In this document: positions 1 to 64,000 of the stretch, in pieces
Layout: the number at the start of each line of letters is the position of its first letter
How positions within the stretch are numbered: the first letter of the stretch is position 1
Source: Hyphomicrobium sp. ghe19
GTDB lineage: Bacteria; Pseudomonadota; Alphaproteobacteria; Rhizobiales; Hyphomicrobiaceae
DNA length: 64,000 bases
Assembly: GCF_902712875.1 (NCBI RefSeq)
Contig: NZ_LR743509.1
Coordinates: 682,001 to 746,000 of the forward strand
Direction of reading: 5' to 3'
The notes under the pieces: model-generated
What the model saw: only the letters and a program-made list of their open reading frames with translations
The model's database searches: none
What the model was told of the DNA's origin: nothing
Translations under genes and position numbers: made by a program

Positions 1-1
1 C

Positions 2-2026
2 ATCGAGGCGCAGCTTGCGAGCATTTCGCATACGCTCGCCGATGTCCAGGGTGTGCCGATCGACGCGGTCACCGGCGCGGTGCCGGTGCAGCGTGCTCCC
101 GATCTCGATGCGATCGCACGGGCGGCGGCCGAGCAGACGGCTCAACGTTTCGCCGATCTTCGTGGTGACGACCGGCATTCGGCGGCCGACGAGCTGCGTC
201 CGCTGATCGAGCGGATGATGTCGCAAAATCGTCAGGGAGAAGAGCAGACCGCAGCGCTTCTCGATACAATGCAGCAAGCCATGATCCGTCTTTTGGATCG
301 TGTTGATTCAATCGAATTCGGTCAGCAGGCCGCAACTTCGCCGGCGCCCGACAGCCGCCAGTATCGCAGCGGAACGTTTGGCGGCGAAGCTGGGCGCCGT
401 CCGGAGCTGGTCGAGGTCGACGATGACGACATCGACGAAGCGCTGGGCGCGGTCTTCGCGGAAATTTCTGCGAGACCTTCGGTCGCTTCCGCTTTGGCAG
501 GGCCGCGCGAGGCTTCCGGAGCATCTGAAGAGGCTGCTCGCAGGGGTGAGAAGAGCCGTCAGGATTTCGTTGCCGATGCCCGGCGCGCCAAGATGCGCCT
601 TGCGGCCGAGCAAGCCGAAATTGCGGGCGAGCCAGTGGCGTCCGTCTCGATCTCGTCGTCGGCCTCCGAGGGACCCATGGCGGCGCCGCCTGCCGGAAGC
701 CGGCCCATTCGCCCGGCTGCCGTGCCGTCGAAAAAAGCGTCGGGTCCATCGGCGCCATCGCCACGGCTCATGTTGATTGCGGCAGTTGCTCTCGTTGCGC
801 TGGGGAGCCTTTGGTACACGTTCGGTTTCGGCAAAGGCCACGTGAGCGAGCCTTCCAGCGTGCAGCAGGTCGAGCCCGGAACGTCTCCGCAGGCAAACGG
901 CGCCGACACCAGCGGGTCGACGGATGCAGCCAAATCGGTGCCCGCATCTTCGTCTCCCGCAGGCCATGAGGACAAGGCGGCCGACCCATCGCTTGGCGCG
1001 AACGGACCGCGCGGCGATCTCATGCCGGGCGACGGCCGGCGCGAAAATACTGCATCCGATGCTGCGCCCCGGCGCACCACGGCTTTGCCGATGCTTGGCG
1101 TGGCCGTCGATCTCGATCAGCCTGTAACGGCGGCGGGGCTCGAACAGGCGAGGCGTCATCAAGCGATGGCTGAGATGTCCGGTCAGCTCGGCGACGCGGC
1201 TGCCCGGTCGGGTGACGGGGCTGCCGTTCCGGCTTCGATGGTGCCGAGCGCAGCTGAGACCGAAGGCGCGAAAGCCGACCTCACTACCGGGTCGGTTACG
1301 GAAGTTACGTCGAAGTCCAGCGCGTCGCAGACGAGTGGGTCGAAATCATCGCCGCTCGACATGCCGCCCGCGACCGTCGGTCCGCTGTCACTGCGTCTCG
1401 CGGCGGCCAACGGCGATCCTTCGGCGCAATTCGAAGTCGGCGCTCGTCTCGCGGAAGGCAAGGGCACGACGCAGAGCTTCCAGGATGCCGCGAAATGGTA
1501 TCAGCGGTCGGCCGATCAGGGCTTCGCGCAGTCGCAGTACCGGCTCGGCACGCTCTATGAGCGTGGTCTCGGGCTGAAGCCCGACGCGGCGCAGGCGGCA
1601 GTCTGGTATCAGCGCGCGGCGGCGCAGGGCAACATCAAGGCGATGCACAATCTTGCGGTGCTCAGCGCCAATCAGAGCGACCAGTCTCCCGACTATACGA
1701 CGGCCGCGCAGTGGTTCGAGGCAGCCGCACAGCGTGGTCTGGCGGACAGTCAGTTCAACCTTGCGGTGCTCTACGAAAACGGTCTCGGTGTGACGCGGGA
1801 CATGAAACGGGCGTTCATGTGGCTTTCGATCGCGGCTCGCGGCGGCGACGCCGATGCGGTACGGCGGCGCGATATCCTTCGCGGCAAATTGACTGCCGAA
1901 GAGGTGAAGGTCGCTGACAAGATGATCGCGGCTTGGAAGCCTTCTCCGTCGAGCCGTGACATCAACGATGCCCGTACGGCCGGCGAAATCTGGAAGAACA
2001 ACCCGAAAAACGGCATGAACGGCTAG
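2..2026 (+). CDS. PodJ-like Sel1-repeat membrane protein, 5' partial
   Basis: The reading frame is open to the left edge, so the N-terminus lies outside the window; a start near base 53 is possible but the upstream residues look equally coding. The visible part has a charged, Ala/Glu-rich, probably coiled-coil cytoplasmic section, then a transmembrane segment (bases about 768-830), then a low-complexity Ser/Pro/Ala linker. The C-terminus carries four or so Sel1 (TPR-like) repeats with the usual A-x-x-x-LG-x-x-Y pattern. This layout matches alphaproteobacterial PodJ-like polarity or localisation factors, whose Sel1 repeats face the periplasm. Assignment to PodJ itself is inferred from architecture, not from a specific motif. 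Confidence 0.75.
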   Translation: MEAQLASISHTLADVQGVPIDAVTGAVPVQRAPDLDAIARAAAEQTAQRFADLRGDDRHSAADELRPLIERMMSQNRQGEEQTAALLDTMQQAMIRLLDRVDSIEFGQQAATSPAPDSRQYRSGTFGGEAGRRPELVEVDDDDIDEALGAVFAEISARPSVASALAGPREASGASEEAARRGEKSRQDFVADARRAKMRLAAEQAEIAGEPVASVSISSSASEGPMAAPPAGSRPIRPAAVPSKKASGPSAPSPRLMLIAAVALVALGSLWYTFGFGKGHVSEPSSVQQVEPGTSPQANGADTSGSTDAAKSVPASSSPAGHEDKAADPSLGANGPRGDLMPGDGRRENTASDAAPRRTTALPMLGVAVDLDQPVTAAGLEQARRHQAMAEMSGQLGDAAARSGDGAAVPASMVPSAAETEGAKADLTTGSVTEVTSKSSASQTSGSKSSPLDMPPATVGPLSLRLAAANGDPSAQFEVGARLAEGKGTTQSFQDAAKWYQRSADQGFAQSQYRLGTLYERGLGLKPDAAQAAVWYQRAAAQGNIKAMHNLAVLSANQSDQSPDYTTAAQWFEAAAQRGLADSQFNLAVLYENGLGVTRDMKRAFMWLSIAARGGDADAVRRRDILRGKLTAEEVKVADKMIAAWKPSPSSRDINDARTAGEIWKNNPKNGMNG

Positions 2027-2222
2027 CGGCCTTCGGTCTGCGGGGGAAGAGGGCGCCCGGCAGAGCTGCAATCGATGGAAGAGTTCGACGATCATATTGT
2101 GACGGGTTGTGACACGCCATAATGGCGCCGGTGCTTGCCGTGCCTCGCCGATTGGTGTCCCTTAGCGCAATCTTTCCGAGACGCCCTCCCTTTCTGCGCC
2201 GCTCGCCGCCCAGGACCGCCGG

Positions 2223-3149
2223 ATGACCCTTTATCTGCCGATTGCCGAGATGTCGGTTTCCGTCATCACCTTTCTGGCACTCGGCGCGACTGTAGGTTTT
2301 CTCTCGGGGCTGTTCGGTGTCGGCGGCGGATTTCTGCTGGCGCCGCTCTTGACGTTTCTCGGCATACCGCCGGGCGTTGCGATCGCGACCAGCACGTCTC
2401 ACGTCGTCGCGTCATCCGTTTCCGGCGCTATGACGCAACATCGGCGCGGCAATGTCGATGTGAAGCTCGGGCTCGTCATGCTGGCGGGCGGCCTCGTCGG
2501 AACTTATCTCGGCGTCAATTTCGTGAGGATACTGACGGCGAGGGGCCTGTTCGAGCTAACTGTTTCGCTGACGTACGTGATTTTTCTCGGCACGGTCGGA
2601 ACGATTATTCTGATCGAGGGCATAAACGCCTCGCGAAAGCCGCGCGCGCCGGGCGGCTCTTCGTTGCGTAAACCGGGTCAGCACAGCTGGATCGAGCGTT
2701 TGCCGTTCAAGATGCGGTTTCCGCGGTCGAAGCTCTATACGAGCGCTGTACCGCCTGTCGTCATCGGCATGTTCGTCGGCTTCATCTCGGCGATGATGGG
2801 CATCGGCGGCGGCTTCGTCATGATCCCGGCGTTGATTTACCTCTTGCGCGTGCCGACAGGTCTCGTCATCGGGACATCGCTTTTTCAAATCGTGTTTGTT
2901 TCCGCTACGGCGACGGTGCTGCACTCTGTTGAAAACAAGTCGGTCGATATCGTCCTTGCCGCGATCCTCATCGCGGGCGGCGTTCTGGGCGCGCAATTCG
3001 GCACGATGGCGGGCGAGAAGCTTCGTGGCGAGCATTTGCGTGTTCTGCTCGGTGCGCTGATCCTGCTTGTTGCTGCTCGCATGGCTTTCGATCTCGCTGT
3101 GCGGCCCAGCGACTTATATTCGCTCGCGCTCGTGCCGGGGGCGCCATGA
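2223..3149 (+). CDS. TSUP-family (TauE/SafE) membrane exporter
   Basis: 308-residue polytopic membrane protein with two homologous halves, each starting with a glycine-rich motif (GLFGVGGGFLLAPLL near residue 35 and MMGIGGGFVMIPAL near residue 190). That repeat is the hallmark of the TauE/SafE (TSUP) family, which exports small anions such as sulfite, sulfoacetate or other organosulfur compounds. The substrate cannot be read from the sequence. The stop overlaps the next start (ATGA at 3146-3149), so the two genes are translationally coupled, a pairing seen for TSUP genes in other alphaproteobacteria. The start at 2223 has a weak ribosome site; an in-frame ATG at 2250 is an alternative. Confidence 0.88.
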   Translation: MTLYLPIAEMSVSVITFLALGATVGFLSGLFGVGGGFLLAPLLTFLGIPPGVAIATSTSHVVASSVSGAMTQHRRGNVDVKLGLVMLAGGLVGTYLGVNFVRILTARGLFELTVSLTYVIFLGTVGTIILIEGINASRKPRAPGGSSLRKPGQHSWIERLPFKMRFPRSKLYTSAVPPVVIGMFVGFISAMMGIGGGFVMIPALIYLLRVPTGLVIGTSLFQIVFVSATATVLHSVENKSVDIVLAAILIAGGVLGAQFGTMAGEKLRGEHLRVLLGALILLVAARMAFDLAVRPSDLYSLALVPGAP

Positions 3150-3949
3150 TGTGCACCCGGATGCTTCAGCGCCTTTGCGCAGTGATGGTCTTGATGTTCG
3201 CGATTGCCGGCGGAGCTGCTGCTGCCGACAGGCCGAAGGAGGGTGTGGAGGCTGACGCATCAACGCGGCAGGTCGCGATCACTTCGAGTTTCACGGGCAC
3301 GGAAATTCTGGTTTTCGGCACGGTCGAAAACAGCGTGCAGCCAAGTCCCGAGGCTGGAACCTACGACATCATCATCGTGGTCGAGGGCATGCCTGCGCCG
3401 GTGGTGGTGCGAGAGAAATCGCGTGTTGCCGGTATCTGGATCAACACCTCATCTCTGATGTTCGCATCGGTCCCGAGCTACTATGCGATCGCTTCGACGC
3501 GGCCGATCGATGAGATCACTGACAAGGCCATTTTAGATGCGAACCAGATCGGCTTCGACCACGTGCACATGGCTCATGCGCGGGATGCCGACGTGGATGC
3601 CGCCACCGTGCGGTCGTTCAAGGATGCTCTGATCCGCCTGAAGGAGGCGCAAGGCGTTTACGTCAGACGGGACTTCGGCGTCACGTTCATCGGCCGCAGC
3701 CTGTTTCGTGCAACGATTTCGCTGCCGCCGAACGTGCCCGTCGGCCCGCTGACCGCGCGCGTCTACCTGTTCAAGGAGGGAAAGCTGCTCGGCCAGTACC
3801 AGAGCCGCGTGATGCTGCAGCGTGAAGGTATCGAGCGGTTCATCCATAATTTCGCGATCTCGCAACCGCTCGCCTATGGCCTTGTGACGGTTCTGCTCGC
3901 GGCAGCAGCTGGACTGACGGCCGCCTTCGCTTTCCGCAAGCCCGCGTAG
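3146..3949 (+). CDS. TIGR02186-family membrane-anchored protein
   Basis: 267 residues with an N-terminal signal peptide ending near AAAAD, a mostly beta-rich periplasmic body and a single C-terminal transmembrane helix (about residues 240-262) followed by a short basic tail. The overall pattern and the tight coupling to a TSUP exporter match the conserved TIGR02186 family of uncharacterised transmembrane proteins. A role as periplasmic partner of the exporter is inference from the four-base overlap. The gene converges on pdeM, with three bases between the two stops. Confidence 0.75.
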   Translation: MMCTRMLQRLCAVMVLMFAIAGGAAAADRPKEGVEADASTRQVAITSSFTGTEILVFGTVENSVQPSPEAGTYDIIIVVEGMPAPVVVREKSRVAGIWINTSSLMFASVPSYYAIASTRPIDEITDKAILDANQIGFDHVHMAHARDADVDAATVRSFKDALIRLKEAQGVYVRRDFGVTFIGRSLFRATISLPPNVPVGPLTARVYLFKEGKLLGQYQSRVMLQREGIERFIHNFAISQPLAYGLVTVLLAAAAGLTAAFAFRKPA

Positions 3950-3951
3950 GT

Positions 3952-4674
3952 TCAATCTTCGCGCAGCAGGCGCGGAGCGACGGGATAGAGGCCCTCGTGG
4001 CCGAGCATCCAGACGTCGAGGCCATCCGCACCGAACAGCGGTTCGAATGCAACATCGAGAATGTTCAGGCCTCCGGTGAATGCGCCGAATGCGGGCATGA
4101 CGAGGCGGAGGCGGTTGCCGACGAAGCAGGGACGGCGCAACGACGTTCCGTGGAATACGAGGCGGGCTGCGGGATGGAAGTGTCCCGCGATCTCGTGCGT
4201 GGAAGCTCCGGCGTGCGGCTCGTGGCGCAACGCGATGCCGCCGACGACGATCTCGGGCAACACATATCCTGCGAGCATGCGATCGATCCGCGGATCGTGA
4301 TTGCCGGTGATCCAGATCCAGTCGCGATTGTCCTGAAGTATGCGGAGGCTTTCGACGTCGGCTGTGTCCATGCGTGCGGCGCCGGCCTGATCGTGGAGGC
4401 TGTCGCCGAGGCAGATGACCGTTTCAGGGTCGTACCTGTCGATCAGGATCGCGAGCTTGTGGAGCGTTTCGCGTGTGTCGTAGGGCGGCAGCATTTGGCC
4501 GCGCACGGCATAGGACGAGCCCTTTTCGAGATGGAGATCGGAAACGATCAACGCCTTCTCGGCCGGCCAGTACAGTGCGCCTGATTTGTGCGCGACGAAA
4601 GTTTTGCCGCAAACGAGCACAGGTTGATCGGCGAAATCGTCGAGCCCGATGCGCTCCGGCTTCAGCATGTTCAT
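3952..4674 (-). CDS. pdeM: Ligase-associated DNA-damage-response phosphoesterase PdeM
   Basis: 240-residue calcineurin-like metallophosphoesterase. Metal-binding motifs are visible in order: SDLHLEKGS (residues 45-53), LGDSLHD (89-95), GNHDP (124-128) and GHFHP further on. The family is named for its genomic association with an Lhr-type helicase and, in many genomes, an ATP-dependent ligase and exonuclease; the helicase is directly upstream here and overlaps by the ATGA at 4671-4674. The ligase and exonuclease partners are not in the window. The role in DNA repair is known only by association for the family. Confidence 0.88.
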   Translation of the reverse strand: MNMLKPERIGLDDFADQPVLVCGKTFVAHKSGALYWPAEKALIVSDLHLEKGSSYAVRGQMLPPYDTRETLHKLAILIDRYDPETVICLGDSLHDQAGAARMDTADVESLRILQDNRDWIWITGNHDPRIDRMLAGYVLPEIVVGGIALRHEPHAGASTHEIAGHFHPAARLVFHGTSLRRPCFVGNRLRLVMPAFGAFTGGLNILDVAFEPLFGADGLDVWMLGHEGLYPVAPRLLRED

Positions 4675-7331
4675 GTCCGCACATCCCCCGTTGCTTCGCG
4701 GATCAACTCGTCAGCGGCATCGCGCAAAATTGCGTCACGGTCTTGGCCATAAACCAGCTCAACTCCGATCTCCAGCAGCACCGGTACGGCGAGCGGAGAT
4801 ACATGATCGAGAATCTGATGTCTGATTCGGTGCTTGATGCGAGCCAGAAAAGCGCCGAGCCGCTTGATATCGAGGAGCCCCGTGGCAGCGTCGGCCCAGG
4901 CGGACTCCAGCAGCAAGTGTCCGGGATCGTGCCGCCGAAGCACGTCATAGATGAGATCGGTCGAGATCGTCACCTGCCGGCCGGATTTAACTTTGCCCGG
5001 ATGCCTGCGCTCGATCAATCCGGCGATGACGGCGGATAAGCGGAACGTGCGCTTCATGAGCGCGCTTTCGGCGAGCCAGGCGTCGAGATCGTCGCCGAGC
5101 ATGTCTTCGTCGAAGAGTTCTTCGAGCGAAAGGCGGCCGTTGGAGATGAGGCTCGAAATGTCGTCGTGCGCCCAAACGGCCAGCGCGTAATCGTTGGCGA
5201 CGAAGCCGACGGGCCTTGCCCCGATGCGGTCGAGGCGTCGCGTGAGCAGCATGCCGAGCGTCTGATGCGCGAGACGGCCCTCGAACGGATAGGCGACAAG
5301 GAAGTGTCGATTGCCGCGCGGGAATGTTTCGATGAGAACTTCGTCAGACGCCGGGATGACGGAGCGTTCGGTCTGCAATTCCAGCCAATTCGCGACGGGG
5401 TTTGGCAGGCCCGACCAGACGCTCGGGTCGGAGAGCATGTCGCGCACGCGTTTCGCCAGATGGGTCGACAGCGGAAATTTTCCGCCGTCGTAGCTCGGCA
5501 CCATCGGATCTTCAGCGGCGGCACGGGAGACGAAAACTTCGGTGTCCCTGATGCCTTCGAAGCGAAGGACTTGACCGGCAAAGACGAACGTGTCGCCGGG
5601 TGTCAGCTGCTCGGCGAAATATTCTTCGACTTCGCCAAGGACGCGCCCACCGATGCGGGCAACATTTTTCTTGCCACCGCGGCCTGAGACGAGGCGCACC
5701 TTGAGATGAGGGGCGTCGACGATGGTGCCGATATTCAAGCGGTATTGTTGGACGATGCGTGGATTGGCGACGCGGAGCTTGCCGTCTTCCGCCGGTCTCA
5801 GTTTGGCAAAGCGTTCGTAGGACTTCAGCGCGTAGCCGCCTGTCGAGACGAAGTCGACCGTGCGGTCGAATTGATTTCGCGTCAGGCCCGCATAGGGAAG
5901 CGCCGAGCGCACTTCGTCGAATAGCGTATCCGGATTGAACGGCGCCTGGCACGCCATGCCGAGAACGTGCTGCGCTAAGACGTCGAGCGCGCCGACGCGC
6001 GATAGCGTGGCATCCTGATCTCCGGCTTCCGCCGCCTGTTGGGCTGCCCGGCATTCGAGAACCTCGAAGCGATTACCCGGGACCAAAATCGCCTGGGACG
6101 GCTCGTCGAGCCGATGGTTGGAGCGGCCGATCCGCTGCAGCAGCCGGCTCGCACCTTTCGGCGCGCCGAGATGGATGACGAGATCGACATCGCCCCAGTC
6201 GATACCGAGATCGAGCGTCGATGTGGCGACGACGGCGCGCAGACGGCCTTCGGCCATCGCGGCTTCGACCTTCTTGCGCTGGGCGGCTTCGAGCGATCCG
6301 TGGTGCAAGCCGATCGGCAGGTTGTCGTCGTTGATGCGCCAGAGTTCCTGGAATGCGAATTCGGCCTGCATGCGCGTATTGACGAAAACGAGCGACAGCT
6401 TGTGCCGGACGATGGCTTCATAGACTTCGCGCATCGCGTAACGTGCCGTGTGGCCGGTCCAGGGAATTTCGTTTTCGGCTTCGAGAATTTGGATGACCGG
6501 CTTCGCGCCGCCTTTGACGGTGACGATGTCGGACAGGCGCGTCACCTCCTCGGGCTCCGTTTGCGCGACGAGGTAGCCGCGAAGTTCGCTAGGGCGCGCG
6601 ACCGTCGCCGACAATCCGATCGTCATGACGTTCGGCGCGATTCTGCGCAGGCGCGCCAGATCGAGCGCGAGGAGATCGCCGCGTTTCGAGGCTGCAAGCG
6701 CGTGCAGCTCATCGAGGATGATCGTATCGAGATCGGCGAACATGTAGGGCGCGTCGGGGTGACTGAGGAGCAGGGCGACTTGCTCCGGCGTCGTCAACAT
6801 GATCTGCGGCGGCTTCACGCGCTGGCGCTGCCGGCGTGCAAGGGACGTGTCGCCCGTGCGCGTTTCGGTGCGGACCTTGAGGCCCATTTCTTCGATCGGG
6901 TGCGTCAGGTTCCGTTCGACGTCGGCCGCCAGCGCTTTGAGCGGCGAAATGTAGAGCGTGAATAATCCTGCGCCGATCTTCTTCTTTTCGCCGTTGTGGA
7001 TCGAGATGAGGCTCGGAAGAAAGCCTGCGAGCGTTTTACCGGCGCCGGTCGGCGCGATCAGCAACGTCGAGCGGCGCTCGCGTGCGGCATCGAGAAGGGC
7101 GAGCTGGTGAGGACGTGGTTTCCAACCGCGCTTTGCGAACCACGCGGCGATCTCGGCGGGCAGAGGTTCTGTCGCGCGAGGTGAGTGCGTGCGGCGGGTC
7201 TTTTTCTCCGCCGTCGATGCCATCAGCGGGGCGCTCCGGGGCTTACGCGCGCCGTCTTTTGCGGAAGGCCGTTCGGCCGTTTCCGGCTTCCTGGTGGATT
7301 TGCGCGGCACGCTCAATTTTGGCTTCGGCAA
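4671..7331 (-). CDS. Ligase-associated Lhr-type DEXH-box DNA helicase
   Basis: 886-residue superfamily 2 helicase. Walker A is APTGAGKT (residues 93-100), the DEXH box is DELH (about 205-208), and the RecA2 motif QRIGRSNH is visible near residue 400. The C-terminal half carries the winged-helix and Lhr-core domains typical of the ligase-associated DNA-damage-response DEXH helicases. The first roughly 55 residues are a lysine/arginine-rich extension that looks disordered; the true start may lie at an internal Met (for example residue 37). It is coupled to pdeM downstream, which supports a shared repair role. Confidence 0.9.
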   Translation of the reverse strand: MPKPKLSVPRKSTRKPETAERPSAKDGARKPRSAPLMASTAEKKTRRTHSPRATEPLPAEIAAWFAKRGWKPRPHQLALLDAARERRSTLLIAPTGAGKTLAGFLPSLISIHNGEKKKIGAGLFTLYISPLKALAADVERNLTHPIEEMGLKVRTETRTGDTSLARRQRQRVKPPQIMLTTPEQVALLLSHPDAPYMFADLDTIILDELHALAASKRGDLLALDLARLRRIAPNVMTIGLSATVARPSELRGYLVAQTEPEEVTRLSDIVTVKGGAKPVIQILEAENEIPWTGHTARYAMREVYEAIVRHKLSLVFVNTRMQAEFAFQELWRINDDNLPIGLHHGSLEAAQRKKVEAAMAEGRLRAVVATSTLDLGIDWGDVDLVIHLGAPKGASRLLQRIGRSNHRLDEPSQAILVPGNRFEVLECRAAQQAAEAGDQDATLSRVGALDVLAQHVLGMACQAPFNPDTLFDEVRSALPYAGLTRNQFDRTVDFVSTGGYALKSYERFAKLRPAEDGKLRVANPRIVQQYRLNIGTIVDAPHLKVRLVSGRGGKKNVARIGGRVLGEVEEYFAEQLTPGDTFVFAGQVLRFEGIRDTEVFVSRAAAEDPMVPSYDGGKFPLSTHLAKRVRDMLSDPSVWSGLPNPVANWLELQTERSVIPASDEVLIETFPRGNRHFLVAYPFEGRLAHQTLGMLLTRRLDRIGARPVGFVANDYALAVWAHDDISSLISNGRLSLEELFDEDMLGDDLDAWLAESALMKRTFRLSAVIAGLIERRHPGKVKSGRQVTISTDLIYDVLRRHDPGHLLLESAWADAATGLLDIKRLGAFLARIKHRIRHQILDHVSPLAVPVLLEIGVELVYGQDRDAILRDAADELIREATGDVRT

Positions 7332-7421
7332 ATTGGCTCAGGTCACTCTAAATCGCTTTTATGGGCAACCCAGCCGTTATACCTGCTGAAGCTTCGAAAG
7401 ACGTCGAAAAAAACGCGGGAA

Positions 7422-8519
7422 TTAAAGCGGCCGTTTCGCCCAGTCGTGAGCGCGGCGGCCTCGGATTGCGGCGAGGTTCGCGTGTGCGCCTGCGTGCAGC
7501 GTCTTCGCGAGGTAAGATTTGATCTCCCCGATGAGGCTCGGGCCTTCGTACACAAGGCCCGTGTAAAGCTGCAATAATGTGGCGCCGGCTTCGATTTTTT
7601 CGAGCGCCCGCTCGCCACTGTCGATGCCGCCGATGCCGATGAGCGGGATCCGGCCTTCGGTCTGCTTGAAAATACGGGCGAGCATGGCTGTCGAGCGCTG
7701 AAAGGCGGGGCGGCCGGAAAGGCCACCGGCTTCGCGCGCATCACGCGACTTCAAGCCGTCGCGCGACAAGGTCGTGTTCGACACGGCGATCGCGTCCACG
7801 TCGTAGGCGACGAGCTTTTCTACGATCGGAGCGATGTCATCGGCGGCGATGTCGGGGGAAATTTTGACGACGATCGGACGCCGCTGCGCGCCGTCGTCGG
7901 TCAACCTTGTCCGCGCGGCCATGATGCGCGCGAGCAGCGCCTCAAGCGCGGCGGGCGCCTGGAGATCGCGAAGCCCGGGTGTGTTCGGTGAGGAGATGTT
8001 GACGGTGAAGTAGCTGGCGACCGAGTTGAACCGCAACAGGCCCAACACGTAGTCTTCGCCGCGGTCGACGCTGTCTTTATTGGCTCCGATATTGACGCCG
8101 ACGATGCCACCGCGGTTCATTCGCGCTTCGAGACGCGCGAGAGCTGCGGCGTGGCCGCCATTGTTGAAGCCGAGCCGGTTGATGAGGGCGTTGTCCTCAA
8201 CGAGCCTGAAGACACGCGGCTTCGGATTGCCGCTTTGCGGGTGCGGGGTGACGGTGCCGATCTCAGCGAAACCGCAGCCCATGCCGAGCATGGCATCGGG
8301 TACGCGGGCGTCCTTGTCGTAACCGGCGGCGATGCCGACCGGATTTTTGAATTCCAATCCAAACACCGTTTGCGAGAGCACGCGATCGTCGGCGCCGAAG
8401 GCGCGCGGATAAAGTCCGCATTCGAGCGCGCGCACGGTGAGTTCGTGTGCTTCCTCGGGAGCAAGCGCAAATAGCGCCGGGCGCGTCAGCCGGTAAATGC
8501 CTGTCAGCACGCGAACCAT
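7422..8519 (-). CDS. pyrD: Dihydroorotate dehydrogenase (quinone), class 2
   Basis: 365-residue flavoprotein that oxidises dihydroorotate to orotate in pyrimidine synthesis and passes electrons to membrane quinone. Class 2 features are visible: an N-terminal helical membrane-association segment, the FMN-binding region around GFAEIGTVTPHPQSGNPKPR, NRLGFNNGG, and the catalytic-serine segment NISSPNTPGLR. GVGGIDS-type phosphate-binding glycines occur near the C-terminus (IGIGGIDSGE). The start overlaps the end of the upstream DUF952 gene by 16 bases, suggesting co-transcription. Confidence 0.96.
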   Translation of the reverse strand: MVRVLTGIYRLTRPALFALAPEEAHELTVRALECGLYPRAFGADDRVLSQTVFGLEFKNPVGIAAGYDKDARVPDAMLGMGCGFAEIGTVTPHPQSGNPKPRVFRLVEDNALINRLGFNNGGHAAALARLEARMNRGGIVGVNIGANKDSVDRGEDYVLGLLRFNSVASYFTVNISSPNTPGLRDLQAPAALEALLARIMAARTRLTDDGAQRRPIVVKISPDIAADDIAPIVEKLVAYDVDAIAVSNTTLSRDGLKSRDAREAGGLSGRPAFQRSTAMLARIFKQTEGRIPLIGIGGIDSGERALEKIEAGATLLQLYTGLVYEGPSLIGEIKSYLAKTLHAGAHANLAAIRGRRAHDWAKRPL

Positions 8520-8857
8520 TCCTCGTCAAGGCAGTGAACGCCGTCGCTATTTTTTTGCAATGGCCGCTCCCATAAAGCCACAGAAACGGGAAGAGCGGAG
8601 TAGAGGTGAGGGAAAAGCTCGCCTCCGCGAGATTGTTCCCATTTGAGATCAGCGCCTAGTGCGGCCGCCTCGAATGCAATGAGAACGAGATCCCCTTTGC
8701 CTTTGAAATGTTTTTCTAATGTGCCGGACAACTGGTCCTGTTGTGACAGATGAATGAATCCGTCTCGCTTGTCGTCGAGCGATCCTTCATAATTCCCTTT
8801 TGCAATTGCGCCCGACCATTCGGCGGCCGTGGCAATTTTGTAGACGATTTTTTTCAT
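8504..8857 (-). CDS. DUF952 family protein
   Basis: 117 residues matching the DUF952 family, with the characteristic DGFIHLSQQDQL segment (residues about 32-43), a central LVLIAFEA strand and LFPHLYSALP. Function is unknown; the fold is small and soluble with no signal peptide. It lies immediately upstream of pyrD and overlaps it by 16 bases, a linkage often seen in Hyphomicrobiales. The ribosome site before the ATG at 8857 is weak. Confidence 0.85.
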   Translation of the reverse strand: MKKIVYKIATAAEWSGAIAKGNYEGSLDDKRDGFIHLSQQDQLSGTLEKHFKGKGDLVLIAFEAAALGADLKWEQSRGGELFPHLYSALPVSVALWERPLQKNSDGVHCLDEEWFAC

Positions 8858-9043
8858 TCTATTTTGGACTTTGCGGATGCGTGTGAAAAGATATCATCCA
8901 ATTGTCGGAAGCAACGGCCGGGGTGTGGCGCTGGTGCATGATCGTTGCTATCACGGATGGCTAGGCACGCAACAGTTTGGCGGGGTGCGTGTTAATAGCC
9001 GCAGGCGAAATACTCGGGCCCGCAAACGGCAGTCAAGAGGGTT

Positions 9044-10819
9044 GTGGTATTCGTGTATCCTACGGCATCGCTAAGCATTTCAGAATTGTTGTCCGGTCCT
9101 TACCTACTGAATATCCCGCTTTTCCAGAGGCCCTATTCCTGGGGACGAGAGCAGGCCGAACAACTCCTCGACGATCTTCTGGAAGCCGCCGGTATCTCCT
9201 CCGACGACCAGCCGGAACCTGCTTACTTCCTCGGCGCCGTGGTGTTGATGGATGCGCCAGGGGCTGAAACGGCGAAGCTGTCGCCCAAGATGACCCCGCG
9301 CGAATTCGGAGTGATCGATGGGCAGCAGCGCCTCGTCACATTGATGACGCTGCTCGCCGTGCTGCGGGACCTCGAAACCGACGCACGAAAGACAGTAGCG
9401 AAACGCGTTCAGGGAATGCTTGTCGCCCAGCTGGGCACGCGGTTCTTCCGCACGGAGCGTTTCCGGCTGCACCTTTCGACGCGTGAACGCGCCGTTTTCG
9501 AAGACAACGTCTTGTTGCCGGGCAGCTCGGTGCTGCCGGCCGACATTCAATCGCCCTCGCTTCCCGAAGCGACGCTTCTCGACGTGCGCGACCGCTTCAA
9601 GACCGTGCTTGCGGAACTGACCAACACCGACCGCGCGGCGCTTGCCGATTTCATCGCGGACCGATGCTTCGTGGTTGTCATCGTCGGCAATGATATCGAC
9701 CGCTCCCACCAGATGTTCGTCGTTTTGAACGAGCGAGGCAGAAAGCTGCAGCGCAACGACATTCTGAAGTCCGACATCCTCGCGCGCATGTCGGCCAACG
9801 ACGCCAAGTGGGCCGTCGCGATGTGGGATGAAATGAGCGTGGAACTCGGGGAAGGGTTCGAGGCGTTTTTCGCCCATCTCAGGACCATCTACGGTCACGG
9901 GCGGTTGCAGATCGTTTCGGGGGTGCGCCAGGTCATTCGCGATTCCGGCGGCTCGGAGGCGTTCTTCAAGGATGTTTTTCTGCCGCTCGCCAAGTCGTAT
10001 GCGATCGTTCGCAGCGGAGGCGCCGGCGTGTTGCCGCGAGAGATGCAGTCGACGCTTGCATACCTCAACCGCCTGCCGGAGGCCGATTGGGCGCCGGCCG
10101 CGATTTTCGCGCTCAAGGATTGGAAGCGCGATCCAGCACGAGCCGCATTTCTGCTCGGCGAGATCGAGCGGCTCGCCATGCTGACCCGCCTTTTGTGCGC
10201 GGGGTCAGGGAAACGCGTTCGCCGGTTCTCGGAGCTCGTCAAGGTCATTCGCTCAGGCGAGCCGATCGACAAATCGCATCCCGTTCTGCAATTGACGCGG
10301 GACGAAGTGCGCGGCATCGCGTTTCATCTCAAAGATTTTCACAAGCGCAATCCGAAGGTTTGCAAGCTGCTTCTGCTGCGGCTCGGAGACGAATTGTCGG
10401 GCGGGATGGATGCCGTCGACCCCGATCAATATACGATCGAGCACGTGCTGCCGCAGCGGCCCGCTGCCTCGAGCTCGTGGCGGCAATTGTTCCCCAGTGC
10501 AGAGGAGCGCGCGCAGCTCGTCGAAAGCCTCGGCAATCTCGTGCTGATCACCCAGCAGGACAATGACCGCGCTCGCAACGCGTCGTGGGACGACAAGAAA
10601 GAGATTTATTCGAAAGGGTCGAGCCAAGCCTCGATGCTCGCGATTACGCGCGATGTGCTCGGTGAGCGCGAATGGCGGCGCGGGCAGATCGAAACGCGCG
10701 AGCAGCGGCTCGTCGGATTGATCGACCGGATCTGGCGCGTCGACATTCTTGGACAGAAGTCCGGAACGCGCGCGGCAAAAGCGGCGGAAGAATCCGAGGC
10801 TGCGACGCCGCTCGTTTAA
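9044..10819 (+). CDS. DUF262/DUF1524 (GmrSD-like) protein
   Basis: 591 residues. The N-terminal DUF262 domain shows the IPLFQRPYSWGREQ motif (about residues 24-37), the IDGQQRLVTLM motif (about 91-101) and VLNERGRKLQRNDILKSDIL, which form the ParB/sulfiredoxin-like nucleotide-binding site of GmrS-type proteins. The C-terminal DUF1524 region contains the HNH-like motif YTIEHVLPQRP (about 462-472) and LGNLVLITQQDN. Fused forms of this type include the GmrSD type IV restriction enzymes that cut modified phage DNA, so a defence role is plausible but unproven. It starts with GTG and stands alone, without other recognisable defence genes nearby. Confidence 0.85.
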   Translation: MVFVYPTASLSISELLSGPYLLNIPLFQRPYSWGREQAEQLLDDLLEAAGISSDDQPEPAYFLGAVVLMDAPGAETAKLSPKMTPREFGVIDGQQRLVTLMTLLAVLRDLETDARKTVAKRVQGMLVAQLGTRFFRTERFRLHLSTRERAVFEDNVLLPGSSVLPADIQSPSLPEATLLDVRDRFKTVLAELTNTDRAALADFIADRCFVVVIVGNDIDRSHQMFVVLNERGRKLQRNDILKSDILARMSANDAKWAVAMWDEMSVELGEGFEAFFAHLRTIYGHGRLQIVSGVRQVIRDSGGSEAFFKDVFLPLAKSYAIVRSGGAGVLPREMQSTLAYLNRLPEADWAPAAIFALKDWKRDPARAAFLLGEIERLAMLTRLLCAGSGKRVRRFSELVKVIRSGEPIDKSHPVLQLTRDEVRGIAFHLKDFHKRNPKVCKLLLLRLGDELSGGMDAVDPDQYTIEHVLPQRPAASSSWRQLFPSAEERAQLVESLGNLVLITQQDNDRARNASWDDKKEIYSKGSSQASMLAITRDVLGEREWRRGQIETREQRLVGLIDRIWRVDILGQKSGTRAAKAAEESEAATPLV

Positions 10820-10846
10820 GCCCCGAAACCGCGATCCTGGTTGCGG

Positions 10847-12499
10847 CTACGCGCTGGCGAGCGCGCCGCTGAGTGCCTTGGCAATCAGGGCGCGGGTCTC
10901 GGGAATTCCATAGAGCGCGACGAACGTGCCGAGGCGCGGCCCGCGCTCCTGCCCGAGCAGGATTTCGTAGATCGCCTGGAACCAATCGAGCTTGACGCCG
11001 GGTCCGCCCGTCGGGCTGGTCTTCGTCGGATCCTGATAGCGCGGGATGGCGCGGCCGACGTCGAGCAAGGCGTTCTGGATCGTGTCGCCGTCGCTGTTGG
11101 GGGGGAGCGCCGCGAGCGCCTTGTCGAGGCTTTCGAGCGCCGCGATCTCGACATCGTCGGGCGTGCGGAACTTCTTCGTCGGCTTCACGAAGTCTTCATA
11201 GTAGCGGATCGCGTAGCCGGCGAGCTTATCGATGATCGGATTGTCTTCCGGCTTCGCTCCGGACGCGTAGCGGCCGAGGAAGCCCCACAGCACGTCCTTG
11301 TTGTGAGCGTGCGAAACCGAAACGAGGTTGAGCAGCAAGCCAAACGTGACGGGAATTTCAGGCTTCGGCGGCGCGCCGTTGTGGATGTGCCAGACGGCGT
11401 TGTCGATCTGCTGCTTCGCTTCTTGCTTCTGATAGCCGGACAGGAATTGCAGGTATTCGTCGACTGCGCGCGGGATGACGTCAAAATACAGCCGCTTGGC
11501 GCTTCGCGGCTTCTGATACATGAAGAGCGCCAAGCTTTCGGGCGACGCGTACGTCAGCCATTCGTCGATCGTCAGGCCGTTGCCACGCGACTTCGAAATC
11601 TTCTCGCCTTTGTCGTCGAGGAACAGCTCGTACACATAGTGTTCGGGCGGAACGCCACCGAGGATTTCGCAGATCTTGTCGTAGATCGGCGCGTTCGTCT
11701 GGTGGTCCTTGCCGAACATCTCGAAGTCGACGCCGAGGGCGACCCACCGCATGCCGAAATCCGGCTTCCACTGGAGTTTTACCTGGCCGCCGGTGACCGG
11801 CAGCGTGATATCCTTGCCGTCTTCGTCCTCGAACGTGATGGTTCCGGTCTTTGGGTCCACCTTCTTCATCGGGACGTACAGGACACGGCCGCTCTTCGGC
11901 GAAATGGGAAGGAAGGGGCTGTATGTTGCCTGCCGTTCTGCGCCGAGTGTCGGCAGCATGACCTTCATGATGTCGTCGTAGCGTTCGACGGCGCGCAGGA
12001 GAACTTCATCGAAGCGGCCGGACTTGTAATACTCGGTGGCGCTCGCGAATTCGTAATCGAAGCCGAAGGTGTCGAGAAACCGGCGCAGCATGGCGTTGTT
12101 GTGATCGCCGAAGCTTGCGGAGTCGCCGCCCCATGGATTGGGCACCGACGTCAACGGCATCTGCAGGTAAGGCTCTAGCGCTTTCCGGTCCGGGACGTTC
12201 TCCGGAATTTTCCGCATGCCGTCCATATCGTCGGAGAAGCAGAGGAGGCGCGTCTTGCGCTTGCCTTCGGTCAGCGTCTCGAACGCATGGCGCACCATTG
12301 TCGTGCGCGCCACCTCGCCGAAGGTGCCGATGTGAGGGAGTCCGGACGGACCGTATCCCGTTTCGAAGAGGACGGTTTTTGTGTCGCCGTCGGGCAGGAG
12401 CTCGAGGCGTTTGATGAGCCGGCGTGCTTCTTCGAACGGCCAAGCCTTGGAGTCTTTGCTGGCTGCGGCCTGCTCGGGGGTGAAGACGAGTGCGGTCAT
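10847..12499 (-). CDS. lysS: Class I lysyl-tRNA synthetase
   Basis: About 550 residues. This is the class I type of LysRS (sometimes called lysK) found in archaea, spirochaetes and alphaproteobacteria, unrelated to the class II enzyme. The Rossmann-fold signatures are HIGTF (residues 56-60, HIGH-like) and KISKSRGNG (about 298-306, KMSKS-like). It charges tRNA-Lys with lysine. I place the start at the ATG at 12499; an upstream in-frame extension of 49 residues is low-complexity and basic and lacks family similarity. Confidence 0.95.
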
Positions 12500-12587
12500 C
12501 TGATGCTGCTGCGGTCGGGTGTGGTTGATATTACAAAGGCTTGCTTTGCGGCGAAGGCGCGCACCGTAGGTGTCCCGGAGGTCAGCG

Positions 12588-13298
12588 TCAACGCGCGGCC
12601 GAATGCGCCGCGATAAATGCCGCAACGGCGTCTGCGGCGGCCGCAAGGTTGCCCTTGCGGGTGAACCCGGAATTCCCGCGCGGACCGAAATCGTGATCGC
12701 CGTCGCTCATCCAGGCGAAAGTGATTTTCTTGGACAGCCGGATTGCTTCGATTTCACTTTTGGTTCCGAACGGATCGCGCTCGCCTTGGACGATCAAAGC
12801 TGGGCAGCGAAGCTGTTTCAAATGCTCGGTGCGCAGCTTGTCGGGCGTGCCGGGCGCGTGAAACGGGTAGCCGAGGCAGACGAGACCGCTGATCGTCTTC
12901 TCTTCGTAAAGCTCATCAGCCAGCATGCTCGCGACGCGCCCACCCATGGACTTGCCGCCGATAAAGAGCTTTTGGTGCGGATTTTCGCTGGCGACGGCGC
13001 TGACCAAGTCCCGGTACTCGCCGATCAGTTTCTCGGCTTTGGGCGGCGGCCGCTTCGGGGCGCCTTCGCGGCGGCTCGCCATGTATGCAAATTCGAAGAG
13101 CGTGAGGGTGATCCCCCGTTCACCGAGAAGCGCGGCAAACGATTCCATGAACGAAGATGTAATCCCCGCCCCGGCTCCATGCGCTAAAATCAGACGAGTT
13201 TCGGCAGTGGATGGGCCGCTCTCGATACGAAACGCGGGCGTTGCCTTCGTTGTCGTCTCGGCGCTGACGGCTTCGGTAACCTTCTGAAGGCGTTTCAT
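12588..13298 (-). CDS. KANL3/Tex30-type alpha/beta hydrolase
   Basis: 236 residues with the alpha/beta-hydrolase core: oxyanion region [10 protein letters not shown] (about residue 37), nucleophile elbow GGKSMGGR (about 103-110, Ser in G-x-S-x-G), acidic segment VQGERDPFG and the catalytic His in DGDHDFGPR. The arrangement fits the KANL3/Tex30-like bacterial hydrolases. The substrate is unknown. It lies upstream of lysS on the same strand with a gap of about 90 bases. Confidence 0.82.
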
Positions 13299-13441
13299 AA
13301 TGTGTTCGCAATGGAGCTAATGCCGCTATCCATGGTTCGTTAATGTGGCGCTGGGCAACACTGCAACTGAAATCGCTTTTGGGCCAGAATTTCGCCCGAG
13401 AATGGTCTAGGATGAGCGATGTCAAAAAACGGGGACAAAGC

Positions 13442-14935
13442 ATGAGGGCCGCAAGGTTACTGGTGCTCGCGGTCTTCTGTGCGATGGCCATGGTTTGGGC
13501 TCCGCTGCTCCAATCGCCAGGCATGCCGCTTTCAGTGCTGGATTTCATCGGACTGCTCCGTGCCGACCCGCTGCGGGTCGATGACGCGAGCGGCGTTCCG
13601 GTTGCGCCCGATCCGGTTCGTCCCGATGCGGGCAATCCCGCCGATACAGGTCATCACGTGCAGCTACCGGCTTTCGTGCCAAGAGGCGGAGTGCTGACGA
13701 ATTCGAATGAGAGTGGGCCGGAAGGCGAGGAGTCGCAGGCAACAACCGCGACGCCGGCTGCCCCGTCGAGCGATACGACCACGGGATCGGTGACGACGAA
13801 ACATCCGTCGGGCGCGGCGCCCAGTTCCTCGAAGGCTCGTCCGATCTCGATCAAGGTCGAGCCTATTCCGGGGACCGAACAGGCTGAGCCGTCCAAAACG
13901 CCCGTCTGGCCGAAATTCATCGGGGCAAAAAATCTTTTCGGCGCGGCCAAGGTTCCGGCCCCGCTCGAAGCGCGTGCCATCGGAACGTATGCTCGCGGTT
14001 GCCTGGCGGGCGCCGTGCCGTTGCCGATCGACGGTCCTGCCTGGCAGGAGATGCGGCTGTCGCGCAATCGCAACTGGGGCCATCCGAAGCTGATCGCGCT
14101 CGTCGAGCGTTTCGCAAAGGATGCGCAAAAGCTCGACGGCTGGCCGGGACTGCTGGTTGGCGACATCGCACAGCCGCGCGGTGGCCCGATGATCACCGGG
14201 CACGCCAGCCACCAGATCGGACTCGATGCCGATATCTGGCTGACGCCGATGCCGGATCGCCGTCTCACTCCGAAAGAACGCGAGGAGATGCAGGCAACGT
14301 CGATGCTGGATGCCACGAGCGTTGCCGTCGATCCGCAGATTTTCACCGAAAAGCAGACCGCGCTCATCAAGCGGGCGGCGTCTTATCCCGAGGTCGAGCG
14401 CATCTTCGTTCATCCTGCGATCAAGAAGGCGCTTTGCCAGACCAAAGATACGGACCGTAAGTGGCTCGGCAAGGTGAGGCCGTGGTTCGGGCATTACTAC
14501 CACTTCCACATGCGCATCAAATGCCCGGAGGGTTTTGCGGGCTGCGCGCCGCAACCGCCGCCGACGGGGGACGATGGTTGCGGGAAGGAAGTGGATCAGT
14601 GGCTGGCGAAAGTGGTTCCGTCGAAGGTGCCGCTTGAGCCCGTGCCGCCTCCGGTTTCGGGAGTGAAGCCGCCGAAGCCGCCGCTCATGCTGGCCGAGCT
14701 GCCGAAAGAATGCCAAGCCGTGCTCGAGTCCGGACCTGAGCCCATCACTGTACCGCCCGAAGCGCTGATGACGCCTATGCAGGTCAAGAAGACATTGGCC
14801 AAGGCTGCCGCAGTTCACGCGACGATCGCCAATGCTGCGGCTGTGCCGGGCGCGAAGGGGCTTCCGGCGCATTTGGCCAATAGCCCGGCGCTTCGTCCGC
14901 ATTTCAAGAAGGCCGCGACCGTCGATCCGAAATAG
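13442..14935 (+). CDS. mepA: Penicillin-insensitive murein endopeptidase MepA
   Basis: About 497 residues, cleaving D-alanyl-meso-diaminopimelyl cross-links in peptidoglycan in the periplasm. The family M74 zinc site is visible as GHASHQIGLDADIW (about residues 252-265) and YYHFHMRIKC (about 352-361). I chose the ATG at 13442 because it follows GGGGA at good spacing and begins a clean signal peptide. The protein is longer than the usual MepA: a Pro/Ser/Thr-rich linker of about 120 residues precedes the catalytic domain, and an Ala/Pro-rich tail of about 130 residues follows it. These low-complexity flanks may tether or space the enzyme in the periplasm. Confidence 0.92.
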   Translation: MRAARLLVLAVFCAMAMVWAPLLQSPGMPLSVLDFIGLLRADPLRVDDASGVPVAPDPVRPDAGNPADTGHHVQLPAFVPRGGVLTNSNESGPEGEESQATTATPAAPSSDTTTGSVTTKHPSGAAPSSSKARPISIKVEPIPGTEQAEPSKTPVWPKFIGAKNLFGAAKVPAPLEARAIGTYARGCLAGAVPLPIDGPAWQEMRLSRNRNWGHPKLIALVERFAKDAQKLDGWPGLLVGDIAQPRGGPMITGHASHQIGLDADIWLTPMPDRRLTPKEREEMQATSMLDATSVAVDPQIFTEKQTALIKRAASYPEVERIFVHPAIKKALCQTKDTDRKWLGKVRPWFGHYYHFHMRIKCPEGFAGCAPQPPPTGDDGCGKEVDQWLAKVVPSKVPLEPVPPPVSGVKPPKPPLMLAELPKECQAVLESGPEPITVPPEALMTPMQVKKTLAKAAAVHATIANAAAVPGAKGLPAHLANSPALRPHFKKAATVDPK

Positions 14936-14977
14936 AAAAAGGCCGCCTGCCAGCCCCTTTGGGCATGGCTGACGGCC
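14936..14977 (-). terminator. Rho-independent terminator of msrA (minus strand)
   Basis: A GC-rich inverted repeat (GGCCG...CGGCC, 14941-14977, with inner GCCA/TGGC pairing) follows msrA on the minus strand and is continued by a run of five Ts (AAAAA at 14936-14940 on the plus strand). It sits between the convergent mepA and msrA genes. Confidence 0.65.
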
Positions 14978-15007
14978 TTGATAGTCTTCGATCAGGTCTT
15001 TAGCGAT

Positions 15008-15682
15008 TTAGCTCTTCGCTGCCGCAGGCGCCGAGGTGTTCGCGGGCTTAGGGCAAGCGACGCCCGTTCCGGCTAGACCGCAGTATCCATGCGGTACCTT
15101 GGCGAGGTACTGCTGATGGTAGCCTTCGGCCAAGTAGATCGGACCGGCCGGCCTGATCTCCGTCGTGATCGGGCCATAGCCCTTGCCGGCGATCGCTTCT
15201 TCGTAGGCTTTACGCGATGCGCCGGCGGCAGCTTGCTGCTCCGGCGTCGTCGTATAGATCGCCGACCGGTACTGCGTGCCGATGTCGTTCCCCTGACGGA
15301 AGCCTTGGGTCGGATCGTGGGCTTCCCAGAACGTCTTCAGGAGCGTGTCGTAGGAGATGGCTTTCGGATCGAAGACGACGACCACGATTTCCGTGTGGCC
15401 GGTGCGGCCGGAGCAGACCTCCTCATACGTCGGATTGGGCGTATAGCCGCCTGCGTAGCCTGCCGCGGTGATCCAGATGCCTTCACCCAGTTGCCAAAAG
15501 AGCCGCTCGGCGCCCCAGAAGCAACCGAGGCCAAATATTGCGACCTCGTGCCCGGCGGGATAGGGCGGGTTCAATGGCTGCGAAAAGAGATAGTGCTCGG
15601 CGTCGGGGCTAAGAATCGGGGCCGGGCGACCCTTCGGCGCAGACTCGGCGGTCGGCATCGCGACCTGCTTCCTTGCGAACAT
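15008..15682 (-). CDS. msrA: Peptide-methionine (S)-S-oxide reductase MsrA
   Basis: About 224 residues that reduce methionine-S-sulfoxide in oxidised proteins using a thioredoxin-linked cysteine relay. The catalytic motif is GCFWG with Cys54; further family motifs are GYAGG, GRTGHTE and [21 protein letters not shown]-terminal [12 protein letters not shown] segment carries candidate resolving cysteines. The start at 15682 is fixed by an AAGGAG ribosome site seven bases upstream; a longer in-frame extension has no family similarity. No secretion signal is apparent, so it is probably cytoplasmic. Confidence 0.95.
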
Positions 15683-15783
15683 GGATTCGCTCCTTCTTAT
15701 TATTGTGCGGATGATGCCCAGTATACGATGGCTCATCCCATTTCGTTTCAGGGCCGGCACGGCCTCGCCGTTCATTTGGCCGG

Positions 15784-16281
15784 TCAGTAGTCGTTGGCGA
15801 AAATGCGGATACGGCGGCGCGGCCGTCCGAGGTAGCCGCAGGCGATCGTGAGCAGGAGGAAGATCACGGTTCCCGGCAGGTTCAGTACTGACGTCAGCAC
15901 CGGGTCCCAGAAGAAGGGATCGACTGTTGCCGTGGCGGACCGCTGAAGCGACGCTACGAACGCGGGCGACCACGTTTGCAGGTGCTGCATCAATGAGATG
16001 GCCCCCCCTGGGACGCCGTCCACGGGCGGGCGCGAAACATCCGCCGCGAAGGCGATCAGCGTAAACAAAGCAAAGAGCGCGGCGAGAAACCGCAGCATCA
16101 GTCTGGGTCGGGTTTCCGGGTTCACGACGCTCATCACGAGCGTGATCAGGAAGGCGGCCAGCGCCAGGCGCAGAAGCCAGGAATTGCTCGGCTCACCGGC
16201 CGCGTACCATAGGCAACAATAGGCGATTACGCCTAATGCGGCCAATCCGGCAAAGATTTTGAGTAGCACTGAGCTGGTCAT
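15784..16281 (-). CDS. Uncharacterised membrane protein
   Basis: About 165 residues with four hydrophobic helices (roughly residues 5-25, 35-52, 62-80 and 133-152) and a basic C-terminal tail (RPRRRIRIF). No domain is recognised. The start at 16281 gives a short positively poor N-terminus directly followed by the first helix; an upstream in-frame Met adds 19 charged residues and seems less likely. It has a gap of about 100 bases to msrA on the same strand, so co-transcription is possible but unsupported by overlap. Confidence 0.65.
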
Positions 16282-16410
16282 ATTCGCACTTGCTCGTTGA
16301 CCGGGTGCCTTTGTGTGACCGCGACGGGCGGCGGTCAAGCCTCAAGACTTGTCGAGCGGCGTTGCGCTCGGCGCGCGGATGGGTTAAGTGCGCTGCTTCG
16401 CGATTGCGAT

Positions 16411-16500
16411 GGAGGGGTGGCCGAGTGGTTGAAGGCGCTCGCCTGGAACGCGTGTAGGCTCGTAAGGGTCTCGTGGGTTCGAATCCCACCCCCTCCGCCA
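16411..16500 (+). tRNA. tRNA-Ser (anticodon GGA)
   Basis: A 90-base tRNA with acceptor GGAGGGG pairing CCCCTCC, encoded CCA end, TTCGAATC T-loop and the long variable arm typical of serine tRNAs. The anticodon loop reads CTGGAAC, giving GGA, which decodes UCC and UCU. The anticodon stem (CTCGC/GCGTG) contains one U-U mismatch where related tRNAs usually pair, so the gene may be slightly weakened or the mismatch may be tolerated. Confidence 0.93.
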
Positions 16501-17298
16501 AGACGCACTCGCTCATCGGGTCTGCCGAATTGCCAAGCGAGGCTAAGCGGTGACCCAGAAGACATTTTTCTCTTATTTTCTGGCTGGTTGCTTCGCTCAA
16601 GCCGCGAGCTTCGCTCGATGGTGCGAACAGCGCATAGGTTTGCGGCGCTGAAGGTCGCCAAACTCAAAGCTGCTGGGCGTCAAGAAGACTGTGCGGGTTT
16701 GAAACCGGTCAGGTCGGAAGCAAGCGCTGGGTGCTTCGGCAGTCAATCAACGGACGACGAGTGGAGCGCGGTCGGCCGCGCGCGTGGTGCAGCGAGCCAA
16801 TGCGACGTTTGACAGTGGAAGCCTGCGTGGGTTCGCCGGTCGCTGGTCACGTCAGCTTTGCAGAGAAAGCCGACATCCACCGATTGATCGCCGATGTCGG
16901 TTAGTAGCGCGTCAGCTGATCATCGCTAAGCGGACGTTGCTGGGTTGTCAGGTAAGTGCATTGCACGTCCGCAACAGCACCCCAAACCGTAACGAATTCA
17001 CAGATCGAGGGCCGCCACCGCGCGGACCAGCGGATATGCGCGGCTCGGACCCAAACGACCAACGCGTCCTACAATCCGTCAGAGCACGTAGCGACTAGAG
17101 CGAACTCGCCTCTGCAGATCTCCGTCGTCCCTGGCCCGCCTACCAGTATGTCCCGGGTGTATTTGGAAGGTCTGCCATTGATAAAGCTTCGAGTGAAGGC
17201 GTCCGTTGTGGAGCCGCCGATAACGGGCGCAGCGCTTGCTGGCAGCAACGATTGGCGGTGTCATGACGATAAACAAACGATGTTAGGGAGAAGACGCA
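16501..17298 (+). other. Gene-poor stretch with a possible decayed SRP RNA (ffs) remnant
   Basis: About 800 bases without a convincing protein gene. At 16704-16732 the plus strand reads AACCGGTCAGGTCGGAAGC and continues CAAGCG, which resembles the conserved apical part of bacterial 4.5S SRP RNA (CCGGTCAGGTCCGGAAGGAAGCAGCC) but with missing bases in the tetraloop stem. Flanking GACTG/CAGTC (16687 and 16740 area) and GAAGCA/TGCTTC can pair. The rest shows only short open frames without coding character. Confidence 0.35.
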
Positions 17299-17604
17299 AT
17301 GACCAAGAAATGGGTCGCTTTCGTTTCGCTTTTTCTGCTTTCGGGAACGGCTGCCCTCGCCAACGAATGGAGCGACAAATTCAAAATGATCGACACTGAT
17401 GGCAACGGTTCGATCAGCCGCACGGAGTGGGAGGCAAACGTGGCGAAGCTGAAGCTCGATCCGGCTCCGACCTTTACGGCGATGGACGCCGACGTGAACA
17501 ACAGCGTCGATACGGATGAATGGGTTGCGGCGGAAAAAATGGCAAAAGCCTTCCCCGTCGCATGTAAGTCTGCCACGTCTTCCTGGTGCCCGAAGCAGTA
17601 CTAA
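17299..17604 (+). CDS. Small exported EF-hand protein
   Basis: 101 residues with a signal peptide (about 1-21, ending ALA) and two EF-hand loops: residues 32-43 (D-T-D-G-N-G-S-I-S-R-T-E) and 63-74 (D-A-D-V-N-N-S-V-D-T-D-E). The second loop has Asn where Gly is usual at position 6. Loops lack the Pro at position 2 that marks lanmodulin, so calcium is the likelier ligand. Two cysteines near the C-terminus could form a disulfide. A GGGAGAAG ribosome site precedes the ATG. Function beyond periplasmic metal binding is unknown. Confidence 0.82.
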   Translation: MTKKWVAFVSLFLLSGTAALANEWSDKFKMIDTDGNGSISRTEWEANVAKLKLDPAPTFTAMDADVNNSVDTDEWVAAEKMAKAFPVACKSATSSWCPKQY

Positions 17605-17633
17605 GTCTGTCTTTCGGATATTCTGACTACTTG

Positions 17634-17660
17634 AAACCCGGCGGGCAACTTCCGGGTTTT
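17634..17660 (+). terminator. Terminator after the EF-hand gene
   Basis: AAACCCGG (17634-17641) pairs with CCGGGTTT (17652-17659) across a ten-base loop and ends in TTTT, 30 bases after the EF-hand stop codon. Confidence 0.65.
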
Positions 17661-17815
17661 GGGGCGATGCAGCGGCGCCGTCCGTACGCATCGCCTTCCT
17701 TATTTGGAGGCGATCGTTTTCGTCGCGAAGCCATCGCTCATGTTGTGGCCGCCGTGACCGTGCCGCGAAGGGCAGTGTGCGGCGCTTCAGGCGGCAAATG
17801 AGGATCCTCCTAAGT

Positions 17816-18151
17816 CTAAAGATCCAGCTTGTGAGGATTGTCGGGTAAAAGTCCTTCGGGAAGGCACGGTTTCGCGGATGCTGTGCATTTGAAGTCTGCG
17901 CCGAAGGGGCCCGGATGACAATTCAATGATTTGTCTTTGGCGTGGTCCCAGAGTTCGTATCCCTTGCCGAGCGAGCCGGCGCGAGACGACCACCAAGACG
18001 TCGCGGCGGCCTTGGCCTCCTCCTCGGTTTTTCCCGAGGCCTCGCCGCTCTTCACGACATCTCTGCAGAACTTTCCGGAACCTGCGGCGGTAACTGGAAC
18101 GGCAAACGTACAAGCGACGGCGAAAATACATGACTTTTGAATCAGCTTCAT
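17816..18151 (-). CDS. Small exported cysteine-containing protein
   Basis: About 111 residues with a signal peptide (MKLIQKSCIFAVACTFAVPVTAAG). The mature part has Cys residues near its start (KFCRDVV) and three in the C-terminal half (SLNCHPG, DFKCTAS, KPCLPEG), suggesting two disulfides, and a conserved-looking AAATSWWSSRAGSLGKGY segment. I do not recognise the family. The start at 18151 follows GAGAGG and produces the signal peptide; a ten-residue upstream extension is unlikely. It lies 26 bases downstream of the TraB-like gene on the same strand, so it may be read from the mxa operon's tail. Confidence 0.65.
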   Translation of the reverse strand: MKLIQKSCIFAVACTFAVPVTAAGSGKFCRDVVKSGEASGKTEEEAKAAATSWWSSRAGSLGKGYELWDHAKDKSLNCHPGPFGADFKCTASAKPCLPEGLLPDNPHKLDL

Positions 18152-18177
18152 TGCTCGCCTCTCCGGTGGAATCGATC

Positions 18178-19212
18178 TCATTCGACTGCGGTGACGGTGA
18201 AACCTCTTTGGCGTAGCAGGGCGACCAGGCCATCCGGCCCGCTTTGATGCATCGCGCCGACCGCGATGAAGGCGCCGCCGTTGCGGAGCAGAGGCATCGC
18301 GCTTTCCAACATTCGCAGATTGCGTTTGCCGACGAGTTCGGTGCGCAAAGACAGCAGGGTCGCATCGTCAAGGCCGGCGCCGGGCGCCATTTCCTGCGTC
18401 AACGCCCAAACGGCTTCAAGACGCCGGAAGCGATAAAGCTCGGCCATCGTCAGCGATATGTCGTCGACGCGTGGATAGAGTTCGATGCTGGCTTTCAGCC
18501 ATGCGACTTGCACCTTGCGCGAGATTGTCGCCAGCGACCGGTATTGTTCAAACATCGACTCAAGGCCGATGACGGGCAGGCCTTTTTCGGTCGCTCGATC
18601 GACCACGAGCGCATCCATCGATTTCGCGCCGCGCTCCTGCAGTTTTTTCTGACACTCGGAATCCGCGAGGAACATGATGGCCACCCAGGGCTTCAGGGCG
18701 AGAGCGAGCTGCGGCGCGTATCCCGCATTCGAGATGGCTTTCTCGACGACGGTGATTTCGTCTTCGGCCAAAATTCCTTGAAGCTCGCGATCGGTCGAGA
18801 CCATGAGCGGGGCTGCTTGCGCCATCGCGTGAGAGTAGGCACTTCGCGACGTTTCCGCGGACTCGACAGCGACCAGTTTCGATTGGTCGAGCGCGGCTCG
18901 CGTCGCCGGCGATAATTCCTGCATGCTGTCGTTGATGACATGGAGCGTGCCGAAAAGATGAGAGGGCGCGGTGCCATCTTTCTCGACCCGCCAGAGAACG
19001 GCCTCGCCGTTGGCGACACGGCTTGCATCGGCGAGAATTTTTTGGAGTCGCGGCCGATTGTTGTGATCGATTTCATAAAGGACGCTGGTCGGCGAACAGA
19101 TATCCAAGCCGCTCGTCGAGGCAGCCGAAGGATTAGCCTGCGCGGCCACGGCAAGCGCTAGCACCGCTGCGGTCCGAATGGACAGGCGGCTAAGGCTCCG
19201 TCGACACGGCAA
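18178..19212 (-). CDS. TraB/GumN family protein
   Basis: About 344 residues with the TraB/GumN signature: the N-terminal GTLHVIND motif, a central conserved ES segment (VAVESAE) and the C-terminal GAMHQSGPDGLVALLRQRG. Members are thought to be metal-dependent peptidase-like proteins of the EreA/ChaN type; the biological role is poorly known. No ATG is available near the signal peptide, so I suggest a TTG start at 19212, which overlaps the upstream propeller gene by 23 bases and yields a clean signal sequence (RTAAVLALAVAAQA). An upstream ATG at 19338 would give 42 extra non-family residues. It is the last gene of the mxa gene train. Confidence 0.78.
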   Translation of the reverse strand: MPCRRSLSRLSIRTAAVLALAVAAQANPSAASTSGLDICSPTSVLYEIDHNNRPRLQKILADASRVANGEAVLWRVEKDGTAPSHLFGTLHVINDSMQELSPATRAALDQSKLVAVESAETSRSAYSHAMAQAAPLMVSTDRELQGILAEDEITVVEKAISNAGYAPQLALALKPWVAIMFLADSECQKKLQERGAKSMDALVVDRATEKGLPVIGLESMFEQYRSLATISRKVQVAWLKASIELYPRVDDISLTMAELYRFRRLEAVWALTQEMAPGAGLDDATLLSLRTELVGKRNLRMLESAMPLLRNGGAFIAVGAMHQSGPDGLVALLRQRGFTVTAVE

Positions 19213-20158
19213 GAACCATTCGCGGGCCTTCGGGACACTTGATGCGTTTGATCTCGGTGTTGGTCTTGAGATCCAGGACCGAAACGCTGGCCGAAAACCA
19301 ATTCGCGACATAGGCTTTGCTCCCGCTTTTGAGTGCAACCAAACCTTCGGGATAGCGTCCGACTTTTATTTCAGCGCGGGGCGCACGTGTCTGCGCGTCG
19401 AAGACCGATATGCTCCCCCCTTGCTGGTTGGAAATGAGGATCTTGGCGTCATTGCCTGTCATGGCAACGCCGTAAGGCATGGCGCGTGTCGCCAGCGTCG
19501 AAACCACTTGCAGCGAGGACGTATCCACGATCGACAGCGTGGCGGCTTGAGCGTTGGCAACGACGAGCTGCTTTTCATCGAGACTTAAAGCGAGCGCGAA
19601 CGGGGCGCGCCCAACCGGAATTTCCTGCAACACTCCGAAACGTCTTGTGTCGATGATGGCTATGCTGTCAGCCTCGCGGTCAGCGACGTACAGACGTGAT
19701 CCTTCGCGTGTCGCGACCAGATGGGCCGGCGAGCGGCCGACGGGAATCTTTCTGACGATTTCGCCCGATTGGGGATCGACAGCCGAGACGACGTTGGCGC
19801 TCCAATCGCCGACGAAGAGCTGGCCGGGGGCCGTTATCGCGATGCCAAAGGGCTGCCCGCCGATTTTCAAAAGGCGGTCAAGTTTTTGACGGCGGAGGTC
19901 GATAACGGCGATTTGTCCGCTATCGGGAAGCGTTGCGAACGCTTCGTCCAAAGCGGGACTGATCGTGAATGCCGCTGGCTTGCCGGGAATTTCGATTTGC
20001 CCGATGATTTCGTCAACAGCGGTATCAATGATGGAGAGGGTGCCATCGTCTTGACTGAGGACGTAGACCTTCTGAGCCGCGTCTTTCGCCGCCGTCGCGC
20101 CCGCTGGCGCAACAGCATTGAGCGTGAGCACGGCAAGGAGGCCTACAAGTGCTTTCAT
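19190..20158 (-). CDS. YVTN beta-propeller protein at the end of the mxa operon
   Basis: 322 residues: signal peptide (1-23), then about seven YVTN-type beta-propeller blades with recurring D-x-x-L-S-I-I-D and V-G-R-x-P motifs. It overlaps the stop of mxaD by four bases (ATGA at 20155), so it belongs to the operon. Its position matches the poorly understood genes that follow mxaD in other methylotrophs (such as mxaE/mxaH in Methylobacterium), but I cannot equate them from sequence alone. A structural or scaffold role in the periplasm near methanol dehydrogenase is inference. It is only distantly similar to the two other YVTN proteins in the window. Confidence 0.85.
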   Translation of the reverse strand: MKALVGLLAVLTLNAVAPAGATAAKDAAQKVYVLSQDDGTLSIIDTAVDEIIGQIEIPGKPAAFTISPALDEAFATLPDSGQIAVIDLRRQKLDRLLKIGGQPFGIAITAPGQLFVGDWSANVVSAVDPQSGEIVRKIPVGRSPAHLVATREGSRLYVADREADSIAIIDTRRFGVLQEIPVGRAPFALALSLDEKQLVVANAQAATLSIVDTSSLQVVSTLATRAMPYGVAMTGNDAKILISNQQGGSISVFDAQTRAPRAEIKVGRYPEGLVALKSGSKAYVANWFSASVSVLDLKTNTEIKRIKCPEGPRMVLAVSTEP

Positions 20159-20697
20159 TTCTTGCCTTCGGCTTTCGCCTTGATGCCCGCGAGACCAGCT
20201 TTAATGAAATCTTCCGTCGCCTGGACGGCTGCGGCGTCGCTCCTGTTTTCGGGCGGCTCGTTCGTGGTGTCGGCGCGATAGAAGCGCGATACCCATTGTA
20301 CCTCGCTGCCGCCGGATGCCGGTAAAACCTGGATCGTGTCGGAATAGAAGCTCGCCGGGAAAGCTTCGAAGTTCTCGGTCGCGAGCCGATAGCCGTAGGA
20401 CATGTCCTTTTCCTGATAGTCGTCGAGGCTTTCGACGAGTTCGCCACCGCCGCTCTTGAGTGTCAGCGTGCGCGTCGCTGCGTTCCCATTGCCGCCTTCG
20501 CTTTTTGCCGTTGCGACGGATGGATGCCAGGTTCCGATGCTTCCAAAATCCTTGATGATGGTCCAAACGGCGGCCGGTGGTGCCGCGATCGCGATCTTCT
20601 CATCGACTTTTTGGGGGGTGGGGCCATGGGCCAGAGCCGCTCCCGCGTTCGCTGCAAAGACCCCCAACGCCAGAAGAAAACGAAACTTATTTGCCAC
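20155..20697 (-). CDS. mxaD: MxaD, SRPBCC-family methanol oxidation protein
   Basis: About 180 residues: signal peptide, then a START/SRPBCC fold starting VDEKIAIAAPPAAVWTIIKDFGSIGTWHP. MxaD homologues sit in the periplasm and are reported to affect the interaction of methanol dehydrogenase with its cytochrome cL. I chose the GTG at 20697 because AAGGAG precedes it by nine bases and it gives a proper signal peptide; it overlaps the mxaL stop by 11 bases. The position between mxaL and the propeller gene agrees with the canonical operon order. Confidence 0.9.
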   Translation of the reverse strand: MANKFRFLLALGVFAANAGAALAHGPTPQKVDEKIAIAAPPAAVWTIIKDFGSIGTWHPSVATAKSEGGNGNAATRTLTLKSGGGELVESLDDYQEKDMSYGYRLATENFEAFPASFYSDTIQVLPASGGSEVQWVSRFYRADTTNEPPENRSDAAAVQATEDFIKAGLAGIKAKAEGKK

Positions 20698-21712
20698 GCA
20701 CGAGCACTCCTTTGAGGTTCCGATTTGAAAGAGAATAGGAAGCAGTTCGTCCACGCGGTCGCGGAAGACTCTCGAATAGCGACATCCCGTAGATTGCCAT
20801 CATCAGCAGCAGCGCGAACATCGCGGGCACGTAAGCCATGTTCGTATCGATCTCTAGGATGCGTGGTTCGGTCGCGGAAAAAAGCTGCGGTGATACCGAG
20901 CCGACGTTTTGAAGCCCGACATAGGAGAGACCCGTGCGCGCAGCGAGATCCTGAAGATGAGCGGCCTTCACGGACGAGAGTTGTTCATCACCGGACGCAG
21001 GCAATGCACCGAACGGCGCGTTTCTCGGATTGTAACCCTCGCGCAATTCCGCATCTTTCGGGGCCGCTCCGATGCGGTTGTCCTGTGGAACGTCGCTTTG
21101 ATTGTAGACGCCGATCTGACGGCCTTCGTCGTCGTACTTCGGTATCGGCACTTTCTCGCTGCCACCGACGCCGACGATCAATCCCTTCACCGCGCCGGGC
21201 TTACCTTCGAATTCCGGGACGCCGGTGAAGGGAAGCGGCGGTGCCTCATGTCCATCGGTGAGAAAGATAAGATCGGATTTCAGGCTCGATGCGATATCAA
21301 TTCCGGAATAGAGGCCTTTGGCGATGTAGCTGTCGCCCTGCCAAGCCATGCGCCAGTCGAGGCCCGAGATGGCGCGCTCGAGGGCATCGTAGTTGCCGCA
21401 GACCTCAACGGGATTGAACAGCAGGAACGAAATGCGTTCCGTAAAGACGCCGAGGCCCAGCCGCGATTGGCAAGGTATGTCCTGCATCAAATCGACCAGA
21501 GCGTCGCGCGCGGCTTCCAAGCGGTTGAGGGATCCGCGCGGCTTCCCCATGTCGCGCGTGTTCATGCTGCCCGTGATGTCAACGATGGCAAGCACGGTGG
21601 CGATGCGTTGATTGCGGATGACGTGGATACCGATGATCGCCGCGATCGTCGCGGCCAGCGCCGCGAGCAGCAAGATCATGCGCCGATCGAAGTTGATGCG
21701 GGTGTACGTCAT
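20687..21712 (-). CDS. mxaL: MxaL, VWA-domain MDH maturation protein
   Basis: About 341 residues: N-terminal transmembrane helix (residues 12-30), a periplasmic von Willebrand factor A domain with a MIDAS-like D-I-T-G-S-M motif, and a C-terminal transmembrane helix (about 295-315). MxaA, MxaK and MxaL are needed to load calcium into methanol dehydrogenase in Methylobacterium. The start at 21712 overlaps the mxaK stop as ATGA. The MIDAS motif has Thr instead of the usual Ser at its third position. Confidence 0.92.
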   Translation of the reverse strand: MTYTRINFDRRMILLLAALAATIAAIIGIHVIRNQRIATVLAIVDITGSMNTRDMGKPRGSLNRLEAARDALVDLMQDIPCQSRLGLGVFTERISFLLFNPVEVCGNYDALERAISGLDWRMAWQGDSYIAKGLYSGIDIASSLKSDLIFLTDGHEAPPLPFTGVPEFEGKPGAVKGLIVGVGGSEKVPIPKYDDEGRQIGVYNQSDVPQDNRIGAAPKDAELREGYNPRNAPFGALPASGDEQLSSVKAAHLQDLAARTGLSYVGLQNVGSVSPQLFSATEPRILEIDTNMAYVPAMFALLLMMAIYGMSLFESLPRPRGRTASYSLSNRNLKGVLVRGK

Positions 21713-22290
21713 GGCAACCCCTTCGGGATGCCGGGCAGATCGGTCCACAGCTTCTTCGGCGCGTCAGGCGAAGAAAGATCCGGATTGTCGCCCTGAGGAA
21801 GATCGCGGACAACGCGCATGGCGACATCAAGATTATGCCGGGCGTCCCAATTGCCAGAATCGAGCTTCAATGCGAGCCGGTATTCAGATTTCGCGAGATT
21901 GATCACGGCGACGGCGCTGTCGATATCGCCTTTTCGGACAGACTCAGCCGCCAGACGGGTTCGGGCGTTGGCGATGTTGTAGAGCGCGGCCGCCTTTACG
22001 GCCGGCGGAAGTGTGGGGCCGGAGATACTCAGAATCGATTGCGCGTCTTCGATATGATCGCGGCGGACCGATTCATTGATCCGCGCCAGGATTTCCTGCG
22101 GATGTGCGCGCTTGACGTCGATCGGAACGTCGCGACGGGCGATCAGCTGGCGAATATCGTCATTCGATCGCTGGGCTCCGGTGAGTTCGCTTACCGCGTG
22201 GCCGAACCAGATCACACTCGCGGCAGCCAAGATCCAAATCACCGGGCCGCGCCGCCATCCAAGAATTTGCCGGAGGGATCTAAGCTGCAT
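21709..22290 (-). CDS. mxaK: MxaK, MDH calcium-insertion protein
   Basis: 193 residues with one N-terminal transmembrane helix (about 16-34) and an alpha-helical, TPR-like periplasmic part (AALYNIANARTRLAAESV; AKSEYRLALKLDSGNWDARHNLDVA). Length and position between mxaC and mxaL fit MxaK, which works with MxaA and MxaL in inserting Ca2+ into methanol dehydrogenase. It overlaps mxaC by 11 bases and mxaL by four. Confidence 0.88.
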   Translation of the reverse strand: MQLRSLRQILGWRRGPVIWILAAASVIWFGHAVSELTGAQRSNDDIRQLIARRDVPIDVKRAHPQEILARINESVRRDHIEDAQSILSISGPTLPPAVKAAALYNIANARTRLAAESVRKGDIDSAVAVINLAKSEYRLALKLDSGNWDARHNLDVAMRVVRDLPQGDNPDLSSPDAPKKLWTDLPGIPKGLP

Positions 22291-23284
22291 GGGTGGTTAC
22301 CCCTCGGACCTTCAGCGTGCGCTCGCAAAGTTTTGCCGCGAGCAGGAGACCGAGCGCGAGGGCCGCCAGGACATACGCCCACCTCGACAAATCGTACTGG
22401 GGGATGCGTTCGTTATAAACGAGCGGGGTCTGCTCGAGCTTGCCGATGTCGGTGATGGCACTTTTGATCGCTTCGGCGCTCTCGGCTTCATATGCGTGAT
22501 AGGGGATCTTCAGACTTTGAAAGAATTTATTCAGGTGCCGTTCCGGTAGCGACTGAGGCGTGTCTTCGACGCCGGCGCCCGGGTCCGCGAACATGCTGTT
22601 GGCGCCTTCGGTCCGAAGATAGAGAAAATAAAGATGGACCGGTCTTCGCGCGAACTCGGTTCTGAGCGCTTCCTGCACTCTTCGACCGATCACTGCGACG
22701 CCGTCGGATACAAGGACGATCGCGCGCGATCCCTGCAACACGTCTTCTTCGATCATGCTGAGCGCCATTCCGAGGCCGCGCCCGACATCCGTGAAGGCGA
22801 GGCCCGGTCGATCGATGGCGTCAATCGCATCGAGCACGATGTCCTTGTGATCGGTGATCGGAACGACGTGCATCGGCGCTGTCGAGAAGGCGGCGACACC
22901 GAACCTGTCGTGCTCGCGCTCGACGACGAATTCCTTGATCAGCCTCTTAGCGGCAGACGATTTGGATTCTTCCGCGCCGTTCGGCTGCCTGCCGGCGAAG
23001 GTATCATTCATGCTCGCCGACCGATCAATGAGCAGGACGATATGAGCGCCTTGGCCGAACCGTTCGATCGTTCGCTCGCGCAATGCGATTCCCGCCATGC
23101 CGAGAATCAGGCCGATGATTGCGGCGGCGCCGGCAATGCGGAGCGCCCATGCTATCGCAACGGAAAGCCGGTCCGGTTCAAATCCGGCGAGAGATGGGTA
23201 GGCTTCCTGGCGTTGAATGCCGAGAAAGAGCGGAAGAAGCGCGAGCGGAAGAAGATAGAGTGCAATCGGATTCGCGAAGATCAT
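22280..23284 (-). CDS. mxaC: MxaC, VWA-domain membrane protein
   Basis: 334 residues in a BatA-like arrangement: two N-terminal transmembrane helices (about 5-23 and 45-65), a VWA domain with an intact MIDAS DRSAS motif (about residue 87), and a C-terminal helix (about 300-320). VWA proteins of this type work with MoxR ATPases and DUF58 proteins; in the mxa operon the trio is MxaR, MxaS and MxaC (with MxaL). It overlaps mxaA by four bases (ATGA at 23281). Confidence 0.9.
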   Translation of the reverse strand: MIFANPIALYLLPLALLPLFLGIQRQEAYPSLAGFEPDRLSVAIAWALRIAGAAAIIGLILGMAGIALRERTIERFGQGAHIVLLIDRSASMNDTFAGRQPNGAEESKSSAAKRLIKEFVVEREHDRFGVAAFSTAPMHVVPITDHKDIVLDAIDAIDRPGLAFTDVGRGLGMALSMIEEDVLQGSRAIVLVSDGVAVIGRRVQEALRTEFARRPVHLYFLYLRTEGANSMFADPGAGVEDTPQSLPERHLNKFFQSLKIPYHAYEAESAEAIKSAITDIGKLEQTPLVYNERIPQYDLSRWAYVLAALALGLLLAAKLCERTLKVRGVTTHAA

Positions 23285-24261
23285 GCGGAGGCTCTTTCCT
23301 CGCGCGCGAGATCAGCGGCAAGCCGCGCCACTTCGCTGATCGGAAAGCGGTCTTCGGCGGTTTGCCGATCGTCCGAGAAAAAATAGAGTTGGGAGTTTTC
23401 GAAGAACGATCTGAGCGTCGGCAGAAGATCTGCGAAGCGCTCATGCGTCGCGATGAACGCGGGAACATCGGCAGCGAATATCCGACGGCCTGCGGACTGA
23501 TCGAAGGCGCGATGAAGAATAAGCAGGGAGTTGCGATACGGCGCTTCGTCCGTGCCCGCAGACTGGATGCTCCTGATCTGTCGCTCGGCTCGAGTGAACG
23601 GCCGCTTTGGACGAGGTGCGAACGGCCATATCGCGTAATGCCAAAGCAGCAGTAGGCTTGAAACGGCGAGCGCTGCCGCAGAGGCCGCGAGCAGCCTTTT
23701 CTTGGGTGCGAGGTTAATTTCATGCGGAACGGCGTCGGGCCGCATGATGTCGGAAATTTCTCCGGTCTTCTCCGGCATCAAATCATCGAGGACGATGTCG
23801 CGGAGAGGGGAAATCACAAGCCGCAATGCCGGAATGGATGCGGTGTAATTAGCTTGCTCAGGTTCGGCAGCGCCTTCGCTCGGCGGCTTGGCATCAGGGT
23901 CCGCGCCGTTCGGGTTTTTGAACTTCAGCGGAAATGCTGGAATGTCGAGTTTCTTTGCCTCGAGTGCGGAATAGAAAATCTGATACTTCAACGTGATGTC
24001 ATGGATCTTGCGACCGTTCTCTTCGCGCTCGCTGTAATCGACTGCGATGAGATCCAGCCAATATGTCAACGCGCCCGGACGAGGGAGAGCTGCGGTGAAG
24101 AGCTGCGTGTCGCCGCTCGTTATGACTTCGACGCGGCGCTCTAGCGTGTCGCCAATAAAGTGTCCGAAATTTCGCGGCTCATAGACGTTGACGGCGTCGA
24201 TGGCTGCTGAACTTCCTCCTGCGCTCAGTAGAAGTATTGCGATAGTGAGCCAGGCGCGCAT
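23281..24261 (-). CDS. mxaA: MxaA, MDH calcium-insertion protein
   Basis: About 326 residues: signal peptide (MRAWLTIAILLLSAGGSSA), a periplasmic region, a transmembrane helix near residues 200-220 and a cytoplasmic C-terminal part rich in Arg/Phe. MxaA is required for active, calcium-loaded methanol dehydrogenase. The start at 24261 shares one base with the mxaS stop (TGATG), and this start gives the signal peptide; an earlier in-frame start adds 14 residues that would mask it. Confidence 0.9.
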   Translation of the reverse strand: MRAWLTIAILLLSAGGSSAAIDAVNVYEPRNFGHFIGDTLERRVEVITSGDTQLFTAALPRPGALTYWLDLIAVDYSEREENGRKIHDITLKYQIFYSALEAKKLDIPAFPLKFKNPNGADPDAKPPSEGAAEPEQANYTASIPALRLVISPLRDIVLDDLMPEKTGEISDIMRPDAVPHEINLAPKKRLLAASAAALAVSSLLLLWHYAIWPFAPRPKRPFTRAERQIRSIQSAGTDEAPYRNSLLILHRAFDQSAGRRIFAADVPAFIATHERFADLLPTLRSFFENSQLYFFSDDRQTAEDRFPISEVARLAADLAREERASA

Positions 24262-25118
24262 CAGGTCGCTCCATGGAGCAGGAACGATGTGAGCTGCATC
24301 CAATCGATGCTATCGCGGACGGTGAACGTCTCGCGCGCTGACGCATTGAGTGTCCGGGAAATCTGCTCGCGGTGCTTGTTTCGGTGGGCCCGCCATTGGG
24401 CCTTGAGCTTCGGCCGCATGGCGACGAGCCGATGCCTTCCGGTCTCAAGATCTCGCAGATTTAGCAGGCCCCACTCGGGAAGACCCTCGAGTTCGAGGCT
24501 ATCACGGATCTCAATCGGAACGATATCGTGGAAAGCCAGCGCCTCTGTAGCCTTCCTCGCCGCTTCCTCCGGCCACAAGAAATCTGAGATCAGGAAGACA
24601 AGCTTCTTCGATCCCGATATGGCCGCCCCAGCTTCGGCTATTCCGTCGACGCCCGGCTGATCGGGGGCGAAACGACGGAGGCGCTCGATTGCATCGGCGT
24701 GGGCTGCGCGCGACAAGGTCTTGCGCAAAACAAGATCCTGCCGAAGGACTTTGTCGAACGGATAAAGGGCAAACGTATCGCCGGCGCGTTCGGTGCAGAT
24801 CGCAAGCGCCTGGGCGATGTCCGCCGCGAGCGCGATCTTATCGCAACGCCCTTCGAATGCCATCGATGCGGAAACATCGACCAGCACGGCGACGTCGATT
24901 GAGCTCGGCTGTTCTGCGCGGCGCACGAGCAATCGTTCAAAAGGGTCGCTGAGGGATGCCCGAATAGCGATGCGGCGCGGATCGGGGAACGCCGTCAAGG
25001 GGACGATATCGCGAAAGAGACCGCCGCTGCCCGAGAGATAGCTTTTGTGCGAGCCCACGCGGATGCTGCTCGTCCGCCAGGGGATGCTGTACGCCAGATC
25101 TCTCGCCTCTTCGTTCAT
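24261..25118 (-). CDS. mxaS: MxaS, DUF58 protein
   Basis: 285 residues of the DUF58 family, with the family motif Y-L-S-G-S-G-G-L-F-R-D-I region near residue 28 and a VWA-like core (DVSASMAFEG near residue 81, and FLISDFLWPE). It has no clear membrane segment. DUF58 proteins partner with MoxR ATPases, which agrees with its overlap with mxaR (ATGA at 25115). Confidence 0.9.
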   Translation of the reverse strand: MNEEARDLAYSIPWRTSSIRVGSHKSYLSGSGGLFRDIVPLTAFPDPRRIAIRASLSDPFERLLVRRAEQPSSIDVAVLVDVSASMAFEGRCDKIALAADIAQALAICTERAGDTFALYPFDKVLRQDLVLRKTLSRAAHADAIERLRRFAPDQPGVDGIAEAGAAISGSKKLVFLISDFLWPEEAARKATEALAFHDIVPIEIRDSLELEGLPEWGLLNLRDLETGRHRLVAMRPKLKAQWRAHRNKHREQISRTLNASARETFTVRDSIDWMQLTSFLLHGAT

Positions 25119-26173
25119 GGCGCCGGGACCTTGGCAAAGACGTCGGCGATGAGGGACCGCACGATTTCCTCGCGCCGCAATTCATAGACGGGCGTCAGAA
25201 AGATGCGATGGGCCATGCATTCGTGGAAGATATCGCGAATGTCTTCGGGTACGACCATGTCGCGACCGGATAGCCAAGCTTCGACGCGTGCGGCGCGTAT
25301 GAGATAGCTCATGCCGCGCGGGCTCGCTCCGCCCGCGATGAGGCGGCTGATGTCGACGTTCGGAATTTGAATTCCTGCCGATCCGGGTTCGCGGATGGCT
25401 TTCCAAAGATTCAGAACGTAGCGCTCGAGCGCGGGGCTCACGACGATCGTGTCCTGAATGACGTTTGCGAGACCGTTGAGCCGGCGATAGTCGAGGACGC
25501 CATCCTTCAGAGATCCGATGAGCGTGTCTACGTCATGGAACCTCGTGGCGAAAAGCAGCTCGCGGCGCGATTTTTCGTCCGATGGAGTCGAGATAGCCAC
25601 TTCCATCAGGAAGCGATCGCGCGCGGCGGCCGGCAGCTCGAACGTTTCTTCGCGCTCGATGCGGTTGCGATCCGCGAAGACGAGCAGATGCGGGAATACG
25701 TGCTCCTGGTTGAAAGCCGTGATGCTCCGTTCGGCCATCAATCTCAGCAACAGCGAATGGACCTGCGGGCGCGCGCGATTGATCTCGTTGAAAAAGAAAA
25801 CGGAGAGATCTCTGCCATGACGCAGCACCGGCCCTGGCTCGACGCGCGGCTTACCGTCCTCATTGAGGAACGTGTAGTAGATCATGTCGGAAGGCATCAA
25901 ATCGATGGTGCCCTCGATGCGCTCATAGGCGCCGCCGAGTGCGCGGGCGACGGCCCTGAGGAGTGTCGTCTTGCCGACACCGACGTCGCCTTCGAGGAGA
26001 ACGTGGCCACGCGCGAAGACGGCAATCGTCAAAAGCCTGATTGCGCGTTCCTGGCCAACGACGGCTTTTGCGATTTCACGCTCGAAGTCCAAAGCGCGGC
26101 CGCGCCAGCCTTGGAGATCCAGCGGTTCGATAGTCTCTGCTATATCTGACCGGTCGAGTGTAGGGCTATTCAT
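25115..26173 (-). CDS. mxaR: MxaR, MoxR-type AAA+ ATPase
   Basis: 352-residue AAA+ ATPase of the MoxR group, named after this operon. Walker A is GDVGVGKTT (residues 62-70), Walker B is FFFNEINRA (about 128-136), and sensor-type motifs and the C-terminal lid follow. It is cytoplasmic and is thought to act with VWA proteins MxaC/MxaL and DUF58 MxaS as a maturation chaperone for methanol dehydrogenase. It is separated from mxaI by about 165 bases holding a terminator-like hairpin, unlike the tightly overlapping genes downstream. Confidence 0.94.
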   Translation of the reverse strand: MNSPTLDRSDIAETIEPLDLQGWRGRALDFEREIAKAVVGQERAIRLLTIAVFARGHVLLEGDVGVGKTTLLRAVARALGGAYERIEGTIDLMPSDMIYYTFLNEDGKPRVEPGPVLRHGRDLSVFFFNEINRARPQVHSLLLRLMAERSITAFNQEHVFPHLLVFADRNRIEREETFELPAAARDRFLMEVAISTPSDEKSRRELLFATRFHDVDTLIGSLKDGVLDYRRLNGLANVIQDTIVVSPALERYVLNLWKAIREPGSAGIQIPNVDISRLIAGGASPRGMSYLIRAARVEAWLSGRDMVVPEDIRDIFHECMAHRIFLTPVYELRREEIVRSLIADVFAKVPAP

Positions 26174-26239
26174 TTATTTTTGCTTCCCGACAATGACGTG
26201 CTCCGGCGGGCCGAACGGGAGAACGTCACTTCACAACCT

Positions 26240-26269
26240 AAAAAGGGGGTGCTGCCGAGACAGCACCCC
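26240..26269 (-). terminator. Intra-operon terminator or attenuator between mxaI and mxaR
   Basis: GGGGTGCTG (26246-26254) and CAGCACCCC (26261-26269) form a perfect nine-pair stem with a six-base loop. On the minus strand it is followed by C and TTTTT (26244-26240). Flanking TCACAAC (26231-26237) and GTTGTGA (26288-26294) could extend a larger structure. It lies after mxaI and before mxaR and should reduce read-through into the maturation genes. Confidence 0.8.
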
Positions 26270-26337
26270 AGGTACCTCGGAGAGGAAGTTGTGATCCTGC
26301 AAGCGTAGCAAGATCCGAGGCTCGAGTTCAGGTGCGT

Positions 26338-26643
26338 CTACTGAATTTTTGAGACGTCGTAGACCCACTTGCCGGTTTTCTTGAAGTTGTCGGCGCGAAG
26401 CTTGTTGCGCTCCTCTTGCGCTTTCAATGCAGTGCTCTGCTTCGCCAACTCTTTGGGATCGTGCTTGGGATCGTACTTCGTGCCTGCAACCTTATCCGGG
26501 AATCCCGGCTTCGGCTCCCAGCAGTTTCCCGATGCCTTGCAGTGCTGGCCGTCATACGCCAGGGCTGCAGGAGCGGTCGCTCCGGCGAGGCCTGCGATGG
26601 CAACGATAGCGCCGGCTATCAACGGGAGTGAAATCGTCTTCAT
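26338..26643 (-). CDS. mxaI: MxaI, methanol dehydrogenase small subunit
   Basis: 101-residue precursor with a signal peptide cleaved near ALA-Y30, giving a mature protein of about 72 residues. It is lysine-rich and has the two cysteines (35 and 41) of the known small subunit, in YDGQHCKASGNCWEPKPGF. MxaI wraps around MxaF in the periplasmic alpha2-beta2 enzyme; it is absent from XoxF enzymes, so its presence confirms the calcium-type MDH. A strong GGAGGAAAG site precedes the ATG at 26643. Confidence 0.96.
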   Translation of the reverse strand: MKTISLPLIAGAIVAIAGLAGATAPAALAYDGQHCKASGNCWEPKPGFPDKVAGTKYDPKHDPKELAKQSTALKAQEERNKLRADNFKKTGKWVYDVSKIQ

Positions 26644-26747
26644 AGGCTTTCCTCCATTTTTTCTACTCAAGATCAGGTGGGTTCACTCCACCCTTGTTGT
26701 TCCCGTACCAGCCAACTTGCGCGACACTGCCGCGTCGGGTTGTTGCG

Positions 26748-27329
26748 CTAGTTTCCGGAAATTTTGCATTGTTGCTTTAGAGCGGCCGCTCGGCCCGTCT
26801 TTTCCCATTCCTCGATTTTGAATGGTTTGAATGCCTTCTTCTGCTCGGGCGTCAGCCAGTCGGCATCCTTGACGTCATCCTTCTGGACATGGCGAATCCA
26901 CGCGATGAGCTTCAGATGATCATCGAGTTCGAGGTCTTGACCGTGCGGGCCCATCATGCCGTTCGCGCCGCCGAAGATCGTTTCAAAAAGACCTTTGTCC
27001 GTCGTGTTCTTGGGATACGTCCAATAGGAATCATTTAGGCCCGGACCGACTTTGCCTTCGGCGACATGACCGTGACATCCGGAGCAGGATTCGAGATAGA
27101 TCTCCTCGCCCTTGGGCAGGCAACCGACGACCTCCGTGTAGGGATCGACACCGGTCTCCATGAACTTCTTGACGGCCGGCGTATCCCTGCCTTCTTTCGG
27201 CGCGAGACCGTCGACATCAATCACTTCACCTGTGACGGTGTTTCTGAAGGTTTCCTGTGCAGAGGTCGGTTGTCCGCTCGTCACCAATGCAAAGACAGCA
27301 AGCCCCGCTGCCATAACTGCGAATTTCAT
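26748..27329 (-). CDS. mxaG: MxaG, cytochrome cL
   Basis: About 193 residues: signal peptide (ends about SAQ), then a class I c-type cytochrome with haem motif CSGCH (82-86) and a likely Met ligand in GANGMMGPHG. It is the specific periplasmic electron acceptor of methanol dehydrogenase. The KVGPGLNDSYWTYP segment and Trp-rich C-terminal region are typical of cytochrome cL. The start at 27329 gives the signal peptide directly; an ATG ten codons upstream would add a charged extension. Confidence 0.95.
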   Translation of the reverse strand: MKFAVMAAGLAVFALVTSGQPTSAQETFRNTVTGEVIDVDGLAPKEGRDTPAVKKFMETGVDPYTEVVGCLPKGEEIYLESCSGCHGHVAEGKVGPGLNDSYWTYPKNTTDKGLFETIFGGANGMMGPHGQDLELDDHLKLIAWIRHVQKDDVKDADWLTPEQKKAFKPFKIEEWEKTGRAAALKQQCKISGN

Positions 27330-27385
27330 ATTCAATTTCTCTTCCACTCTTCTTTTCAACTACCGGCAACCGCCGCCGTTACGAC

Positions 27386-28294
27386 TTACGTTCGCGGCGC
27401 CGGCGGCACGTAGGGCACGCCCTCTTCCTTCAAGACTTGCTCGATCTTCGGCTGTGCCTTCGGCAAGGCCGCATCGATCGCGGTCAGCAGAACTTTGTCG
27501 TCCTTGCGCACCGCAAACGATTGATCGAAGTGAAACGGTACTCGCTCGCCGTCTGAGCGAACGTTGTTGTCGGGGATAACGACCATCTTCAGGGCATCAT
27601 TGGCGACCACGTAGCGAGCGACTTCCGGCGCAAACGCGACTGCGAGAGCTGCCGTCTTGTCGGCGACTTCACCGACCATCCGGTCCGGCGGGATGCGCGT
27701 GTACGAGTTCCGCTTGTCCTTGAAGTTCGTCAGAGACGAAACGTAGTTGATGCTGTCGTTGTAAAGATCGAGTTTGGTCATCATGACTTCGGCAGGCGTG
27801 CCTTGGACAAAGCCAATGAGGTGCGCCTTCGCGAGATCGGGGCTATCCCAGCTTTCGATCTTCAGGGGAGAGTCCTTGCGGACGATGAAGACATAAGGTG
27901 CCCGGTAGTACGGTCGCGAAGTCTGCACACGCTCGTCGCCGGTATCGGCGCCGATGACGACGTCGCAAAGCTTCTTGTCGAGTTGATCGCGGACGGCGTA
28001 AATCGCGGGCTTATCCGACCAGACGAATTCGGCTTTTCGCCCCATCTCGGCTGCGAGAATTTCCGCGATCTTGTTCTCGAAGCCAGATTTATCGGTTGCG
28101 GAGTAGGGCAGCTCCTTGGCAGCTGCGCAAATCCGAAGCACGGATGCGTCGTTCGCCGGCGTTGCCGTGGCTTCGTCCGAATGCGAAGGCGCGGACGAGA
28201 AAATTGCAAACGCCGTGATGGTGATCGCGGCGGCGAACTGGATGCTTGATGACATTGAGTTGGTGGAACGCTTTTCTTTCAGCCCGCGGGTCAT
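27386..28294 (-). CDS. mxaJ: MxaJ, periplasmic binding-protein-like MDH accessory protein
   Basis: About 302 residues: signal peptide, then a type 2 periplasmic binding fold (SBP_bac_3-like) beginning VLRICAAAKELPYS and including FENKIAEILAAEMG and DVVIGADTGDERV. MxaJ is essential for methanol oxidation; XoxJ homologues have been proposed to bind or activate the dehydrogenase. Unlike the two related proteins in the XoxF cassettes of this window, it has no ankyrin tail and no CxxC motif. The start at 28294 follows AAAGGTGA. Confidence 0.94.
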   Translation of the reverse strand: MTRGLKEKRSTNSMSSSIQFAAAITITAFAIFSSAPSHSDEATATPANDASVLRICAAAKELPYSATDKSGFENKIAEILAAEMGRKAEFVWSDKPAIYAVRDQLDKKLCDVVIGADTGDERVQTSRPYYRAPYVFIVRKDSPLKIESWDSPDLAKAHLIGFVQGTPAEVMMTKLDLYNDSINYVSSLTNFKDKRNSYTRIPPDRMVGEVADKTAALAVAFAPEVARYVVANDALKMVVIPDNNVRSDGERVPFHFDQSFAVRKDDKVLLTAIDAALPKAQPKIEQVLKEEGVPYVPPAPRT

Positions 28295-28467
28295 ACTGGA
28301 ATCACCTTTCAAGTTCGGGTGCCGCATGGCGGCACAGCGTTCGGGCTAGTAAAGCCGCCAGATTGCGAGCTCTTCCTTTGCGAGGGCGGGCACCGCGGCT
28401 GTGAAGCGAGATGCGCTACTTTCGTGTGGCGCAAGACTGTTCTGAGAAGCTAGGTCGAGGGGAGGCA

Positions 28468-28503
28468 GGTGCGGCATCGGATGTGTTTTTCCGATGCCGC
28501 ACC
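28468..28503 (-). other. Strong hairpin between mxaF and mxaJ
   Basis: GGTGCGGCATCGGA (28468-28481) pairs perfectly over 14 bases with TCCGATGCCGCACC (28490-28503). No T-run follows on the minus strand, so it looks more like an mRNA-stabilising or processing hairpin at the 3' end of the very abundant mxaF message than a full terminator. Confidence 0.7.
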
Positions 28504-28515
28504 TTCGACCCTAGA

Positions 28516-30411
28516 TCAGCCCTTTTCGAACTCGCCGACGTTCACGTCGTCATAAGGATTCTTGCCATCAAGCGAGAACACCTCGACGCTGCCGCCCATC
28601 TGCGTGTAGTTCTGAAGGTTCTTGAAGGCGCCAACCGCACCGAGACCGGCGGTCGGATCCTGAAGGTCGAACACCAGACCGACGCCCGGCCAACCACCTA
28701 CACCCGACATGATCGCGATGTACTGGACGCCATTGTGCTCATACGTCATCGGATGGCCGATTACGCCAGACGGCACCTTGTGCTTCCAAAGCAGCTCGCC
28801 CGTGTCGGAATTGCGCGCCTTGATGAAGCCGTCGAGCGTTCCGTAGAACACCAGATTGCCTGCTGTCGCGAGCGTGCCGCCCCAGACCGAGAAGCGCTCC
28901 ATGTGCTGCCACTTGTATTCGCCGGAGATCGCATTGTAGGCCTTGATCTGACCAAGACCGAGGTAGTTCTGACGATCGCCCTTCGGGCCTGGGTACATCC
29001 ACAGAGTCGCGCCGACGAAGAACTGGCCGGCACGGTAGGGAAGCATGAAGGGCTCCCAGTCCATGCAGATGTGGTTGATACCCATGAAGAACAACTGCTT
29101 CGTGGGATCGTAGGAGTCGTGACCCTGGTTATGGTAGCCCATGGCCGACGGGCAGACTTCCGTCGCCTTGTGGTCCATGCGGGTGCTGTATTCCGGATCG
29201 CGAACCGGGAGACCCGACTTGAGGTCGATCGTCTTGAAGACGTTGACCGTCTCGTCGAGCTTGTTGGCCGAGATCAGGTCGCCGTTCTCACGATCGAGGG
29301 TGTAGACGATGCCGTTACGATCCGGATGCGTCAGAAGCTTGCGCTCCTTGCCATCCTTGTCCTTCTGCTTCGAGAGCATCATGACGTTGACGCCAGCGAA
29401 ATCCCATTCGTCGTGAGGCGTCTTCTGGTAGCCGAACTTGAGTTCGCCGGTGTCGACGTCGCGTGCCATGATCGTCATGGTCCACTTGTTGTCGCCAGGG
29501 CGCATCGTTTCGTTCCACGGCGCCGGGTTGCCCGACCCGTAGTAGATCAGGTTCGTGCCGGAATCGTAAGCGTACCAGCCCCAGTTCGTGCCGCCGCCGA
29601 TCTTCCAGGCGTCGCCTTCCCAGGTCGCCGTGCCGAGGCCTTTTTGGCCGTAGTGCGGGTTGGCCTTGTTGAAGTCGTCGCCGATGCCGATCTCGTTGTC
29701 GGGCCCGGTGGCATACTTACGCCAGAGCATGGCGCCGGTTTTGATGTTGTAGGCCGTCGTATAGCCGCGAACACCGAGTTCTGCGCCCGATGAGCCGACG
29801 ATCGCGATGTCCTTCACGACGTACGGCGCTTGCGTTTCGGTCTGGCCGACCTTGATATCCGCGTTTTCGACCTTCCAGTATTCCTCACCCGTTTTCGCGT
29901 TGAGGGCCACCAAATGTCCGTCGAGCTGCGTCTTGATGATCAATGCCGGGATCGTTCCGTCGCCCGGCCAATAGGCGAGACCGCGGTTCACGAGATCGCA
30001 GCACGCAACTGAGCGAGCGGCCGGATCTTGCTTCGGGCTGTGCTGCCAAAGGATGTGGCCCGGATCGTTGAGGTCGAGAGCAAATGTTTTGTTCGGGAAA
30101 GAAGTGTGAACGTACATGATGCCGTCGACAACAAGAGGCGTACCCTCGTGGCCGTGGAGCTGACCGGTCGAGAACGACCAAGCGCGCTTCAGCTGCTTGA
30201 CGTTGGTGGTGTTGATCTGATCGTCTTCGCTGTAGTTGTTCGAGTCGTAGTTGCGACCAGGCATTACCCAGTTGTCTTTGCTCTTGGAGAGCTCAAGAAG
30301 TTTGTCATTTGCGTAGGCGCTGGATGTAACGCCCAACTGCATGGCGACACCGATCGCCATGAGGGACGCCGACATCAGCATTGTTGTGCCAACGACTTTT
30401 TTCATGCCCAT
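28516..30411 (-). CDS. mxaF: MxaF, calcium-dependent methanol dehydrogenase large subunit
   Basis: About 631-residue precursor of the PQQ eight-bladed propeller enzyme that oxidises methanol to formaldehyde in the periplasm. Mature protein begins [18 protein letters not shown] after a signal peptide. The vicinal disulfide is [11 protein letters not shown]; catalytic Asp337 lies in [10 protein letters not shown], and position 339 is Ala, not the second Asp of lanthanide enzymes, so this is the Ca2+ type. MxaI and MxaG downstream agree. Of two nearby ATGs (30411 and 30405) I chose 30411 because GAGG lies at suitable spacing. Upstream in-frame residues are non-homologous. Confidence 0.97.
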
Positions 30412-30771
30412 ATAACCTCGCGTTTCCAAACCCAGCTTTTCTTTTTTGGACAACAGCGGATTGCCTTTGAGGAAGGCTCGCGCCCCGCTGCGACCGATGA
30501 GGCCCGAGCAGATCACAGGCGTTCGCGCGCCCCATCTCCGCCCTTCGATGCGTACCGTGCGCCCGGATCGCTGGTAGTCCGATACTTTCGCAATCAGCAC
30601 GAGGCCGGACCGTAACGATGTGATCCAACGGGGTCTTCAGTTTGATCGGCAAAACGAGCCGGGAACATTTGGCAAAGAATGCTGCAGATGTTGACCTGGA
30701 AGTCGGCGAGAGCGACTGGCATAGAGGTGGCCGCATCAGGCAACATTCAATTTTGAAGGCCGTCATTCATC
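30412..30771 (-). promoter_or_regulatory. Divergent promoter region of mxaF and the lipoprotein/two-component genes
   Basis: A 360-base intergenic stretch that must carry the mxaF promoter (minus) and the promoter of the divergent lipoprotein-kinase-regulator genes (plus). At 30660-30673 it contains CGGGAACATTTGGC, which shares its left half with the CGGGAA-N3-TTCCC-like palindromes found further right in the window. No exact promoter boxes can be assigned by eye. Confidence 0.55.
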
Positions 30772-31275
30772 GTGATATCGACGCTAACGATCCGATCGTT
30801 GCCAGGGTTGATCCTGGCATTGCTCTTGTTTGGTTGCGGCGACGAGCCGCCGCGCCAGCAGAGTACCGAAAAGCGTTCGGGCCTCACGAAACCGCATAAG
30901 ATCGAGTGGCTCACGGCACAGGACGATATCTCACCTGAGACATGGCTCATCGAGCGTGAGGCGAACTCCGGTGCGACGTTGACACGCGATGAAGTAGGCA
31001 ATCTGCATCAATTGCTTGCAAACGCCTCGAACACGTTCACGGATTCCCCGCGCATGGTCGCCAATCGTGCCGTTCAACTCGAAGCCATGCTCAAAGCGGA
31101 AGGCGGCGACGAAACCGCAGTCTCACTCATTGGTCGATTGACGGGGGTGGTAGCGCCTGGCCGTATCGAAAGCTTCGGCGCTGCAGGACAACAGTACTTC
31201 AATATGCGCAAGGCGGGCTTCAGCGGACAGCAGGCGCTGGACGAACTTTCGAAACGCTACGGATCGCGTGGCTAG
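30772..31275 (+). CDS. Putative lipoprotein next to the mxaF promoter
   Basis: 167 residues starting with GTG: hydrophobic signal segment ending in a lipobox-like LLFGC (Cys about residue 22), then a polar, mostly helical body. No domain is recognised. It runs divergently from mxaF and just overlaps the start region of a histidine kinase gene, so it could be a sensory accessory protein for that kinase; this is inference from position only. In Methylobacterium the divergent gene at this place is mxaW, but I see no basis for equating them. Confidence 0.65.
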   Translation: MISTLTIRSLPGLILALLLFGCGDEPPRQQSTEKRSGLTKPHKIEWLTAQDDISPETWLIEREANSGATLTRDEVGNLHQLLANASNTFTDSPRMVANRAVQLEAMLKAEGGDETAVSLIGRLTGVVAPGRIESFGAAGQQYFNMRKAGFSGQQALDELSKRYGSRG

Positions 31276-31279
31276 AGCA

Positions 31280-32764
31280 ATGCAGATTGAGACAGGTATT
31301 GGACCAGTGAGTCGCACGTCGGATTTCGCTTGGCTTGGGCGATCCATCCGAGATCAAGTCTTACTCGCAATTGCCATCGTGCTTGTGCTGGCGTCGATCG
31401 TTGCCGGCAGTGTCGCCGTTTTCAACGGGCGCAAAGCGGTCGACGTAGAAATCGAAGCGTCGATGGACTTTGCCGAAGGCTACCTTCGTGAGCTGGTTCG
31501 GGGAATCGCCGCCGAGAACAGGCTGGCTGATGTCGAATTTCTGGTATCTCGCGAAGTCCAGCATCTTAGGCACGCGCGGGTCTATGTTCAGGATCCAGGC
31601 GCCGCTCCTAAATTACTCAGGCCTGAACGGACCTTGGAAGACGAGGTCGCTCCGCTCGATGAGACGCCGGACTGGTTCGAAAATTTGATGATGCCCCAGG
31701 GAGGCAACGAACACTCTCGGCTCATCCTGATTCCGAAGGGGGAAAGATCTCTCATCCTAAAAGGCGATCCTGACGACGAGATCGCGGAGAAATGGCGGGA
31801 GCTTTCCTCCTTGGCTGTCGTTGCGATCGTTTCGATAGCGCTGCTCGTTGCTGCCTTCTATTTCGTTCTCGGATGGATTCTCGATCCTCTTGTTGCACTG
31901 GCGCGAGGGCTCGTGGCTCTCGAAGCGGGCGAGAGATCGCAACGTCTCGATATTCCGCGCGTCGGGGAAATCGCCGATATCGCGGTGAAGTTCAATTCGC
32001 TTGCCTCGTCCCTCGACCAAGCGCGCGCAGAAAACGGCGAGCTTTATCGCCAAATCCAGTCCGTTCAAGAAGAGGAGCGGCGTGAGATCGCGCGAGAGTT
32101 GCACGATGAGGCGGGTCCGTGTCTATTTGGGATTACGGCGAACGCCGAGTCGATAGCAACACTTGCGCAGAGACTGAGCGAGGAAGAGGCGTCGAAGATC
32201 GGCAAGCGGGTCGACGAGATTCTTTCTATCACCGGCCGCTTGAAAGCGATGAACCGGGCGCTGCTCAAACGTCTGCATCCAGTTTCAATCGGCAAGGTGC
32301 CTTTGCCGGCCTTGATACAGGATCTGATTTACGATTTCGAACGCCGTCATCCGAACGTGCGGATCGATTCGTCTGTGCCTCCGCACGTCGGCGCCTTTGG
32401 TGAGAAAATCGATCTGACTGTCTATCGCTCGACGCAGGAAGCACTGACGAATGCCATTCGGCACGGTCAGGCGTCGCATATTGTCGTCGAGCTCAAGGAA
32501 GAGTGGGACGACACCAACTCAATTGCAAAGAAAGGACCGAGCATCATCAACCTTTGTGTGAGCGACGATGGCACAGGCCTTAAGCCGGATATGCAGGCGG
32601 GATTTGGATTGTCCGCGATGCGCGAGCGCGTGCTTTCTGCTGGCGGAAGTCTTGTCGTTGAAGGGCATCAGCCGCACGGAACGATGGTGTCGATCAAGAT
32701 ACCCGTGCGCGCAGGCGATCACAAAAGCCGCGCTGTCGACGAGGTCAATCGGGCATCTCCATGA
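31280..32764 (+). CDS. NarX/LytS-type sensor histidine kinase (system 1)
   Basis: About 494 residues: transmembrane helix (about 25-47), periplasmic sensor region of about 130 residues, second helix (about 175-197), HAMP domain, then a HisKA_3 dimerisation domain with the phospho-accepting His in RELHDEAGP (about residue 275). The HATPase_c domain has N-box EALTNAIRHG and G-boxes SDDGTG and GFGLSAMRERV. All key residues are intact. The gene overlaps the response regulator by ATGA. Location next to mxaF suggests control of methanol dehydrogenase genes, comparable with MxbDM/MxcQE in Methylobacterium though not clearly orthologous. A GTG at 31268 is an alternative start. Confidence 0.88.
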   Translation: MQIETGIGPVSRTSDFAWLGRSIRDQVLLAIAIVLVLASIVAGSVAVFNGRKAVDVEIEASMDFAEGYLRELVRGIAAENRLADVEFLVSREVQHLRHARVYVQDPGAAPKLLRPERTLEDEVAPLDETPDWFENLMMPQGGNEHSRLILIPKGERSLILKGDPDDEIAEKWRELSSLAVVAIVSIALLVAAFYFVLGWILDPLVALARGLVALEAGERSQRLDIPRVGEIADIAVKFNSLASSLDQARAENGELYRQIQSVQEEERREIARELHDEAGPCLFGITANAESIATLAQRLSEEEASKIGKRVDEILSITGRLKAMNRALLKRLHPVSIGKVPLPALIQDLIYDFERRHPNVRIDSSVPPHVGAFGEKIDLTVYRSTQEALTNAIRHGQASHIVVELKEEWDDTNSIAKKGPSIINLCVSDDGTGLKPDMQAGFGLSAMRERVLSAGGSLVVEGHQPHGTMVSIKIPVRAGDHKSRAVDEVNRASP

Positions 32765-33450
32765 CCAAAATTCTTGTCATCGACGATCATCCCATCGTGC
32801 TCCAGGGCTGCCGACGCGTTCTGGAGGATGCAGGCATCGTCGATATTACGCTTGCCTCCAATCTGATAGAAGGCTTTCGGGCTTATCGAAGCAACAAGCC
32901 TGACGTGATCATCATCGATCTCGCGATCAAGAAGGGCATTCTTGTTGGGCTGACTTTCATCAGGCGGTTGCGAGTTCACGACAAGCACACGCCTATCCTG
33001 GTGCTCACGATGCATGAAGATCCGATGATTGCCGGCCAATCCCTTCGGCTCGGCGCCAACGGTTATATTCTGAAAGACACCTCGTCCGTCGACATCATCA
33101 AGGCGCTGCAGGCCGTGCGGCAGGGCAAGCCTTTTCTCAGCCACGCAATCGCTTCGGCGATCGCCGTGATGGAGACGAAGGGTCGAACGAACCCTCTGAG
33201 TGGGATGACGCTACGGGAGCTTCAGACGCTAGAGTTGATCGCCCAGGGCAAGCAGTACGCGGCGATCGCCGATGAACTTCACGTCAGCTACAAAACGATC
33301 GCCAATACGTGCTCGCAGATCAAGACGAAGCTCGGCGTCAAATCGCTTCCTGAACTCATGCGCATAGCGATCGATCATCTTCCGGAGATGTCTGGACAAC
33401 GGCTGAACGACAGGCCGGTGCCGTCTTCCAAGACCGGGAAGTATTGGTAG
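32761..33450 (+). CDS. NarL/LuxR-type response regulator (system 1)
   Basis: 229 residues: receiver domain with acidic pocket IDDHP (residues 7-11), phospho-Asp in VIIIDLA (about residue 54) and conserved Lys in ILKDTS; then a LuxR-type helix-turn-helix (LRELQTLELIAQGKQYAAIADELHVSYKTIA...). The usual Pro after the phospho-Asp loop is missing (DLAIKKG). The recognition helix YKTIANTCS is close to those of the two other response regulators in the window, pointing to a common target sequence. Translationally coupled to its kinase. Confidence 0.92.
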   Translation: MTKILVIDDHPIVLQGCRRVLEDAGIVDITLASNLIEGFRAYRSNKPDVIIIDLAIKKGILVGLTFIRRLRVHDKHTPILVLTMHEDPMIAGQSLRLGANGYILKDTSSVDIIKALQAVRQGKPFLSHAIASAIAVMETKGRTNPLSGMTLRELQTLELIAQGKQYAAIADELHVSYKTIANTCSQIKTKLGVKSLPELMRIAIDHLPEMSGQRLNDRPVPSSKTGKYW

Positions 33451-33526
33451 AAGAAATTGCCATGACTTGGCATTCGTTTTTGGGCGATCCGATGTCATCC
33501 TGCTCAATCAGTCAACCGGATATGCC

Positions 33527-34171
33527 ATGCGCCCCTTTCTGATCGCCATTCTTACACTTACATCGGCTCCCGCTTTCGCCGACCAGAGCTGCAAGGAGCA
33601 GGTCGACGCCGCGTTTGCAAAGCTACGGGACGCCAAGTCGTTTCGCCTCGAGACGACGATCAGCAATTCGGATGGAACGCTGAAGATGAGTGCGGACTAC
33701 GTCTTGCCGGACCGCATGCATCAGAAGGTGACGCTCGGTGGCGATGGCGCGGCGATGGAGATGATCGTCGTCGGTAAGAAGGCGTGGTCCAATCAGGGAT
33801 CGGGTTGGGCAGAACTTCCGGAAGCATTTGCGAACACAGTCGCCAATCAGGTCAAAGAGACCGTGAGCGAAGCGCCGAAAGTGGCGACGGATTACAAGTG
33901 CATCGGAGACAGAGAATTCGAAGGCAAGAGCTACACGCTTTATCAGGGTGTGCTTGCTACGCCGCTTTCAGCGGAGGCAAAAGAGAAAGGTCCGCGCGTC
34001 TCGGCGGTCGCTGTTCCCAACCAGCAAAGCGTCTACATCGACAAGGCGACGGGACTTCCTGCGCGCAACATCGTGACGGCGGTGACGTCGCCCGATAAGC
34101 GCCTGTTTGACGGCACCTTTACGGTGGTCCACGACATAACGATCGATCCTCCGAAGGTTTCGGCCAACTGA
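33527..34171 (+). CDS. Exported protein, possible LolA/LppX-like fold
   Basis: About 214 residues: signal peptide (ends AFA-D), then a beta-rich sequence with patterns such as SFRLETTISNSDGTLKMSADY and QSVYIDKATGLPARN, which recall periplasmic lipid- or lipoprotein-carrier folds (LolA/LppX type). Two cysteines (QSCKEQ and DYKCIGD) may pair. The fold guess is weak. The stop overlaps the next gene's ATG (TGATG), so the two exported proteins are co-translated. Confidence 0.65.
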   Translation: MRPFLIAILTLTSAPAFADQSCKEQVDAAFAKLRDAKSFRLETTISNSDGTLKMSADYVLPDRMHQKVTLGGDGAAMEMIVVGKKAWSNQGSGWAELPEAFANTVANQVKETVSEAPKVATDYKCIGDREFEGKSYTLYQGVLATPLSAEAKEKGPRVSAVAVPNQQSVYIDKATGLPARNIVTAVTSPDKRLFDGTFTVVHDITIDPPKVSAN

Positions 34172-34599
34172 TGCTGAAGTTTCTGGTTGCCGTGGGGCTA
34201 GGTCTCAGCGCATTGGCGGCGACGGACGCCTGCGCCGAGGAACCTCCCGTGCGCAAAGCAGGACGCTGGCAATTGACCTCCGTCTCCGAAAGCATCGGAA
34301 TGAAGACGTTCGAGACTTGCATTACAGAAGCCGATAGCGTCGTGGGTGGCAAACAGTGCCACGTCGCCAGCATCAAGCGGCTCGCCGACGAAACTTATGT
34401 CGATGTCGTTTGCACATCAGATGGCGGCACCGAAAAGCTAAGCACGGTGTACACCGGGGATTTCACGACGTGGTATCGCGCGATGTCGAAGATCACCTTC
34501 GATCCTCCGCAGGATGGCGTTCCTCATATGGGCGTAACCGTCGACGGGAAGTACCTGGGACCAGAGTGCCGTTCCGCATCTGCAACCGACGGGCAGTGA
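34171..34599 (+). CDS. DUF3617 family exported protein
   Basis: 142 residues with a signal peptide and the DUF3617 pattern: RKAGRWQLTSVSES, then paired cysteines in FETCITEAD, GGKQCHVAS, VVCTSDG and a terminal PEC. DUF3617 proteins are small periplasmic proteins of unknown function. A second, more divergent member lies at 59541-60059, also beside PQQ-related genes. It is coupled to the preceding exported protein by a one-base overlap. Confidence 0.75.
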   Translation: MLKFLVAVGLGLSALAATDACAEEPPVRKAGRWQLTSVSESIGMKTFETCITEADSVVGGKQCHVASIKRLADETYVDVVCTSDGGTEKLSTVYTGDFTTWYRAMSKITFDPPQDGVPHMGVTVDGKYLGPECRSASATDGQ

Positions 34600-35015
34600 C
34601 TATCATTGCGGTTCAGTTTCTCACATGCCCGCCGAACGTGCGCTTCGGCCTCTGAACTAGATTCGTGTTGAGCCTTCTTCAGAAGAGCCTCGCCAGGCGT
34701 CCGGCAGGAGGCTCGGACGCTAGATTGCTTTGTGTAAGAGCAACCCAAGTCACGCTGGACGACGCCCCGTGCTCTGGGATCATTACCTTTCGATAAAAAG
34801 CGTGATGCCGAGTGGACGTAGGACGGATGGCACATTCTGGTCCTGGCCCTTCTTCGAATCGAGCCCGAAGTGAGTTCTTCGCCGAAGCAATTTCTGCTAA
34901 TGGAATATTGGGGCTTTGCCCTTTTCTCGCACGCCCACGGTGAGGGTCCAAAAGAAGCCGCAAGGTGCGAATATCTACCCGAACGCGTGCACGCTTAAGA
35001 ACATTTCACACCAGA
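34600..35015 (+). other. Intergenic stretch with a nested hairpin
   Basis: About 415 bases without a convincing gene. At 34611-34657 GTTCAG/CTGAAC encloses GCCGAA/TTCGGC, which could be a weak terminator for the DUF3617 gene; no T-run follows. The remainder probably holds the promoter of the TonB-like gene. Confidence 0.4.
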
Positions 35016-35741
35016 ATGAGCCGGCTGCGATTAATCGCAATATTGATGTCTGTGCTGATCCACGCCTCGATCGGCAGATTAATGCTACCTTCGTTGCAGA
35101 AATTCAGCACGGATGCGCTCGACCTTGGTCAAGGGAACGATATCTTGCTTGTCGAGCCAGGCATCGCGACCGAGGGCGTAATAAAGCTCGGCGATGCAAC
35201 TGAGACGGTCAAAATCTTGCCGCTTCGCCCACCGCCGCAGTCGGAGGAGGTAAAGCCGGACGAGCTGCCCGACGTCATTGCTTCGGATGCGAGCAGTGTG
35301 GAGGCAAGCGTGGGCAACACGCAAGAACCGCCGGCGCCGTCCCAATCAGATGTGGTGCAGATCAAGGAGCAGGTTCCGCCACAAGCTGCAGTCTTCACTG
35401 AGGAGAGTTCCGGGCCAGCGAAGACGGGCGCAGATCCGAAAGCGGTCGGTCTTTACCTTGGCCAGATCTACAAACACCTCGAGCGCGCGAAAGTGAGCGC
35501 ACCGTCGCGGCGGTCTGGAACTGTCGTCATGCGCTTTACTATCGGTCTCGACGGCAAGGTCTTATCGCGAGAGGTCGTATCGGGCTCGGGCTTCAAAATA
35601 CTCGACGATGCAGCTGCAGCCGCGCTCGACCGGGCGGCACCATTTCCTCCGATTCCGCCAAAAGTCAGCCTAAAGCCCATCTCCCTTGAGCAACAATTTA
35701 CATTTGAGGCGAAGTTGATGAGAGGAAGATCGCCTCACTGA
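35016..35741 (+). CDS. TonB-like energy-transducing protein
   Basis: About 241 residues: one N-terminal transmembrane helix (RLIAILMSVLIHASIG, containing the His typical of TonB helices), a Pro/Glu-rich periplasmic spacer and a C-terminal TonB domain (YLGQIYKHLERAKVSAPSRRSGTVVMRFTIGLDG is the opening, cited here only in part by its positions about 150-185). TonB couples the proton gradient to outer-membrane receptors; the receptor gene lies about 1 kb downstream. ExbB/ExbD are not in the window. The start is uncertain; a GTG at 34965 would add 17 basic residues. Confidence 0.82.
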   Translation: MSRLRLIAILMSVLIHASIGRLMLPSLQKFSTDALDLGQGNDILLVEPGIATEGVIKLGDATETVKILPLRPPPQSEEVKPDELPDVIASDASSVEASVGNTQEPPAPSQSDVVQIKEQVPPQAAVFTEESSGPAKTGADPKAVGLYLGQIYKHLERAKVSAPSRRSGTVVMRFTIGLDGKVLSREVVSGSGFKILDDAAAAALDRAAPFPPIPPKVSLKPISLEQQFTFEAKLMRGRSPH

Positions 35742-35788
35742 CGCAGAGAGTAGACGCCTCTCCAAAAGCCTGCTTTTCGGAAGAAAGG

Positions 35789-35826
35789 GGCCGCCTGAAT
35801 ACGACTTGCCTGCATGCCAGGCGGCC
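35789..35826 (-). terminator. Hairpin between convergent tonB-like gene and lanM
   Basis: GGCCGCCTG (35789-35797) pairs perfectly with CAGGCGGCC (35818-35826) over a 20-base loop. On the minus strand it is followed by CCTTTCTT, a modest T-rich tail, placed right after the lanM stop. Confidence 0.55.
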
Positions 35827-35833
35827 AAGGAGA

Positions 35834-36241
35834 CTATTCCACCAAGAGCAGGAATGATTTCCCGGCGTCGGTTGCGAGCTCTTTGTCGTCAAGAGTGCCG
35901 TCGTTGTCGGGATCAGCCGCCTTGAACCGCGTTATGACAAGTGTTTCGTATTCCTTTTGATCGAGAGTTCCGTCGTTGTCGGGGTCAGCTGCTTTGAGGC
36001 TGGCCGCATCGGCGCGGCCAGTCAATTCCTTGGCATCCAAAGTGCCGTCTTTGTCCGGGTCGAGCGATGTGAAAATCTTCGCCGCTGCGGCTTTTGCCTC
36101 AGGAACATCAACCGTGCCGTCGTTGTCTGGATCGATTGCGGTGAGTGACGCCGAAGCCGCCAAAACCGGGCTCGCGTGGTTAAGGCACATAACCCCAGCA
36201 ACGGCCATCAGCGCGGCTGCGCTCAGCAACTTCACTTTCAT
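35834..36241 (-). CDS. lanM: Lanmodulin, periplasmic lanthanide-binding EF-hand protein
   Basis: 135 residues: signal peptide (1-29) and four EF-hand loops at 37-48, 61-72, 86-97 and 110-121. Each loop begins D-P-D-x-D-G-T and has Pro at position 2, the hallmark of lanmodulin, which binds lanthanides with picomolar affinity. Loops are separated by only 12-13 residues, as in lanmodulin and unlike calmodulin. The fourth loop begins with Asp, whereas in the Methylobacterium protein it begins with Asn. It likely buffers or shuttles lanthanide for the XoxF enzymes encoded nearby. It diverges from a TonB-dependent receptor. Confidence 0.95.
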   Translation of the reverse strand: MKVKLLSAAALMAVAGVMCLNHASPVLAASASLTAIDPDNDGTVDVPEAKAAAAKIFTSLDPDKDGTLDAKELTGRADAASLKAADPDNDGTLDQKEYETLVITRFKAADPDNDGTLDDKELATDAGKSFLLLVE

Positions 36242-36765
36242 TCGGATAATCTCCTATTCGTGGATTGCGACCGACGCTCACGCGATCGAGTGCGTGCGTG
36301 CATCTGTGAGGAATAAATTCCCGTTACACGTTACTGGTTGCACCGTAGCAGAGGATAAATTCCCTGCTTAAGGTGATATTTAGGAAATAAAAACGGGAAA
36401 AAGTCCCATTTACATTCGCGTCGAATGAAGTGGATGCCGCGCGCGGCGATCACCGAGAAATAATCCGTGACGAGCTAGGCTCGATCTTCACAAGCCAGGA
36501 TTCTTGCGTCTCTCAGCGTATGACGCGAGCAGCTCAACAGAGCTCGTTCGGCATCCCGGGAGCAAATCCCTAATTTTCGGCATTCTTTGGAATTCACTCC
36601 CGTGAGCTGAATTGCCGACCCTATCCCGGCGACATCGGAAAAAGACGCAACCATCGCGCCAAATATCTGATCTCGCGCCACTTTCGCAAATGCCCAGCAA
36701 AAGCACTTCGACGAGCAATGGGCAAGAAAGTGGTCACTGGGGGGATAATCGTGGGGGGTTAGCAG
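36242..36765. promoter_or_regulatory. Divergent lanM / receptor control region with three palindromic motifs
   Basis: About 520 bases between lanM and the TonB-dependent receptor. Three related imperfect palindromes occur at 36310-36322 (GGAATAAATTCCC), 36352-36364 (AGGATAAATTCCC) and 36395-36407 (GGGAAAAAGTCCC), spaced about 42 bases, roughly four helical turns. They lie 69-166 bases upstream of the lanM start, so they may regulate lanM, the receptor, or both. The rest of the stretch shows no gene. Confidence 0.6.
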
Positions 36766-39432
36766 ATGAAGGCGTTAAGTTTATGTGTCGCCACGGCAAC
36801 GCTGGCGGTCCTTTCGGTATCTGAAGCTAAGGCGCAAGACGCTGGCGGCGCAGCCTCGCAACAACCAGCTGGTCAATCAGCACCAAGCGCGGGCGAGGCT
36901 CAGACGGGACAGAAGCTCCCCGAAGTTCAAGTGATCCAGCAGCAACAGAAGGCAACGGCAAAACCGAAGAAGTCCGCACAGAAACCAAAGAATCAACCGG
37001 TGCAGCAAGCTGGGCCGACGGCGCCTCAAATGGCAGAGCCGACAGCGTCCGAGGCAGGCGCCGCTCCGCAGGCTGTCTTTGCCTACCCCGCGCCTCCGTC
37101 AGATGTAAAAGTATCTCCGCTGTCAGGCAGCGAAGTGCCGATCGGAAAAATTCCTTACAGCGTAACGCCCCTTACGTCCGCCGCCTTCGATCGCGATCAT
37201 TCCGTCAATGTGCAGGATACGCTGAACAGCCGTGTTCCAGGCGTGGTCATAGACGACTTGCAAGGGAACGCCTTCCAGACCGGCGTCCAGTATCGCGGTT
37301 TCGAAGCGTCGCCCGTCAATGGACTGCCGCAGGGGCTTGCCGTCTATCAAAACGGTGTTCGCATCAACGAAGCGTTCGGCGATACCGTAAACTGGGATTT
37401 CATTCCAGCTAACGCGATCGCTGATCTTACCGTGATGAGCAGCAATCCGATCTTCGGCCTCAATGCGATCGGCGGCGCGATCAATCTCACGATGAAGGAC
37501 GGCTTCAATTTCCATGGCGCCGACATCGATACCCGCTTCGGATCGTTCGGACGTAAACAGGTGAGCGCCGAGGCCGGCATGCAGAGCGGCAACTGGGCCG
37601 CCTATGGCGCATTCGAAGCGATCAACGATGATGGGTTCCGCGATTTCTCCGGCGCTGAAGAGCGGCGCGGATATGCGGACCTTGGCGTCAAGGGAGATGG
37701 CGCCGAGTTTCACTTCAATTTCACCGGCGCGACAGGAGAAGTCGGCGTGACGGCAGCGGTGCCGGAAGAGCTATTGGATTTTGGCGGACGTTCGCGGACC
37801 TTCACGTCGCCGCAGATCACCGACAACGAGATGGAGATGTACTCCTTCAACGGCGTTGTTCAGGCGACCCCGACGCTATCGTTCTCCGGCGTGACCTACT
37901 ACCGGCATTTCAAGCAGAGCCACATCGACGGCAATATTTCAGAATTCGAACCCTGCGACGCCGGTCTGTGCACGGAGGACGGCGCTCCGCTATACGCGGT
38001 CGGCGCGATCGGGGTGCCCATCGACCCCTCGCAGTATGGCGTTCTAGGGTCGATCGATAAGACTGGTCAGAATGCAGACAGCTTTGGCGTCTCTCTGCAA
38101 GCGACAGAGAAGTCCCGGCTGCTCGGGCACAGAAACCAGTTCATCATCGGTTCGAGTTATGATCGCGGCCATGTCGCCTATCAAGCATCGAGCCAACTCG
38201 GTACATTCCTGCCGAAGTACGTCGTTGCCGGAACCGGTCCGACGCTTACGGGGGATCCGAATGCAGCTGATCCGGATCTCGACGGCTCCGAAGTTACGCC
38301 GCGGTCGCTGACCACACTCAATGACTACTTCGGCATCTATGCGCTCGATGCCTTCGACGTTACGGACCAGTTGACGGTCACGGTCGGCGGCCGGTTCAAC
38401 TATGCGCGCGTTCAAATCATCAACACCGGAGACCCTTCCCTCGACGTGTTGAACGGTGTCAACGAATATAACCGGTTCAACCCGTCCGCCGGGTTCACTT
38501 ATACGATCACGCCGACGATGTCGTTCTACGGCGGATATTCCGAGGCCAACCGCGCAGCGACCGCTTCAGAGATCGCCTGCTCGGATCCCGAAAATCCGTG
38601 CATCATCGAAAGCGCCCTCGCATCCGATCCGCCGTTGAAGCAAGTTGTCACGAGAACATGGGAGCTCGGCCTCCGCGGTCAGGACATTTCTTGGACCGGT
38701 CATGAGAGATGGGATTGGAGCATCGGCTGGTTCCGTGCCTTGAACGACGACGACATCATTCAGATCGCCGATTCACAACAGGGCCGCGGTTACTTCGCGA
38801 ATGCCGGCGTAACGCAACGGCAGGGCATAGATGCGGCCATTTCATACCGCAACGACCGCCTTTTTGCCTACGCAAGCTACAGCTACGTCGATGCTACGTT
38901 CCAATCGACGAACATCATCCCGTCCGAGAACAATCCCAAGGTCGAAACGGAATGCGAGGATTTCGGTATTCATCCCGACGATGACGACCAACTCTGCCTC
39001 AAGATCAGCCCTGGCAACCGTATGCCGGGCATCCCGCGGCACCGGTTCAAGGCGGGCTTTGATTACAAGCTCACACCGAAATGGATTTTCGGCGCCGACT
39101 TGATTGCAGCCAGCGACCAGATTTTCTACGGCGACGAAGGCAATCTGGATAAGCCGCTTGGCGGCTACGCCAAAGTTAATCTGCACTCATCCTACGACAT
39201 CACCAATCACATCCAAGTCTACGGCTTGGTTGAGAACCTGTTCGACCAGCAGTACGGAATTTACGGCACGTACTTCAATACCGGGCTGGCACAGACTGCG
39301 GGTCCTGGAGAAAGCGGAACCGGCGGACCAGATCCATCTCTGAAGGGCCTTGTCTACGATCCCAACAATGCGCGGACGATCACACCAGCAATTCCCTTCG
39401 CGGCATATGGCGGCTTGAAAGTGAAGTTCTAG
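36766..39432 (+). CDS. TonB-dependent outer-membrane receptor, probable lanthanide or lanthanophore uptake
   Basis: 888 residues: signal peptide (about 1-23), an unusually long Gln/Pro/Ala-rich N-terminal spacer (24-120), the plug domain (about 125-250, with VQDTLNSRVPGV, GLNAIGGAINL) and a beta-barrel ending in the C-terminal Phe (KVKF). The plug motif set fits siderophore-type receptors. Its divergent neighbour is lanM and a TonB-like gene is close, as in lanthanide uptake (lut-type) loci, so a lanthanide-chelate ligand is likely but inferred. An acidic extracellular segment near residue 500 reads DPDLDGSEV, reminiscent of an EF-loop start. Confidence 0.85.
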   Translation: MKALSLCVATATLAVLSVSEAKAQDAGGAASQQPAGQSAPSAGEAQTGQKLPEVQVIQQQQKATAKPKKSAQKPKNQPVQQAGPTAPQMAEPTASEAGAAPQAVFAYPAPPSDVKVSPLSGSEVPIGKIPYSVTPLTSAAFDRDHSVNVQDTLNSRVPGVVIDDLQGNAFQTGVQYRGFEASPVNGLPQGLAVYQNGVRINEAFGDTVNWDFIPANAIADLTVMSSNPIFGLNAIGGAINLTMKDGFNFHGADIDTRFGSFGRKQVSAEAGMQSGNWAAYGAFEAINDDGFRDFSGAEERRGYADLGVKGDGAEFHFNFTGATGEVGVTAAVPEELLDFGGRSRTFTSPQITDNEMEMYSFNGVVQATPTLSFSGVTYYRHFKQSHIDGNISEFEPCDAGLCTEDGAPLYAVGAIGVPIDPSQYGVLGSIDKTGQNADSFGVSLQATEKSRLLGHRNQFIIGSSYDRGHVAYQASSQLGTFLPKYVVAGTGPTLTGDPNAADPDLDGSEVTPRSLTTLNDYFGIYALDAFDVTDQLTVTVGGRFNYARVQIINTGDPSLDVLNGVNEYNRFNPSAGFTYTITPTMSFYGGYSEANRAATASEIACSDPENPCIIESALASDPPLKQVVTRTWELGLRGQDISWTGHERWDWSIGWFRALNDDDIIQIADSQQGRGYFANAGVTQRQGIDAAISYRNDRLFAYASYSYVDATFQSTNIIPSENNPKVETECEDFGIHPDDDDQLCLKISPGNRMPGIPRHRFKAGFDYKLTPKWIFGADLIAASDQIFYGDEGNLDKPLGGYAKVNLHSSYDITNHIQVYGLVENLFDQQYGIYGTYFNTGLAQTAGPGESGTGGPDPSLKGLVYDPNNARTITPAIPFAAYGGLKVKF

Positions 39433-39520
39433 TTTTGGGCGCCGAAGTACTTGCTTCGGAGAGCACCTTGGTCATCACTTCCTGTCAGTCGAGAACGATC
39501 CCGTCGCTCGATTGTGTGGT

Positions 39521-39561
39521 GAGAGCGGCGGCTCGCACAGAGCCGTCGCTCTCATTTTTTT
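39521..39561 (+). terminator. Rho-independent terminator after the TonB-dependent receptor
   Basis: GAGAGCGGCGGCTC (39521-39534) pairs with GAGCCGTCGCTCTC (39540-39553) over 14 positions (one G-T), loop of five, then A and TTTTTTT (39555-39561). It lies about 90 bases after the receptor stop. Confidence 0.88.
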
Positions 39562-39600
39562 ATTAGGCGACGTTTTCCAATCGGAGAGCGCGCCAGACGG

Positions 39601-40590
39601 TCATTTGATTTCAGGCTTCACTGTAACGCCCCAAGGCAAGCGTCCAACGGGGATGGACTTTTCAGCCTTCAGTGTTGCGACGTCGATGACGGTCACGTCG
39701 TTCGTCATGCCATTGGCAACGTAGAGCTTGGTTCCATCGGGTTTCAAAGCGAGATGCCATGGCCGTTGACCGACAAGAATATAGCTCTTGACCTCGTGCG
39801 TTGCCGCGTCAACGACGGCCACTCTGTTGGACGGCCCGAGCGCGACGAATGCCGTCTTGCCGTCAAACGTAAATCTGATTCCGATCGGCTGCATGAGTTC
39901 GGGCCGAATGCCGGGAACGTCGAACGCCAACTTCTTTTTGATCTCGAACGTCTTGGTATCGATGATCGCGACGGTGCCGCCAACTTCCGCTGAAACCCAG
40001 ACTTCGCCTCCGTCTTTTGTGAACGTCGCTTCTCTCGGTCGCGTATCGACGAGAATGTTTGCGAGCACTTGATTGGTCTTGGCATCGATGAAGTGTGCCA
40101 TGCTCGTCTGCTCGGACGTGTTGACGATCAACGCGTCGTCCGGAGAAACGGCCATCCCTTCGGGCTCCACGCCAACGGGCACTTCTGCAATCGCCAGGCC
40201 CGTGGCGCGATCCATGACGGTGACCAAGCCGTCGTCCTCATTCGCGACATAGATGCGATCGCCCTTGTGATTGACGTCCAGGAGCTCCGGATCCGGGCCA
40301 GAAGCAGCGTAGGACTTCACGACCTCCAACTTTTCCGTGTCGATGACGTCGAGCCTGTTGTCGTCGCCAACGCAAACGATGAGTTCTTTATAATCCGGCG
40401 TGATGACGATGCCGCGCGGTCGCTTCCCCGTCGGGATGCTCTTGATGATTTTCAGCGTATCACTGTCGATGACTGTTACCGTGTTGTCCTTCTCGTTGGA
40501 GACAAAAATCTTGTCCGCAAAGGCCGAGGGCGCGATGCCGAACATCAGTGAAGCGACCAGAAGCCGCGTCTGAAGTGTATTCATGTCCAT
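39601..40590 (-). CDS. PQQ-associated YVTN beta-propeller protein (cassette A)
   Basis: About 329 residues: signal peptide (ends AFA-D), then seven YVTN blades with repeated VSNEKDNTVTVID, YVANEDDGLVTVMD and YVANGMTNDVTVID units. It matches the beta-propeller family linked to PQQ-dependent alcohol catabolism (TIGR03866-like). The start at 40590 follows AGAGGA. It lies 22 bases after the binding-protein gene, as the last gene of cassette A. Very similar in order and sequence to the cassette B copy at 47983-48963. Probably periplasmic; role unknown. Confidence 0.9.
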   Translation of the reverse strand: MDMNTLQTRLLVASLMFGIAPSAFADKIFVSNEKDNTVTVIDSDTLKIIKSIPTGKRPRGIVITPDYKELIVCVGDDNRLDVIDTEKLEVVKSYAASGPDPELLDVNHKGDRIYVANEDDGLVTVMDRATGLAIAEVPVGVEPEGMAVSPDDALIVNTSEQTSMAHFIDAKTNQVLANILVDTRPREATFTKDGGEVWVSAEVGGTVAIIDTKTFEIKKKLAFDVPGIRPELMQPIGIRFTFDGKTAFVALGPSNRVAVVDAATHEVKSYILVGQRPWHLALKPDGTKLYVANGMTNDVTVIDVATLKAEKSIPVGRLPWGVTVKPEIK

Positions 40591-40612
40591 CGTTCCTCTG
40601 ATGTCTTTAGGC

Positions 40613-41827
40613 TCAGCCTTGCTGCTTGCACGCCGTTTCGGGCTCATCGACGCCAAGTGTGTCAGTCAGATACTTCTGGTGAAGAAACCCGTCCTGTGGC
40701 GACATCGACACAAGCGAACGCGGACCGCTTAGGATGATCGGCTGGCGCAATTGCCGATCCCACGTTCGGAACGACATGGCTTGACCTTTGAAGCCAGCCA
40801 CCTGAAAATCTTTCGACAGCAGATAGGCGCGCCAGCCTGTGGCATCGGTTTTCTGCGATCGCGTCACAGCCTCTCCGAAAATGCGAACTGCCAGCCACGC
40901 CATGTAGTCACGCTCGGTCATTTGCCGCTTCGTCATTGCCTTGAAGCGGTTCTGCAGTTGGATTCCGCCGTATTGCTCATAGGCTCGATGCCAGGCCACC
41001 GCGACGAGTCCATGCGTTCCGGCGACCGGCTTCGGGACCGACGTCCGCCACATCAGATAGTCCCCAAACGTTTCGTCATTATCGGCGACGAAGACGATGT
41101 CGTGCGGTGGCGGAGACTGGGTCAGCATAGGGATCTGAGTTTGAATTTGCTGATGGCCCGTCTCGGAGCGGCGGTTGCCCGGATCGAAAGTGATGGTCCG
41201 CTCTTCAACGATCGCGTTGCCGAATTTCTTGGCGGCGCGTTTCATCGCGTCGGCGTATTGAACGTCTTCCTTGGCCGCGCCTCGTAGGAGGAACCACAGC
41301 TTCCAACGCTTCCATGTCATGTATTGCGCCAACGCATCGGCGCGCATGGCCCAGCTCGGGGCAACATGAAAGACGTTGTGCCGGCAGTCCTTGCCGCGAA
41401 GCTCATCCTCGCTCGCGCGCGCGTTGATAATGATTGCGTCGCGCGCTTCAGGGAGATCGGCAACGCGGAGGAGATCGTCCGGCTCGAGATCGGCTACGAT
41501 CAGGTGCGTCTTTTGCAGAAGCTCTTTGGCAGCGGCGACGATGTCGCCCTCGTTGGGTGTGATCTTTTCATCGAAATGATAGGATTGTCCGAGAAAGCGC
41601 CCGGTTGCGAGGTTGTCCCCGACTCCGAGCCGGGCACCTTGAATGCCCTGATCGGTGATGACCGGCTCGACGAGGGAGATGGGCAGAGGCTCGGGATAAT
41701 TCCGGCCAAGATAGCCAATTTCTACCTGAAGTGTGGCCGGCGGCGAAGGGTTAGCTCCGGCCACAGACGTCAAAATGAACGGCAGCAGCCAAGGCAAACA
41801 TCGGATACGCATCTTCACAGGTTTCAC
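40613..41827 (-). CDS. PQQ-associated ABC-type substrate-binding protein (cassette A)
   Basis: 404 residues: signal peptide (about 1-25), then a type 1 periplasmic binding fold like the branched-chain amino-acid receptors. Recognisable segments are DQGIQGARLG, LIVADLEPDDLL, HVAPSWAMRADALAQY and VAGTHGLVAVAWHRAYE. It fits the TIGR03863-like family found with PQQ-dependent dehydrogenases. The usual ABC ATPase and permease are absent here and in cassette B, so it may act as a sensor or chaperone rather than in transport. It overlaps the upstream gene by four bases (ATGA). Confidence 0.88.
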   Translation of the reverse strand: MKPVKMRIRCLPWLLPFILTSVAGANPSPPATLQVEIGYLGRNYPEPLPISLVEPVITDQGIQGARLGVGDNLATGRFLGQSYHFDEKITPNEGDIVAAAKELLQKTHLIVADLEPDDLLRVADLPEARDAIIINARASEDELRGKDCRHNVFHVAPSWAMRADALAQYMTWKRWKLWFLLRGAAKEDVQYADAMKRAAKKFGNAIVEERTITFDPGNRRSETGHQQIQTQIPMLTQSPPPHDIVFVADNDETFGDYLMWRTSVPKPVAGTHGLVAVAWHRAYEQYGGIQLQNRFKAMTKRQMTERDYMAWLAVRIFGEAVTRSQKTDATGWRAYLLSKDFQVAGFKGQAMSFRTWDRQLRQPIILSGPRSLVSMSPQDGFLHQKYLTDTLGVDEPETACKQQG

Positions 41828-43632
41828 TGAGTCGTTTTTGCTTCGCTGCCTGACATTCCGGACCCCGATCCGGTCAAGAATTTCAACGCACCCATTGCGG
41901 CTTGATTGCTCGCGTCAGAAGCAATGTCGATGGCAGTTTTTCCCGCTGAGGATTTCTTTTTCGGATCTGCGCCCGAACGTAACAATAGGCCGATCATCGG
42001 CGCATTGTTCTGTGCCGCTGCGATCATCAAGGCCGTAACGCCATCAGCGGAAGCGGCATTAACATCAGCGCCTTTTTTAATGAGTTCCTCCGCGAGAGCG
42101 AGCGGCGTCGGACCGCGCGCAAGCTGGTTCAGCCGCTGCTGCGGCTGCAATTGCGTTGCGCAAACCATCAGCGGCGTGACCTTCTCCGGACCGCCAGCTA
42201 CGTTGACCTTGGCACCGGCATCCATCAGCGCCTTCGCGGCGAAGAAATTTCCATTAGAGAGAGCGACCTCCAGAGCTGTGTAGCCCTTCTCCGTGCCCTT
42301 CTCGATATCGGCGCCGTGTTTTGCCAAGAGCTCAATCGATGGCACGTGATTGACGTTGATGGCATGCTCGAGAGCCGTCATATCATCGCTATCCGTCGCG
42401 TCCGGCTTGGCACCAGCATCCAGCAAGACCTGCATGATGTCCGTTCTTCGGATACTCGCCGCGGCGCCCAGAGGTAACGCCCCAAGCTTATCGCGCTTGT
42501 TGGCGTCAGCACCCTTTTCGATGAGGAACTTCACACGTTCGGCGTCGGCGCCGACAACCGCGTTCATGAGTTCTGTGTTGACGTCGACGCCGTCCTTGAG
42601 CCATGCCTCCAATCGCTGTCGCGTGACGACCTGATCGGGCGATGCGTCGGCGCTGCGCTCTCTCGTTTTTTGAACGGTGAGGTAGCGTTGCTCGTAGGAT
42701 TGGCCTTGCTGCTCTTGAATGATGCCGCGGGATGGAAGAGTTCCCTCGACGATGCAGTTCGAGCATTTGACAAGCGGCACGCCGTAATCGGCGAGGATTT
42801 GAGCGATCTCGTCCTTGGCGTCTTCCATGGCCATGTCGATCTTGAGTTTCAGAACTACGTCCGTGTTTTGTACGCCCCAACCCAAGGAGAACTCGACAGG
42901 CGTCGTATCGACCATCATGTTGACGGGCTGGATGGTGAGCGGCTCGCCCTTTTTCTTCAGCCACCCCGCAAACGGGCCCCATACGGCGGCGATGTCGATC
43001 TTCTTGTCGACGACGCGCTGGACTTGCCGCCACGGCTGCTGCTCAGGTTCGAGATCGGCATCGACGCTGACGATCTGCAGATCGACGTTTTCCTTGATCC
43101 CATGCTCGGCGAGAACGTCGCGCATTGCGGAATGCTGGAAGACACCGACCTTGAGCTGATGGAGCATCGGATCTTCCATGCTTTTGATATCGATGCCGCT
43201 GTCCGAACGATATGCAAGAACATAGGTCGAGCGATACACGGGCATCGTCGTCAGAAGATTTGGATAATCGGTCGGCATGCCGAGGAGGATTTGGCATTCG
43301 TTATTGTCGAACGTCTCACGCGTGAGGCCGCGCTCGATGTAGGGCCGCCAGAAGAACGTGATGTCGACGCCAAGTTTATGTCCGACGGCTGCCGCGATCT
43401 TATTCTCGAAGCCCTCGCGCTTGTTGTCGGAGAGCGGCATGTTTCCGGGGTCGGCGCATGCGACGAGCCTGGTCAATTGCAATTTCTTCGCTTCTTCCTT
43501 CGCTGCCGATAGCTCTGCGGAAGTCAGCTGATCGAACGGCTTCGATTTTAGATATGTCAGGTCGCGCGACCACGCGGGAGTTGCCGCAATCGCGACTAAG
43601 GTACAGGAGAGAAAGAGCTTGAGGCCACGCAT
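41824..43632 (-). CDS. XoxJ/MxaJ-like binding protein fused to ankyrin repeats (cassette A)
   Basis: 602 residues. Signal peptide (1-22); type 2 binding fold (about 50-300) of the quinoprotein-dehydrogenase-associated family (TIGR03871-like), with ADPGNMPLSD, REGFENKIA, FFWRPYIERG and WGPFAGWLK; a KCSNC motif (about 287-291); then six to seven ankyrin repeats (about 345-590) with units such as LLDAGAKPD, LAKHGADIE, LMDAGAKVN, LIKKGADVN and LLRSGADPK. MxaJ and XoxJ normally end after the binding fold. Ankyrins are protein-interaction repeats and are uncommon in exported bacterial proteins. Lies directly after the XoxF gene of cassette A. Confidence 0.9.
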   Translation of the reverse strand: MRGLKLFLSCTLVAIAATPAWSRDLTYLKSKPFDQLTSAELSAAKEEAKKLQLTRLVACADPGNMPLSDNKREGFENKIAAAVGHKLGVDITFFWRPYIERGLTRETFDNNECQILLGMPTDYPNLLTTMPVYRSTYVLAYRSDSGIDIKSMEDPMLHQLKVGVFQHSAMRDVLAEHGIKENVDLQIVSVDADLEPEQQPWRQVQRVVDKKIDIAAVWGPFAGWLKKKGEPLTIQPVNMMVDTTPVEFSLGWGVQNTDVVLKLKIDMAMEDAKDEIAQILADYGVPLVKCSNCIVEGTLPSRGIIQEQQGQSYEQRYLTVQKTRERSADASPDQVVTRQRLEAWLKDGVDVNTELMNAVVGADAERVKFLIEKGADANKRDKLGALPLGAAASIRRTDIMQVLLDAGAKPDATDSDDMTALEHAINVNHVPSIELLAKHGADIEKGTEKGYTALEVALSNGNFFAAKALMDAGAKVNVAGGPEKVTPLMVCATQLQPQQRLNQLARGPTPLALAEELIKKGADVNAASADGVTALMIAAAQNNAPMIGLLLRSGADPKKKSSAGKTAIDIASDASNQAAMGALKFLTGSGSGMSGSEAKTTQ

Positions 43633-43691
43633 TATTTTTTGACCTTCGACTGTGGTTGATCCCAGCGGTCCGGCTATCGAGCAAACGGAAT

Positions 43692-43722
43692 GGCGCCCGG
43701 CCTCGCATGAGGTCCGGACGCC
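43692..43722 (-). other. Hairpin after the cassette A XoxF gene
   Basis: GGCGCCCGG (from 43692) pairs with CCGGACGCC (to 43722) with inner CTC/GAG and a four-base loop. No T-run follows, resembling the hairpin between mxaF and mxaJ. Confidence 0.55.
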
Positions 43723-43748
43723 TAGTTCCTGGCGGTTACGTCATGTCC

Positions 43749-45644
43749 TCACGGATAGACGCGGAACGTCGACAGCACGCCGCCCTGCGGGATCTTGTCG
43801 AGACCCGCGGCTTTCGCCATGGCCGTCGCACCGATCGCGCCGAACTTGTCGTCCATGTCTAGGCCTGCAGTGACCGGGATGCCGATCCAGCCACCGAGAC
43901 CCTGGAAGACGGAGATGTATTCCTTGCCGTCCACTTTGTAAGCGATCGGATTCCCGATGATGCCGGAAGCAAGCTTGCGTTCCCAGACAACCTTACCGGT
44001 GTTGCGATCGACGGCACGGAAGTGGCCGCTGTTCGAACCGTAGAACATCAGTCCGCCATCGGTGTTGAGCGTGCCGGACCAATTCGGATAGGGATCAGGA
44101 ATCTCCCAGTCCGCCGTACCCGTCACGATGTCGAACTTCTTGATCTTGCCGGTAATGCCGGGCTTCTCCGGATACATGTAGACGTTGGCGAAGACGTACA
44201 CGGTGCCCTGTTGGGTATGCGTGCGATCCTGCGGTTCGTCTTCCATGCACCAGTTGTTGGTCGGGCAATAGAACTTGTTCGGCTCTTTCGGATCGACCGA
44301 GCACGGCTGCTGATCCTTGCCGCCCATCGCTGACGGGCAAGCCTGGACGTTGCGATGACGCTCGAACGGTGAGTGCTCGTAGACCTTAATCGGACGGCCG
44401 GTCTTGAGGTCGACTTTCTCGGCCCAGTTCACGGTCACGAACTTGTTGGCGCGCAGCAGCGTGCCGTCGTCGCGATTGAGAACGTAGTTGAAGCCGTTGC
44501 GGTCGAAGTGAACGAGGACGTCCTGCTTCTTGCCATCGATATCGAGGTTGTCGACAAGGATGTTCTCGTTGACGCCGTCGTAGTCCCACTGATCGAACGG
44601 TGTCATCTGGTAGGCCCAGGCGACGGAGCCGTCTTCAACGTGGCGGGCGAAGATGGTCATCGACCACTTGTTGTCCCACTTGCCGTTGTTGCACTCTTCG
44701 TGAGTCTTGGCGCCGCAGCGATAGGACGGGCTCCAATGACCGGGGTTGCCTGTCGACCAGTAGACGAGCTTGCGTTTGGGATCGTAGCTGCCCCACGCCC
44801 AGTATGAGCCGCCGCCGATCTTCCATTCGCCGCCGTTCGTCGAAGGATAGCTCGAGACGCCGATATCGGAGCCGGCTGTGCCGTATTCCGGATGCGCCTT
44901 GTTCGTTTCGGGCGTCATGCAGACGTCTTTGTCGGGACCGTTCGAGTGGCACTTCCACACAACCTTGCCGGTCTTGATGTCGTATGCCGTCAATCGTCCG
45001 CGAGCTGCGAACTCGTCGCCGCCGAAGCCCGCGATAACGAGGTTCTCAGCGATCAATGTCGGGCCGGTGATCGTTTCGCCTTTTTCGGGATAAGCGTGTT
45101 TGACGACCCAGACTTCCTTGCCCGTCGTCGCATCGAGCGCGATCACGAATCCGTCGAGTGTATGATAGATGACTTTGCCATCCGCATAGTTGACGCCGCG
45201 ATGAACCGTATCGCAGCAGGCGCGCGGCACGGCGGTTTCGTCGCGGTCGGTCTTCTTGACGTAGTTCCAGACCTGGACGGGGTTGTCGGGATCGGTCAGG
45301 TCGAGAGCCTGCAGAATATTGCACTGTGCCATGTTCGGGCAGCCGGACGAGAAATACATCATCGGCTTGCCGTTATGGATGACGACAATCGGCTGACCTT
45401 CGTGGCCCCGCAGTGCACCGGTCGATTGCGACCACGCGAGCTGCAGTTTGTCGATGTTGCCGGTGTTGATATCGGCAAGTGGCGAGTGGCGGGTCAGCTG
45501 ATTATCGCGACCCGGCGCAGGCCATAGGTCCGGGTTTTTCGCCTCTTGTTCGATCTGCTCGTTGGCAAAGCTTGGCACTGCCGCGCCGCATAGGAGCGCC
45601 ACCGCAAGCCCGCCCGCCAACAGGAATGATTTCCTGAAGCTCAT
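43749..45644 (-). CDS. xoxF: XoxF-like lanthanide-type PQQ alcohol dehydrogenase (cassette A)
   Basis: About 631-residue precursor of the PQQ propeller family. Signal peptide ends SFA; vicinal disulfide motif is RACCDTVHRG; catalytic Asp354 is followed by Asp356 in QWDYDGVN, the second Asp being diagnostic for lanthanide-dependent enzymes. The C-terminal W-docking motifs are intact. The sequence differs clearly from XoxF5 (partial copy at the right edge) and contains an insertion with extra cysteines (YRCGAKTHEECNNGKWDNKW; CSVDP, FYCPTNNWCM). It may belong to the XoxF1 or XoxF3 clade; I cannot decide without alignment. The start at 45644 follows GAGAGG. Confidence 0.92.
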   Translation of the reverse strand: MSFRKSFLLAGGLAVALLCGAAVPSFANEQIEQEAKNPDLWPAPGRDNQLTRHSPLADINTGNIDKLQLAWSQSTGALRGHEGQPIVVIHNGKPMMYFSSGCPNMAQCNILQALDLTDPDNPVQVWNYVKKTDRDETAVPRACCDTVHRGVNYADGKVIYHTLDGFVIALDATTGKEVWVVKHAYPEKGETITGPTLIAENLVIAGFGGDEFAARGRLTAYDIKTGKVVWKCHSNGPDKDVCMTPETNKAHPEYGTAGSDIGVSSYPSTNGGEWKIGGGSYWAWGSYDPKRKLVYWSTGNPGHWSPSYRCGAKTHEECNNGKWDNKWSMTIFARHVEDGSVAWAYQMTPFDQWDYDGVNENILVDNLDIDGKKQDVLVHFDRNGFNYVLNRDDGTLLRANKFVTVNWAEKVDLKTGRPIKVYEHSPFERHRNVQACPSAMGGKDQQPCSVDPKEPNKFYCPTNNWCMEDEPQDRTHTQQGTVYVFANVYMYPEKPGITGKIKKFDIVTGTADWEIPDPYPNWSGTLNTDGGLMFYGSNSGHFRAVDRNTGKVVWERKLASGIIGNPIAYKVDGKEYISVFQGLGGWIGIPVTAGLDMDDKFGAIGATAMAKAAGLDKIPQGGVLSTFRVYP

Positions 45645-45991
45645 GGGTTTTCCTCTCCATCCGTTCGATGCATACGCGTGCCCTGCCCCACCGTCGTCTT
45701 TCGACGCCGGTTCGCTTCGATTTGCGGCCACACAAGCGCGAGCAATTTACGTTGCAACTTTTGGCGTCGGCCGACGGCGCAACCAGCGAGTTGGACTCGC
45801 AGCGTGACATCGCCCGACAAAAGTGCGGAGGATGGCGAGAGAACCTGGAGGACCGGGCTTTCACACCACCCCACCGCAAGCGTGGCATCGCGACACTAGG
45901 TGGCAGGAAATCACCTCACCACGGGAGGACTTCCCGATGTTTTTTGGCTGTCTTCCCATTGCAAACGGGATGCGAGCGGCGCGATCCGCTT
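45645..45991 (-). promoter_or_regulatory. Upstream region of cassette A with palindromic motif
   Basis: Roughly 345 bases between the response regulator stop and the cassette A XoxF start. It contains GGGAGGACTTCCC (45923-45935), one mismatch from GGGAA-N3-TTCCC, 279-291 bases upstream of the start codon, followed by a second inverted pair (TTCCCATTGCAAACGGGA at 45952-45969). Cassette B has a matching site at nearly the same distance. Confidence 0.55.
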
Positions 45992-46612
45992 CTAATTCTT
46001 TCGCATTTCGAGCGCCATTCGGATGAGGTCAGCGGTGCGTTCCACAGCGAGTTTGCTTTTCATCAAACTGCACGCGTTAGCCACCGTTTTATAGGCGACG
46101 CCGAGTGTCGACGCGATTGCGGAGAGGCTTTTGCCTTCGCCAAGAAGACGCAAGATTTCTATCTCGCGCATCGTCAGGCGCTCAAGAAGATCGCCGTCTC
46201 CGGAGAATTGCTTCATGGCAAGATCCGTTGCGATTTCCCGCTCGACGTAGCGTTTGCCTTCCGCGACGCGCAGTACGGCGGTGACCAACTCCTCGGCCGA
46301 CGCACCTTTCGAGATATAGCCTCGTGCGCCTGCCTGCACAGCGCGCGCGGCGTAGATCGCCTCGGCATGCATGCTGAGCATCAGCACCTTCGCATTAGGG
46401 TTCTCGATAAGAAATCGCTTGAGCAACTCGAGACCGCTGGAACCCGCGAGACTAATATCAAGTACAACGACATCGGGGCTCTGCTGTCGAAATACCGTGA
46501 GGGATTCGTAGCTCGTTGCAGCTTCATAAATGTCCGCGCTCGGTATCGCAGAAAGGAGGCGCCGAACCCCTTGGCGTACAAGAACGTGGTCATCAACCAA
46601 TAAGATCTTCAT
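45992..46612 (-). CDS. NarL/LuxR-type response regulator (system 2)
   Basis: 206 residues: receiver domain with VDDHV acidic pocket, phospho-Asp in VVVLDISLAG (about residue 54) and the conserved Lys in YISKGAS; LuxR-type helix-turn-helix with the recognition helix VAYKTVANACS. It overlaps its kinase gene by 20 bases. The kinase-regulator pair sits at the end of the cassette B gene train, so it is probably co-transcribed with it and may control both cassettes. Confidence 0.92.
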   Translation of the reverse strand: MKILLVDDHVLVRQGVRRLLSAIPSADIYEAATSYESLTVFRQQSPDVVVLDISLAGSSGLELLKRFLIENPNAKVLMLSMHAEAIYAARAVQAGARGYISKGASAEELVTAVLRVAEGKRYVEREIATDLAMKQFSGDGDLLERLTMREIEILRLLGEGKSLSAIASTLGVAYKTVANACSLMKSKLAVERTADLIRMALEMRKN

Positions 46613-47966
46613 GATTGTCCTGCGCCTGTCTCAATGGGTTGGATGCATTCTCTTGGATTGCGGATGCCGGAAATTCGGCTTCGACAAGCGTGCCCTTGCC
46701 ATCCGGGCGATTCCCGATGCTGAAGACGCCTCGCTTCGAGGCTACGCGCTCGCGCATGCCAGTCAGCCCATGGCCGGATCGGTTCGATTTCAGGCCGCCG
46801 CCGTCATCAAGCACGTGTACGCGCACGACGTCGCCCTCGACGCCAACGGTAATTTCGATTTCTGACGTATGGCCGTGGCGTACGGCATTGCTCATGCTTT
46901 CCTGAATGATCCGATAGACGACGGGATCAAGTTCGGGGCCGACGCCGCCTTCCGGCAGGTTGGCGCGAACCTTCAGGCCGGGGTGTCTTGACGTCCAAAA
47001 TTCGATCAACCGCTCTACCGCTGCCTGAAGACCCAGGTCTTCGACCGTTCCGGTTCTCAATCGTCCCAGAATTTGCAGGACGCGCTTCTGGCTGAGGCTG
47101 ACAGCCTCGCGGATCGACTCCAGTCGTTCAAGCGCATCGTGACTTGCTCGATCGCCAAGGGACTTCTGCACAGCCGCCGCGTCGAGCCCGACCGAGAATA
47201 GCAGCGGCCCAATCTCGTCGTGGAGATCGCGCGCCAATTCTGCGCGCTCTTCATCCTGCACAGTCGAAAGCTGCTCTTCGAGAAGGGTTTTGGAGGCCTC
47301 GGCCTCGTCGAGCTGGCCGACCATGTGATTGAAGCCGCTCGTAACAGCGCGTAGATCGCGGGGACCCTCTTCGACAAGCCGCATACTAAAATCCTGCTCG
47401 GCTACTCTCGACAGCGCGTGTCTCAATTGATCGAGCGGCTTCAGTTCACGCTCGACGGTCCAGTAGATCAATGCCGACACCAAGCCGGCAAGTATCGAGG
47501 CAAGAAGCAGGCTGTTGCCGAGATCTTCCCATACTTCCTGGACTTCGTTGCGGGGATCGGCTTCGATCAGGAACGCGGAATAGCCTTGAATATTGGGCGG
47601 CACCGAGACCCGCGCTCCTTCGGGCGGGCCGCCGAGGATCTTATAAAACCAGTCCGGCGCTGGTTCGTCCGGCGCTTCGAGATGCGATTGGACAACACGC
47701 TCGCCGTTCATGTCGAGAAGGGAAACTCTCAGATGCCGGCCGCTGTTGAACTGCTCGATGATGCCGCTCAATTTCTGGTAAGGATTGGGTGATCCCTCCA
47801 AACCTTTCGCACCATCCTCGAGTACCTGCTCGCCGACCACAAAAGCGGAATGCAGCTCGGTTCTAATTTTTCCCGCCGCTCTCCAGTAAGACATGCTCAC
47901 GCCGACGAGGAGACTTAGCGCCAGCACGAGCGCCACGTTCAGCAGAAGTCTTTGTCGGAGTGACAT
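46593..47966 (-). CDS. NarX-type sensor histidine kinase (system 2)
   Basis: 457 residues: transmembrane helix (about 8-28), periplasmic sensor of about 120 residues, second helix (about 150-170), HAMP domain, HisKA_3 domain with phospho-His in RDLHDEIGP (about residue 248), and HATPase_c with N-box ESMSNAVRHG, DDGGGL and GHGLTGMRERV. Catalytic motifs are intact. It begins 16 bases after the cassette B propeller gene, so it reads as part of the same operon. The signal sensed is unknown; lanthanide or alcohol status in the periplasm is a reasonable guess from context. Confidence 0.9.
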   Translation of the reverse strand: MSLRQRLLLNVALVLALSLLVGVSMSYWRAAGKIRTELHSAFVVGEQVLEDGAKGLEGSPNPYQKLSGIIEQFNSGRHLRVSLLDMNGERVVQSHLEAPDEPAPDWFYKILGGPPEGARVSVPPNIQGYSAFLIEADPRNEVQEVWEDLGNSLLLASILAGLVSALIYWTVERELKPLDQLRHALSRVAEQDFSMRLVEEGPRDLRAVTSGFNHMVGQLDEAEASKTLLEEQLSTVQDEERAELARDLHDEIGPLLFSVGLDAAAVQKSLGDRASHDALERLESIREAVSLSQKRVLQILGRLRTGTVEDLGLQAAVERLIEFWTSRHPGLKVRANLPEGGVGPELDPVVYRIIQESMSNAVRHGHTSEIEITVGVEGDVVRVHVLDDGGGLKSNRSGHGLTGMRERVASKRGVFSIGNRPDGKGTLVEAEFPASAIQENASNPLRQAQDNHEDLIG

Positions 47967-47982
47967 GGTCGTTCCGCAAACA

Positions 47983-48963
47983 TCACGGTTTGATTACGAG
48001 TCCCCATGGAAGTCTGCCGACGGGAATTGATTTCTCCGGCTTCAAGGTCGCGACGTCGATTACGGTTACGTCGTTGGAGAGGCCGTTGGCGGTGAAGAGC
48101 TTCGTCCGGTCGGCGTTGAAGTCCAAGTGCCAGGGCCGCTGTCCGACGAGAATGAAGCTCAACGTCTCATAGGTAGAGGTGTCGATAACGGCGATCCGGT
48201 TTGCGCGGCCTAGCGCAACGAAGGCACGCTTGCCGTCCGCCGAGAACTTGACACCCATGGGCTGGATGAGTTCGGGGCGAACGCCGGGTATATTGAACGT
48301 CAGTCTCTTCCTGATGTTGCGCTTCTCCGCATCGATCACCGACACCGTGCCGCCGACTTCGGCTGTAACCCAGACTTCGCTTCCGTCCGGGCTGTAGCGA
48401 GCGACGCGTGGACGCGTGTCGACCAAGACGTTTGCGACGACCTTCATCGATTTGACATCGATGAAATGCGCCATACTGGTCGACTCGGATGTCGCCACGA
48501 CGATTGAATCGTCCGGCGATACCGCCATGCCTTCTGGTTCGACGCCAATCTGGATTTCTCCGCGCACGGAACCATCAGCGGCATTTATGACGGTCACCAT
48601 GCCGTCGTCCTCGTTGGCGATGTAGATGAACTTTCCCGCGTGATCGATATCGAGAAGCTCTGGGTCGGGCCCGGACGTTTCGTGCGTGCTGGTGATTTCG
48701 AATGTCGAGGTGTCCATCACGTCAAGCCGATTGTCGTCGCCGGCGCAGATGAAGAGCGTCTTGTAATCCGGAGAGAGGACCATGCCGCGGGGGCGCTTCC
48801 CGACGGGGACGGACTTGATGACTTTCAGCGTGTCCGTATCGAGAATGGTGATCGTGTTGTCCTTCTCGTTGCTGATGAATGCGGTGCCGGCAAGCGTCGG
48901 CACAGCCCACACCAGCAGCGTGGCCGTCGAAATCAGTATGGCGCCGATTTTTTTTTGTTTCAT
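47983..48963 (-). CDS. PQQ-associated YVTN beta-propeller protein (cassette B)
   Basis: 326 residues: signal peptide then seven YVTN blades with AFISNEKDNTITILD, YIANEDDGMVTVIN and FTANGLSNDVTVID units. Clear paralogue of the cassette A protein across its whole length, including the C-terminal KSIPVGRLPWG segment. It lies 13 bases after the binding-protein gene and 16 bases before the kinase gene. TIGR03866-like; role in the periplasm unknown. Confidence 0.9.
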   Translation of the reverse strand: MKQKKIGAILISTATLLVWAVPTLAGTAFISNEKDNTITILDTDTLKVIKSVPVGKRPRGMVLSPDYKTLFICAGDDNRLDVMDTSTFEITSTHETSGPDPELLDIDHAGKFIYIANEDDGMVTVINAADGSVRGEIQIGVEPEGMAVSPDDSIVVATSESTSMAHFIDVKSMKVVANVLVDTRPRVARYSPDGSEVWVTAEVGGTVSVIDAEKRNIRKRLTFNIPGVRPELIQPMGVKFSADGKRAFVALGRANRIAVIDTSTYETLSFILVGQRPWHLDFNADRTKLFTANGLSNDVTVIDVATLKPEKSIPVGRLPWGLVIKP

Positions 48964-48976
48964 GATCGTTCGCTCG

Positions 48977-50251
48977 TCAGTTTCTCTGTTGGCATTTCGA
49001 TTCCGGGGCGTCGTAGCCGAGCGTGTCCGTCAGGTATCTCGGATGCAGGAATCCCTCCTGTGGGGAGACCGAAACGAGGGCGCGGGGGCCGACCAATAGG
49101 ATCGGCTGCCGTAGTTGCCGGTCCCAGTGGCGAAAGTTCATGCCCTGCGATTTGAAACCGGCGACTTCGAATTGGTCCGAGAGAAGATAATCGCGAAGCG
49201 CTTCTGGATCGGCGGAGCCGGTACGGGTGACAGCCTCGCCAAAGGCGCGGACAGCGAGCCATGCTGAATAGTCGCGTTCCGTCATGATGCGGCCGATCTT
49301 CTTCTCGAAGCGGTTCTGCATCTGCGTAGCAGCGGCTTCTTCGTAAGAGCGATGCCACGAGACCGCGGTGAGGCCGTGCGTGCCGGCAACAGGCCGCGGT
49401 TCGTACGTGTTAAACAGGAGATAATCGCCGAAGCTCTCTTCGACGTCAGCGACGACGATGACATCATAGGAGCCCAAGCCCTGCGTCAGCAGCGGCATCT
49501 GCGTCTGGATCTGTTGATGGCCGGTGTCGGTCCGCCGAGAACCTGCTACGTAAGCGTAGGTCTTCTCGCCGACGATTTTTCCGCCAAAGCGCGAGGCCGC
49601 TCTGCGAACAGCCGCCGCGTATTCTTTGTCCTTGGGCATTTCTCCTGAGATCAACGCCCACTTCTTCCATTGCTTCCAGATAAGGAATTGCGCGAGAGCG
49701 TCAGCGCGCATGGCCCAATCGGGAGGGATGTGAAAGACGTTGCGCCGGCAATCCTCATTTCTCAGCCGGACATCGTAGGATCGAATGCTGAATATGATGG
49801 CGTTGGCTGCTTCGGGGAGATCGGCCACAGCAAGAAGATCTGTCGGCTCGAGGTCTGCGACGATCAGTGAGACGCCCGATTTCAGAAGCTCAAGTGCTTT
49901 TGGCTTGATATCTTCGGATTCCGGTATGACGGCTTCGATCAACGTGTAGTTCTGGCCGATAAGCCGGCCTGTCATATTGTCTTCGGTCAGCCCGACGCGC
50001 GCGCCCTGGATGCCCTTGTCGGTATAGACTTTGTCGATAAGCGAGAGCGGCTCGGCTTCGACATATGCTTTGCCAAGGTAGCCGATCTTCACACTGAGAA
50101 GTTTTTGTACATCTGCCCCGGGCGAAGCGTCGTCGCTTCGCACCGGATGCGCCAGAGATGTAAGCATAGCGGCTAACACGAGCACAAAACCCTTGGCACC
50201 GCAGAACGCGCTCCAATGGATGTACGCGGCGGTGCTTTGGGTCCGCGTCAC
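48977..50251 (-). CDS. PQQ-associated ABC-type substrate-binding protein (cassette B)
   Basis: About 424 residues. I place the start at the GTG at 50251, which overlaps the cytochrome stop in a GTGA arrangement and precedes a signal segment (GFVLVLAAMLTSLAHPVRS). The mature part is a type 1 periplasmic binding fold with the same landmarks as the cassette A copy (DKGIQGARVG, LIVADLEPTDLL, HIPPDWAMRADALAQF, VAGTHGLTAVSWHRSYE). TIGR03863-like. No ABC ATPase or permease gene accompanies it. A long upstream in-frame extension lies antisense-like over the cytochrome gene frame and is not credible. Confidence 0.88.
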   Translation of the reverse strand: MTRTQSTAAYIHWSAFCGAKGFVLVLAAMLTSLAHPVRSDDASPGADVQKLLSVKIGYLGKAYVEAEPLSLIDKVYTDKGIQGARVGLTEDNMTGRLIGQNYTLIEAVIPESEDIKPKALELLKSGVSLIVADLEPTDLLAVADLPEAANAIIFSIRSYDVRLRNEDCRRNVFHIPPDWAMRADALAQFLIWKQWKKWALISGEMPKDKEYAAAVRRAASRFGGKIVGEKTYAYVAGSRRTDTGHQQIQTQMPLLTQGLGSYDVIVVADVEESFGDYLLFNTYEPRPVAGTHGLTAVSWHRSYEEAAATQMQNRFEKKIGRIMTERDYSAWLAVRAFGEAVTRTGSADPEALRDYLLSDQFEVAGFKSQGMNFRHWDRQLRQPILLVGPRALVSVSPQEGFLHPRYLTDTLGYDAPESKCQQRN

Positions 50252-50817
50252 CAGTTCCTCTTGGAGCCTTTGTAAAGCGAATGGACAAACGCGATGATCT
50301 TCCACAACTGGTCGTCGTCCTGAATGATTTCGCCGAAGGGTGGCATGGGACCTACAACCCCTTCCTGGCCCTTGCGGGAGATGCCGTACGTCTTCTGCAG
50401 ATCCTGGCTGCCGTGCGAGATCAGACGAAATAGGATGTCGTCGTCGCTGCCGTAGACCCAGGTCTCGTTCGTGAGGGGCGGGCACATGCCGCCACCGCCG
50501 CCGCCACCATGACAGCCGTTGCAGCTATAAGAAAAGTAGAGCTTCTTGCCCTCTTCGATTTTGTCGGCTTGATCCGTGTAAGGGTTCTTCATTGTGCCGA
50601 TAGGATTGGCCTTGTCGACTTCGAGCGGCGGTTTGTGAGTCACCTCGGTTGGCTTTTTGGCCTTGAATTCTTCATATGCCTTCGCTGCCGCCGCCTTGGC
50701 TGCGGCCTGCGGATCATCGTCGTCGTCCGCCAGGACGCCGTGCGTGGATACGAACAAAGCTGCAGCGCTCAGCATAAGGGCAGCGGCAATGACAAAGCCC
50801 CAATTCCTATTTCTCAC
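50248..50817 (-). CDS. c-type cytochrome, methanol-metabolism related (cassette B)
   Basis: About 189 residues from a GTG at 50817 preceded by GGAAGGA. Signal peptide ends VLA, followed by five Asp. The single haem motif is CNGCH (residues 99-103), directly followed by seven glycines and a further Cys112 (GMCPP). Candidate Met ligand lies in VGPMPPFGE. The pattern fits the methanol-metabolism c-type cytochromes found beside PQQ dehydrogenases, so it is the probable electron acceptor of the cassette B enzyme. Cassette A has no equivalent gene and may share this one. Confidence 0.88.
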   Translation of the reverse strand: MRNRNWGFVIAAALMLSAAALFVSTHGVLADDDDDPQAAAKAAAAKAYEEFKAKKPTEVTHKPPLEVDKANPIGTMKNPYTDQADKIEEGKKLYFSYSCNGCHGGGGGGGMCPPLTNETWVYGSDDDILFRLISHGSQDLQKTYGISRKGQEGVVGPMPPFGEIIQDDDQLWKIIAFVHSLYKGSKRNW

Positions 50818-50856
50818 GAGCCGATCCTTCCGTAGCAAAAATTTTATTGACCCCAA

Positions 50857-50952
50857 GTTCCCAAGTGATTGATTGCGGTTGGCTACCGACGCTTTCCATT
50901 TAGCGCGTTCGCTATTGCCGAAATTTCCCGAAATTTCTTGCCGATGCTCGGC
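50857..50952 (-). promoter_or_regulatory. Short gap with repeated CGGGAAATTT half-sites
   Basis: Between the ankyrin-fusion gene and the cytochrome gene, the minus strand carries CGGGAAATTTCGGC (50930-50917), preceded by a second GAAATTT. The left half matches the CGGGAA palindrome family, the right half does not. It may be an internal control point of cassette B. Confidence 0.35.
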
Positions 50953-52809
50953 TCAATTGCTTCCCGACTGAGAGAGGAGATTCAGCAGGCCGACGACTGA
51001 CGTGTTTCCGTTCTGGCGGGCGAGATCGGCGGCAGTCTGTCCTTGCGGCGACTTGAAGTTCTGATCGGCTCCGGCCTGTGCCAGCAATCCGACGATCGGC
51101 GCGTTGTTGTGCGCGGCAGCGAGCAGGAGTGCGGTCACGCCCGTACCCGAAACATCATTGACCTTAGCGCCCTTGGCGATCATCGCGCGAGCCACCTCGA
51201 TCGGTCCTGGATCGGTCGGATTGGCCTTCTCGATCCGAGATACGCCCGCACTGAGAGTCAGCTCGCGCTCTTCCGAGCCGGAGATCAGCATCAAGGGCGT
51301 CAGCTTGGCGTCGCCATCCGCCGTTTCGACGTTCGCACCGACGTTGATTAGCGCGATTGCGGCCTTGTACTTGCTTTCCAGGATTGCCAGCGCGAGCGGC
51401 GTTACGCCCGTTGGCGTCAGCGCTTCAAGATCGCCTCCATGCGATCCGAGCGCTTCGATCACCGGGCCGGAGTTGCGCAGAACCGCGTGCTGCAATGGCG
51501 TATATCCGTCACGATCCTTGATGTTGACGTCGGCCTTGCGAGCGACGAGCGCCAATATGATTTCCGGGCGCTCGTTGCGTGCTGCGACGTGGAGCGGCGC
51601 GTATCCCTCGGAATTGAGTTTGTTGACGTCGGCGCCCTTGTCGATGAGGAAGGCGATGCGCTCTCCGTCGTTTGCAAGAACGGCATTGGACAGTTCTTGG
51701 TTGAGGTCGGCTCCGTCCTTAAGCCAAGCCTCCAAGCGCTCGCGCGTGACTTTCTGATCAGGTGCGATTGCTGCGTGCGCCTCTTTGGAATCCTCGACAG
51801 GTTTCGTATAGGTGCCGTGGGAAGGAAGATCGCCCGCGACAAAGCAACGGCTGCACTGCACGAGCGGCACGCCGTAATCGCGTAGGATCTTCTCGATCTC
51901 GGCCTTCTTGGCGTCGAGTGCCAGGTCGAATTTGTATTTGAGTATCCAATCGATCTTTCTGAGGCCGATGGTCAGATCGAATTCGAGCGGAACGTCGTCT
52001 TCGTCAAGATTCACGGGCTGGATAACGAGCGGCTGGCCCTTCATCGTTTTCAGCCAACCGGCAAATGGCCCCCAGACGGCCGCGACGTCGAGCTTGCCGT
52101 CGAGAACTTCCTGGACTTGACGCCAGGGTTGGGCATTGGGATCAAGATCCGAGTTGTGGCTCAATACGTGCAGTTCGACGTTGCTTCGGATGCCGCGCTC
52201 GGCAAGCGCCATCCGCAGTCCGGACGTTTGGAATGTTCCAATCTTGAGTGTCTTAAGCTGTGGGTCGTCGAGATTCTTGATCTTGAGGCCGCGATCGCTG
52301 CGATAGGCGAGTACATAGGTCGTGCGGTAGATCGGCTCCGTCGTCAGCACGCGCTCAAAGCCGACGGGCAGATCGAGCAGCACATCACAATCGCCGGATT
52401 CAAAAGTTTGCCGGGTGATGCCACGTTCGAGATACGGCCGCCAGAAGTAGGTGACGTACGTCCCCATCTCGGCCGCAATAAGCTCTATGATTTTATTTTC
52501 AAAGCCGGCGCGCTTGATGTCCGAGAGCGGCAGATTTCCGGGGTCGCCGCAAACTCGAAGTCCGGGAACCTGCCGTTCGGTCGCCGCCTTCTTTAAAGCG
52601 TTGTGATCGGCTGACGTCAGCGGCATCTGCGCTTCAAGATGCGCAAGCGCCGTCTCCAACCGAAGCTTGTCTTTATCCACCAGAGCATCGGCCGCGAGAG
52701 CGGATTGGCCGGCAACGCTCAGCGCCGAGAGCGCCAGTGCGGCCCCATATACCAGAAGGCTCCTCGGACGCTTTCTGCTTCGACCACCCGCCATTGTGAA
52801 ATTTCTCAT
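50953..52809 (-). CDS. XoxJ/MxaJ-like binding protein fused to ankyrin repeats (cassette B)
   Basis: 618 residues, full-length paralogue of the cassette A fusion. Signal peptide (cleaved near ALA), binding fold (about 75-330) with GDPGNLPLSD, RAGFENKIIE, YFWRPYLERG and WGPFAGWLK, a QCSRC motif (about 317-321), then about seven ankyrin repeats (about 355-610; LIDKGADVN, LVARKADVN, LGSHGGDLE, LINVGANVE, MIAKGAKVN, LLAQAGADQN). Conservation of both the CxxC motif and the ankyrin tail in two diverged copies argues that the fusion is functional. The start is uncertain between ATGs at 52809 and 52794. Confidence 0.9.
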   Translation of the reverse strand: MRNFTMAGGRSRKRPRSLLVYGAALALSALSVAGQSALAADALVDKDKLRLETALAHLEAQMPLTSADHNALKKAATERQVPGLRVCGDPGNLPLSDIKRAGFENKIIELIAAEMGTYVTYFWRPYLERGITRQTFESGDCDVLLDLPVGFERVLTTEPIYRTTYVLAYRSDRGLKIKNLDDPQLKTLKIGTFQTSGLRMALAERGIRSNVELHVLSHNSDLDPNAQPWRQVQEVLDGKLDVAAVWGPFAGWLKTMKGQPLVIQPVNLDEDDVPLEFDLTIGLRKIDWILKYKFDLALDAKKAEIEKILRDYGVPLVQCSRCFVAGDLPSHGTYTKPVEDSKEAHAAIAPDQKVTRERLEAWLKDGADLNQELSNAVLANDGERIAFLIDKGADVNKLNSEGYAPLHVAARNERPEIILALVARKADVNIKDRDGYTPLQHAVLRNSGPVIEALGSHGGDLEALTPTGVTPLALAILESKYKAAIALINVGANVETADGDAKLTPLMLISGSEERELTLSAGVSRIEKANPTDPGPIEVARAMIAKGAKVNDVSGTGVTALLLAAAHNNAPIVGLLAQAGADQNFKSPQGQTAADLARQNGNTSVVGLLNLLSQSGSN

Positions 52810-52854
52810 GTTTTGAAATTGGAGAGTCGTGAAGCCCGCGTTCCCACCGACGAC

Positions 52855-52882
52855 GGCGCCCGGTGAATATTCACCGAGCGCC
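52855..52882 (-). other. Hairpin after the cassette B XoxF gene
   Basis: GGCGC-C-CGGTGAA pairs with TTCACCG-A-GCGCC (52855-52882), almost without a loop. Like the hairpins after mxaF and the cassette A enzyme, it has no T-run and lies before the binding-protein gene. Confidence 0.6.
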
Positions 52883-52907
52883 GATCGACTTGTCTTCTGA
52901 GATCGTC

Positions 52908-54791
52908 CTATTCCATCACGCGGAACGTAAAGAGCGTTCCGGCCTGAGGAATCTTGTCGAGGTTGGCTGCCTTCGTCATCGCAGTTGCACCGATCGCCCC
53001 GAACTTGTCGTTGAGATCCAGGCCTGCCGTAACTGGGACGCCGATCCAGCCACCGATGCCCGACAGGATCGAGACGTACTGTTTGTCCTTGATCTTGTAG
53101 GTGATCGGATTGCCGATGATGCCCGACGCGAGCTTACGATCCCAAAGCACTTTGCCGGAGTTGCGATCAACGGCGCGGAAATCACCGCCGAGCGAACCGT
53201 AGAACAGCAAGCCGCCCGCGGTATTCAGCGTGCCGCCCCAATTCGGGTACTGATCAGGAATTTCCCAATCGGTTGTGCCGGTCAGAACGTCGAACTTCTT
53301 GATCTTGCCCGTGACGCCCGGCTTCTCGGGGAACATGAACACGTTTGCGAACACATAGACGGTGCCCTGCTGCGTGTGGCTCCGTTCCTGCGGTTCAAGT
53401 TCCATGCACCAGTTGTTGGTTGGGCAATAGAACTTGTTCGGTTCTGCCGGATCGACCGAGCAAGGCTGCTGGTCTTTACCGCCCATCGCCGACGGACATG
53501 CATTGACGTTGCGACCACGCTCAAGCGGCGAATGCTCGCGCACCTTCACTGGACGGCCCGTCTTGAGGTCGATCTTCTCGGCCCAGTTAACCGTCACGAA
53601 CTTGTTGGCACGGAGCAGGGTGCCATCGGTGCGATCGAGAACGTAGCTGAAGCCGTTCCTATCGAAGTGGACGAGCGTCTTGCGATCTTTCCCGTCGACG
53701 TTCATGTTGACGAGCACGTTCTCGTTGACGCCGTCGTAGTCCCATTGATCGAATGGGGTCATTTGGTAGGCGAAGACCGCTTCACCCGTATCGACCTTGC
53801 GACCGAAAATGGTCATCGACCACTTATTGTCGAACTCGCCCGTGTTGCATTCCTCGTGCGTTTTCTTCGCGCAACGATATGCGGGGCTCCAAAGGCCCGG
53901 GTTGCCGGTCGAGTAGTAAATCATCTTCAGCTCGGGATCGTAGCTGAACCATCCCCAAGCCGAACCGCCACCGATCTTCCAGTCGTCGCCGACGTGCGTG
54001 TGAATTCCGAGGTCCTTGCCCGCCGTCCCGTAATGCGGGTTGGCCTTGTTGGTGTCGGCCGTCAAGCAGACGTCCTTATCGGAGCCTGTCGAATAACATT
54101 TCCAGACCTGCTTACCGGTCTTCAGGTCATACGCGTTGACGCGACCCCGCGCCGCGAACTCGTCACCGCCGAAGCCGATGATGACAAGGCCATCCGCGAT
54201 GAGTGGCGCGTTGGTGATGGTCTCACCCTTTTCAGGCCAAGCGTGCTTGACGACCCAGACTTCCTTGCCCGTCTGAGCATCGAGCGCTATGACGAAGCCA
54301 TCGAGTGTACCGAAGACAACCTTTCCGTCCGCATATGCTGGGCCGCGGTTCACGGTATCGCAGCAGGCCCGCGGTACGGCCGTTTCATCGCGATCCGATT
54401 GCTTTACGTAATTCCAAATCTGCTTGGGATGATCGGGATCCGAAAGATCAAGCCCCTGGACGATGTTGCACTTCGACATTTCCGGGCAACCGGAAACAAA
54501 GAACATCATCGGCTTGCCGCCGACGTCTTCTATGACGAGCGGCTGACCTTCGTGGCCACGGAGTGCGCCGGTCGATTGCGACCAGACCATCTGAAGTTTC
54601 GAGACGTTGTCCGTGGTGATGTCTTTCAGTGGGCTGTGACGGGTCAAAGCGTTGTCCCGACCCGGGGCACCCCACTCATTCGGATTGGCAGCGCGTTGTT
54701 CGACTTCATCTTCAGCGAATGCCGGCAGGGCGAACCCGACCAGAACTGCGAGGATTCCGCCCGCCAGATAACGGAGCGAACTTAATTTCAT
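52908..54791 (-). CDS. xoxF: XoxF-like lanthanide-type PQQ alcohol dehydrogenase (cassette B)
   Basis: About 627-residue precursor, close paralogue of the cassette A enzyme. The signal peptide ends AFA-E; the vicinal disulfide motif is RACCDTVNRG; Asp351 and Asp353 occur in QWDYDGVN, again the lanthanide signature. The cysteine-rich insertions (YRCAKKTHEECN; CSVDP; FYCPTNNWCM) are shared with cassette A and absent from MxaF. The start at 54791 is preceded by AGGAGGAAACAAC, an excellent ribosome site. Substrate could be methanol or another primary alcohol. First gene of a seven-gene train ending with the system 2 regulator. Confidence 0.92.
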   Translation of the reverse strand: MKLSSLRYLAGGILAVLVGFALPAFAEDEVEQRAANPNEWGAPGRDNALTRHSPLKDITTDNVSKLQMVWSQSTGALRGHEGQPLVIEDVGGKPMMFFVSGCPEMSKCNIVQGLDLSDPDHPKQIWNYVKQSDRDETAVPRACCDTVNRGPAYADGKVVFGTLDGFVIALDAQTGKEVWVVKHAWPEKGETITNAPLIADGLVIIGFGGDEFAARGRVNAYDLKTGKQVWKCYSTGSDKDVCLTADTNKANPHYGTAGKDLGIHTHVGDDWKIGGGSAWGWFSYDPELKMIYYSTGNPGLWSPAYRCAKKTHEECNTGEFDNKWSMTIFGRKVDTGEAVFAYQMTPFDQWDYDGVNENVLVNMNVDGKDRKTLVHFDRNGFSYVLDRTDGTLLRANKFVTVNWAEKIDLKTGRPVKVREHSPLERGRNVNACPSAMGGKDQQPCSVDPAEPNKFYCPTNNWCMELEPQERSHTQQGTVYVFANVFMFPEKPGVTGKIKKFDVLTGTTDWEIPDQYPNWGGTLNTAGGLLFYGSLGGDFRAVDRNSGKVLWDRKLASGIIGNPITYKIKDKQYVSILSGIGGWIGVPVTAGLDLNDKFGAIGATAMTKAANLDKIPQAGTLFTFRVME

Positions 54792-55338
54792 GTTGTTTCC
54801 TCCTAGCCTGTCTTTTCCCCCGCTGCCTTTGCGGTTCGCGGGTCGCTTCTTCGCCGGTTTCATCGCTGGGCAAAGCCGCTCTGCTTCTCGCGAGCGTGTG
54901 CTCATGAGATTTCAACGAACGAAGGTGCAGTGCTAACGGCGTGTGTCCGGTCTTGGTCTTCAGTTGCCGCGCAGGCCGCGTGACAACTCGCTGATGTTCA
55001 GCGTGCATACGTTAGCGTTCAAATTTTTCCGCAAACATGGGAGGAGTTCCTAGCGCGCAGCGGAAGATGTCCTCTTCACACTGATTTGATGTTATTACGT
55101 ACATTCATCGAGTTTTTAGCGACGGAAATAGACGCGACAGCGAATTCACGACGGCTGCAGGCAAAAAAATTGCGCCGAGCGGAAGACGGGAGGGAGACCG
55201 CTCAGCGCAAATTTCAACGTGACGCTGCTATATGTTCGCGAACGTTGACGTGGCGCCATGGGTATTTCTCCCGATTTCGCGTCCTGAAAATCCCGGGAGC
55301 CGAATTCAAGATCAACCGATTGTATGCCTGCGCCCAGG
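54792..55338 (-). promoter_or_regulatory. Upstream region of cassette B with palindromic motif
   Basis: About 545 bases between the hydrolase stop and the cassette B XoxF start, with no credible gene. GGGAGGAGTTCCT (55039-55051) lies 248-260 bases upstream of the start codon, nearly identical in sequence and distance to the cassette A site. Long AT-rich patches near 55085-55130 could contain promoter elements. Confidence 0.5.
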
Positions 55339-56472
55339 TCAAGACTTGAGGGCCAACTCAGCGAGTTCGTCAGCGAGGGAGTCTACTCCCTCTACGCCGT
55401 CGCTGTTGGCGAGCAACGACACCGATACCCAATGGGCGGGCGAAGGCCGCACAATCAAATTATAAGAGGTGTAGCCAGAAACCGTTCCGCTATGAAAAAA
55501 GCGATCTGTTCCGTCCTTGTGGGATATGAACCAGCCCATTCCATAATACGTCCACACGTCGACCCGCGCGCAGTCGGATAGCATCAGATCGCGCATTTGT
55601 GGTGATAGCGCTTGACCTTCCATAAGAGCCTTGTTCCATTTGAAAATATCGATGACCGATGATGCGACGTCGCCACTTCCCTTCAGCCAATCAGGTTGCG
55701 AGAAGCGGGGTCGGCGACGGTAATGGGGATTGGCCAACCGGTTTGCCTCCCAGCTATCACCTCCGAATCCCGTGTCGCTGAGACCAAGGGGCGTGAATAG
55801 CTCCTCCCTCAGAATCCGATGATAGTCGCGCGACGATCCGCCGACTTCCACATTCTCCATAATCTCGGACAGCAAAAAGTAGCTCGTGTTGGAATATTCG
55901 AACGATCCGGGATAGCCGCTCGGACGGTACTCTTTCATTCCACCGAGCAATTGCTTCGCTGGTACGGCGCCCCAGGGATCGAGTTCGTGGGGCGGACGGC
56001 GCGTAAAATTGGGGAGGTTGGATGTCATCGAAAGCAAGTGCGCGACCGTAATCGGAGGGCCGCCTTCGAGCGTCCAATCGTTGGCGATATCGAGTAGGCT
56101 GGAGACTGGAGTCGTAGTCTTCAGTAGGGTGCTACCGTGTCGAAGGGTTGCGCCTTTCTCTATGAGCCGCAGAATCGCCGCAGCGGCGAACTGCTTTGTT
56201 ATGGAGCCGACCATATAGATCGTTCCTGCCGTTGCTGGTCGATTCTCACTCGCCTGCCCGAAACCGTCCGCGTAGAGGAGCTTGCCGTCGCGGCCAATCG
56301 CGACGCTGATCGCGGGAATTCCGGGAGGCGTTCCTTCGGCGCCGGTGGCCATGAACTTATCGGTCAGACGTTTAACCGAGGAAGCCAAAGAGCCGGAAGA
56401 ACTCTCTGCCGACGCTTGCCCGACGGACAAGATGATGACGGCGAACGCATTGACCCAAGAGCGAACGGCCAT
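55339..56472 (-). CDS. Class C beta-lactamase-like serine hydrolase
   Basis: About 377 residues: signal peptide (ends ASA-E), then a serine beta-lactamase/transpeptidase-like fold with the nucleophile motif S-I-T-K (residues 90-93), the Y-S-N motif (EYSNTSYFL) and an HSG motif near the C-terminus (FFHSGTVSG). The family includes esterases, D-aminopeptidases and beta-lactamase-related proteins, so the substrate is unknown. The start at 56472 has AGAGGA very close to it. It is divergent from the SoxYZ-like gene and shares an exact GGGAA-N3-TTCCC site with it. Confidence 0.85.
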   Translation of the reverse strand: MAVRSWVNAFAVIILSVGQASAESSSGSLASSVKRLTDKFMATGAEGTPPGIPAISVAIGRDGKLLYADGFGQASENRPATAGTIYMVGSITKQFAAAAILRLIEKGATLRHGSTLLKTTTPVSSLLDIANDWTLEGGPPITVAHLLSMTSNLPNFTRRPPHELDPWGAVPAKQLLGGMKEYRPSGYPGSFEYSNTSYFLLSEIMENVEVGGSSRDYHRILREELFTPLGLSDTGFGGDSWEANRLANPHYRRRPRFSQPDWLKGSGDVASSVIDIFKWNKALMEGQALSPQMRDLMLSDCARVDVWTYYGMGWFISHKDGTDRFFHSGTVSGYTSYNLIVRPSPAHWVSVSLLANSDGVEGVDSLADELAELALKS

Positions 56473-56524
56473 TCCTCTGTCTACCTCGCACCGCGTGACC
56501 TGCCGGAATGCTCCCGGCACGATC

Positions 56525-56537
56525 GGGAATATTTCCC
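56525..56537. promoter_or_regulatory. Exact GGGAA-TAT-TTCCC palindrome
   Basis: GGGAATATTTCCC lies between the divergent hydrolase (53 bases upstream of its start) and SoxYZ-like genes (114 bases upstream). It is preceded by GATC, giving GATCGGGAA, the same extended half-site found in reverse at 61748-61764. Confidence 0.6.
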
Positions 56538-56650
56538 TAGAGAAACTTCAAATGCAATGGCTGCCCGTGGCGTATCCTGGGCGCCGTTAGATCTCAGTTG
56601 CTCGTCTGTTGCCGTTTTCTCATCCACTGATCGGTAAAAGAGAGGAAACC

Positions 56651-57478
56651 ATGAAAATAAGCGTGAGCAAATTGCCGTTCGCTTTGGCGTCGGCCTCCGT
56701 TGGCTTCCTGGCTTGCGCGTTTTCGACCTGGGCGGGCGATGATCCTTGGCCTGAAATTCAAAAGGCTGTCTTTGCCGATCGGCCAGTGCAAGAGGATCCG
56801 GCAAGCGTCCAGATCTTCGCGCCAAATCAAGCCGACGATGCTGCGGTCGTCCCTGTTTCCATAAAAATTCCGTCGACTGTTGCGCCGTCCGTGAGATCGT
56901 TGACGTTGATCATCGATCGTAATCCGGTCCCGGTCGCCGCAACATTCGCGTTCGGCGATGGCTTCCGGAAAGGCCCGGACGTCGGTGAAAGAACGATTGC
57001 AACCCGAGTCAGGGTCGACGCTTTCAGTCGGGTTCGCGCCATCCTCGAAACGACTGATGGCACACTCCATATGGCGTCGAAATTCGTCATAGGAACGGGT
57101 GGATGTTCGGCGCCAGCTTCAAAAGATCCGGAGGAAGCGATCGCTCAAATGGGAAAGACGCAGCTCATTGTCTCGCACGACGAAGTAAGCGGTAACGCCT
57201 GGCGTGAAGCTCGCGTGATGATCAGACACCCGAACTTCACCGGCATGCAGATGAACAAAACGACCGGCGACTACACGCCCGCTCGTTTCATCAACTCTAT
57301 ACGAATAAAACAGGGCGATACGGTTCTGTGGTCGATGGAAGGCGGCATCTCGATTTCGGAAGACCCGAACATCCGCTTTACATTCGCGACGGAAAGTCCC
57401 GCCGACCTCGAGTTCACGGCGACTGATACGGCCGGAACGAAGTTCAAGGCGACCGGTTCGGTATCTCCGCCTTCATGA
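56651..57478 (+). CDS. Quinoprotein dehydrogenase-associated SoxYZ-like carrier
   Basis: About 275 residues: signal peptide (ends TWA-G), a SoxY-like half with GGCSAP carrying Cys152, and a SoxZ-like half (about 165-275, starting QLIVSHDEVSGNAWREARVMI). This SoxY-SoxZ fusion matches the family found next to PQQ dehydrogenases (TIGR04557-like) rather than to sulfur oxidation genes; no other sox gene is present. Its Cys could carry a covalently bound intermediate. AGAGGAAACC precedes the ATG. Its 3' end overlaps the convergent VWA gene by 35 bases. Confidence 0.88.
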   Translation: MKISVSKLPFALASASVGFLACAFSTWAGDDPWPEIQKAVFADRPVQEDPASVQIFAPNQADDAAVVPVSIKIPSTVAPSVRSLTLIIDRNPVPVAATFAFGDGFRKGPDVGERTIATRVRVDAFSRVRAILETTDGTLHMASKFVIGTGGCSAPASKDPEEAIAQMGKTQLIVSHDEVSGNAWREARVMIRHPNFTGMQMNKTTGDYTPARFINSIRIKQGDTVLWSMEGGISISEDPNIRFTFATESPADLEFTATDTAGTKFKATGSVSPPS

Positions 57479-58220
57479 ACGGCGCACCGTTTGGGGCGAC
57501 TTCCGCAGTCAGCGGGCATGTCAGGGTTTTGAGGAGAGCGTCGACGAGTTCATCTTCGGTCTCGACCGAAAGATAGAGACCGCCGGTTTGCTCGGCCAGG
57601 CATCGAGCGCCAAAGACGGCGCCGAGCCCAGCGGCATCACGATGACGGTAGCCGATGACGTGAATGGTGAGATCCGCAGCTTCGGCCTTCAGGGCGTTGG
57701 CCATAGCACACGGATCGCCGCCGCACGTCTCCTCTCCGTCAGTCAGGAGCACGATGACCGAAGGGTTGTGCCGGTAGTCTAGAATATCGGCGGCATTTCG
57801 GACCGATTGCGTAAGTGGCGTTCGGCCCGCAGGCTGAACCTTGTCGACCTCGGCCATGATCGCCTGGCCGGCATCAGGGTGCGGACGAACTTTCAGGTCG
57901 ATGCTGTCGCAGCGGTTATAGGCACCCTCTCCGTAGATGATCAGTCCCATGCGGCGTGACGCTGGAATCTGCGGAACAACGCGATGGAGAGCCCTCTTCA
58001 CTCGCTCTATGTTGGGTTCTTTCGCCGTCAAATCGGTCGTGCCCATCGAGCCCGACGCGTCGAAGACAAACATCAGGTCTTTCGTGCATTCGGCTCTCCG
58101 ATCACGTTCCTGCGCCTGCAGATGCCAGCCGGCACACATCGGCAAGATGAACCCTAATAGTAAGGCTCCGGCAAATTTCCGAGCATCGCAGCTCTTCGTC
58201 TTGTGGCGTACTGGAAGCAT
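57444..58220 (-). CDS. Exported VWA-domain protein
   Basis: About 258 residues: signal peptide (about 1-35), then a von Willebrand A domain with an intact MIDAS (FDASGSMGTT) and LLTDGEETCGGD. Several cysteines (ECTKD, NRCDS, TCGGDPC, GARCLAE, LTCPL) suggest disulfides. It is soluble and periplasmic, unlike MxaC and MxaL, which are membrane-anchored. The start is uncertain: 58220 avoids the WD40 gene, 58256 would overlap it by 28 bases. It converges on and overlaps the SoxYZ-like gene. Confidence 0.8.
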   Translation of the reverse strand: MLPVRHKTKSCDARKFAGALLLGFILPMCAGWHLQAQERDRRAECTKDLMFVFDASGSMGTTDLTAKEPNIERVKRALHRVVPQIPASRRMGLIIYGEGAYNRCDSIDLKVRPHPDAGQAIMAEVDKVQPAGRTPLTQSVRNAADILDYRHNPSVIVLLTDGEETCGGDPCAMANALKAEAADLTIHVIGYRHRDAAGLGAVFGARCLAEQTGGLYLSVETEDELVDALLKTLTCPLTAEVAPNGAPFMKAEIPNRSP

Positions 58221-58228
58221 GGGCCCGG

Positions 58229-59335
58229 CTATTTCGCCAAGCCGGAAACGTCCCATACGCGGGCATTGCCGTCGTAGGAGGCGGTAACCACCTCGCGCCC
58301 GTCAGGCGAAAACTCTGCATCTTCGACTTCCATCAGATGGCCCGCCAATGTTGCAAGCAGAGCGCCGGATTTGGCATCCCAGATACGTGCAGTCTTATCG
58401 TGGGACGCAGTAACGAGCCGGCTATTGTCGGCGTTGAGGGCAAGCCGCATCACATAGCGATCGTGGCCGGTGAATGTCGCGACTACGGTCCCTGACTCGG
58501 CATCCCACAACTTCGCCGTTTTGTCGGTTGAGGCCGTGTAGATCTTCGTCCCCGTACGATCGAAGATGACCCGTAGGATGCCACGCTGATGACCTTCGAG
58601 CTTTCGAATGAGAGTGCCTGTGCCCGCGTCCCAAATCCGCGCGAACTTGTCACTCGATGACGTCGCGACCCACTTGCCGTCCGGGCTGAACGTCGCGCTC
58701 GTTACCATGCCCCCGTGATCTCCGAGGGTGAAAAGCAGGGCGCCCGTCTTCGTATCCCAGATCTTTGCCGTACGATCGTTGGATGCCGTGACAACACGAG
58801 TGCCATCGAAGTTGAATTCGACATCGGCGATGTTGCCCTCATGCCCCGCGAGCTTCAAAAGCTCCTTGCCACTTGCGGCATCCCAGATGCGCGCCGTTGT
58901 ATCGAGTGATCCGGTCGCTATTTTCGTTCCGTCGCGACTGAAGGCGACGGTCTCCGTCATCGCGGTATGGCCGACGAGTTCGCCGAGTGGCGCGCCGGTT
59001 TGCCCGTTCCAAAGACGGCCGCCGCCATCACGCGCAACTGTCACGATGATTTTGCCGTCGGAACTGAAAGCCGCGTTGCGGACGCCTTCCGCATGCCCCT
59101 TCAAAGTCGCGATCTCGGCGCCGCTCTTCGCGTCCCAGAGCTTGGCGGTCTTGTCACTCGACGCCGTTAGGATGCGCCGTCCATCGGGGCTGAATTGGGC
59201 AATCCAAAGATCGCTTGTGTGTCCTCTCAGGACAAGTCGCGGCTCCGTCAGCAGGACGCCGTCGGCACGCAAATTGGCTGGTGTCGCCAGGCAAAAACCA
59301 ATGACGACAAGTGTCAGCCTTCTTGCGAATGACAT
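58229..59335 (-). CDS. Exported WD40-repeat beta-propeller protein
   Basis: 368 residues: signal peptide (about 1-24), then eight WD40 repeats with the regular pattern F-S-x-D-G, T-A-S-x-D-x-T-A-K-L-W-D and L-x-G-H. The high repeat regularity (ASSDKTAKLWDAKSG, GSLDTTARIWDAASG, ASNDRTAKIWDTKTG) points to a protein-interaction scaffold. WD40 proteins exported to the periplasm are uncommon. A GGGAATAGTTCCC site lies 64 bases upstream of its start. The VWA gene follows after nine bases, so the two form an operon. Confidence 0.85.
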   Translation of the reverse strand: MSFARRLTLVVIGFCLATPANLRADGVLLTEPRLVLRGHTSDLWIAQFSPDGRRILTASSDKTAKLWDAKSGAEIATLKGHAEGVRNAAFSSDGKIIVTVARDGGGRLWNGQTGAPLGELVGHTAMTETVAFSRDGTKIATGSLDTTARIWDAASGKELLKLAGHEGNIADVEFNFDGTRVVTASNDRTAKIWDTKTGALLFTLGDHGGMVTSATFSPDGKWVATSSSDKFARIWDAGTGTLIRKLEGHQRGILRVIFDRTGTKIYTASTDKTAKLWDAESGTVVATFTGHDRYVMRLALNADNSRLVTASHDKTARIWDAKSGALLATLAGHLMEVEDAEFSPDGREVVTASYDGNARVWDVSGLAK

Positions 59336-59398
59336 TCCAGCCCCACTCGTCGATGTTGCGGCGCCGGAGAATGCTAACGAACAATAGGCAACGACAAT

Positions 59399-59411
59399 GG
59401 GAATAGTTCCC
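59399..59411. promoter_or_regulatory. Exact GGGAA-TAG-TTCCC palindrome
   Basis: GGGAATAGTTCCC, extended as GGGAATAGTTCCCG, lies between the divergent WD40 gene (64 bases upstream) and the DUF3617 gene (130 bases upstream). Confidence 0.6.
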
Positions 59412-59540
59412 GAACTTTATTTCCTCTTCATCCAAGTGTTGCGCACACTGACATTGCGGCCTTAGAGATTCCGCAGAATGCGAGATCACAAACTTTCACG
59501 CCAAACTATAAGAAGCCGTATCGCCTTTGGGAGGGACACC

Positions 59541-60059
59541 ATGCGTTCGACAGCTCTGCTTTTTGCGCCTTTTGCAATTATCGTGTTTTCAGTTTTGCCT
59601 GCTCTGAGCGACGACACGGCGCCGACACTGCCGGAACGAAAAGCAGGCCTCTGGGAACTCAAAACCGTAATGGACGAGGGCAACGGGCCACGCGACCAGA
59701 CCATGAAGCTCTGCATTGATGCGCAAATGGAAAAGACCACCGTTTCCACGAGCGTTGTCGAACATAAGGCAAACTGCACGACGTACGATGTCAAGTCTGC
59801 GGGCGGGAGCACGATCGTCGATTCCGACTGCCTGTATAATGGCCGCAAGGTCATGAGCACCACGAATATGTCTGGCGATTTCAAGTCTGCGTTCGAGATC
59901 AAGATTCAGAGCACGACGACCGAGCCCGAGCAGAAGGCACAGAGTGTCGTCATCAAGCGGACGATCACGCAGCTTGGAAAGTACGTCAGTGATTCCTGTG
60001 GCGGCCTTAAGCCCGGCGAAGCCGAGGCTCCGGACGGAACGCGCGTACTGGTGCAGTAA
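59541..60059 (+). CDS. DUF3617 family exported protein (second copy)
   Basis: About 172 residues: signal peptide (ends ALS-D), then the DUF3617 pattern ERKAGLWELKTVMDEG with cysteines in KLCIDAQ, ANCTTYD, SDCLYNG and SDSCGG. It resembles the 142-residue protein at 34171-34599 in family only. GGGAGGGACACC precedes the ATG at 59541. The FGE-like gene follows after 19 bases, so the two are probably co-transcribed. Function unknown. Confidence 0.8.
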   Translation: MRSTALLFAPFAIIVFSVLPALSDDTAPTLPERKAGLWELKTVMDEGNGPRDQTMKLCIDAQMEKTTVSTSVVEHKANCTTYDVKSAGGSTIVDSDCLYNGRKVMSTTNMSGDFKSAFEIKIQSTTTEPEQKAQSVVIKRTITQLGKYVSDSCGGLKPGEAEAPDGTRVLVQ

Positions 60060-60078
60060 TTCGAGAGATATCGAAAAC

Positions 60079-61023
60079 ATGCGTCGTCTCGTCGGCATTG
60101 CTTGGCCGCGCTCACGTGCGGTCGCCTTTCTCGCAGTGGCATGCGCCCTGGCTGCGCCCGAACCGTCACTCGCGCTCGATGGAGCCGGTTCGGTACAATC
60201 AATCAACGATTGCCCAGCCGAGCACTGCCCGGACATGGTGGTCATCCCGGCCTCGCCTCCGGGACTGGAGATCGGATCTCCAGAGGGCGAGCCCGAACGC
60301 TTGCCTTCGGAGAAACTACATCCCGTTTCGATCCGGTCGTTCGCGATGAGCAAATATGAGGTGAGAACGGCCGAATATATGGCGTGCGTCACCGCCAACG
60401 CCTGTCGACCGCCAGAATGGTTGGAGCCAGGCAGCGAACACAACATCGAGACTGGTCGCGGCGTCACCTACAAAAGCATGGCCGATTACATCAAAGGCGA
60501 CAACCAGCCGATCGTCGGCGTCAGCTGGGACGATGCTAATACGTATGCGGATTGGCTTTCAAAAAAAACCGGCCATCACTACCGCCTGCCGTCGGAAGCC
60601 GAGTGGGAATACGCCGCGCGCGCGGGTGGAAAGACCCCATACTGGTGGGGCAATGATCCCAAGAACAATGGAGAGGTGATGGCATGTTGCCGCGGATGCG
60701 GAAGCGATCGCGATGGCGTCGGCGCCTTTCCCGTCGATAGTTTCAAGCCGAATGCCTTCGGCATCTTCAACGTCCACGGCAACGTCTGGGAGTGGGTCGC
60801 CGATTATTATTGCGACGACTACGAAACCAGCCCAAAAGACGGCTCCGCCCGCCAATCAAAAAGCTGCGGCAAGCCGGATGCGATCGAAGGGCTACGAGTT
60901 TTCCGTGGCGGATCCTGCTTCTACGAACCACGGCAGATGCGAGCCGCGATGCGACTAAGGAATTGGCCCGCTTTTCGAAATCAGACGCTTGGCTTCCGGA
61001 TCGCTAGGGATCTATCGCCATAG
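60079..61023 (+). CDS. Formylglycine-generating-enzyme-like (SUMF1 domain) protein
   Basis: About 314 residues: signal peptide (ends SLA-L), then a SUMF1/FGE fold with MVVIPASPPGLEIGS, MSKYEVRTAEYMAC, PIVGVSWDDANTYADWLSKK, YRLPSEAEWEYAARAG, NVHGNVWEWVADYY and a C-terminal RGGSCFYEP and GFRIAR. It has a Cys where most homologues have Trp in GGSW (about residue 280) but not the paired cysteines of true formylglycine-generating enzymes, so catalytic activity is doubtful. Similar proteins act as binding or modification modules. It converges on the system 3 response regulator. Confidence 0.85.
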   Translation: MRRLVGIAWPRSRAVAFLAVACALAAPEPSLALDGAGSVQSINDCPAEHCPDMVVIPASPPGLEIGSPEGEPERLPSEKLHPVSIRSFAMSKYEVRTAEYMACVTANACRPPEWLEPGSEHNIETGRGVTYKSMADYIKGDNQPIVGVSWDDANTYADWLSKKTGHHYRLPSEAEWEYAARAGGKTPYWWGNDPKNNGEVMACCRGCGSDRDGVGAFPVDSFKPNAFGIFNVHGNVWEWVADYYCDDYETSPKDGSARQSKSCGKPDAIEGLRVFRGGSCFYEPRQMRAAMRLRNWPAFRNQTLGFRIARDLSP

Positions 61024-61050
61024 CAGCGTTTCTAAAGCGTGAACGGCTCT

Positions 61051-61668
61051 TCAAACGAGTTTCAGTTCGGCCGCGATGCGGACCATTTCTGAGGACGTCC
61101 GGGCGCTGAGTTTCGTGCGCAGCGTCGCGCAATCAGCAGCAACCGTCTTATAGGAAACCGAAATGTCGTTGGCGATCTCGGCCATGCTACGGCCTCTTGC
61201 CAACATTCTGAGAACCAGATGCTCCCGCTCGCTAAGGAGCGCTGTCGTTCCGCGCGCGGTGGCACGCAACAGCGCCATCTCCTGAATGAGTTCGTCGGAT
61301 AGCCAAGAGTCGCCTCGCGCCACCGCAAGAACGGCATCCCTCAGATCGAAGGGATCACCATTCTTACTGACATAGCTTTTAGCCCCACATTCGATTGCTT
61401 GAATGGCCAGCATCGGCGTGTCGCTCATGGAGAAAACAACAATCCGGACTTCAGGATCTTGAGTCACAAACTCTCGGGTCAATTCGAGGCCGGAGCCATC
61501 CGGAAGATTGATGTCAATGACGGTGACGTCGGGAGATTCTTCCTTCATCGCGATGCGCGCTGCAGAAGCCGTCCGTGCTTCTACCATCGTCACCCCATCG
61601 TCTTGGGAGAATAATGCCCGACAACCGGAGATAACAATAGGATGGTCTTCAACGACGAGAAGCTTCAC
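61051..61668 (-). CDS. NarL/LuxR-type response regulator (system 3)
   Basis: 205 residues: receiver domain with VEDHP, phospho-Asp in VTVIDINLPDGSG (about residue 52) and Lys in YVSKNGD; LuxR-type helix-turn-helix with recognition helix VSYKTVAADCA. It is divergent from its probable kinase (61781-63136), an arrangement different from systems 1 and 2. A GGGATTTTTTCCC site lies between the two genes. Confidence 0.92.
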   Translation of the reverse strand: MKLLVVEDHPIVISGCRALFSQDDGVTMVEARTASAARIAMKEESPDVTVIDINLPDGSGLELTREFVTQDPEVRIVVFSMSDTPMLAIQAIECGAKSYVSKNGDPFDLRDAVLAVARGDSWLSDELIQEMALLRATARGTTALLSEREHLVLRMLARGRSMAEIANDISVSYKTVAADCATLRTKLSARTSSEMVRIAAELKLV

Positions 61669-61747
61669 AGCGGTTCATGCTCACCTTGACTTGCTCTCTT
61701 TATTTCGTTCTAGCGAGCGATGAGCGATTATCAATGCCGATCTTTCC

Positions 61748-61760
61748 GGGATTTTTTCCC
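61748..61760. promoter_or_regulatory. GGGAT-TTT-TTCCC palindrome between regulator and kinase genes
   Basis: CGGGATTTTTTCCCGATC (61747-61764) is one mismatch from GGGAA-N3-TTCCC and lies 21 bases before the kinase start and 80 bases upstream of the regulator start, a position suited to autoregulation. Confidence 0.55.
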
Positions 61761-61780
61761 GATCAAGTAACGAGCGTCAC

Positions 61781-63136
61781 ATGTCCATTCAGTTGCGCCT
61801 CAATCTCGCTATCGGCCTTTTGTCGGGGCTCGGCCTCGCATGCATGATTGCTTTCATTCTCATCGACGCAAAACCTCGCATGGACGTCGAAAATGCGAGC
61901 ACGATGCTGCTGACCGAAACATTGATACATTCGTCTCTGCTCCCCCTCAAAGATTCGAACGACCCACGAGCGGCGTTGCTACGGCTTGTTGGAGAACTAA
62001 AGAACCTTCGTCACGCGTCGGTGTCTCTGGCCTCGCAAAAGGGTACTGGGGATGACAGCGATCATGATGATATCGAACAGACATGGCTATCTCGATGGAG
62101 GGACTTGCGTCTCGTCCCTTTGAAAATGCCAGTCGAAGTCCGCGGCGAGCTGATTGACACCATTGTCATCACGCCCAAGCCCAGCGATGAATTCGGCGAG
62201 CTTCTCGAAGCAATTTTTCAGATCTTCCAATGGGGCGTGATCATCTCCGCGGTGACGCTTGCATTGACGTATTTTATCATCAATCGCTCGCTCAGTCCGG
62301 TACGCGCTCTCCGCGATGCGATGCGCCGCATGGCTGCAGGAGAGTTTGATCTTCGCGTTCCTGAGAGGGGCCCCCCCGAGATCAAGAGTATATGCGGTAG
62401 CCTCAATGCACTGGCGGCTGCATTGCAGAAAGCGCGGCAGGACAACCAACGTCTCACCGGCAATATGATCCTCATACAGGATCAGGAGCGGCGCGACATC
62501 GCGCGCGAGCTTCACGATGAGCTCGGCCCTTACCTGTTTTCGATCCGGACGGACGGTACGCTCGTCGCCCGCGAGCTCGAAAAATCCGGGCCTGATATTG
62601 GCCGAGTCCGGGGTCTTAATGGACAGATCCTGAGCCACGTTGATTTGTTGCAGCAGACGAACCGCAGAGTTCTCGAAAGATTGACTCCACCGGGGCTCTC
62701 AGAGCTTGGTTTGAGTGGCGCTCTGCGCGCGATGGTCGAGATGTGGCGCAGAAACAATAGCGCGGTCAACATCGAGTTCTCTATCGACGGTTCAGTCGAT
62801 ACGCTCGACGAGACAACGAAATTGACGGTCTACCGAATCGTCCAGGAAGGCTTAACGAACGCCTTTCGTCATTCAGGTGGGTCGTTGATCGCGGTCAACG
62901 TTTCTTTGCAGCGTGACACCGCGCCCGGTGTGAACGGCAAGCCGATGCAAGACATGGTCAACGTTAGCGTGCGTGATAACGGCCGAGGTCGCAAAGATTC
63001 GTCGTCAGATGGATTCGGGCTCAAGGCCATGCGCGAACGCGTGAGCGCCCTCGCGGGTTCGCTATCGATCTCTTTGCCGTCTGGAGGGGGCACCGACCTG
63101 AGGGTTTCGCTGCCTGGAGCGTTCCGATCCGGATGA
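61781..63136 (+). CDS. NarX-type sensor histidine kinase (system 3)
   Basis: 451 residues: transmembrane helix (about 6-28), short periplasmic sensor (about 110 residues), second helix (about 148-168), HAMP domain (RALRDAMRRMAAGEFDLRV region), HisKA_3 domain with phospho-His in RELHDELGP (about residue 245) and HATPase_c with N-box EGLTNAFRHSGG, RDNGRG and GFGLKAMRERV. All catalytic motifs are present. It lies between the accessory genes of region 5 and an XoxF5-like gene, so it may control one or both. Confidence 0.9.
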   Translation: MSIQLRLNLAIGLLSGLGLACMIAFILIDAKPRMDVENASTMLLTETLIHSSLLPLKDSNDPRAALLRLVGELKNLRHASVSLASQKGTGDDSDHDDIEQTWLSRWRDLRLVPLKMPVEVRGELIDTIVITPKPSDEFGELLEAIFQIFQWGVIISAVTLALTYFIINRSLSPVRALRDAMRRMAAGEFDLRVPERGPPEIKSICGSLNALAAALQKARQDNQRLTGNMILIQDQERRDIARELHDELGPYLFSIRTDGTLVARELEKSGPDIGRVRGLNGQILSHVDLLQQTNRRVLERLTPPGLSELGLSGALRAMVEMWRRNNSAVNIEFSIDGSVDTLDETTKLTVYRIVQEGLTNAFRHSGGSLIAVNVSLQRDTAPGVNGKPMQDMVNVSVRDNGRGRKDSSSDGFGLKAMRERVSALAGSLSISLPSGGGTDLRVSLPGAFRSG

Positions 63137-63190
63137 CGAGCCCGGCATTTATTTTGTCAATCGCTGAGAACACATTTTGCCTTCAAAGGA

Positions 63191-63213
63191 CCGGCGCGTC
63201 AGATGCGCGCCGG
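63191..63213 (-). terminator. Hairpin after the XoxF5-like gene
   Basis: CCGGCGCG (63191-63198) pairs with CGCGCCGG (63206-63213) over a seven-base loop, 45 bases after the XoxF5-like stop. The following minus-strand bases (TCCTTTGAAGG) have only a short T-run. Confidence 0.6.
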
Positions 63214-63257
63214 CCAAGTTACTCGCAGACCCTTAGCTGTCTTTCTTGGAGGAAGCG

Positions 63258-64000
63258 CTACGGCAGCGAGAAGACAGTCATAGACCCGCCAAGGTTCGTG
63301 TACTCCGAGAGGCCGGCGTAACCACCGACGGCACCGAGACCATCGGTCGGGTTCGTCAAGCCAGCAGCAAGACCGATGCCGGCCCAACCACCAACGCCCG
63401 AGAACACTGCAACGTACTGCTTACCATCGTGGGTGTAAGTCATAGCGTTGCCGATGATGCCCGACGGCGTCTTGAACTTGAAGAGTTCCTTGCCATCCTT
63501 CTGGTCGACGGCTTTGAAGTAGCCCTCGAGCGTGCCGTAGAAGGCAACGCCGCCAGCGGTGGTCAGAGCGCCCGACCATACCGAGAACTGCTCGGGCTTC
63601 GACCATACGATCTTGCCCTTTGCGCCATCCCAGGCGATGAAGTTACCCATACGCTTCGGTTCATCAGGACCCGGGAACATGGAGAGCGTGGCGCCAACGT
63701 AAGGCTGACCAGCCGTGTACGAAACCTTAAACGGCTCGTAGTCCATGCACACATGGTTCGTCGGAACGTAGAACAGGCCAGTCAGCTCTGAATAGGAAGC
63801 CGGCTGCTGATCTTTTGAACCGAGCGCCGCTGGGCAAATGCCCTTCGTATTCTCGTCCTGGCCCTGGCCGTTCTTGAACGTCGAGTACTTCTCAACACGG
63901 ATCGGACGACCGTAGTCCTTGCTGGCCTTGTCCATGTCGATGCCGGTAGCCCAGTTGACCGCCGGATCAAACTTCTCGGCAACGAGAAGATCGCCCGTTC
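63258..64000 (-). CDS. xoxF: XoxF5-like methanol dehydrogenase, partial (C-terminal part)
   Basis: The frame is open to the right edge; about 247 C-terminal residues are visible. The first visible segment is [20 protein letters not shown], followed by [42 protein letters not shown] and [28 protein letters not shown], and the C-terminus [10 protein letters not shown]. These fit XoxF5, the most widespread lanthanide-dependent methanol dehydrogenase clade. The catalytic Asp pair lies outside the window, so metal dependence cannot be read directly. It lacks the cysteine-rich insertions of the cassette A and B enzymes. Confidence 0.9.

Follow-up and report, generated by a model that had tools for sequence, protein, structure and literature searches.

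Ankyrin-fused XoxJ/MxaJ-type proteins encoded beside XoxF1-type methanol dehydrogenases in Hyphomicrobium sp. ghe19

Overview

The window, i.e., the whole 64,000-nucleotide stretch of Hyphomicrobium sp. ghe19 DNA that we analysed, encodes two secreted paralogues, J-Ank A and J-Ank B, in which the binding fold of XoxJ/MxaJ proteins is joined through a nearly invariant cysteine pair to a solenoid of ankyrin repeats. Fusions of this kind form one clade and are closely paired with a single type of dehydrogenase. We propose, with moderate confidence, that J-Ank serves XoxF1-type lanthanide methanol dehydrogenases as a dedicated periplasmic helper, the ankyrin part being a second arm and the CSxC motif a clasp. 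It bears on how these enzymes acquire, in the periplasm, their metal and PQQ. For a secreted bacterial protein of central metabolism, ankyrin repeats are, to our knowledge, unusual. The helper with an ankyrin arm is a variant of the known XoxJ/MxaJ proteins; we found no description of ankyrin-fused J proteins in the open literature searched, where papers mentioning XoxJ do not contain the word ankyrin.

Architecture of J-Ank A and J-Ank B

The first-pass annotation had described two secreted fusions with an N-terminal binding fold and C-terminal ankyrins, and both were recovered on the minus strand with the following limits, together with the plain MxaJ of the same window.

41824..43632, minus strand: J-Ank A, XoxJ/MxaJ-fold and ankyrin fusion, 602 aa, single ORF from ATG
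42769..43467, minus strand: J-Ank A binding-protein fold, residues 56-288
42754..42765, minus strand: J-Ank A CSNC junction motif, residues 290-293
41863..42639, minus strand: J-Ank A ankyrin solenoid, residues about 332-590
50953..52809, minus strand: J-Ank B, XoxJ/MxaJ-fold and ankyrin fusion, 618 aa, single ORF from ATG
51859..52560, minus strand: J-Ank B binding-protein fold, residues 84-317 (TIGR03871)
51844..51855, minus strand: J-Ank B CSRC junction motif, residues 319-322
50965..51762, minus strand: J-Ank B ankyrin solenoid, residues about 350-615 (Ank_2, 1.4e-34, and model)
27386-28327, minus strand: plain MxaJ, 313 aa (TIGR03870, 357 bits, match reaching residue 306)

J-Ank A and J-Ank B, which are 48% identical, pass the cut-off of TIGR03871, the quinoprotein-associated binding proteins (230.1 and 237.1 bits; cut-off 212.15), and fall below that of TIGR03870, the MoxJ/MxaJ equivalog (116 and 114.4 bits; cut-off 258.1). 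Their C-terminal halves match Pfam Ank_2 above its 27.3-bit cut-off (96.6 bits, 1.3e-27, in J-Ank A; 118.9 bits, 1.4e-34, in J-Ank B). The AlphaFold2 models are of high confidence within domains (mean pLDDT 89.4 for J-Ank A and 89.8 for J-Ank B), and the placement between domains is uncertain (pTM 0.69 and 0.59). The binding fold is a structural match to solved XoxJ/MxaJ proteins, including the MxaJ of the MxaF/MxaJ cryo-EM complex 9ism, but J-Ank is not a plain XoxJ/MxaJ, as the ankyrin half continues past this fold in both the Ank_2 matches and the models. With the frame set by eye and from the model helices, J-Ank A has seven repeat units, of which the fifth carries an insertion and the last serves as a cap, and therefore the earlier count of six to seven repeats was correct. 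The junction motif noted there is likewise present in both proteins, as KCSNC (C290, C293) in J-Ank A and QCSRC (C319, C322) in J-Ank B.

The plain MxaJ was rightly said to have neither feature, since its TIGR03870 match runs to residue 306 of 313 and its sequence contains no CxxC. None of 36 intact plain J proteins (23 from the loci described below and 13 more from the phylum) has ankyrins, a CxxC or an adjoining XoxF1-type enzyme. The further statement that nothing follows the binding fold in known MxaJ/XoxJ proteins needs amending, given the XoxG-XoxJ fusion of Methylacidiphilum described in passages of the literature and the numerous ankyrin-fused entries already in databases, which, where named among the homologues listed, mostly appear as TIGR03871.

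Spread and origin of the fusion

The same fused architecture occurs in at least 120 homologues per paralogue, also in other genomes, and the single frame seen in the homologues listed and in those genomes rules out chance, a sequencing error or a separate ankyrin gene. Fusions from named genomes (L014-L018) belong to Hyphomicrobium, Filomicrobium and an unclassified proteobacterium, all of them MAGs. Because the fusion is retained in two diverged paralogues and in several families, the suggestion that it is under selection as a whole is supported. The few broken copies are those of G400 (L129), G174 (L126), G308 (L131), G368 (L128) and a third copy in G017 (L192). By model positions the break lies inside the binding fold in G400 and inside the ankyrins in G174, and thus no intact gene pair with fold and ankyrins apart was seen among these copies; G308, in several pieces with one break (351/352) near the ankyrin start, is not clean evidence on this point, and in G368 model positions 1-191 are unmatched.

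In a tree of the binding folds, calculated without junction and ankyrins from the J proteins left after removal of near-copies (41 of the 62 fused, 35 of the 36 plain), the fused folds lie on one side of a branch with SH-aLRT 99. The joining of helper and ankyrins apparently happened once. No plasmid record covers 80% of J-Ank, and all 532 plasmid records with a dehydrogenase match are below 60% identity, so that plasmids contributed no named, annotated fusion. The genome searches covered the phylum of the window, and the loci were picked from hits, not at random, with many from related genomes.

Pairing with XoxF1-type dehydrogenases

Each fusion gene stands next to a dehydrogenase gene.

43749..45731, minus strand: XoxF1-type PQQ dehydrogenase A (DH_A), 7o6z 845 bits, with WDYDGVNE motif and extra cysteine pairs
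52908..54905, minus strand: XoxF1-type PQQ dehydrogenase B (DH_B), 7o6z 862 bits

The next solved match after 7o6z is 4mae (533 bits for DH_A, 555 for DH_B), and both enzymes contain FDQWDYDGVNE with the second Asp for the lanthanide. Published passages identify 7O6Z as an XoxF1 enzyme. Judged by these scores to solved structures, DH_A and DH_B appear closest to the XoxF1 type. The earlier designation of XoxF cassettes stood in tying the fusion to a xoxF gene but not in implying a generic XoxF.

From other genomes we collected 98 J frames (92 once identical C-termini were dropped), taken stop-to-stop, so that lengths and raw cysteine counts include some upstream residues; the two cassettes of the window are left out of the locus counts. 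The 66 fused frames include three from broken genes (L126, L128, L129) and L018, which is cut by a contig end, and the 26 frames initially scored as plain became 23 intact plain J genes after subtraction of three fragments of broken fused genes (L129, L131). A dehydrogenase lies in range upstream of 63 of the 66 fused frames, in all 63 cases of the DH_A/DH_B type, which puts a number on the association with xoxF that had been proposed; for the other three none was found in range. For 21 of the 23 intact plain J genes the dehydrogenase in range is MxaF/XoxF5-like, the other two having none, and the 13 further plain J genes of the phylum adjoin XoxF5-like enzymes.

The pairing is also seen at the level of genomes. 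Across the phylum, three of 398 genomes hold an XoxF1-type dehydrogenase (above 1000 bits; next match 536), and the same three hold the fusion. Within the family the enzyme occurs in 26 of 103 genomes, all 26 with a long-frame J among the matches listed, and within the order 12 of 13 genomes with the enzyme carry the fusion as well. The exception, G110, in which no fusion was found, is 84% complete and has its enzyme on a 3.4 kb contig. Enzyme genes lacking a J of their own are extra copies (L189-L191) and cassette B of G053 (L193); the third enzyme copy of G017 has only the ankyrin remnant, and no J was seen at L187 and L194, loci that are short or cut off by the end of a contig. In the loci examined the fusion is paired with the XoxF1 type only, and so marks a single type of enzyme. 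This known helper, joined to a scaffold for protein binding and retained with that one type, can thus serve as a marker for XoxF1-type systems.

Other genes of the cassettes

The remaining genes of the two cassettes, and the two genes between them, are as follows.

40613..41827, minus strand: ABC-type binding protein A (TIGR03863, LutA-like), 458 bits; start overlaps the J-Ank A stop by 4 bases as listed
39601..40656, minus strand: beta-propeller A (TIGR03866, LutB-like), 441 bits
50248..50856, minus strand: small c-type cytochrome, XoxG-like, of cassette B, with one CNGCH
48977..50485, minus strand: ABC-type binding protein B (TIGR03863), 441 bits over residues 149-499; true start probably further inside the frame
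47983..48963, minus strand: beta-propeller B (TIGR03866), 436 bits
45992-46612, minus strand: response regulator between the cassettes
46593-47966, minus strand: MoxY-type sensor kinase between the cassettes (LapD_MoxY_N, HAMP, HisKA_3)

The cassettes thus carry relatives of the lanthanide-uptake proteins LutA and LutB. Around the fused J genes of 58 cassettes from other genomes (those whose downstream sequence extends for 4.5 kb or more), we found a dehydrogenase in 55, a propeller in 56, an ABC-type binding protein in 43 and a cytochrome in 27; in three, no dehydrogenase was found upstream on the stretch fetched. Dehydrogenase and propeller are the constant neighbours of the fused J, the ABC-type binding protein and the cytochrome are not. 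The propeller accompanies the fused J no less regularly than the enzyme does (56 vs 55 of 58), which counts against the view of J-Ank as a dedicated helper.

Proposed role and alternatives

According to passages of a review, XoxJ and MxaJ are proposed to bind the apo-enzyme and thereby aid PQQ and metal insertion, and in passages on M. extorquens AM1 growing on methanol with La, loss of xoxJ equals the loss of both xoxF genes. By analogy with these plain relatives, J-Ank would bind its dehydrogenase and help in cofactor loading: the N-terminal fold would hold the immature enzyme while PQQ and metal enter, the ankyrin solenoid would form a second arm that, during assembly, most likely takes hold of this same dehydrogenase or of its dimer, and the CSxC pair, if oxidised, would make a small disulfide clasp in place of the free tail of ordinary J proteins, fixing the arm to the fold.

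The first-pass annotation had offered the dehydrogenase, the YVTN propeller or the ABC-type binding protein as possible docking partners of the ankyrins in a periplasmic complex. A conserved binding face was not found on the ankyrin part: over the 133-row alignment, tip/concave positions average 2.01 bits and convex ones 1.98 (41 and 33 positions), and three subgroups showed no significant difference either, which counts against a simple docking story. The ankyrin part as a whole nonetheless comes close to the fold in conservation (mean 1.47 vs 1.11 bits), is kept in each intact fused gene examined, and has among its invariant residues W344, E354, R366 and D414, which we take to lie outside the usual ankyrin repeat consensus. 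It is therefore highly improbable that the ankyrins merely stabilise or tether the protein with no specific binding, even though their usual binding face is no more conserved than the back. As to partners, ankyrin distances across 50 cassettes correlate with dehydrogenase distances at a partial r of 0.28-0.29 and with propeller distances at 0.10-0.11, the former exceeding the latter in 91% of 500 subsamples; binding-fold distances give 0.38 with the enzyme and 0.32 with the propeller. Such distance correlations are weak, and linked genes correlate anyway.

Docking of the LutB-like propeller, together with the LutA-like protein, by the ankyrin arm, with J-Ank passing lanthanide straight on to XoxF1 as the enzyme is being made, is an unlikely alternative that draws on gene order. 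A propeller follows the fused J in those 56 of 58 cassettes, whereas none was found on the same strand within 4 kb of any of the 23 intact plain J genes; published passages place LutB and LutA homologues next to xoxF1 in Methylocella silvestris and report slow growth with La for lutA and lutB mutants of M. extorquens. Gene order, however, speaks for co-regulation and not for contact, the ankyrin-propeller correlation is the low one, 15 of the 58 cassettes yielded no binding protein, and a pair of binding-protein and propeller genes also lies 3-4 kb downstream of one of the 13 further plain J genes (L207).

The junction cysteines lead to another alternative, in which a redox-active CSxC lets J-Ank make or correct disulfides in a cysteine-pair-rich XoxF1-type enzyme. 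Both cysteines are invariant in 133 aligned fusions, drawn from 241 homologues listed (J-Ank B counted twice), of which one (P0189) has lost one cysteine; the CxxC is present in 62 of 62 fused J proteins of at least 580 aa and in none of 36 plain ones. It goes together with four additional cysteine pairs of the dehydrogenase, which in DH_A numbering are found in XoxF1-type enzymes (n=60) at frequencies of 0.90/0.88 (131/137), 0.98/0.98 (261/271), 1.00/1.00 (339/347) and 0.72/0.72 (477/489), and in none of 34 other dehydrogenases. A CxxC helper beside a disulfide-rich enzyme is a testable link. But the CxxC and the enzyme pairs both follow one clade and therefore may be unconnected. In thioredoxin folds the CxxC stands at the N-end of a helix; in the AlphaFold2 secondary structure of J-Ank A it sits in a coil region where the binding fold ends, and this model thus points away from a thiol-disulfide oxidoreductase with its thioredoxin-like fold. 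We consider this reading decidedly unlikely. The junction was also considered as a separate known module and rejected: a six-frame scan of the window and of 2.46 Mb of fetched DNA for the pattern C..C-x(2-4)-G-x-[LIVM]-P-x-x-G gave 116 matches (counts include overlapping loci), all of them J-Ank junctions by context (115 by script, 1 by eye).

It is very unlikely that the arm instead holds the cytochrome XoxG beside the dehydrogenase for electron transfer. A cytochrome gene follows the fused J in 27 of the 58 cassettes and in cassette B of the window, and passages on the Methylacidiphilum XoxG-XoxJ fusion have it acting as electron acceptor; yet 31 of the 58 cassettes keep the arm with no cytochrome gene found downstream, and in cassette A the next gene starts inside the J stop codon, therefore leaving no room for one. 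We give similarly little credence to J-Ank as a new periplasmic maturation factor for metallo-enzymes in which one arm opens apo-XoxF1, the ankyrins bring the LutB-like propeller as lanthanide carrier and the CSxC helps to form the unusual disulfides of the enzyme, although, if true, metal, cofactor and disulfides would all be installed on one scaffold. Whatever it binds, the ankyrin arm offers a handle with which to fish out the missing partner of the proposed dedicated helper.

Comparison with known systems

XoxF1 systems with xoxF1 beside xoxJ and xoxG are likewise described, in published passages, for Methylacidimicrobium thermophilum AP8 and Methylocella silvestris, the latter with lanthanide-uptake relatives nearby as in the J-Ank cassettes; ankyrin is not a term of the searched text of these two papers. 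The XoxF1 of M. thermophilum AP8, beside which the XoxJ MTHMO_v1_1701 is encoded, is poor in cysteines, and in published proteome data for M. silvestris its XoxJ1 (Msil_3148) falls 62-fold with lanthanide, as part of a joint decrease with XoxF1. The cassette propeller and binding protein correspond by type to relatives of LutB and LutA of the Lut uptake system (LutA, LutB, LutH), for which the passages concerned report no ankyrin fusion, whereas the J-Ank cassettes have one. Cytochrome cGJ, the XoxG-XoxJ fusion of Methylacidiphilum, is by its published description also a XoxJ joined to another domain in a lanthanide methanol dehydrogenase system, but that domain is a cytochrome instead of ankyrins, and the enzyme of strain SolV is given as XoxF2, in contrast to the XoxF1 type here. 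With XoxJ/MxaJ (TIGR03871, TIGR03870; PDB 6onp, 5sv6, 9ism) J-Ank shares the fold, to which it adds the CSxC junction, about 250 residues of ankyrin repeats and, in the loci examined, an exclusively XoxF1-type partner.

Architecture of the fusions and their cassettes

The first-pass annotation had described two paralogous proteins in which a quinoprotein-associated binding fold of the MxaJ/XoxJ type is joined through a CSxC motif to ankyrin repeats, and this description is borne out by profile scores, repeats and structure models. J-Ank A and J-Ank B both score above the family cut-off for the fold (TIGR03871 profile); the CSxC motif follows directly, and ankyrin repeats extend from there up to the C-terminus. 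The predicted structures of both have high confidence inside domains and low confidence between them. By structure comparison, the fold part of the J-Ank A model resembles MxaJ and XoxJ, including the MxaJ from a solved MxaF complex, and the remainder resembles ankyrins. The main features of the two gene clusters (cassettes A and B) are listed here, with J-Ank signal peptides judged by eye.

41824-43632, minus strand, J-Ank A, 602 aa, secreted-looking
43749-45731, minus strand, XoxF1-type dehydrogenase (DH_A), four extra paired Cys positions
45992-47966, minus strand, MoxY-type sensor kinase and regulator, between the cassettes
50248-50856, small c-type cytochrome of cassette B, downstream of J-Ank B
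50953-52809, minus strand, J-Ank B, 618 aa, secreted-looking
52908-54905, minus strand, XoxF1-type dehydrogenase (DH_B), four extra paired Cys positions

In each cassette a PQQ dehydrogenase gene precedes the J-Ank gene, and genes for an ABC-type binding protein (TIGR03863) and a propeller (TIGR03866) lie downstream, the J-Ank A stop overlapping the binding-protein gene start by four bases in the coordinates as listed. In Methylocella silvestris, the propeller and binding-protein genes adjoining xoxF1 have been named in the literature as LutB and LutA homologues. DH_A and DH_B carry the extra Asp typical of lanthanide enzymes (WDYDGVNE), and their nearest solved structure is 7O6Z (845 and 862 bits, respectively), an enzyme classed as XoxF1-type in the literature. 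In contrast, another dehydrogenase of the same genome (stretch L137) is nearest to M. extorquens XoxF (6oc5, 983 bits). The clade-5 enzyme of M. extorquens is also named XoxF1 in papers on that organism, which follow a separate numbering. The whole genome contains nine PQQ dehydrogenases above the family cut-off, one of them spanning the right end of the window.

The position of the MoxY-type pair between the cassettes is kept in three other stretches (L014, L016 and L107). Cassette A is adjoined by genes for a TonB-dependent receptor (36766-39432, plus strand) and a TonB protein (34965-35741, plus strand). The top NCBIfam matches of the receptor are far below their cut-offs, and a relative occurs at the equivalent place in L015 and L016; it is possibly a lanthanide receptor.

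Distribution and origin

Among the best 120 of 2137 database matches to J-Ank A and the best 120 of 1837 to J-Ank B, mostly about 600 aa long, every row has ankyrin domains; the fusion is common to all listed homologues of both paralogues, and the named entries among them mostly carry the TIGR03871 family name. A TIGR03871 match at threshold was found in 67 of 103 genomes of the family. By hand count among the matches listed, frames of at least 545 aa hold 51 matches from 27 genomes; for the other listed matches the frame never exceeds 455 aa. The own genome matches at five places, with long frames only at J-Ank A and J-Ank B. At order level the fusion profile matched 23 of 397 genomes and at phylum level 3 of 398, own genome included; one of these three belongs to another class.

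When only the binding fold was used for tree building, without junction and ankyrins, 41 fused J proteins separated from 35 plain ones (those ending after the fold) with an SH-aLRT support of 99, by a quick, unrooted method that warned of a long MxaJ branch meeting the fused branch. Because the A and B paralogues fall in different parts of the fused clade, where several deep forks reach only 85-93, the sequences suggest that the fusion probably came earlier and the duplication later.

Pairing with the XoxF1-type dehydrogenase

We examined 100 genome stretches (four from the own genome) and five named ones, and the first 85 yielded 92 distinct J frames, 66 of them fused. The proposed association of the fusion with xoxF held: a dehydrogenase lies upstream in range for 63 of the 66, always of the DH_A/DH_B type, and none was found in range for the other three. 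Three of the 26 plain frames are pieces of broken fused genes; an MxaF- or XoxF5-like enzyme adjoins 21 of the 23 intact ones, with none in range for two, and 13 additional plain J across the phylum adjoin XoxF5-like enzymes.

In the reverse search, a score of >1000 bits was taken to mark a DH_B-type enzyme. Across the phylum such enzymes were found in 3 of 398 genomes, the very three that bear the fusion (next match, 536 bits), and at class level the own genome alone had one (1 of 385). In the family they occur in 26 of 103 genomes, each of which also has a long-frame J; in the 27th genome with a long-frame J (G054, which appears to be the named record of L018) the fused gene is at a contig end. 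Twelve of the 13 order genomes with the enzyme (199 searched) match the fusion profile; the exception, G110, lacks a fusion match, is 84% complete and carries the enzyme gene on a contig of 3.4 kb. The pairing also has exceptions among single genes. Extra enzyme copies without J occur in L189-L191, and also in L187 and L194, which are short or at a contig end; L193 is a cassette that has the enzyme but has lost J. The genes in L189, L190 and L191 stand alone, with J, propeller and binding protein unrecognised on the 19.5 kb stretch. A third XoxF1 cassette in G017 (L192:5924-10982) has J reduced to an ankyrin remnant, with frames for a cytochrome and a binding protein and a short propeller piece alongside.

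Cysteines of the fusion and its partner

Four Cys are invariant across 133 aligned fusions. Two of them lie in the fold and also occur in 36/36 plain J, whereas the CxxC pair is found in 62/62 fused and 0/36 plain J, whose chains end there in short tails. CxxC is kept in 240 of 241 listed homologue rows (in P0189 the first Cys is Arg). Since 113 of the 241 have exactly four Cys, the two CxxC cysteines most likely bond to each other. The four extra Cys pairs of the partner enzymes have frequencies of 0.72 to 1.00 among 60 sequences versus 0/34 other dehydrogenases, and are missing from 7O6Z in the alignment. A tie between CxxC and these pairs is hypothetical, given that both are traits of one lineage.

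Candidate ankyrin partner and proposed role

Where a fused J is followed by at least 4.5 kb of sequence (58 cases), the enzyme (55, not found for three) and the propeller (56) are the constant neighbours, compared with 43 for the binding protein and 27 for the cytochrome. Over 50 cassettes, ankyrin distances gave partial correlations of 0.28-0.29 with the enzyme versus 0.10-0.11 with the propeller, the former being higher in 91% of 500 subsamples, while binding-fold distances track the two roughly equally (0.38 and 0.32). This comparison weakly favours the enzyme as ankyrin partner. No conserved ankyrin binding face emerged from position conservation in the aligned fusions.

Published work describes plain XoxJ and MxaJ as required for their dehydrogenases and thought to bind the apo-enzyme, aiding PQQ and metal insertion. 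Based on the close pairing and the shared fold, J-Ank would most likely be a dedicated helper of the XoxF1-type enzyme, binding its apo form and aiding PQQ and metal insertion; the fuller proposal, in which the ankyrin arm also adds grip or brings in a partner, has roughly even chances. No published description of an ankyrin-fused J was found in the literature searches made, and the fusion is present in databases under the family name. As far as these searches go, J-Ank is a previously undescribed variant of XoxJ, and not a new kind of system.
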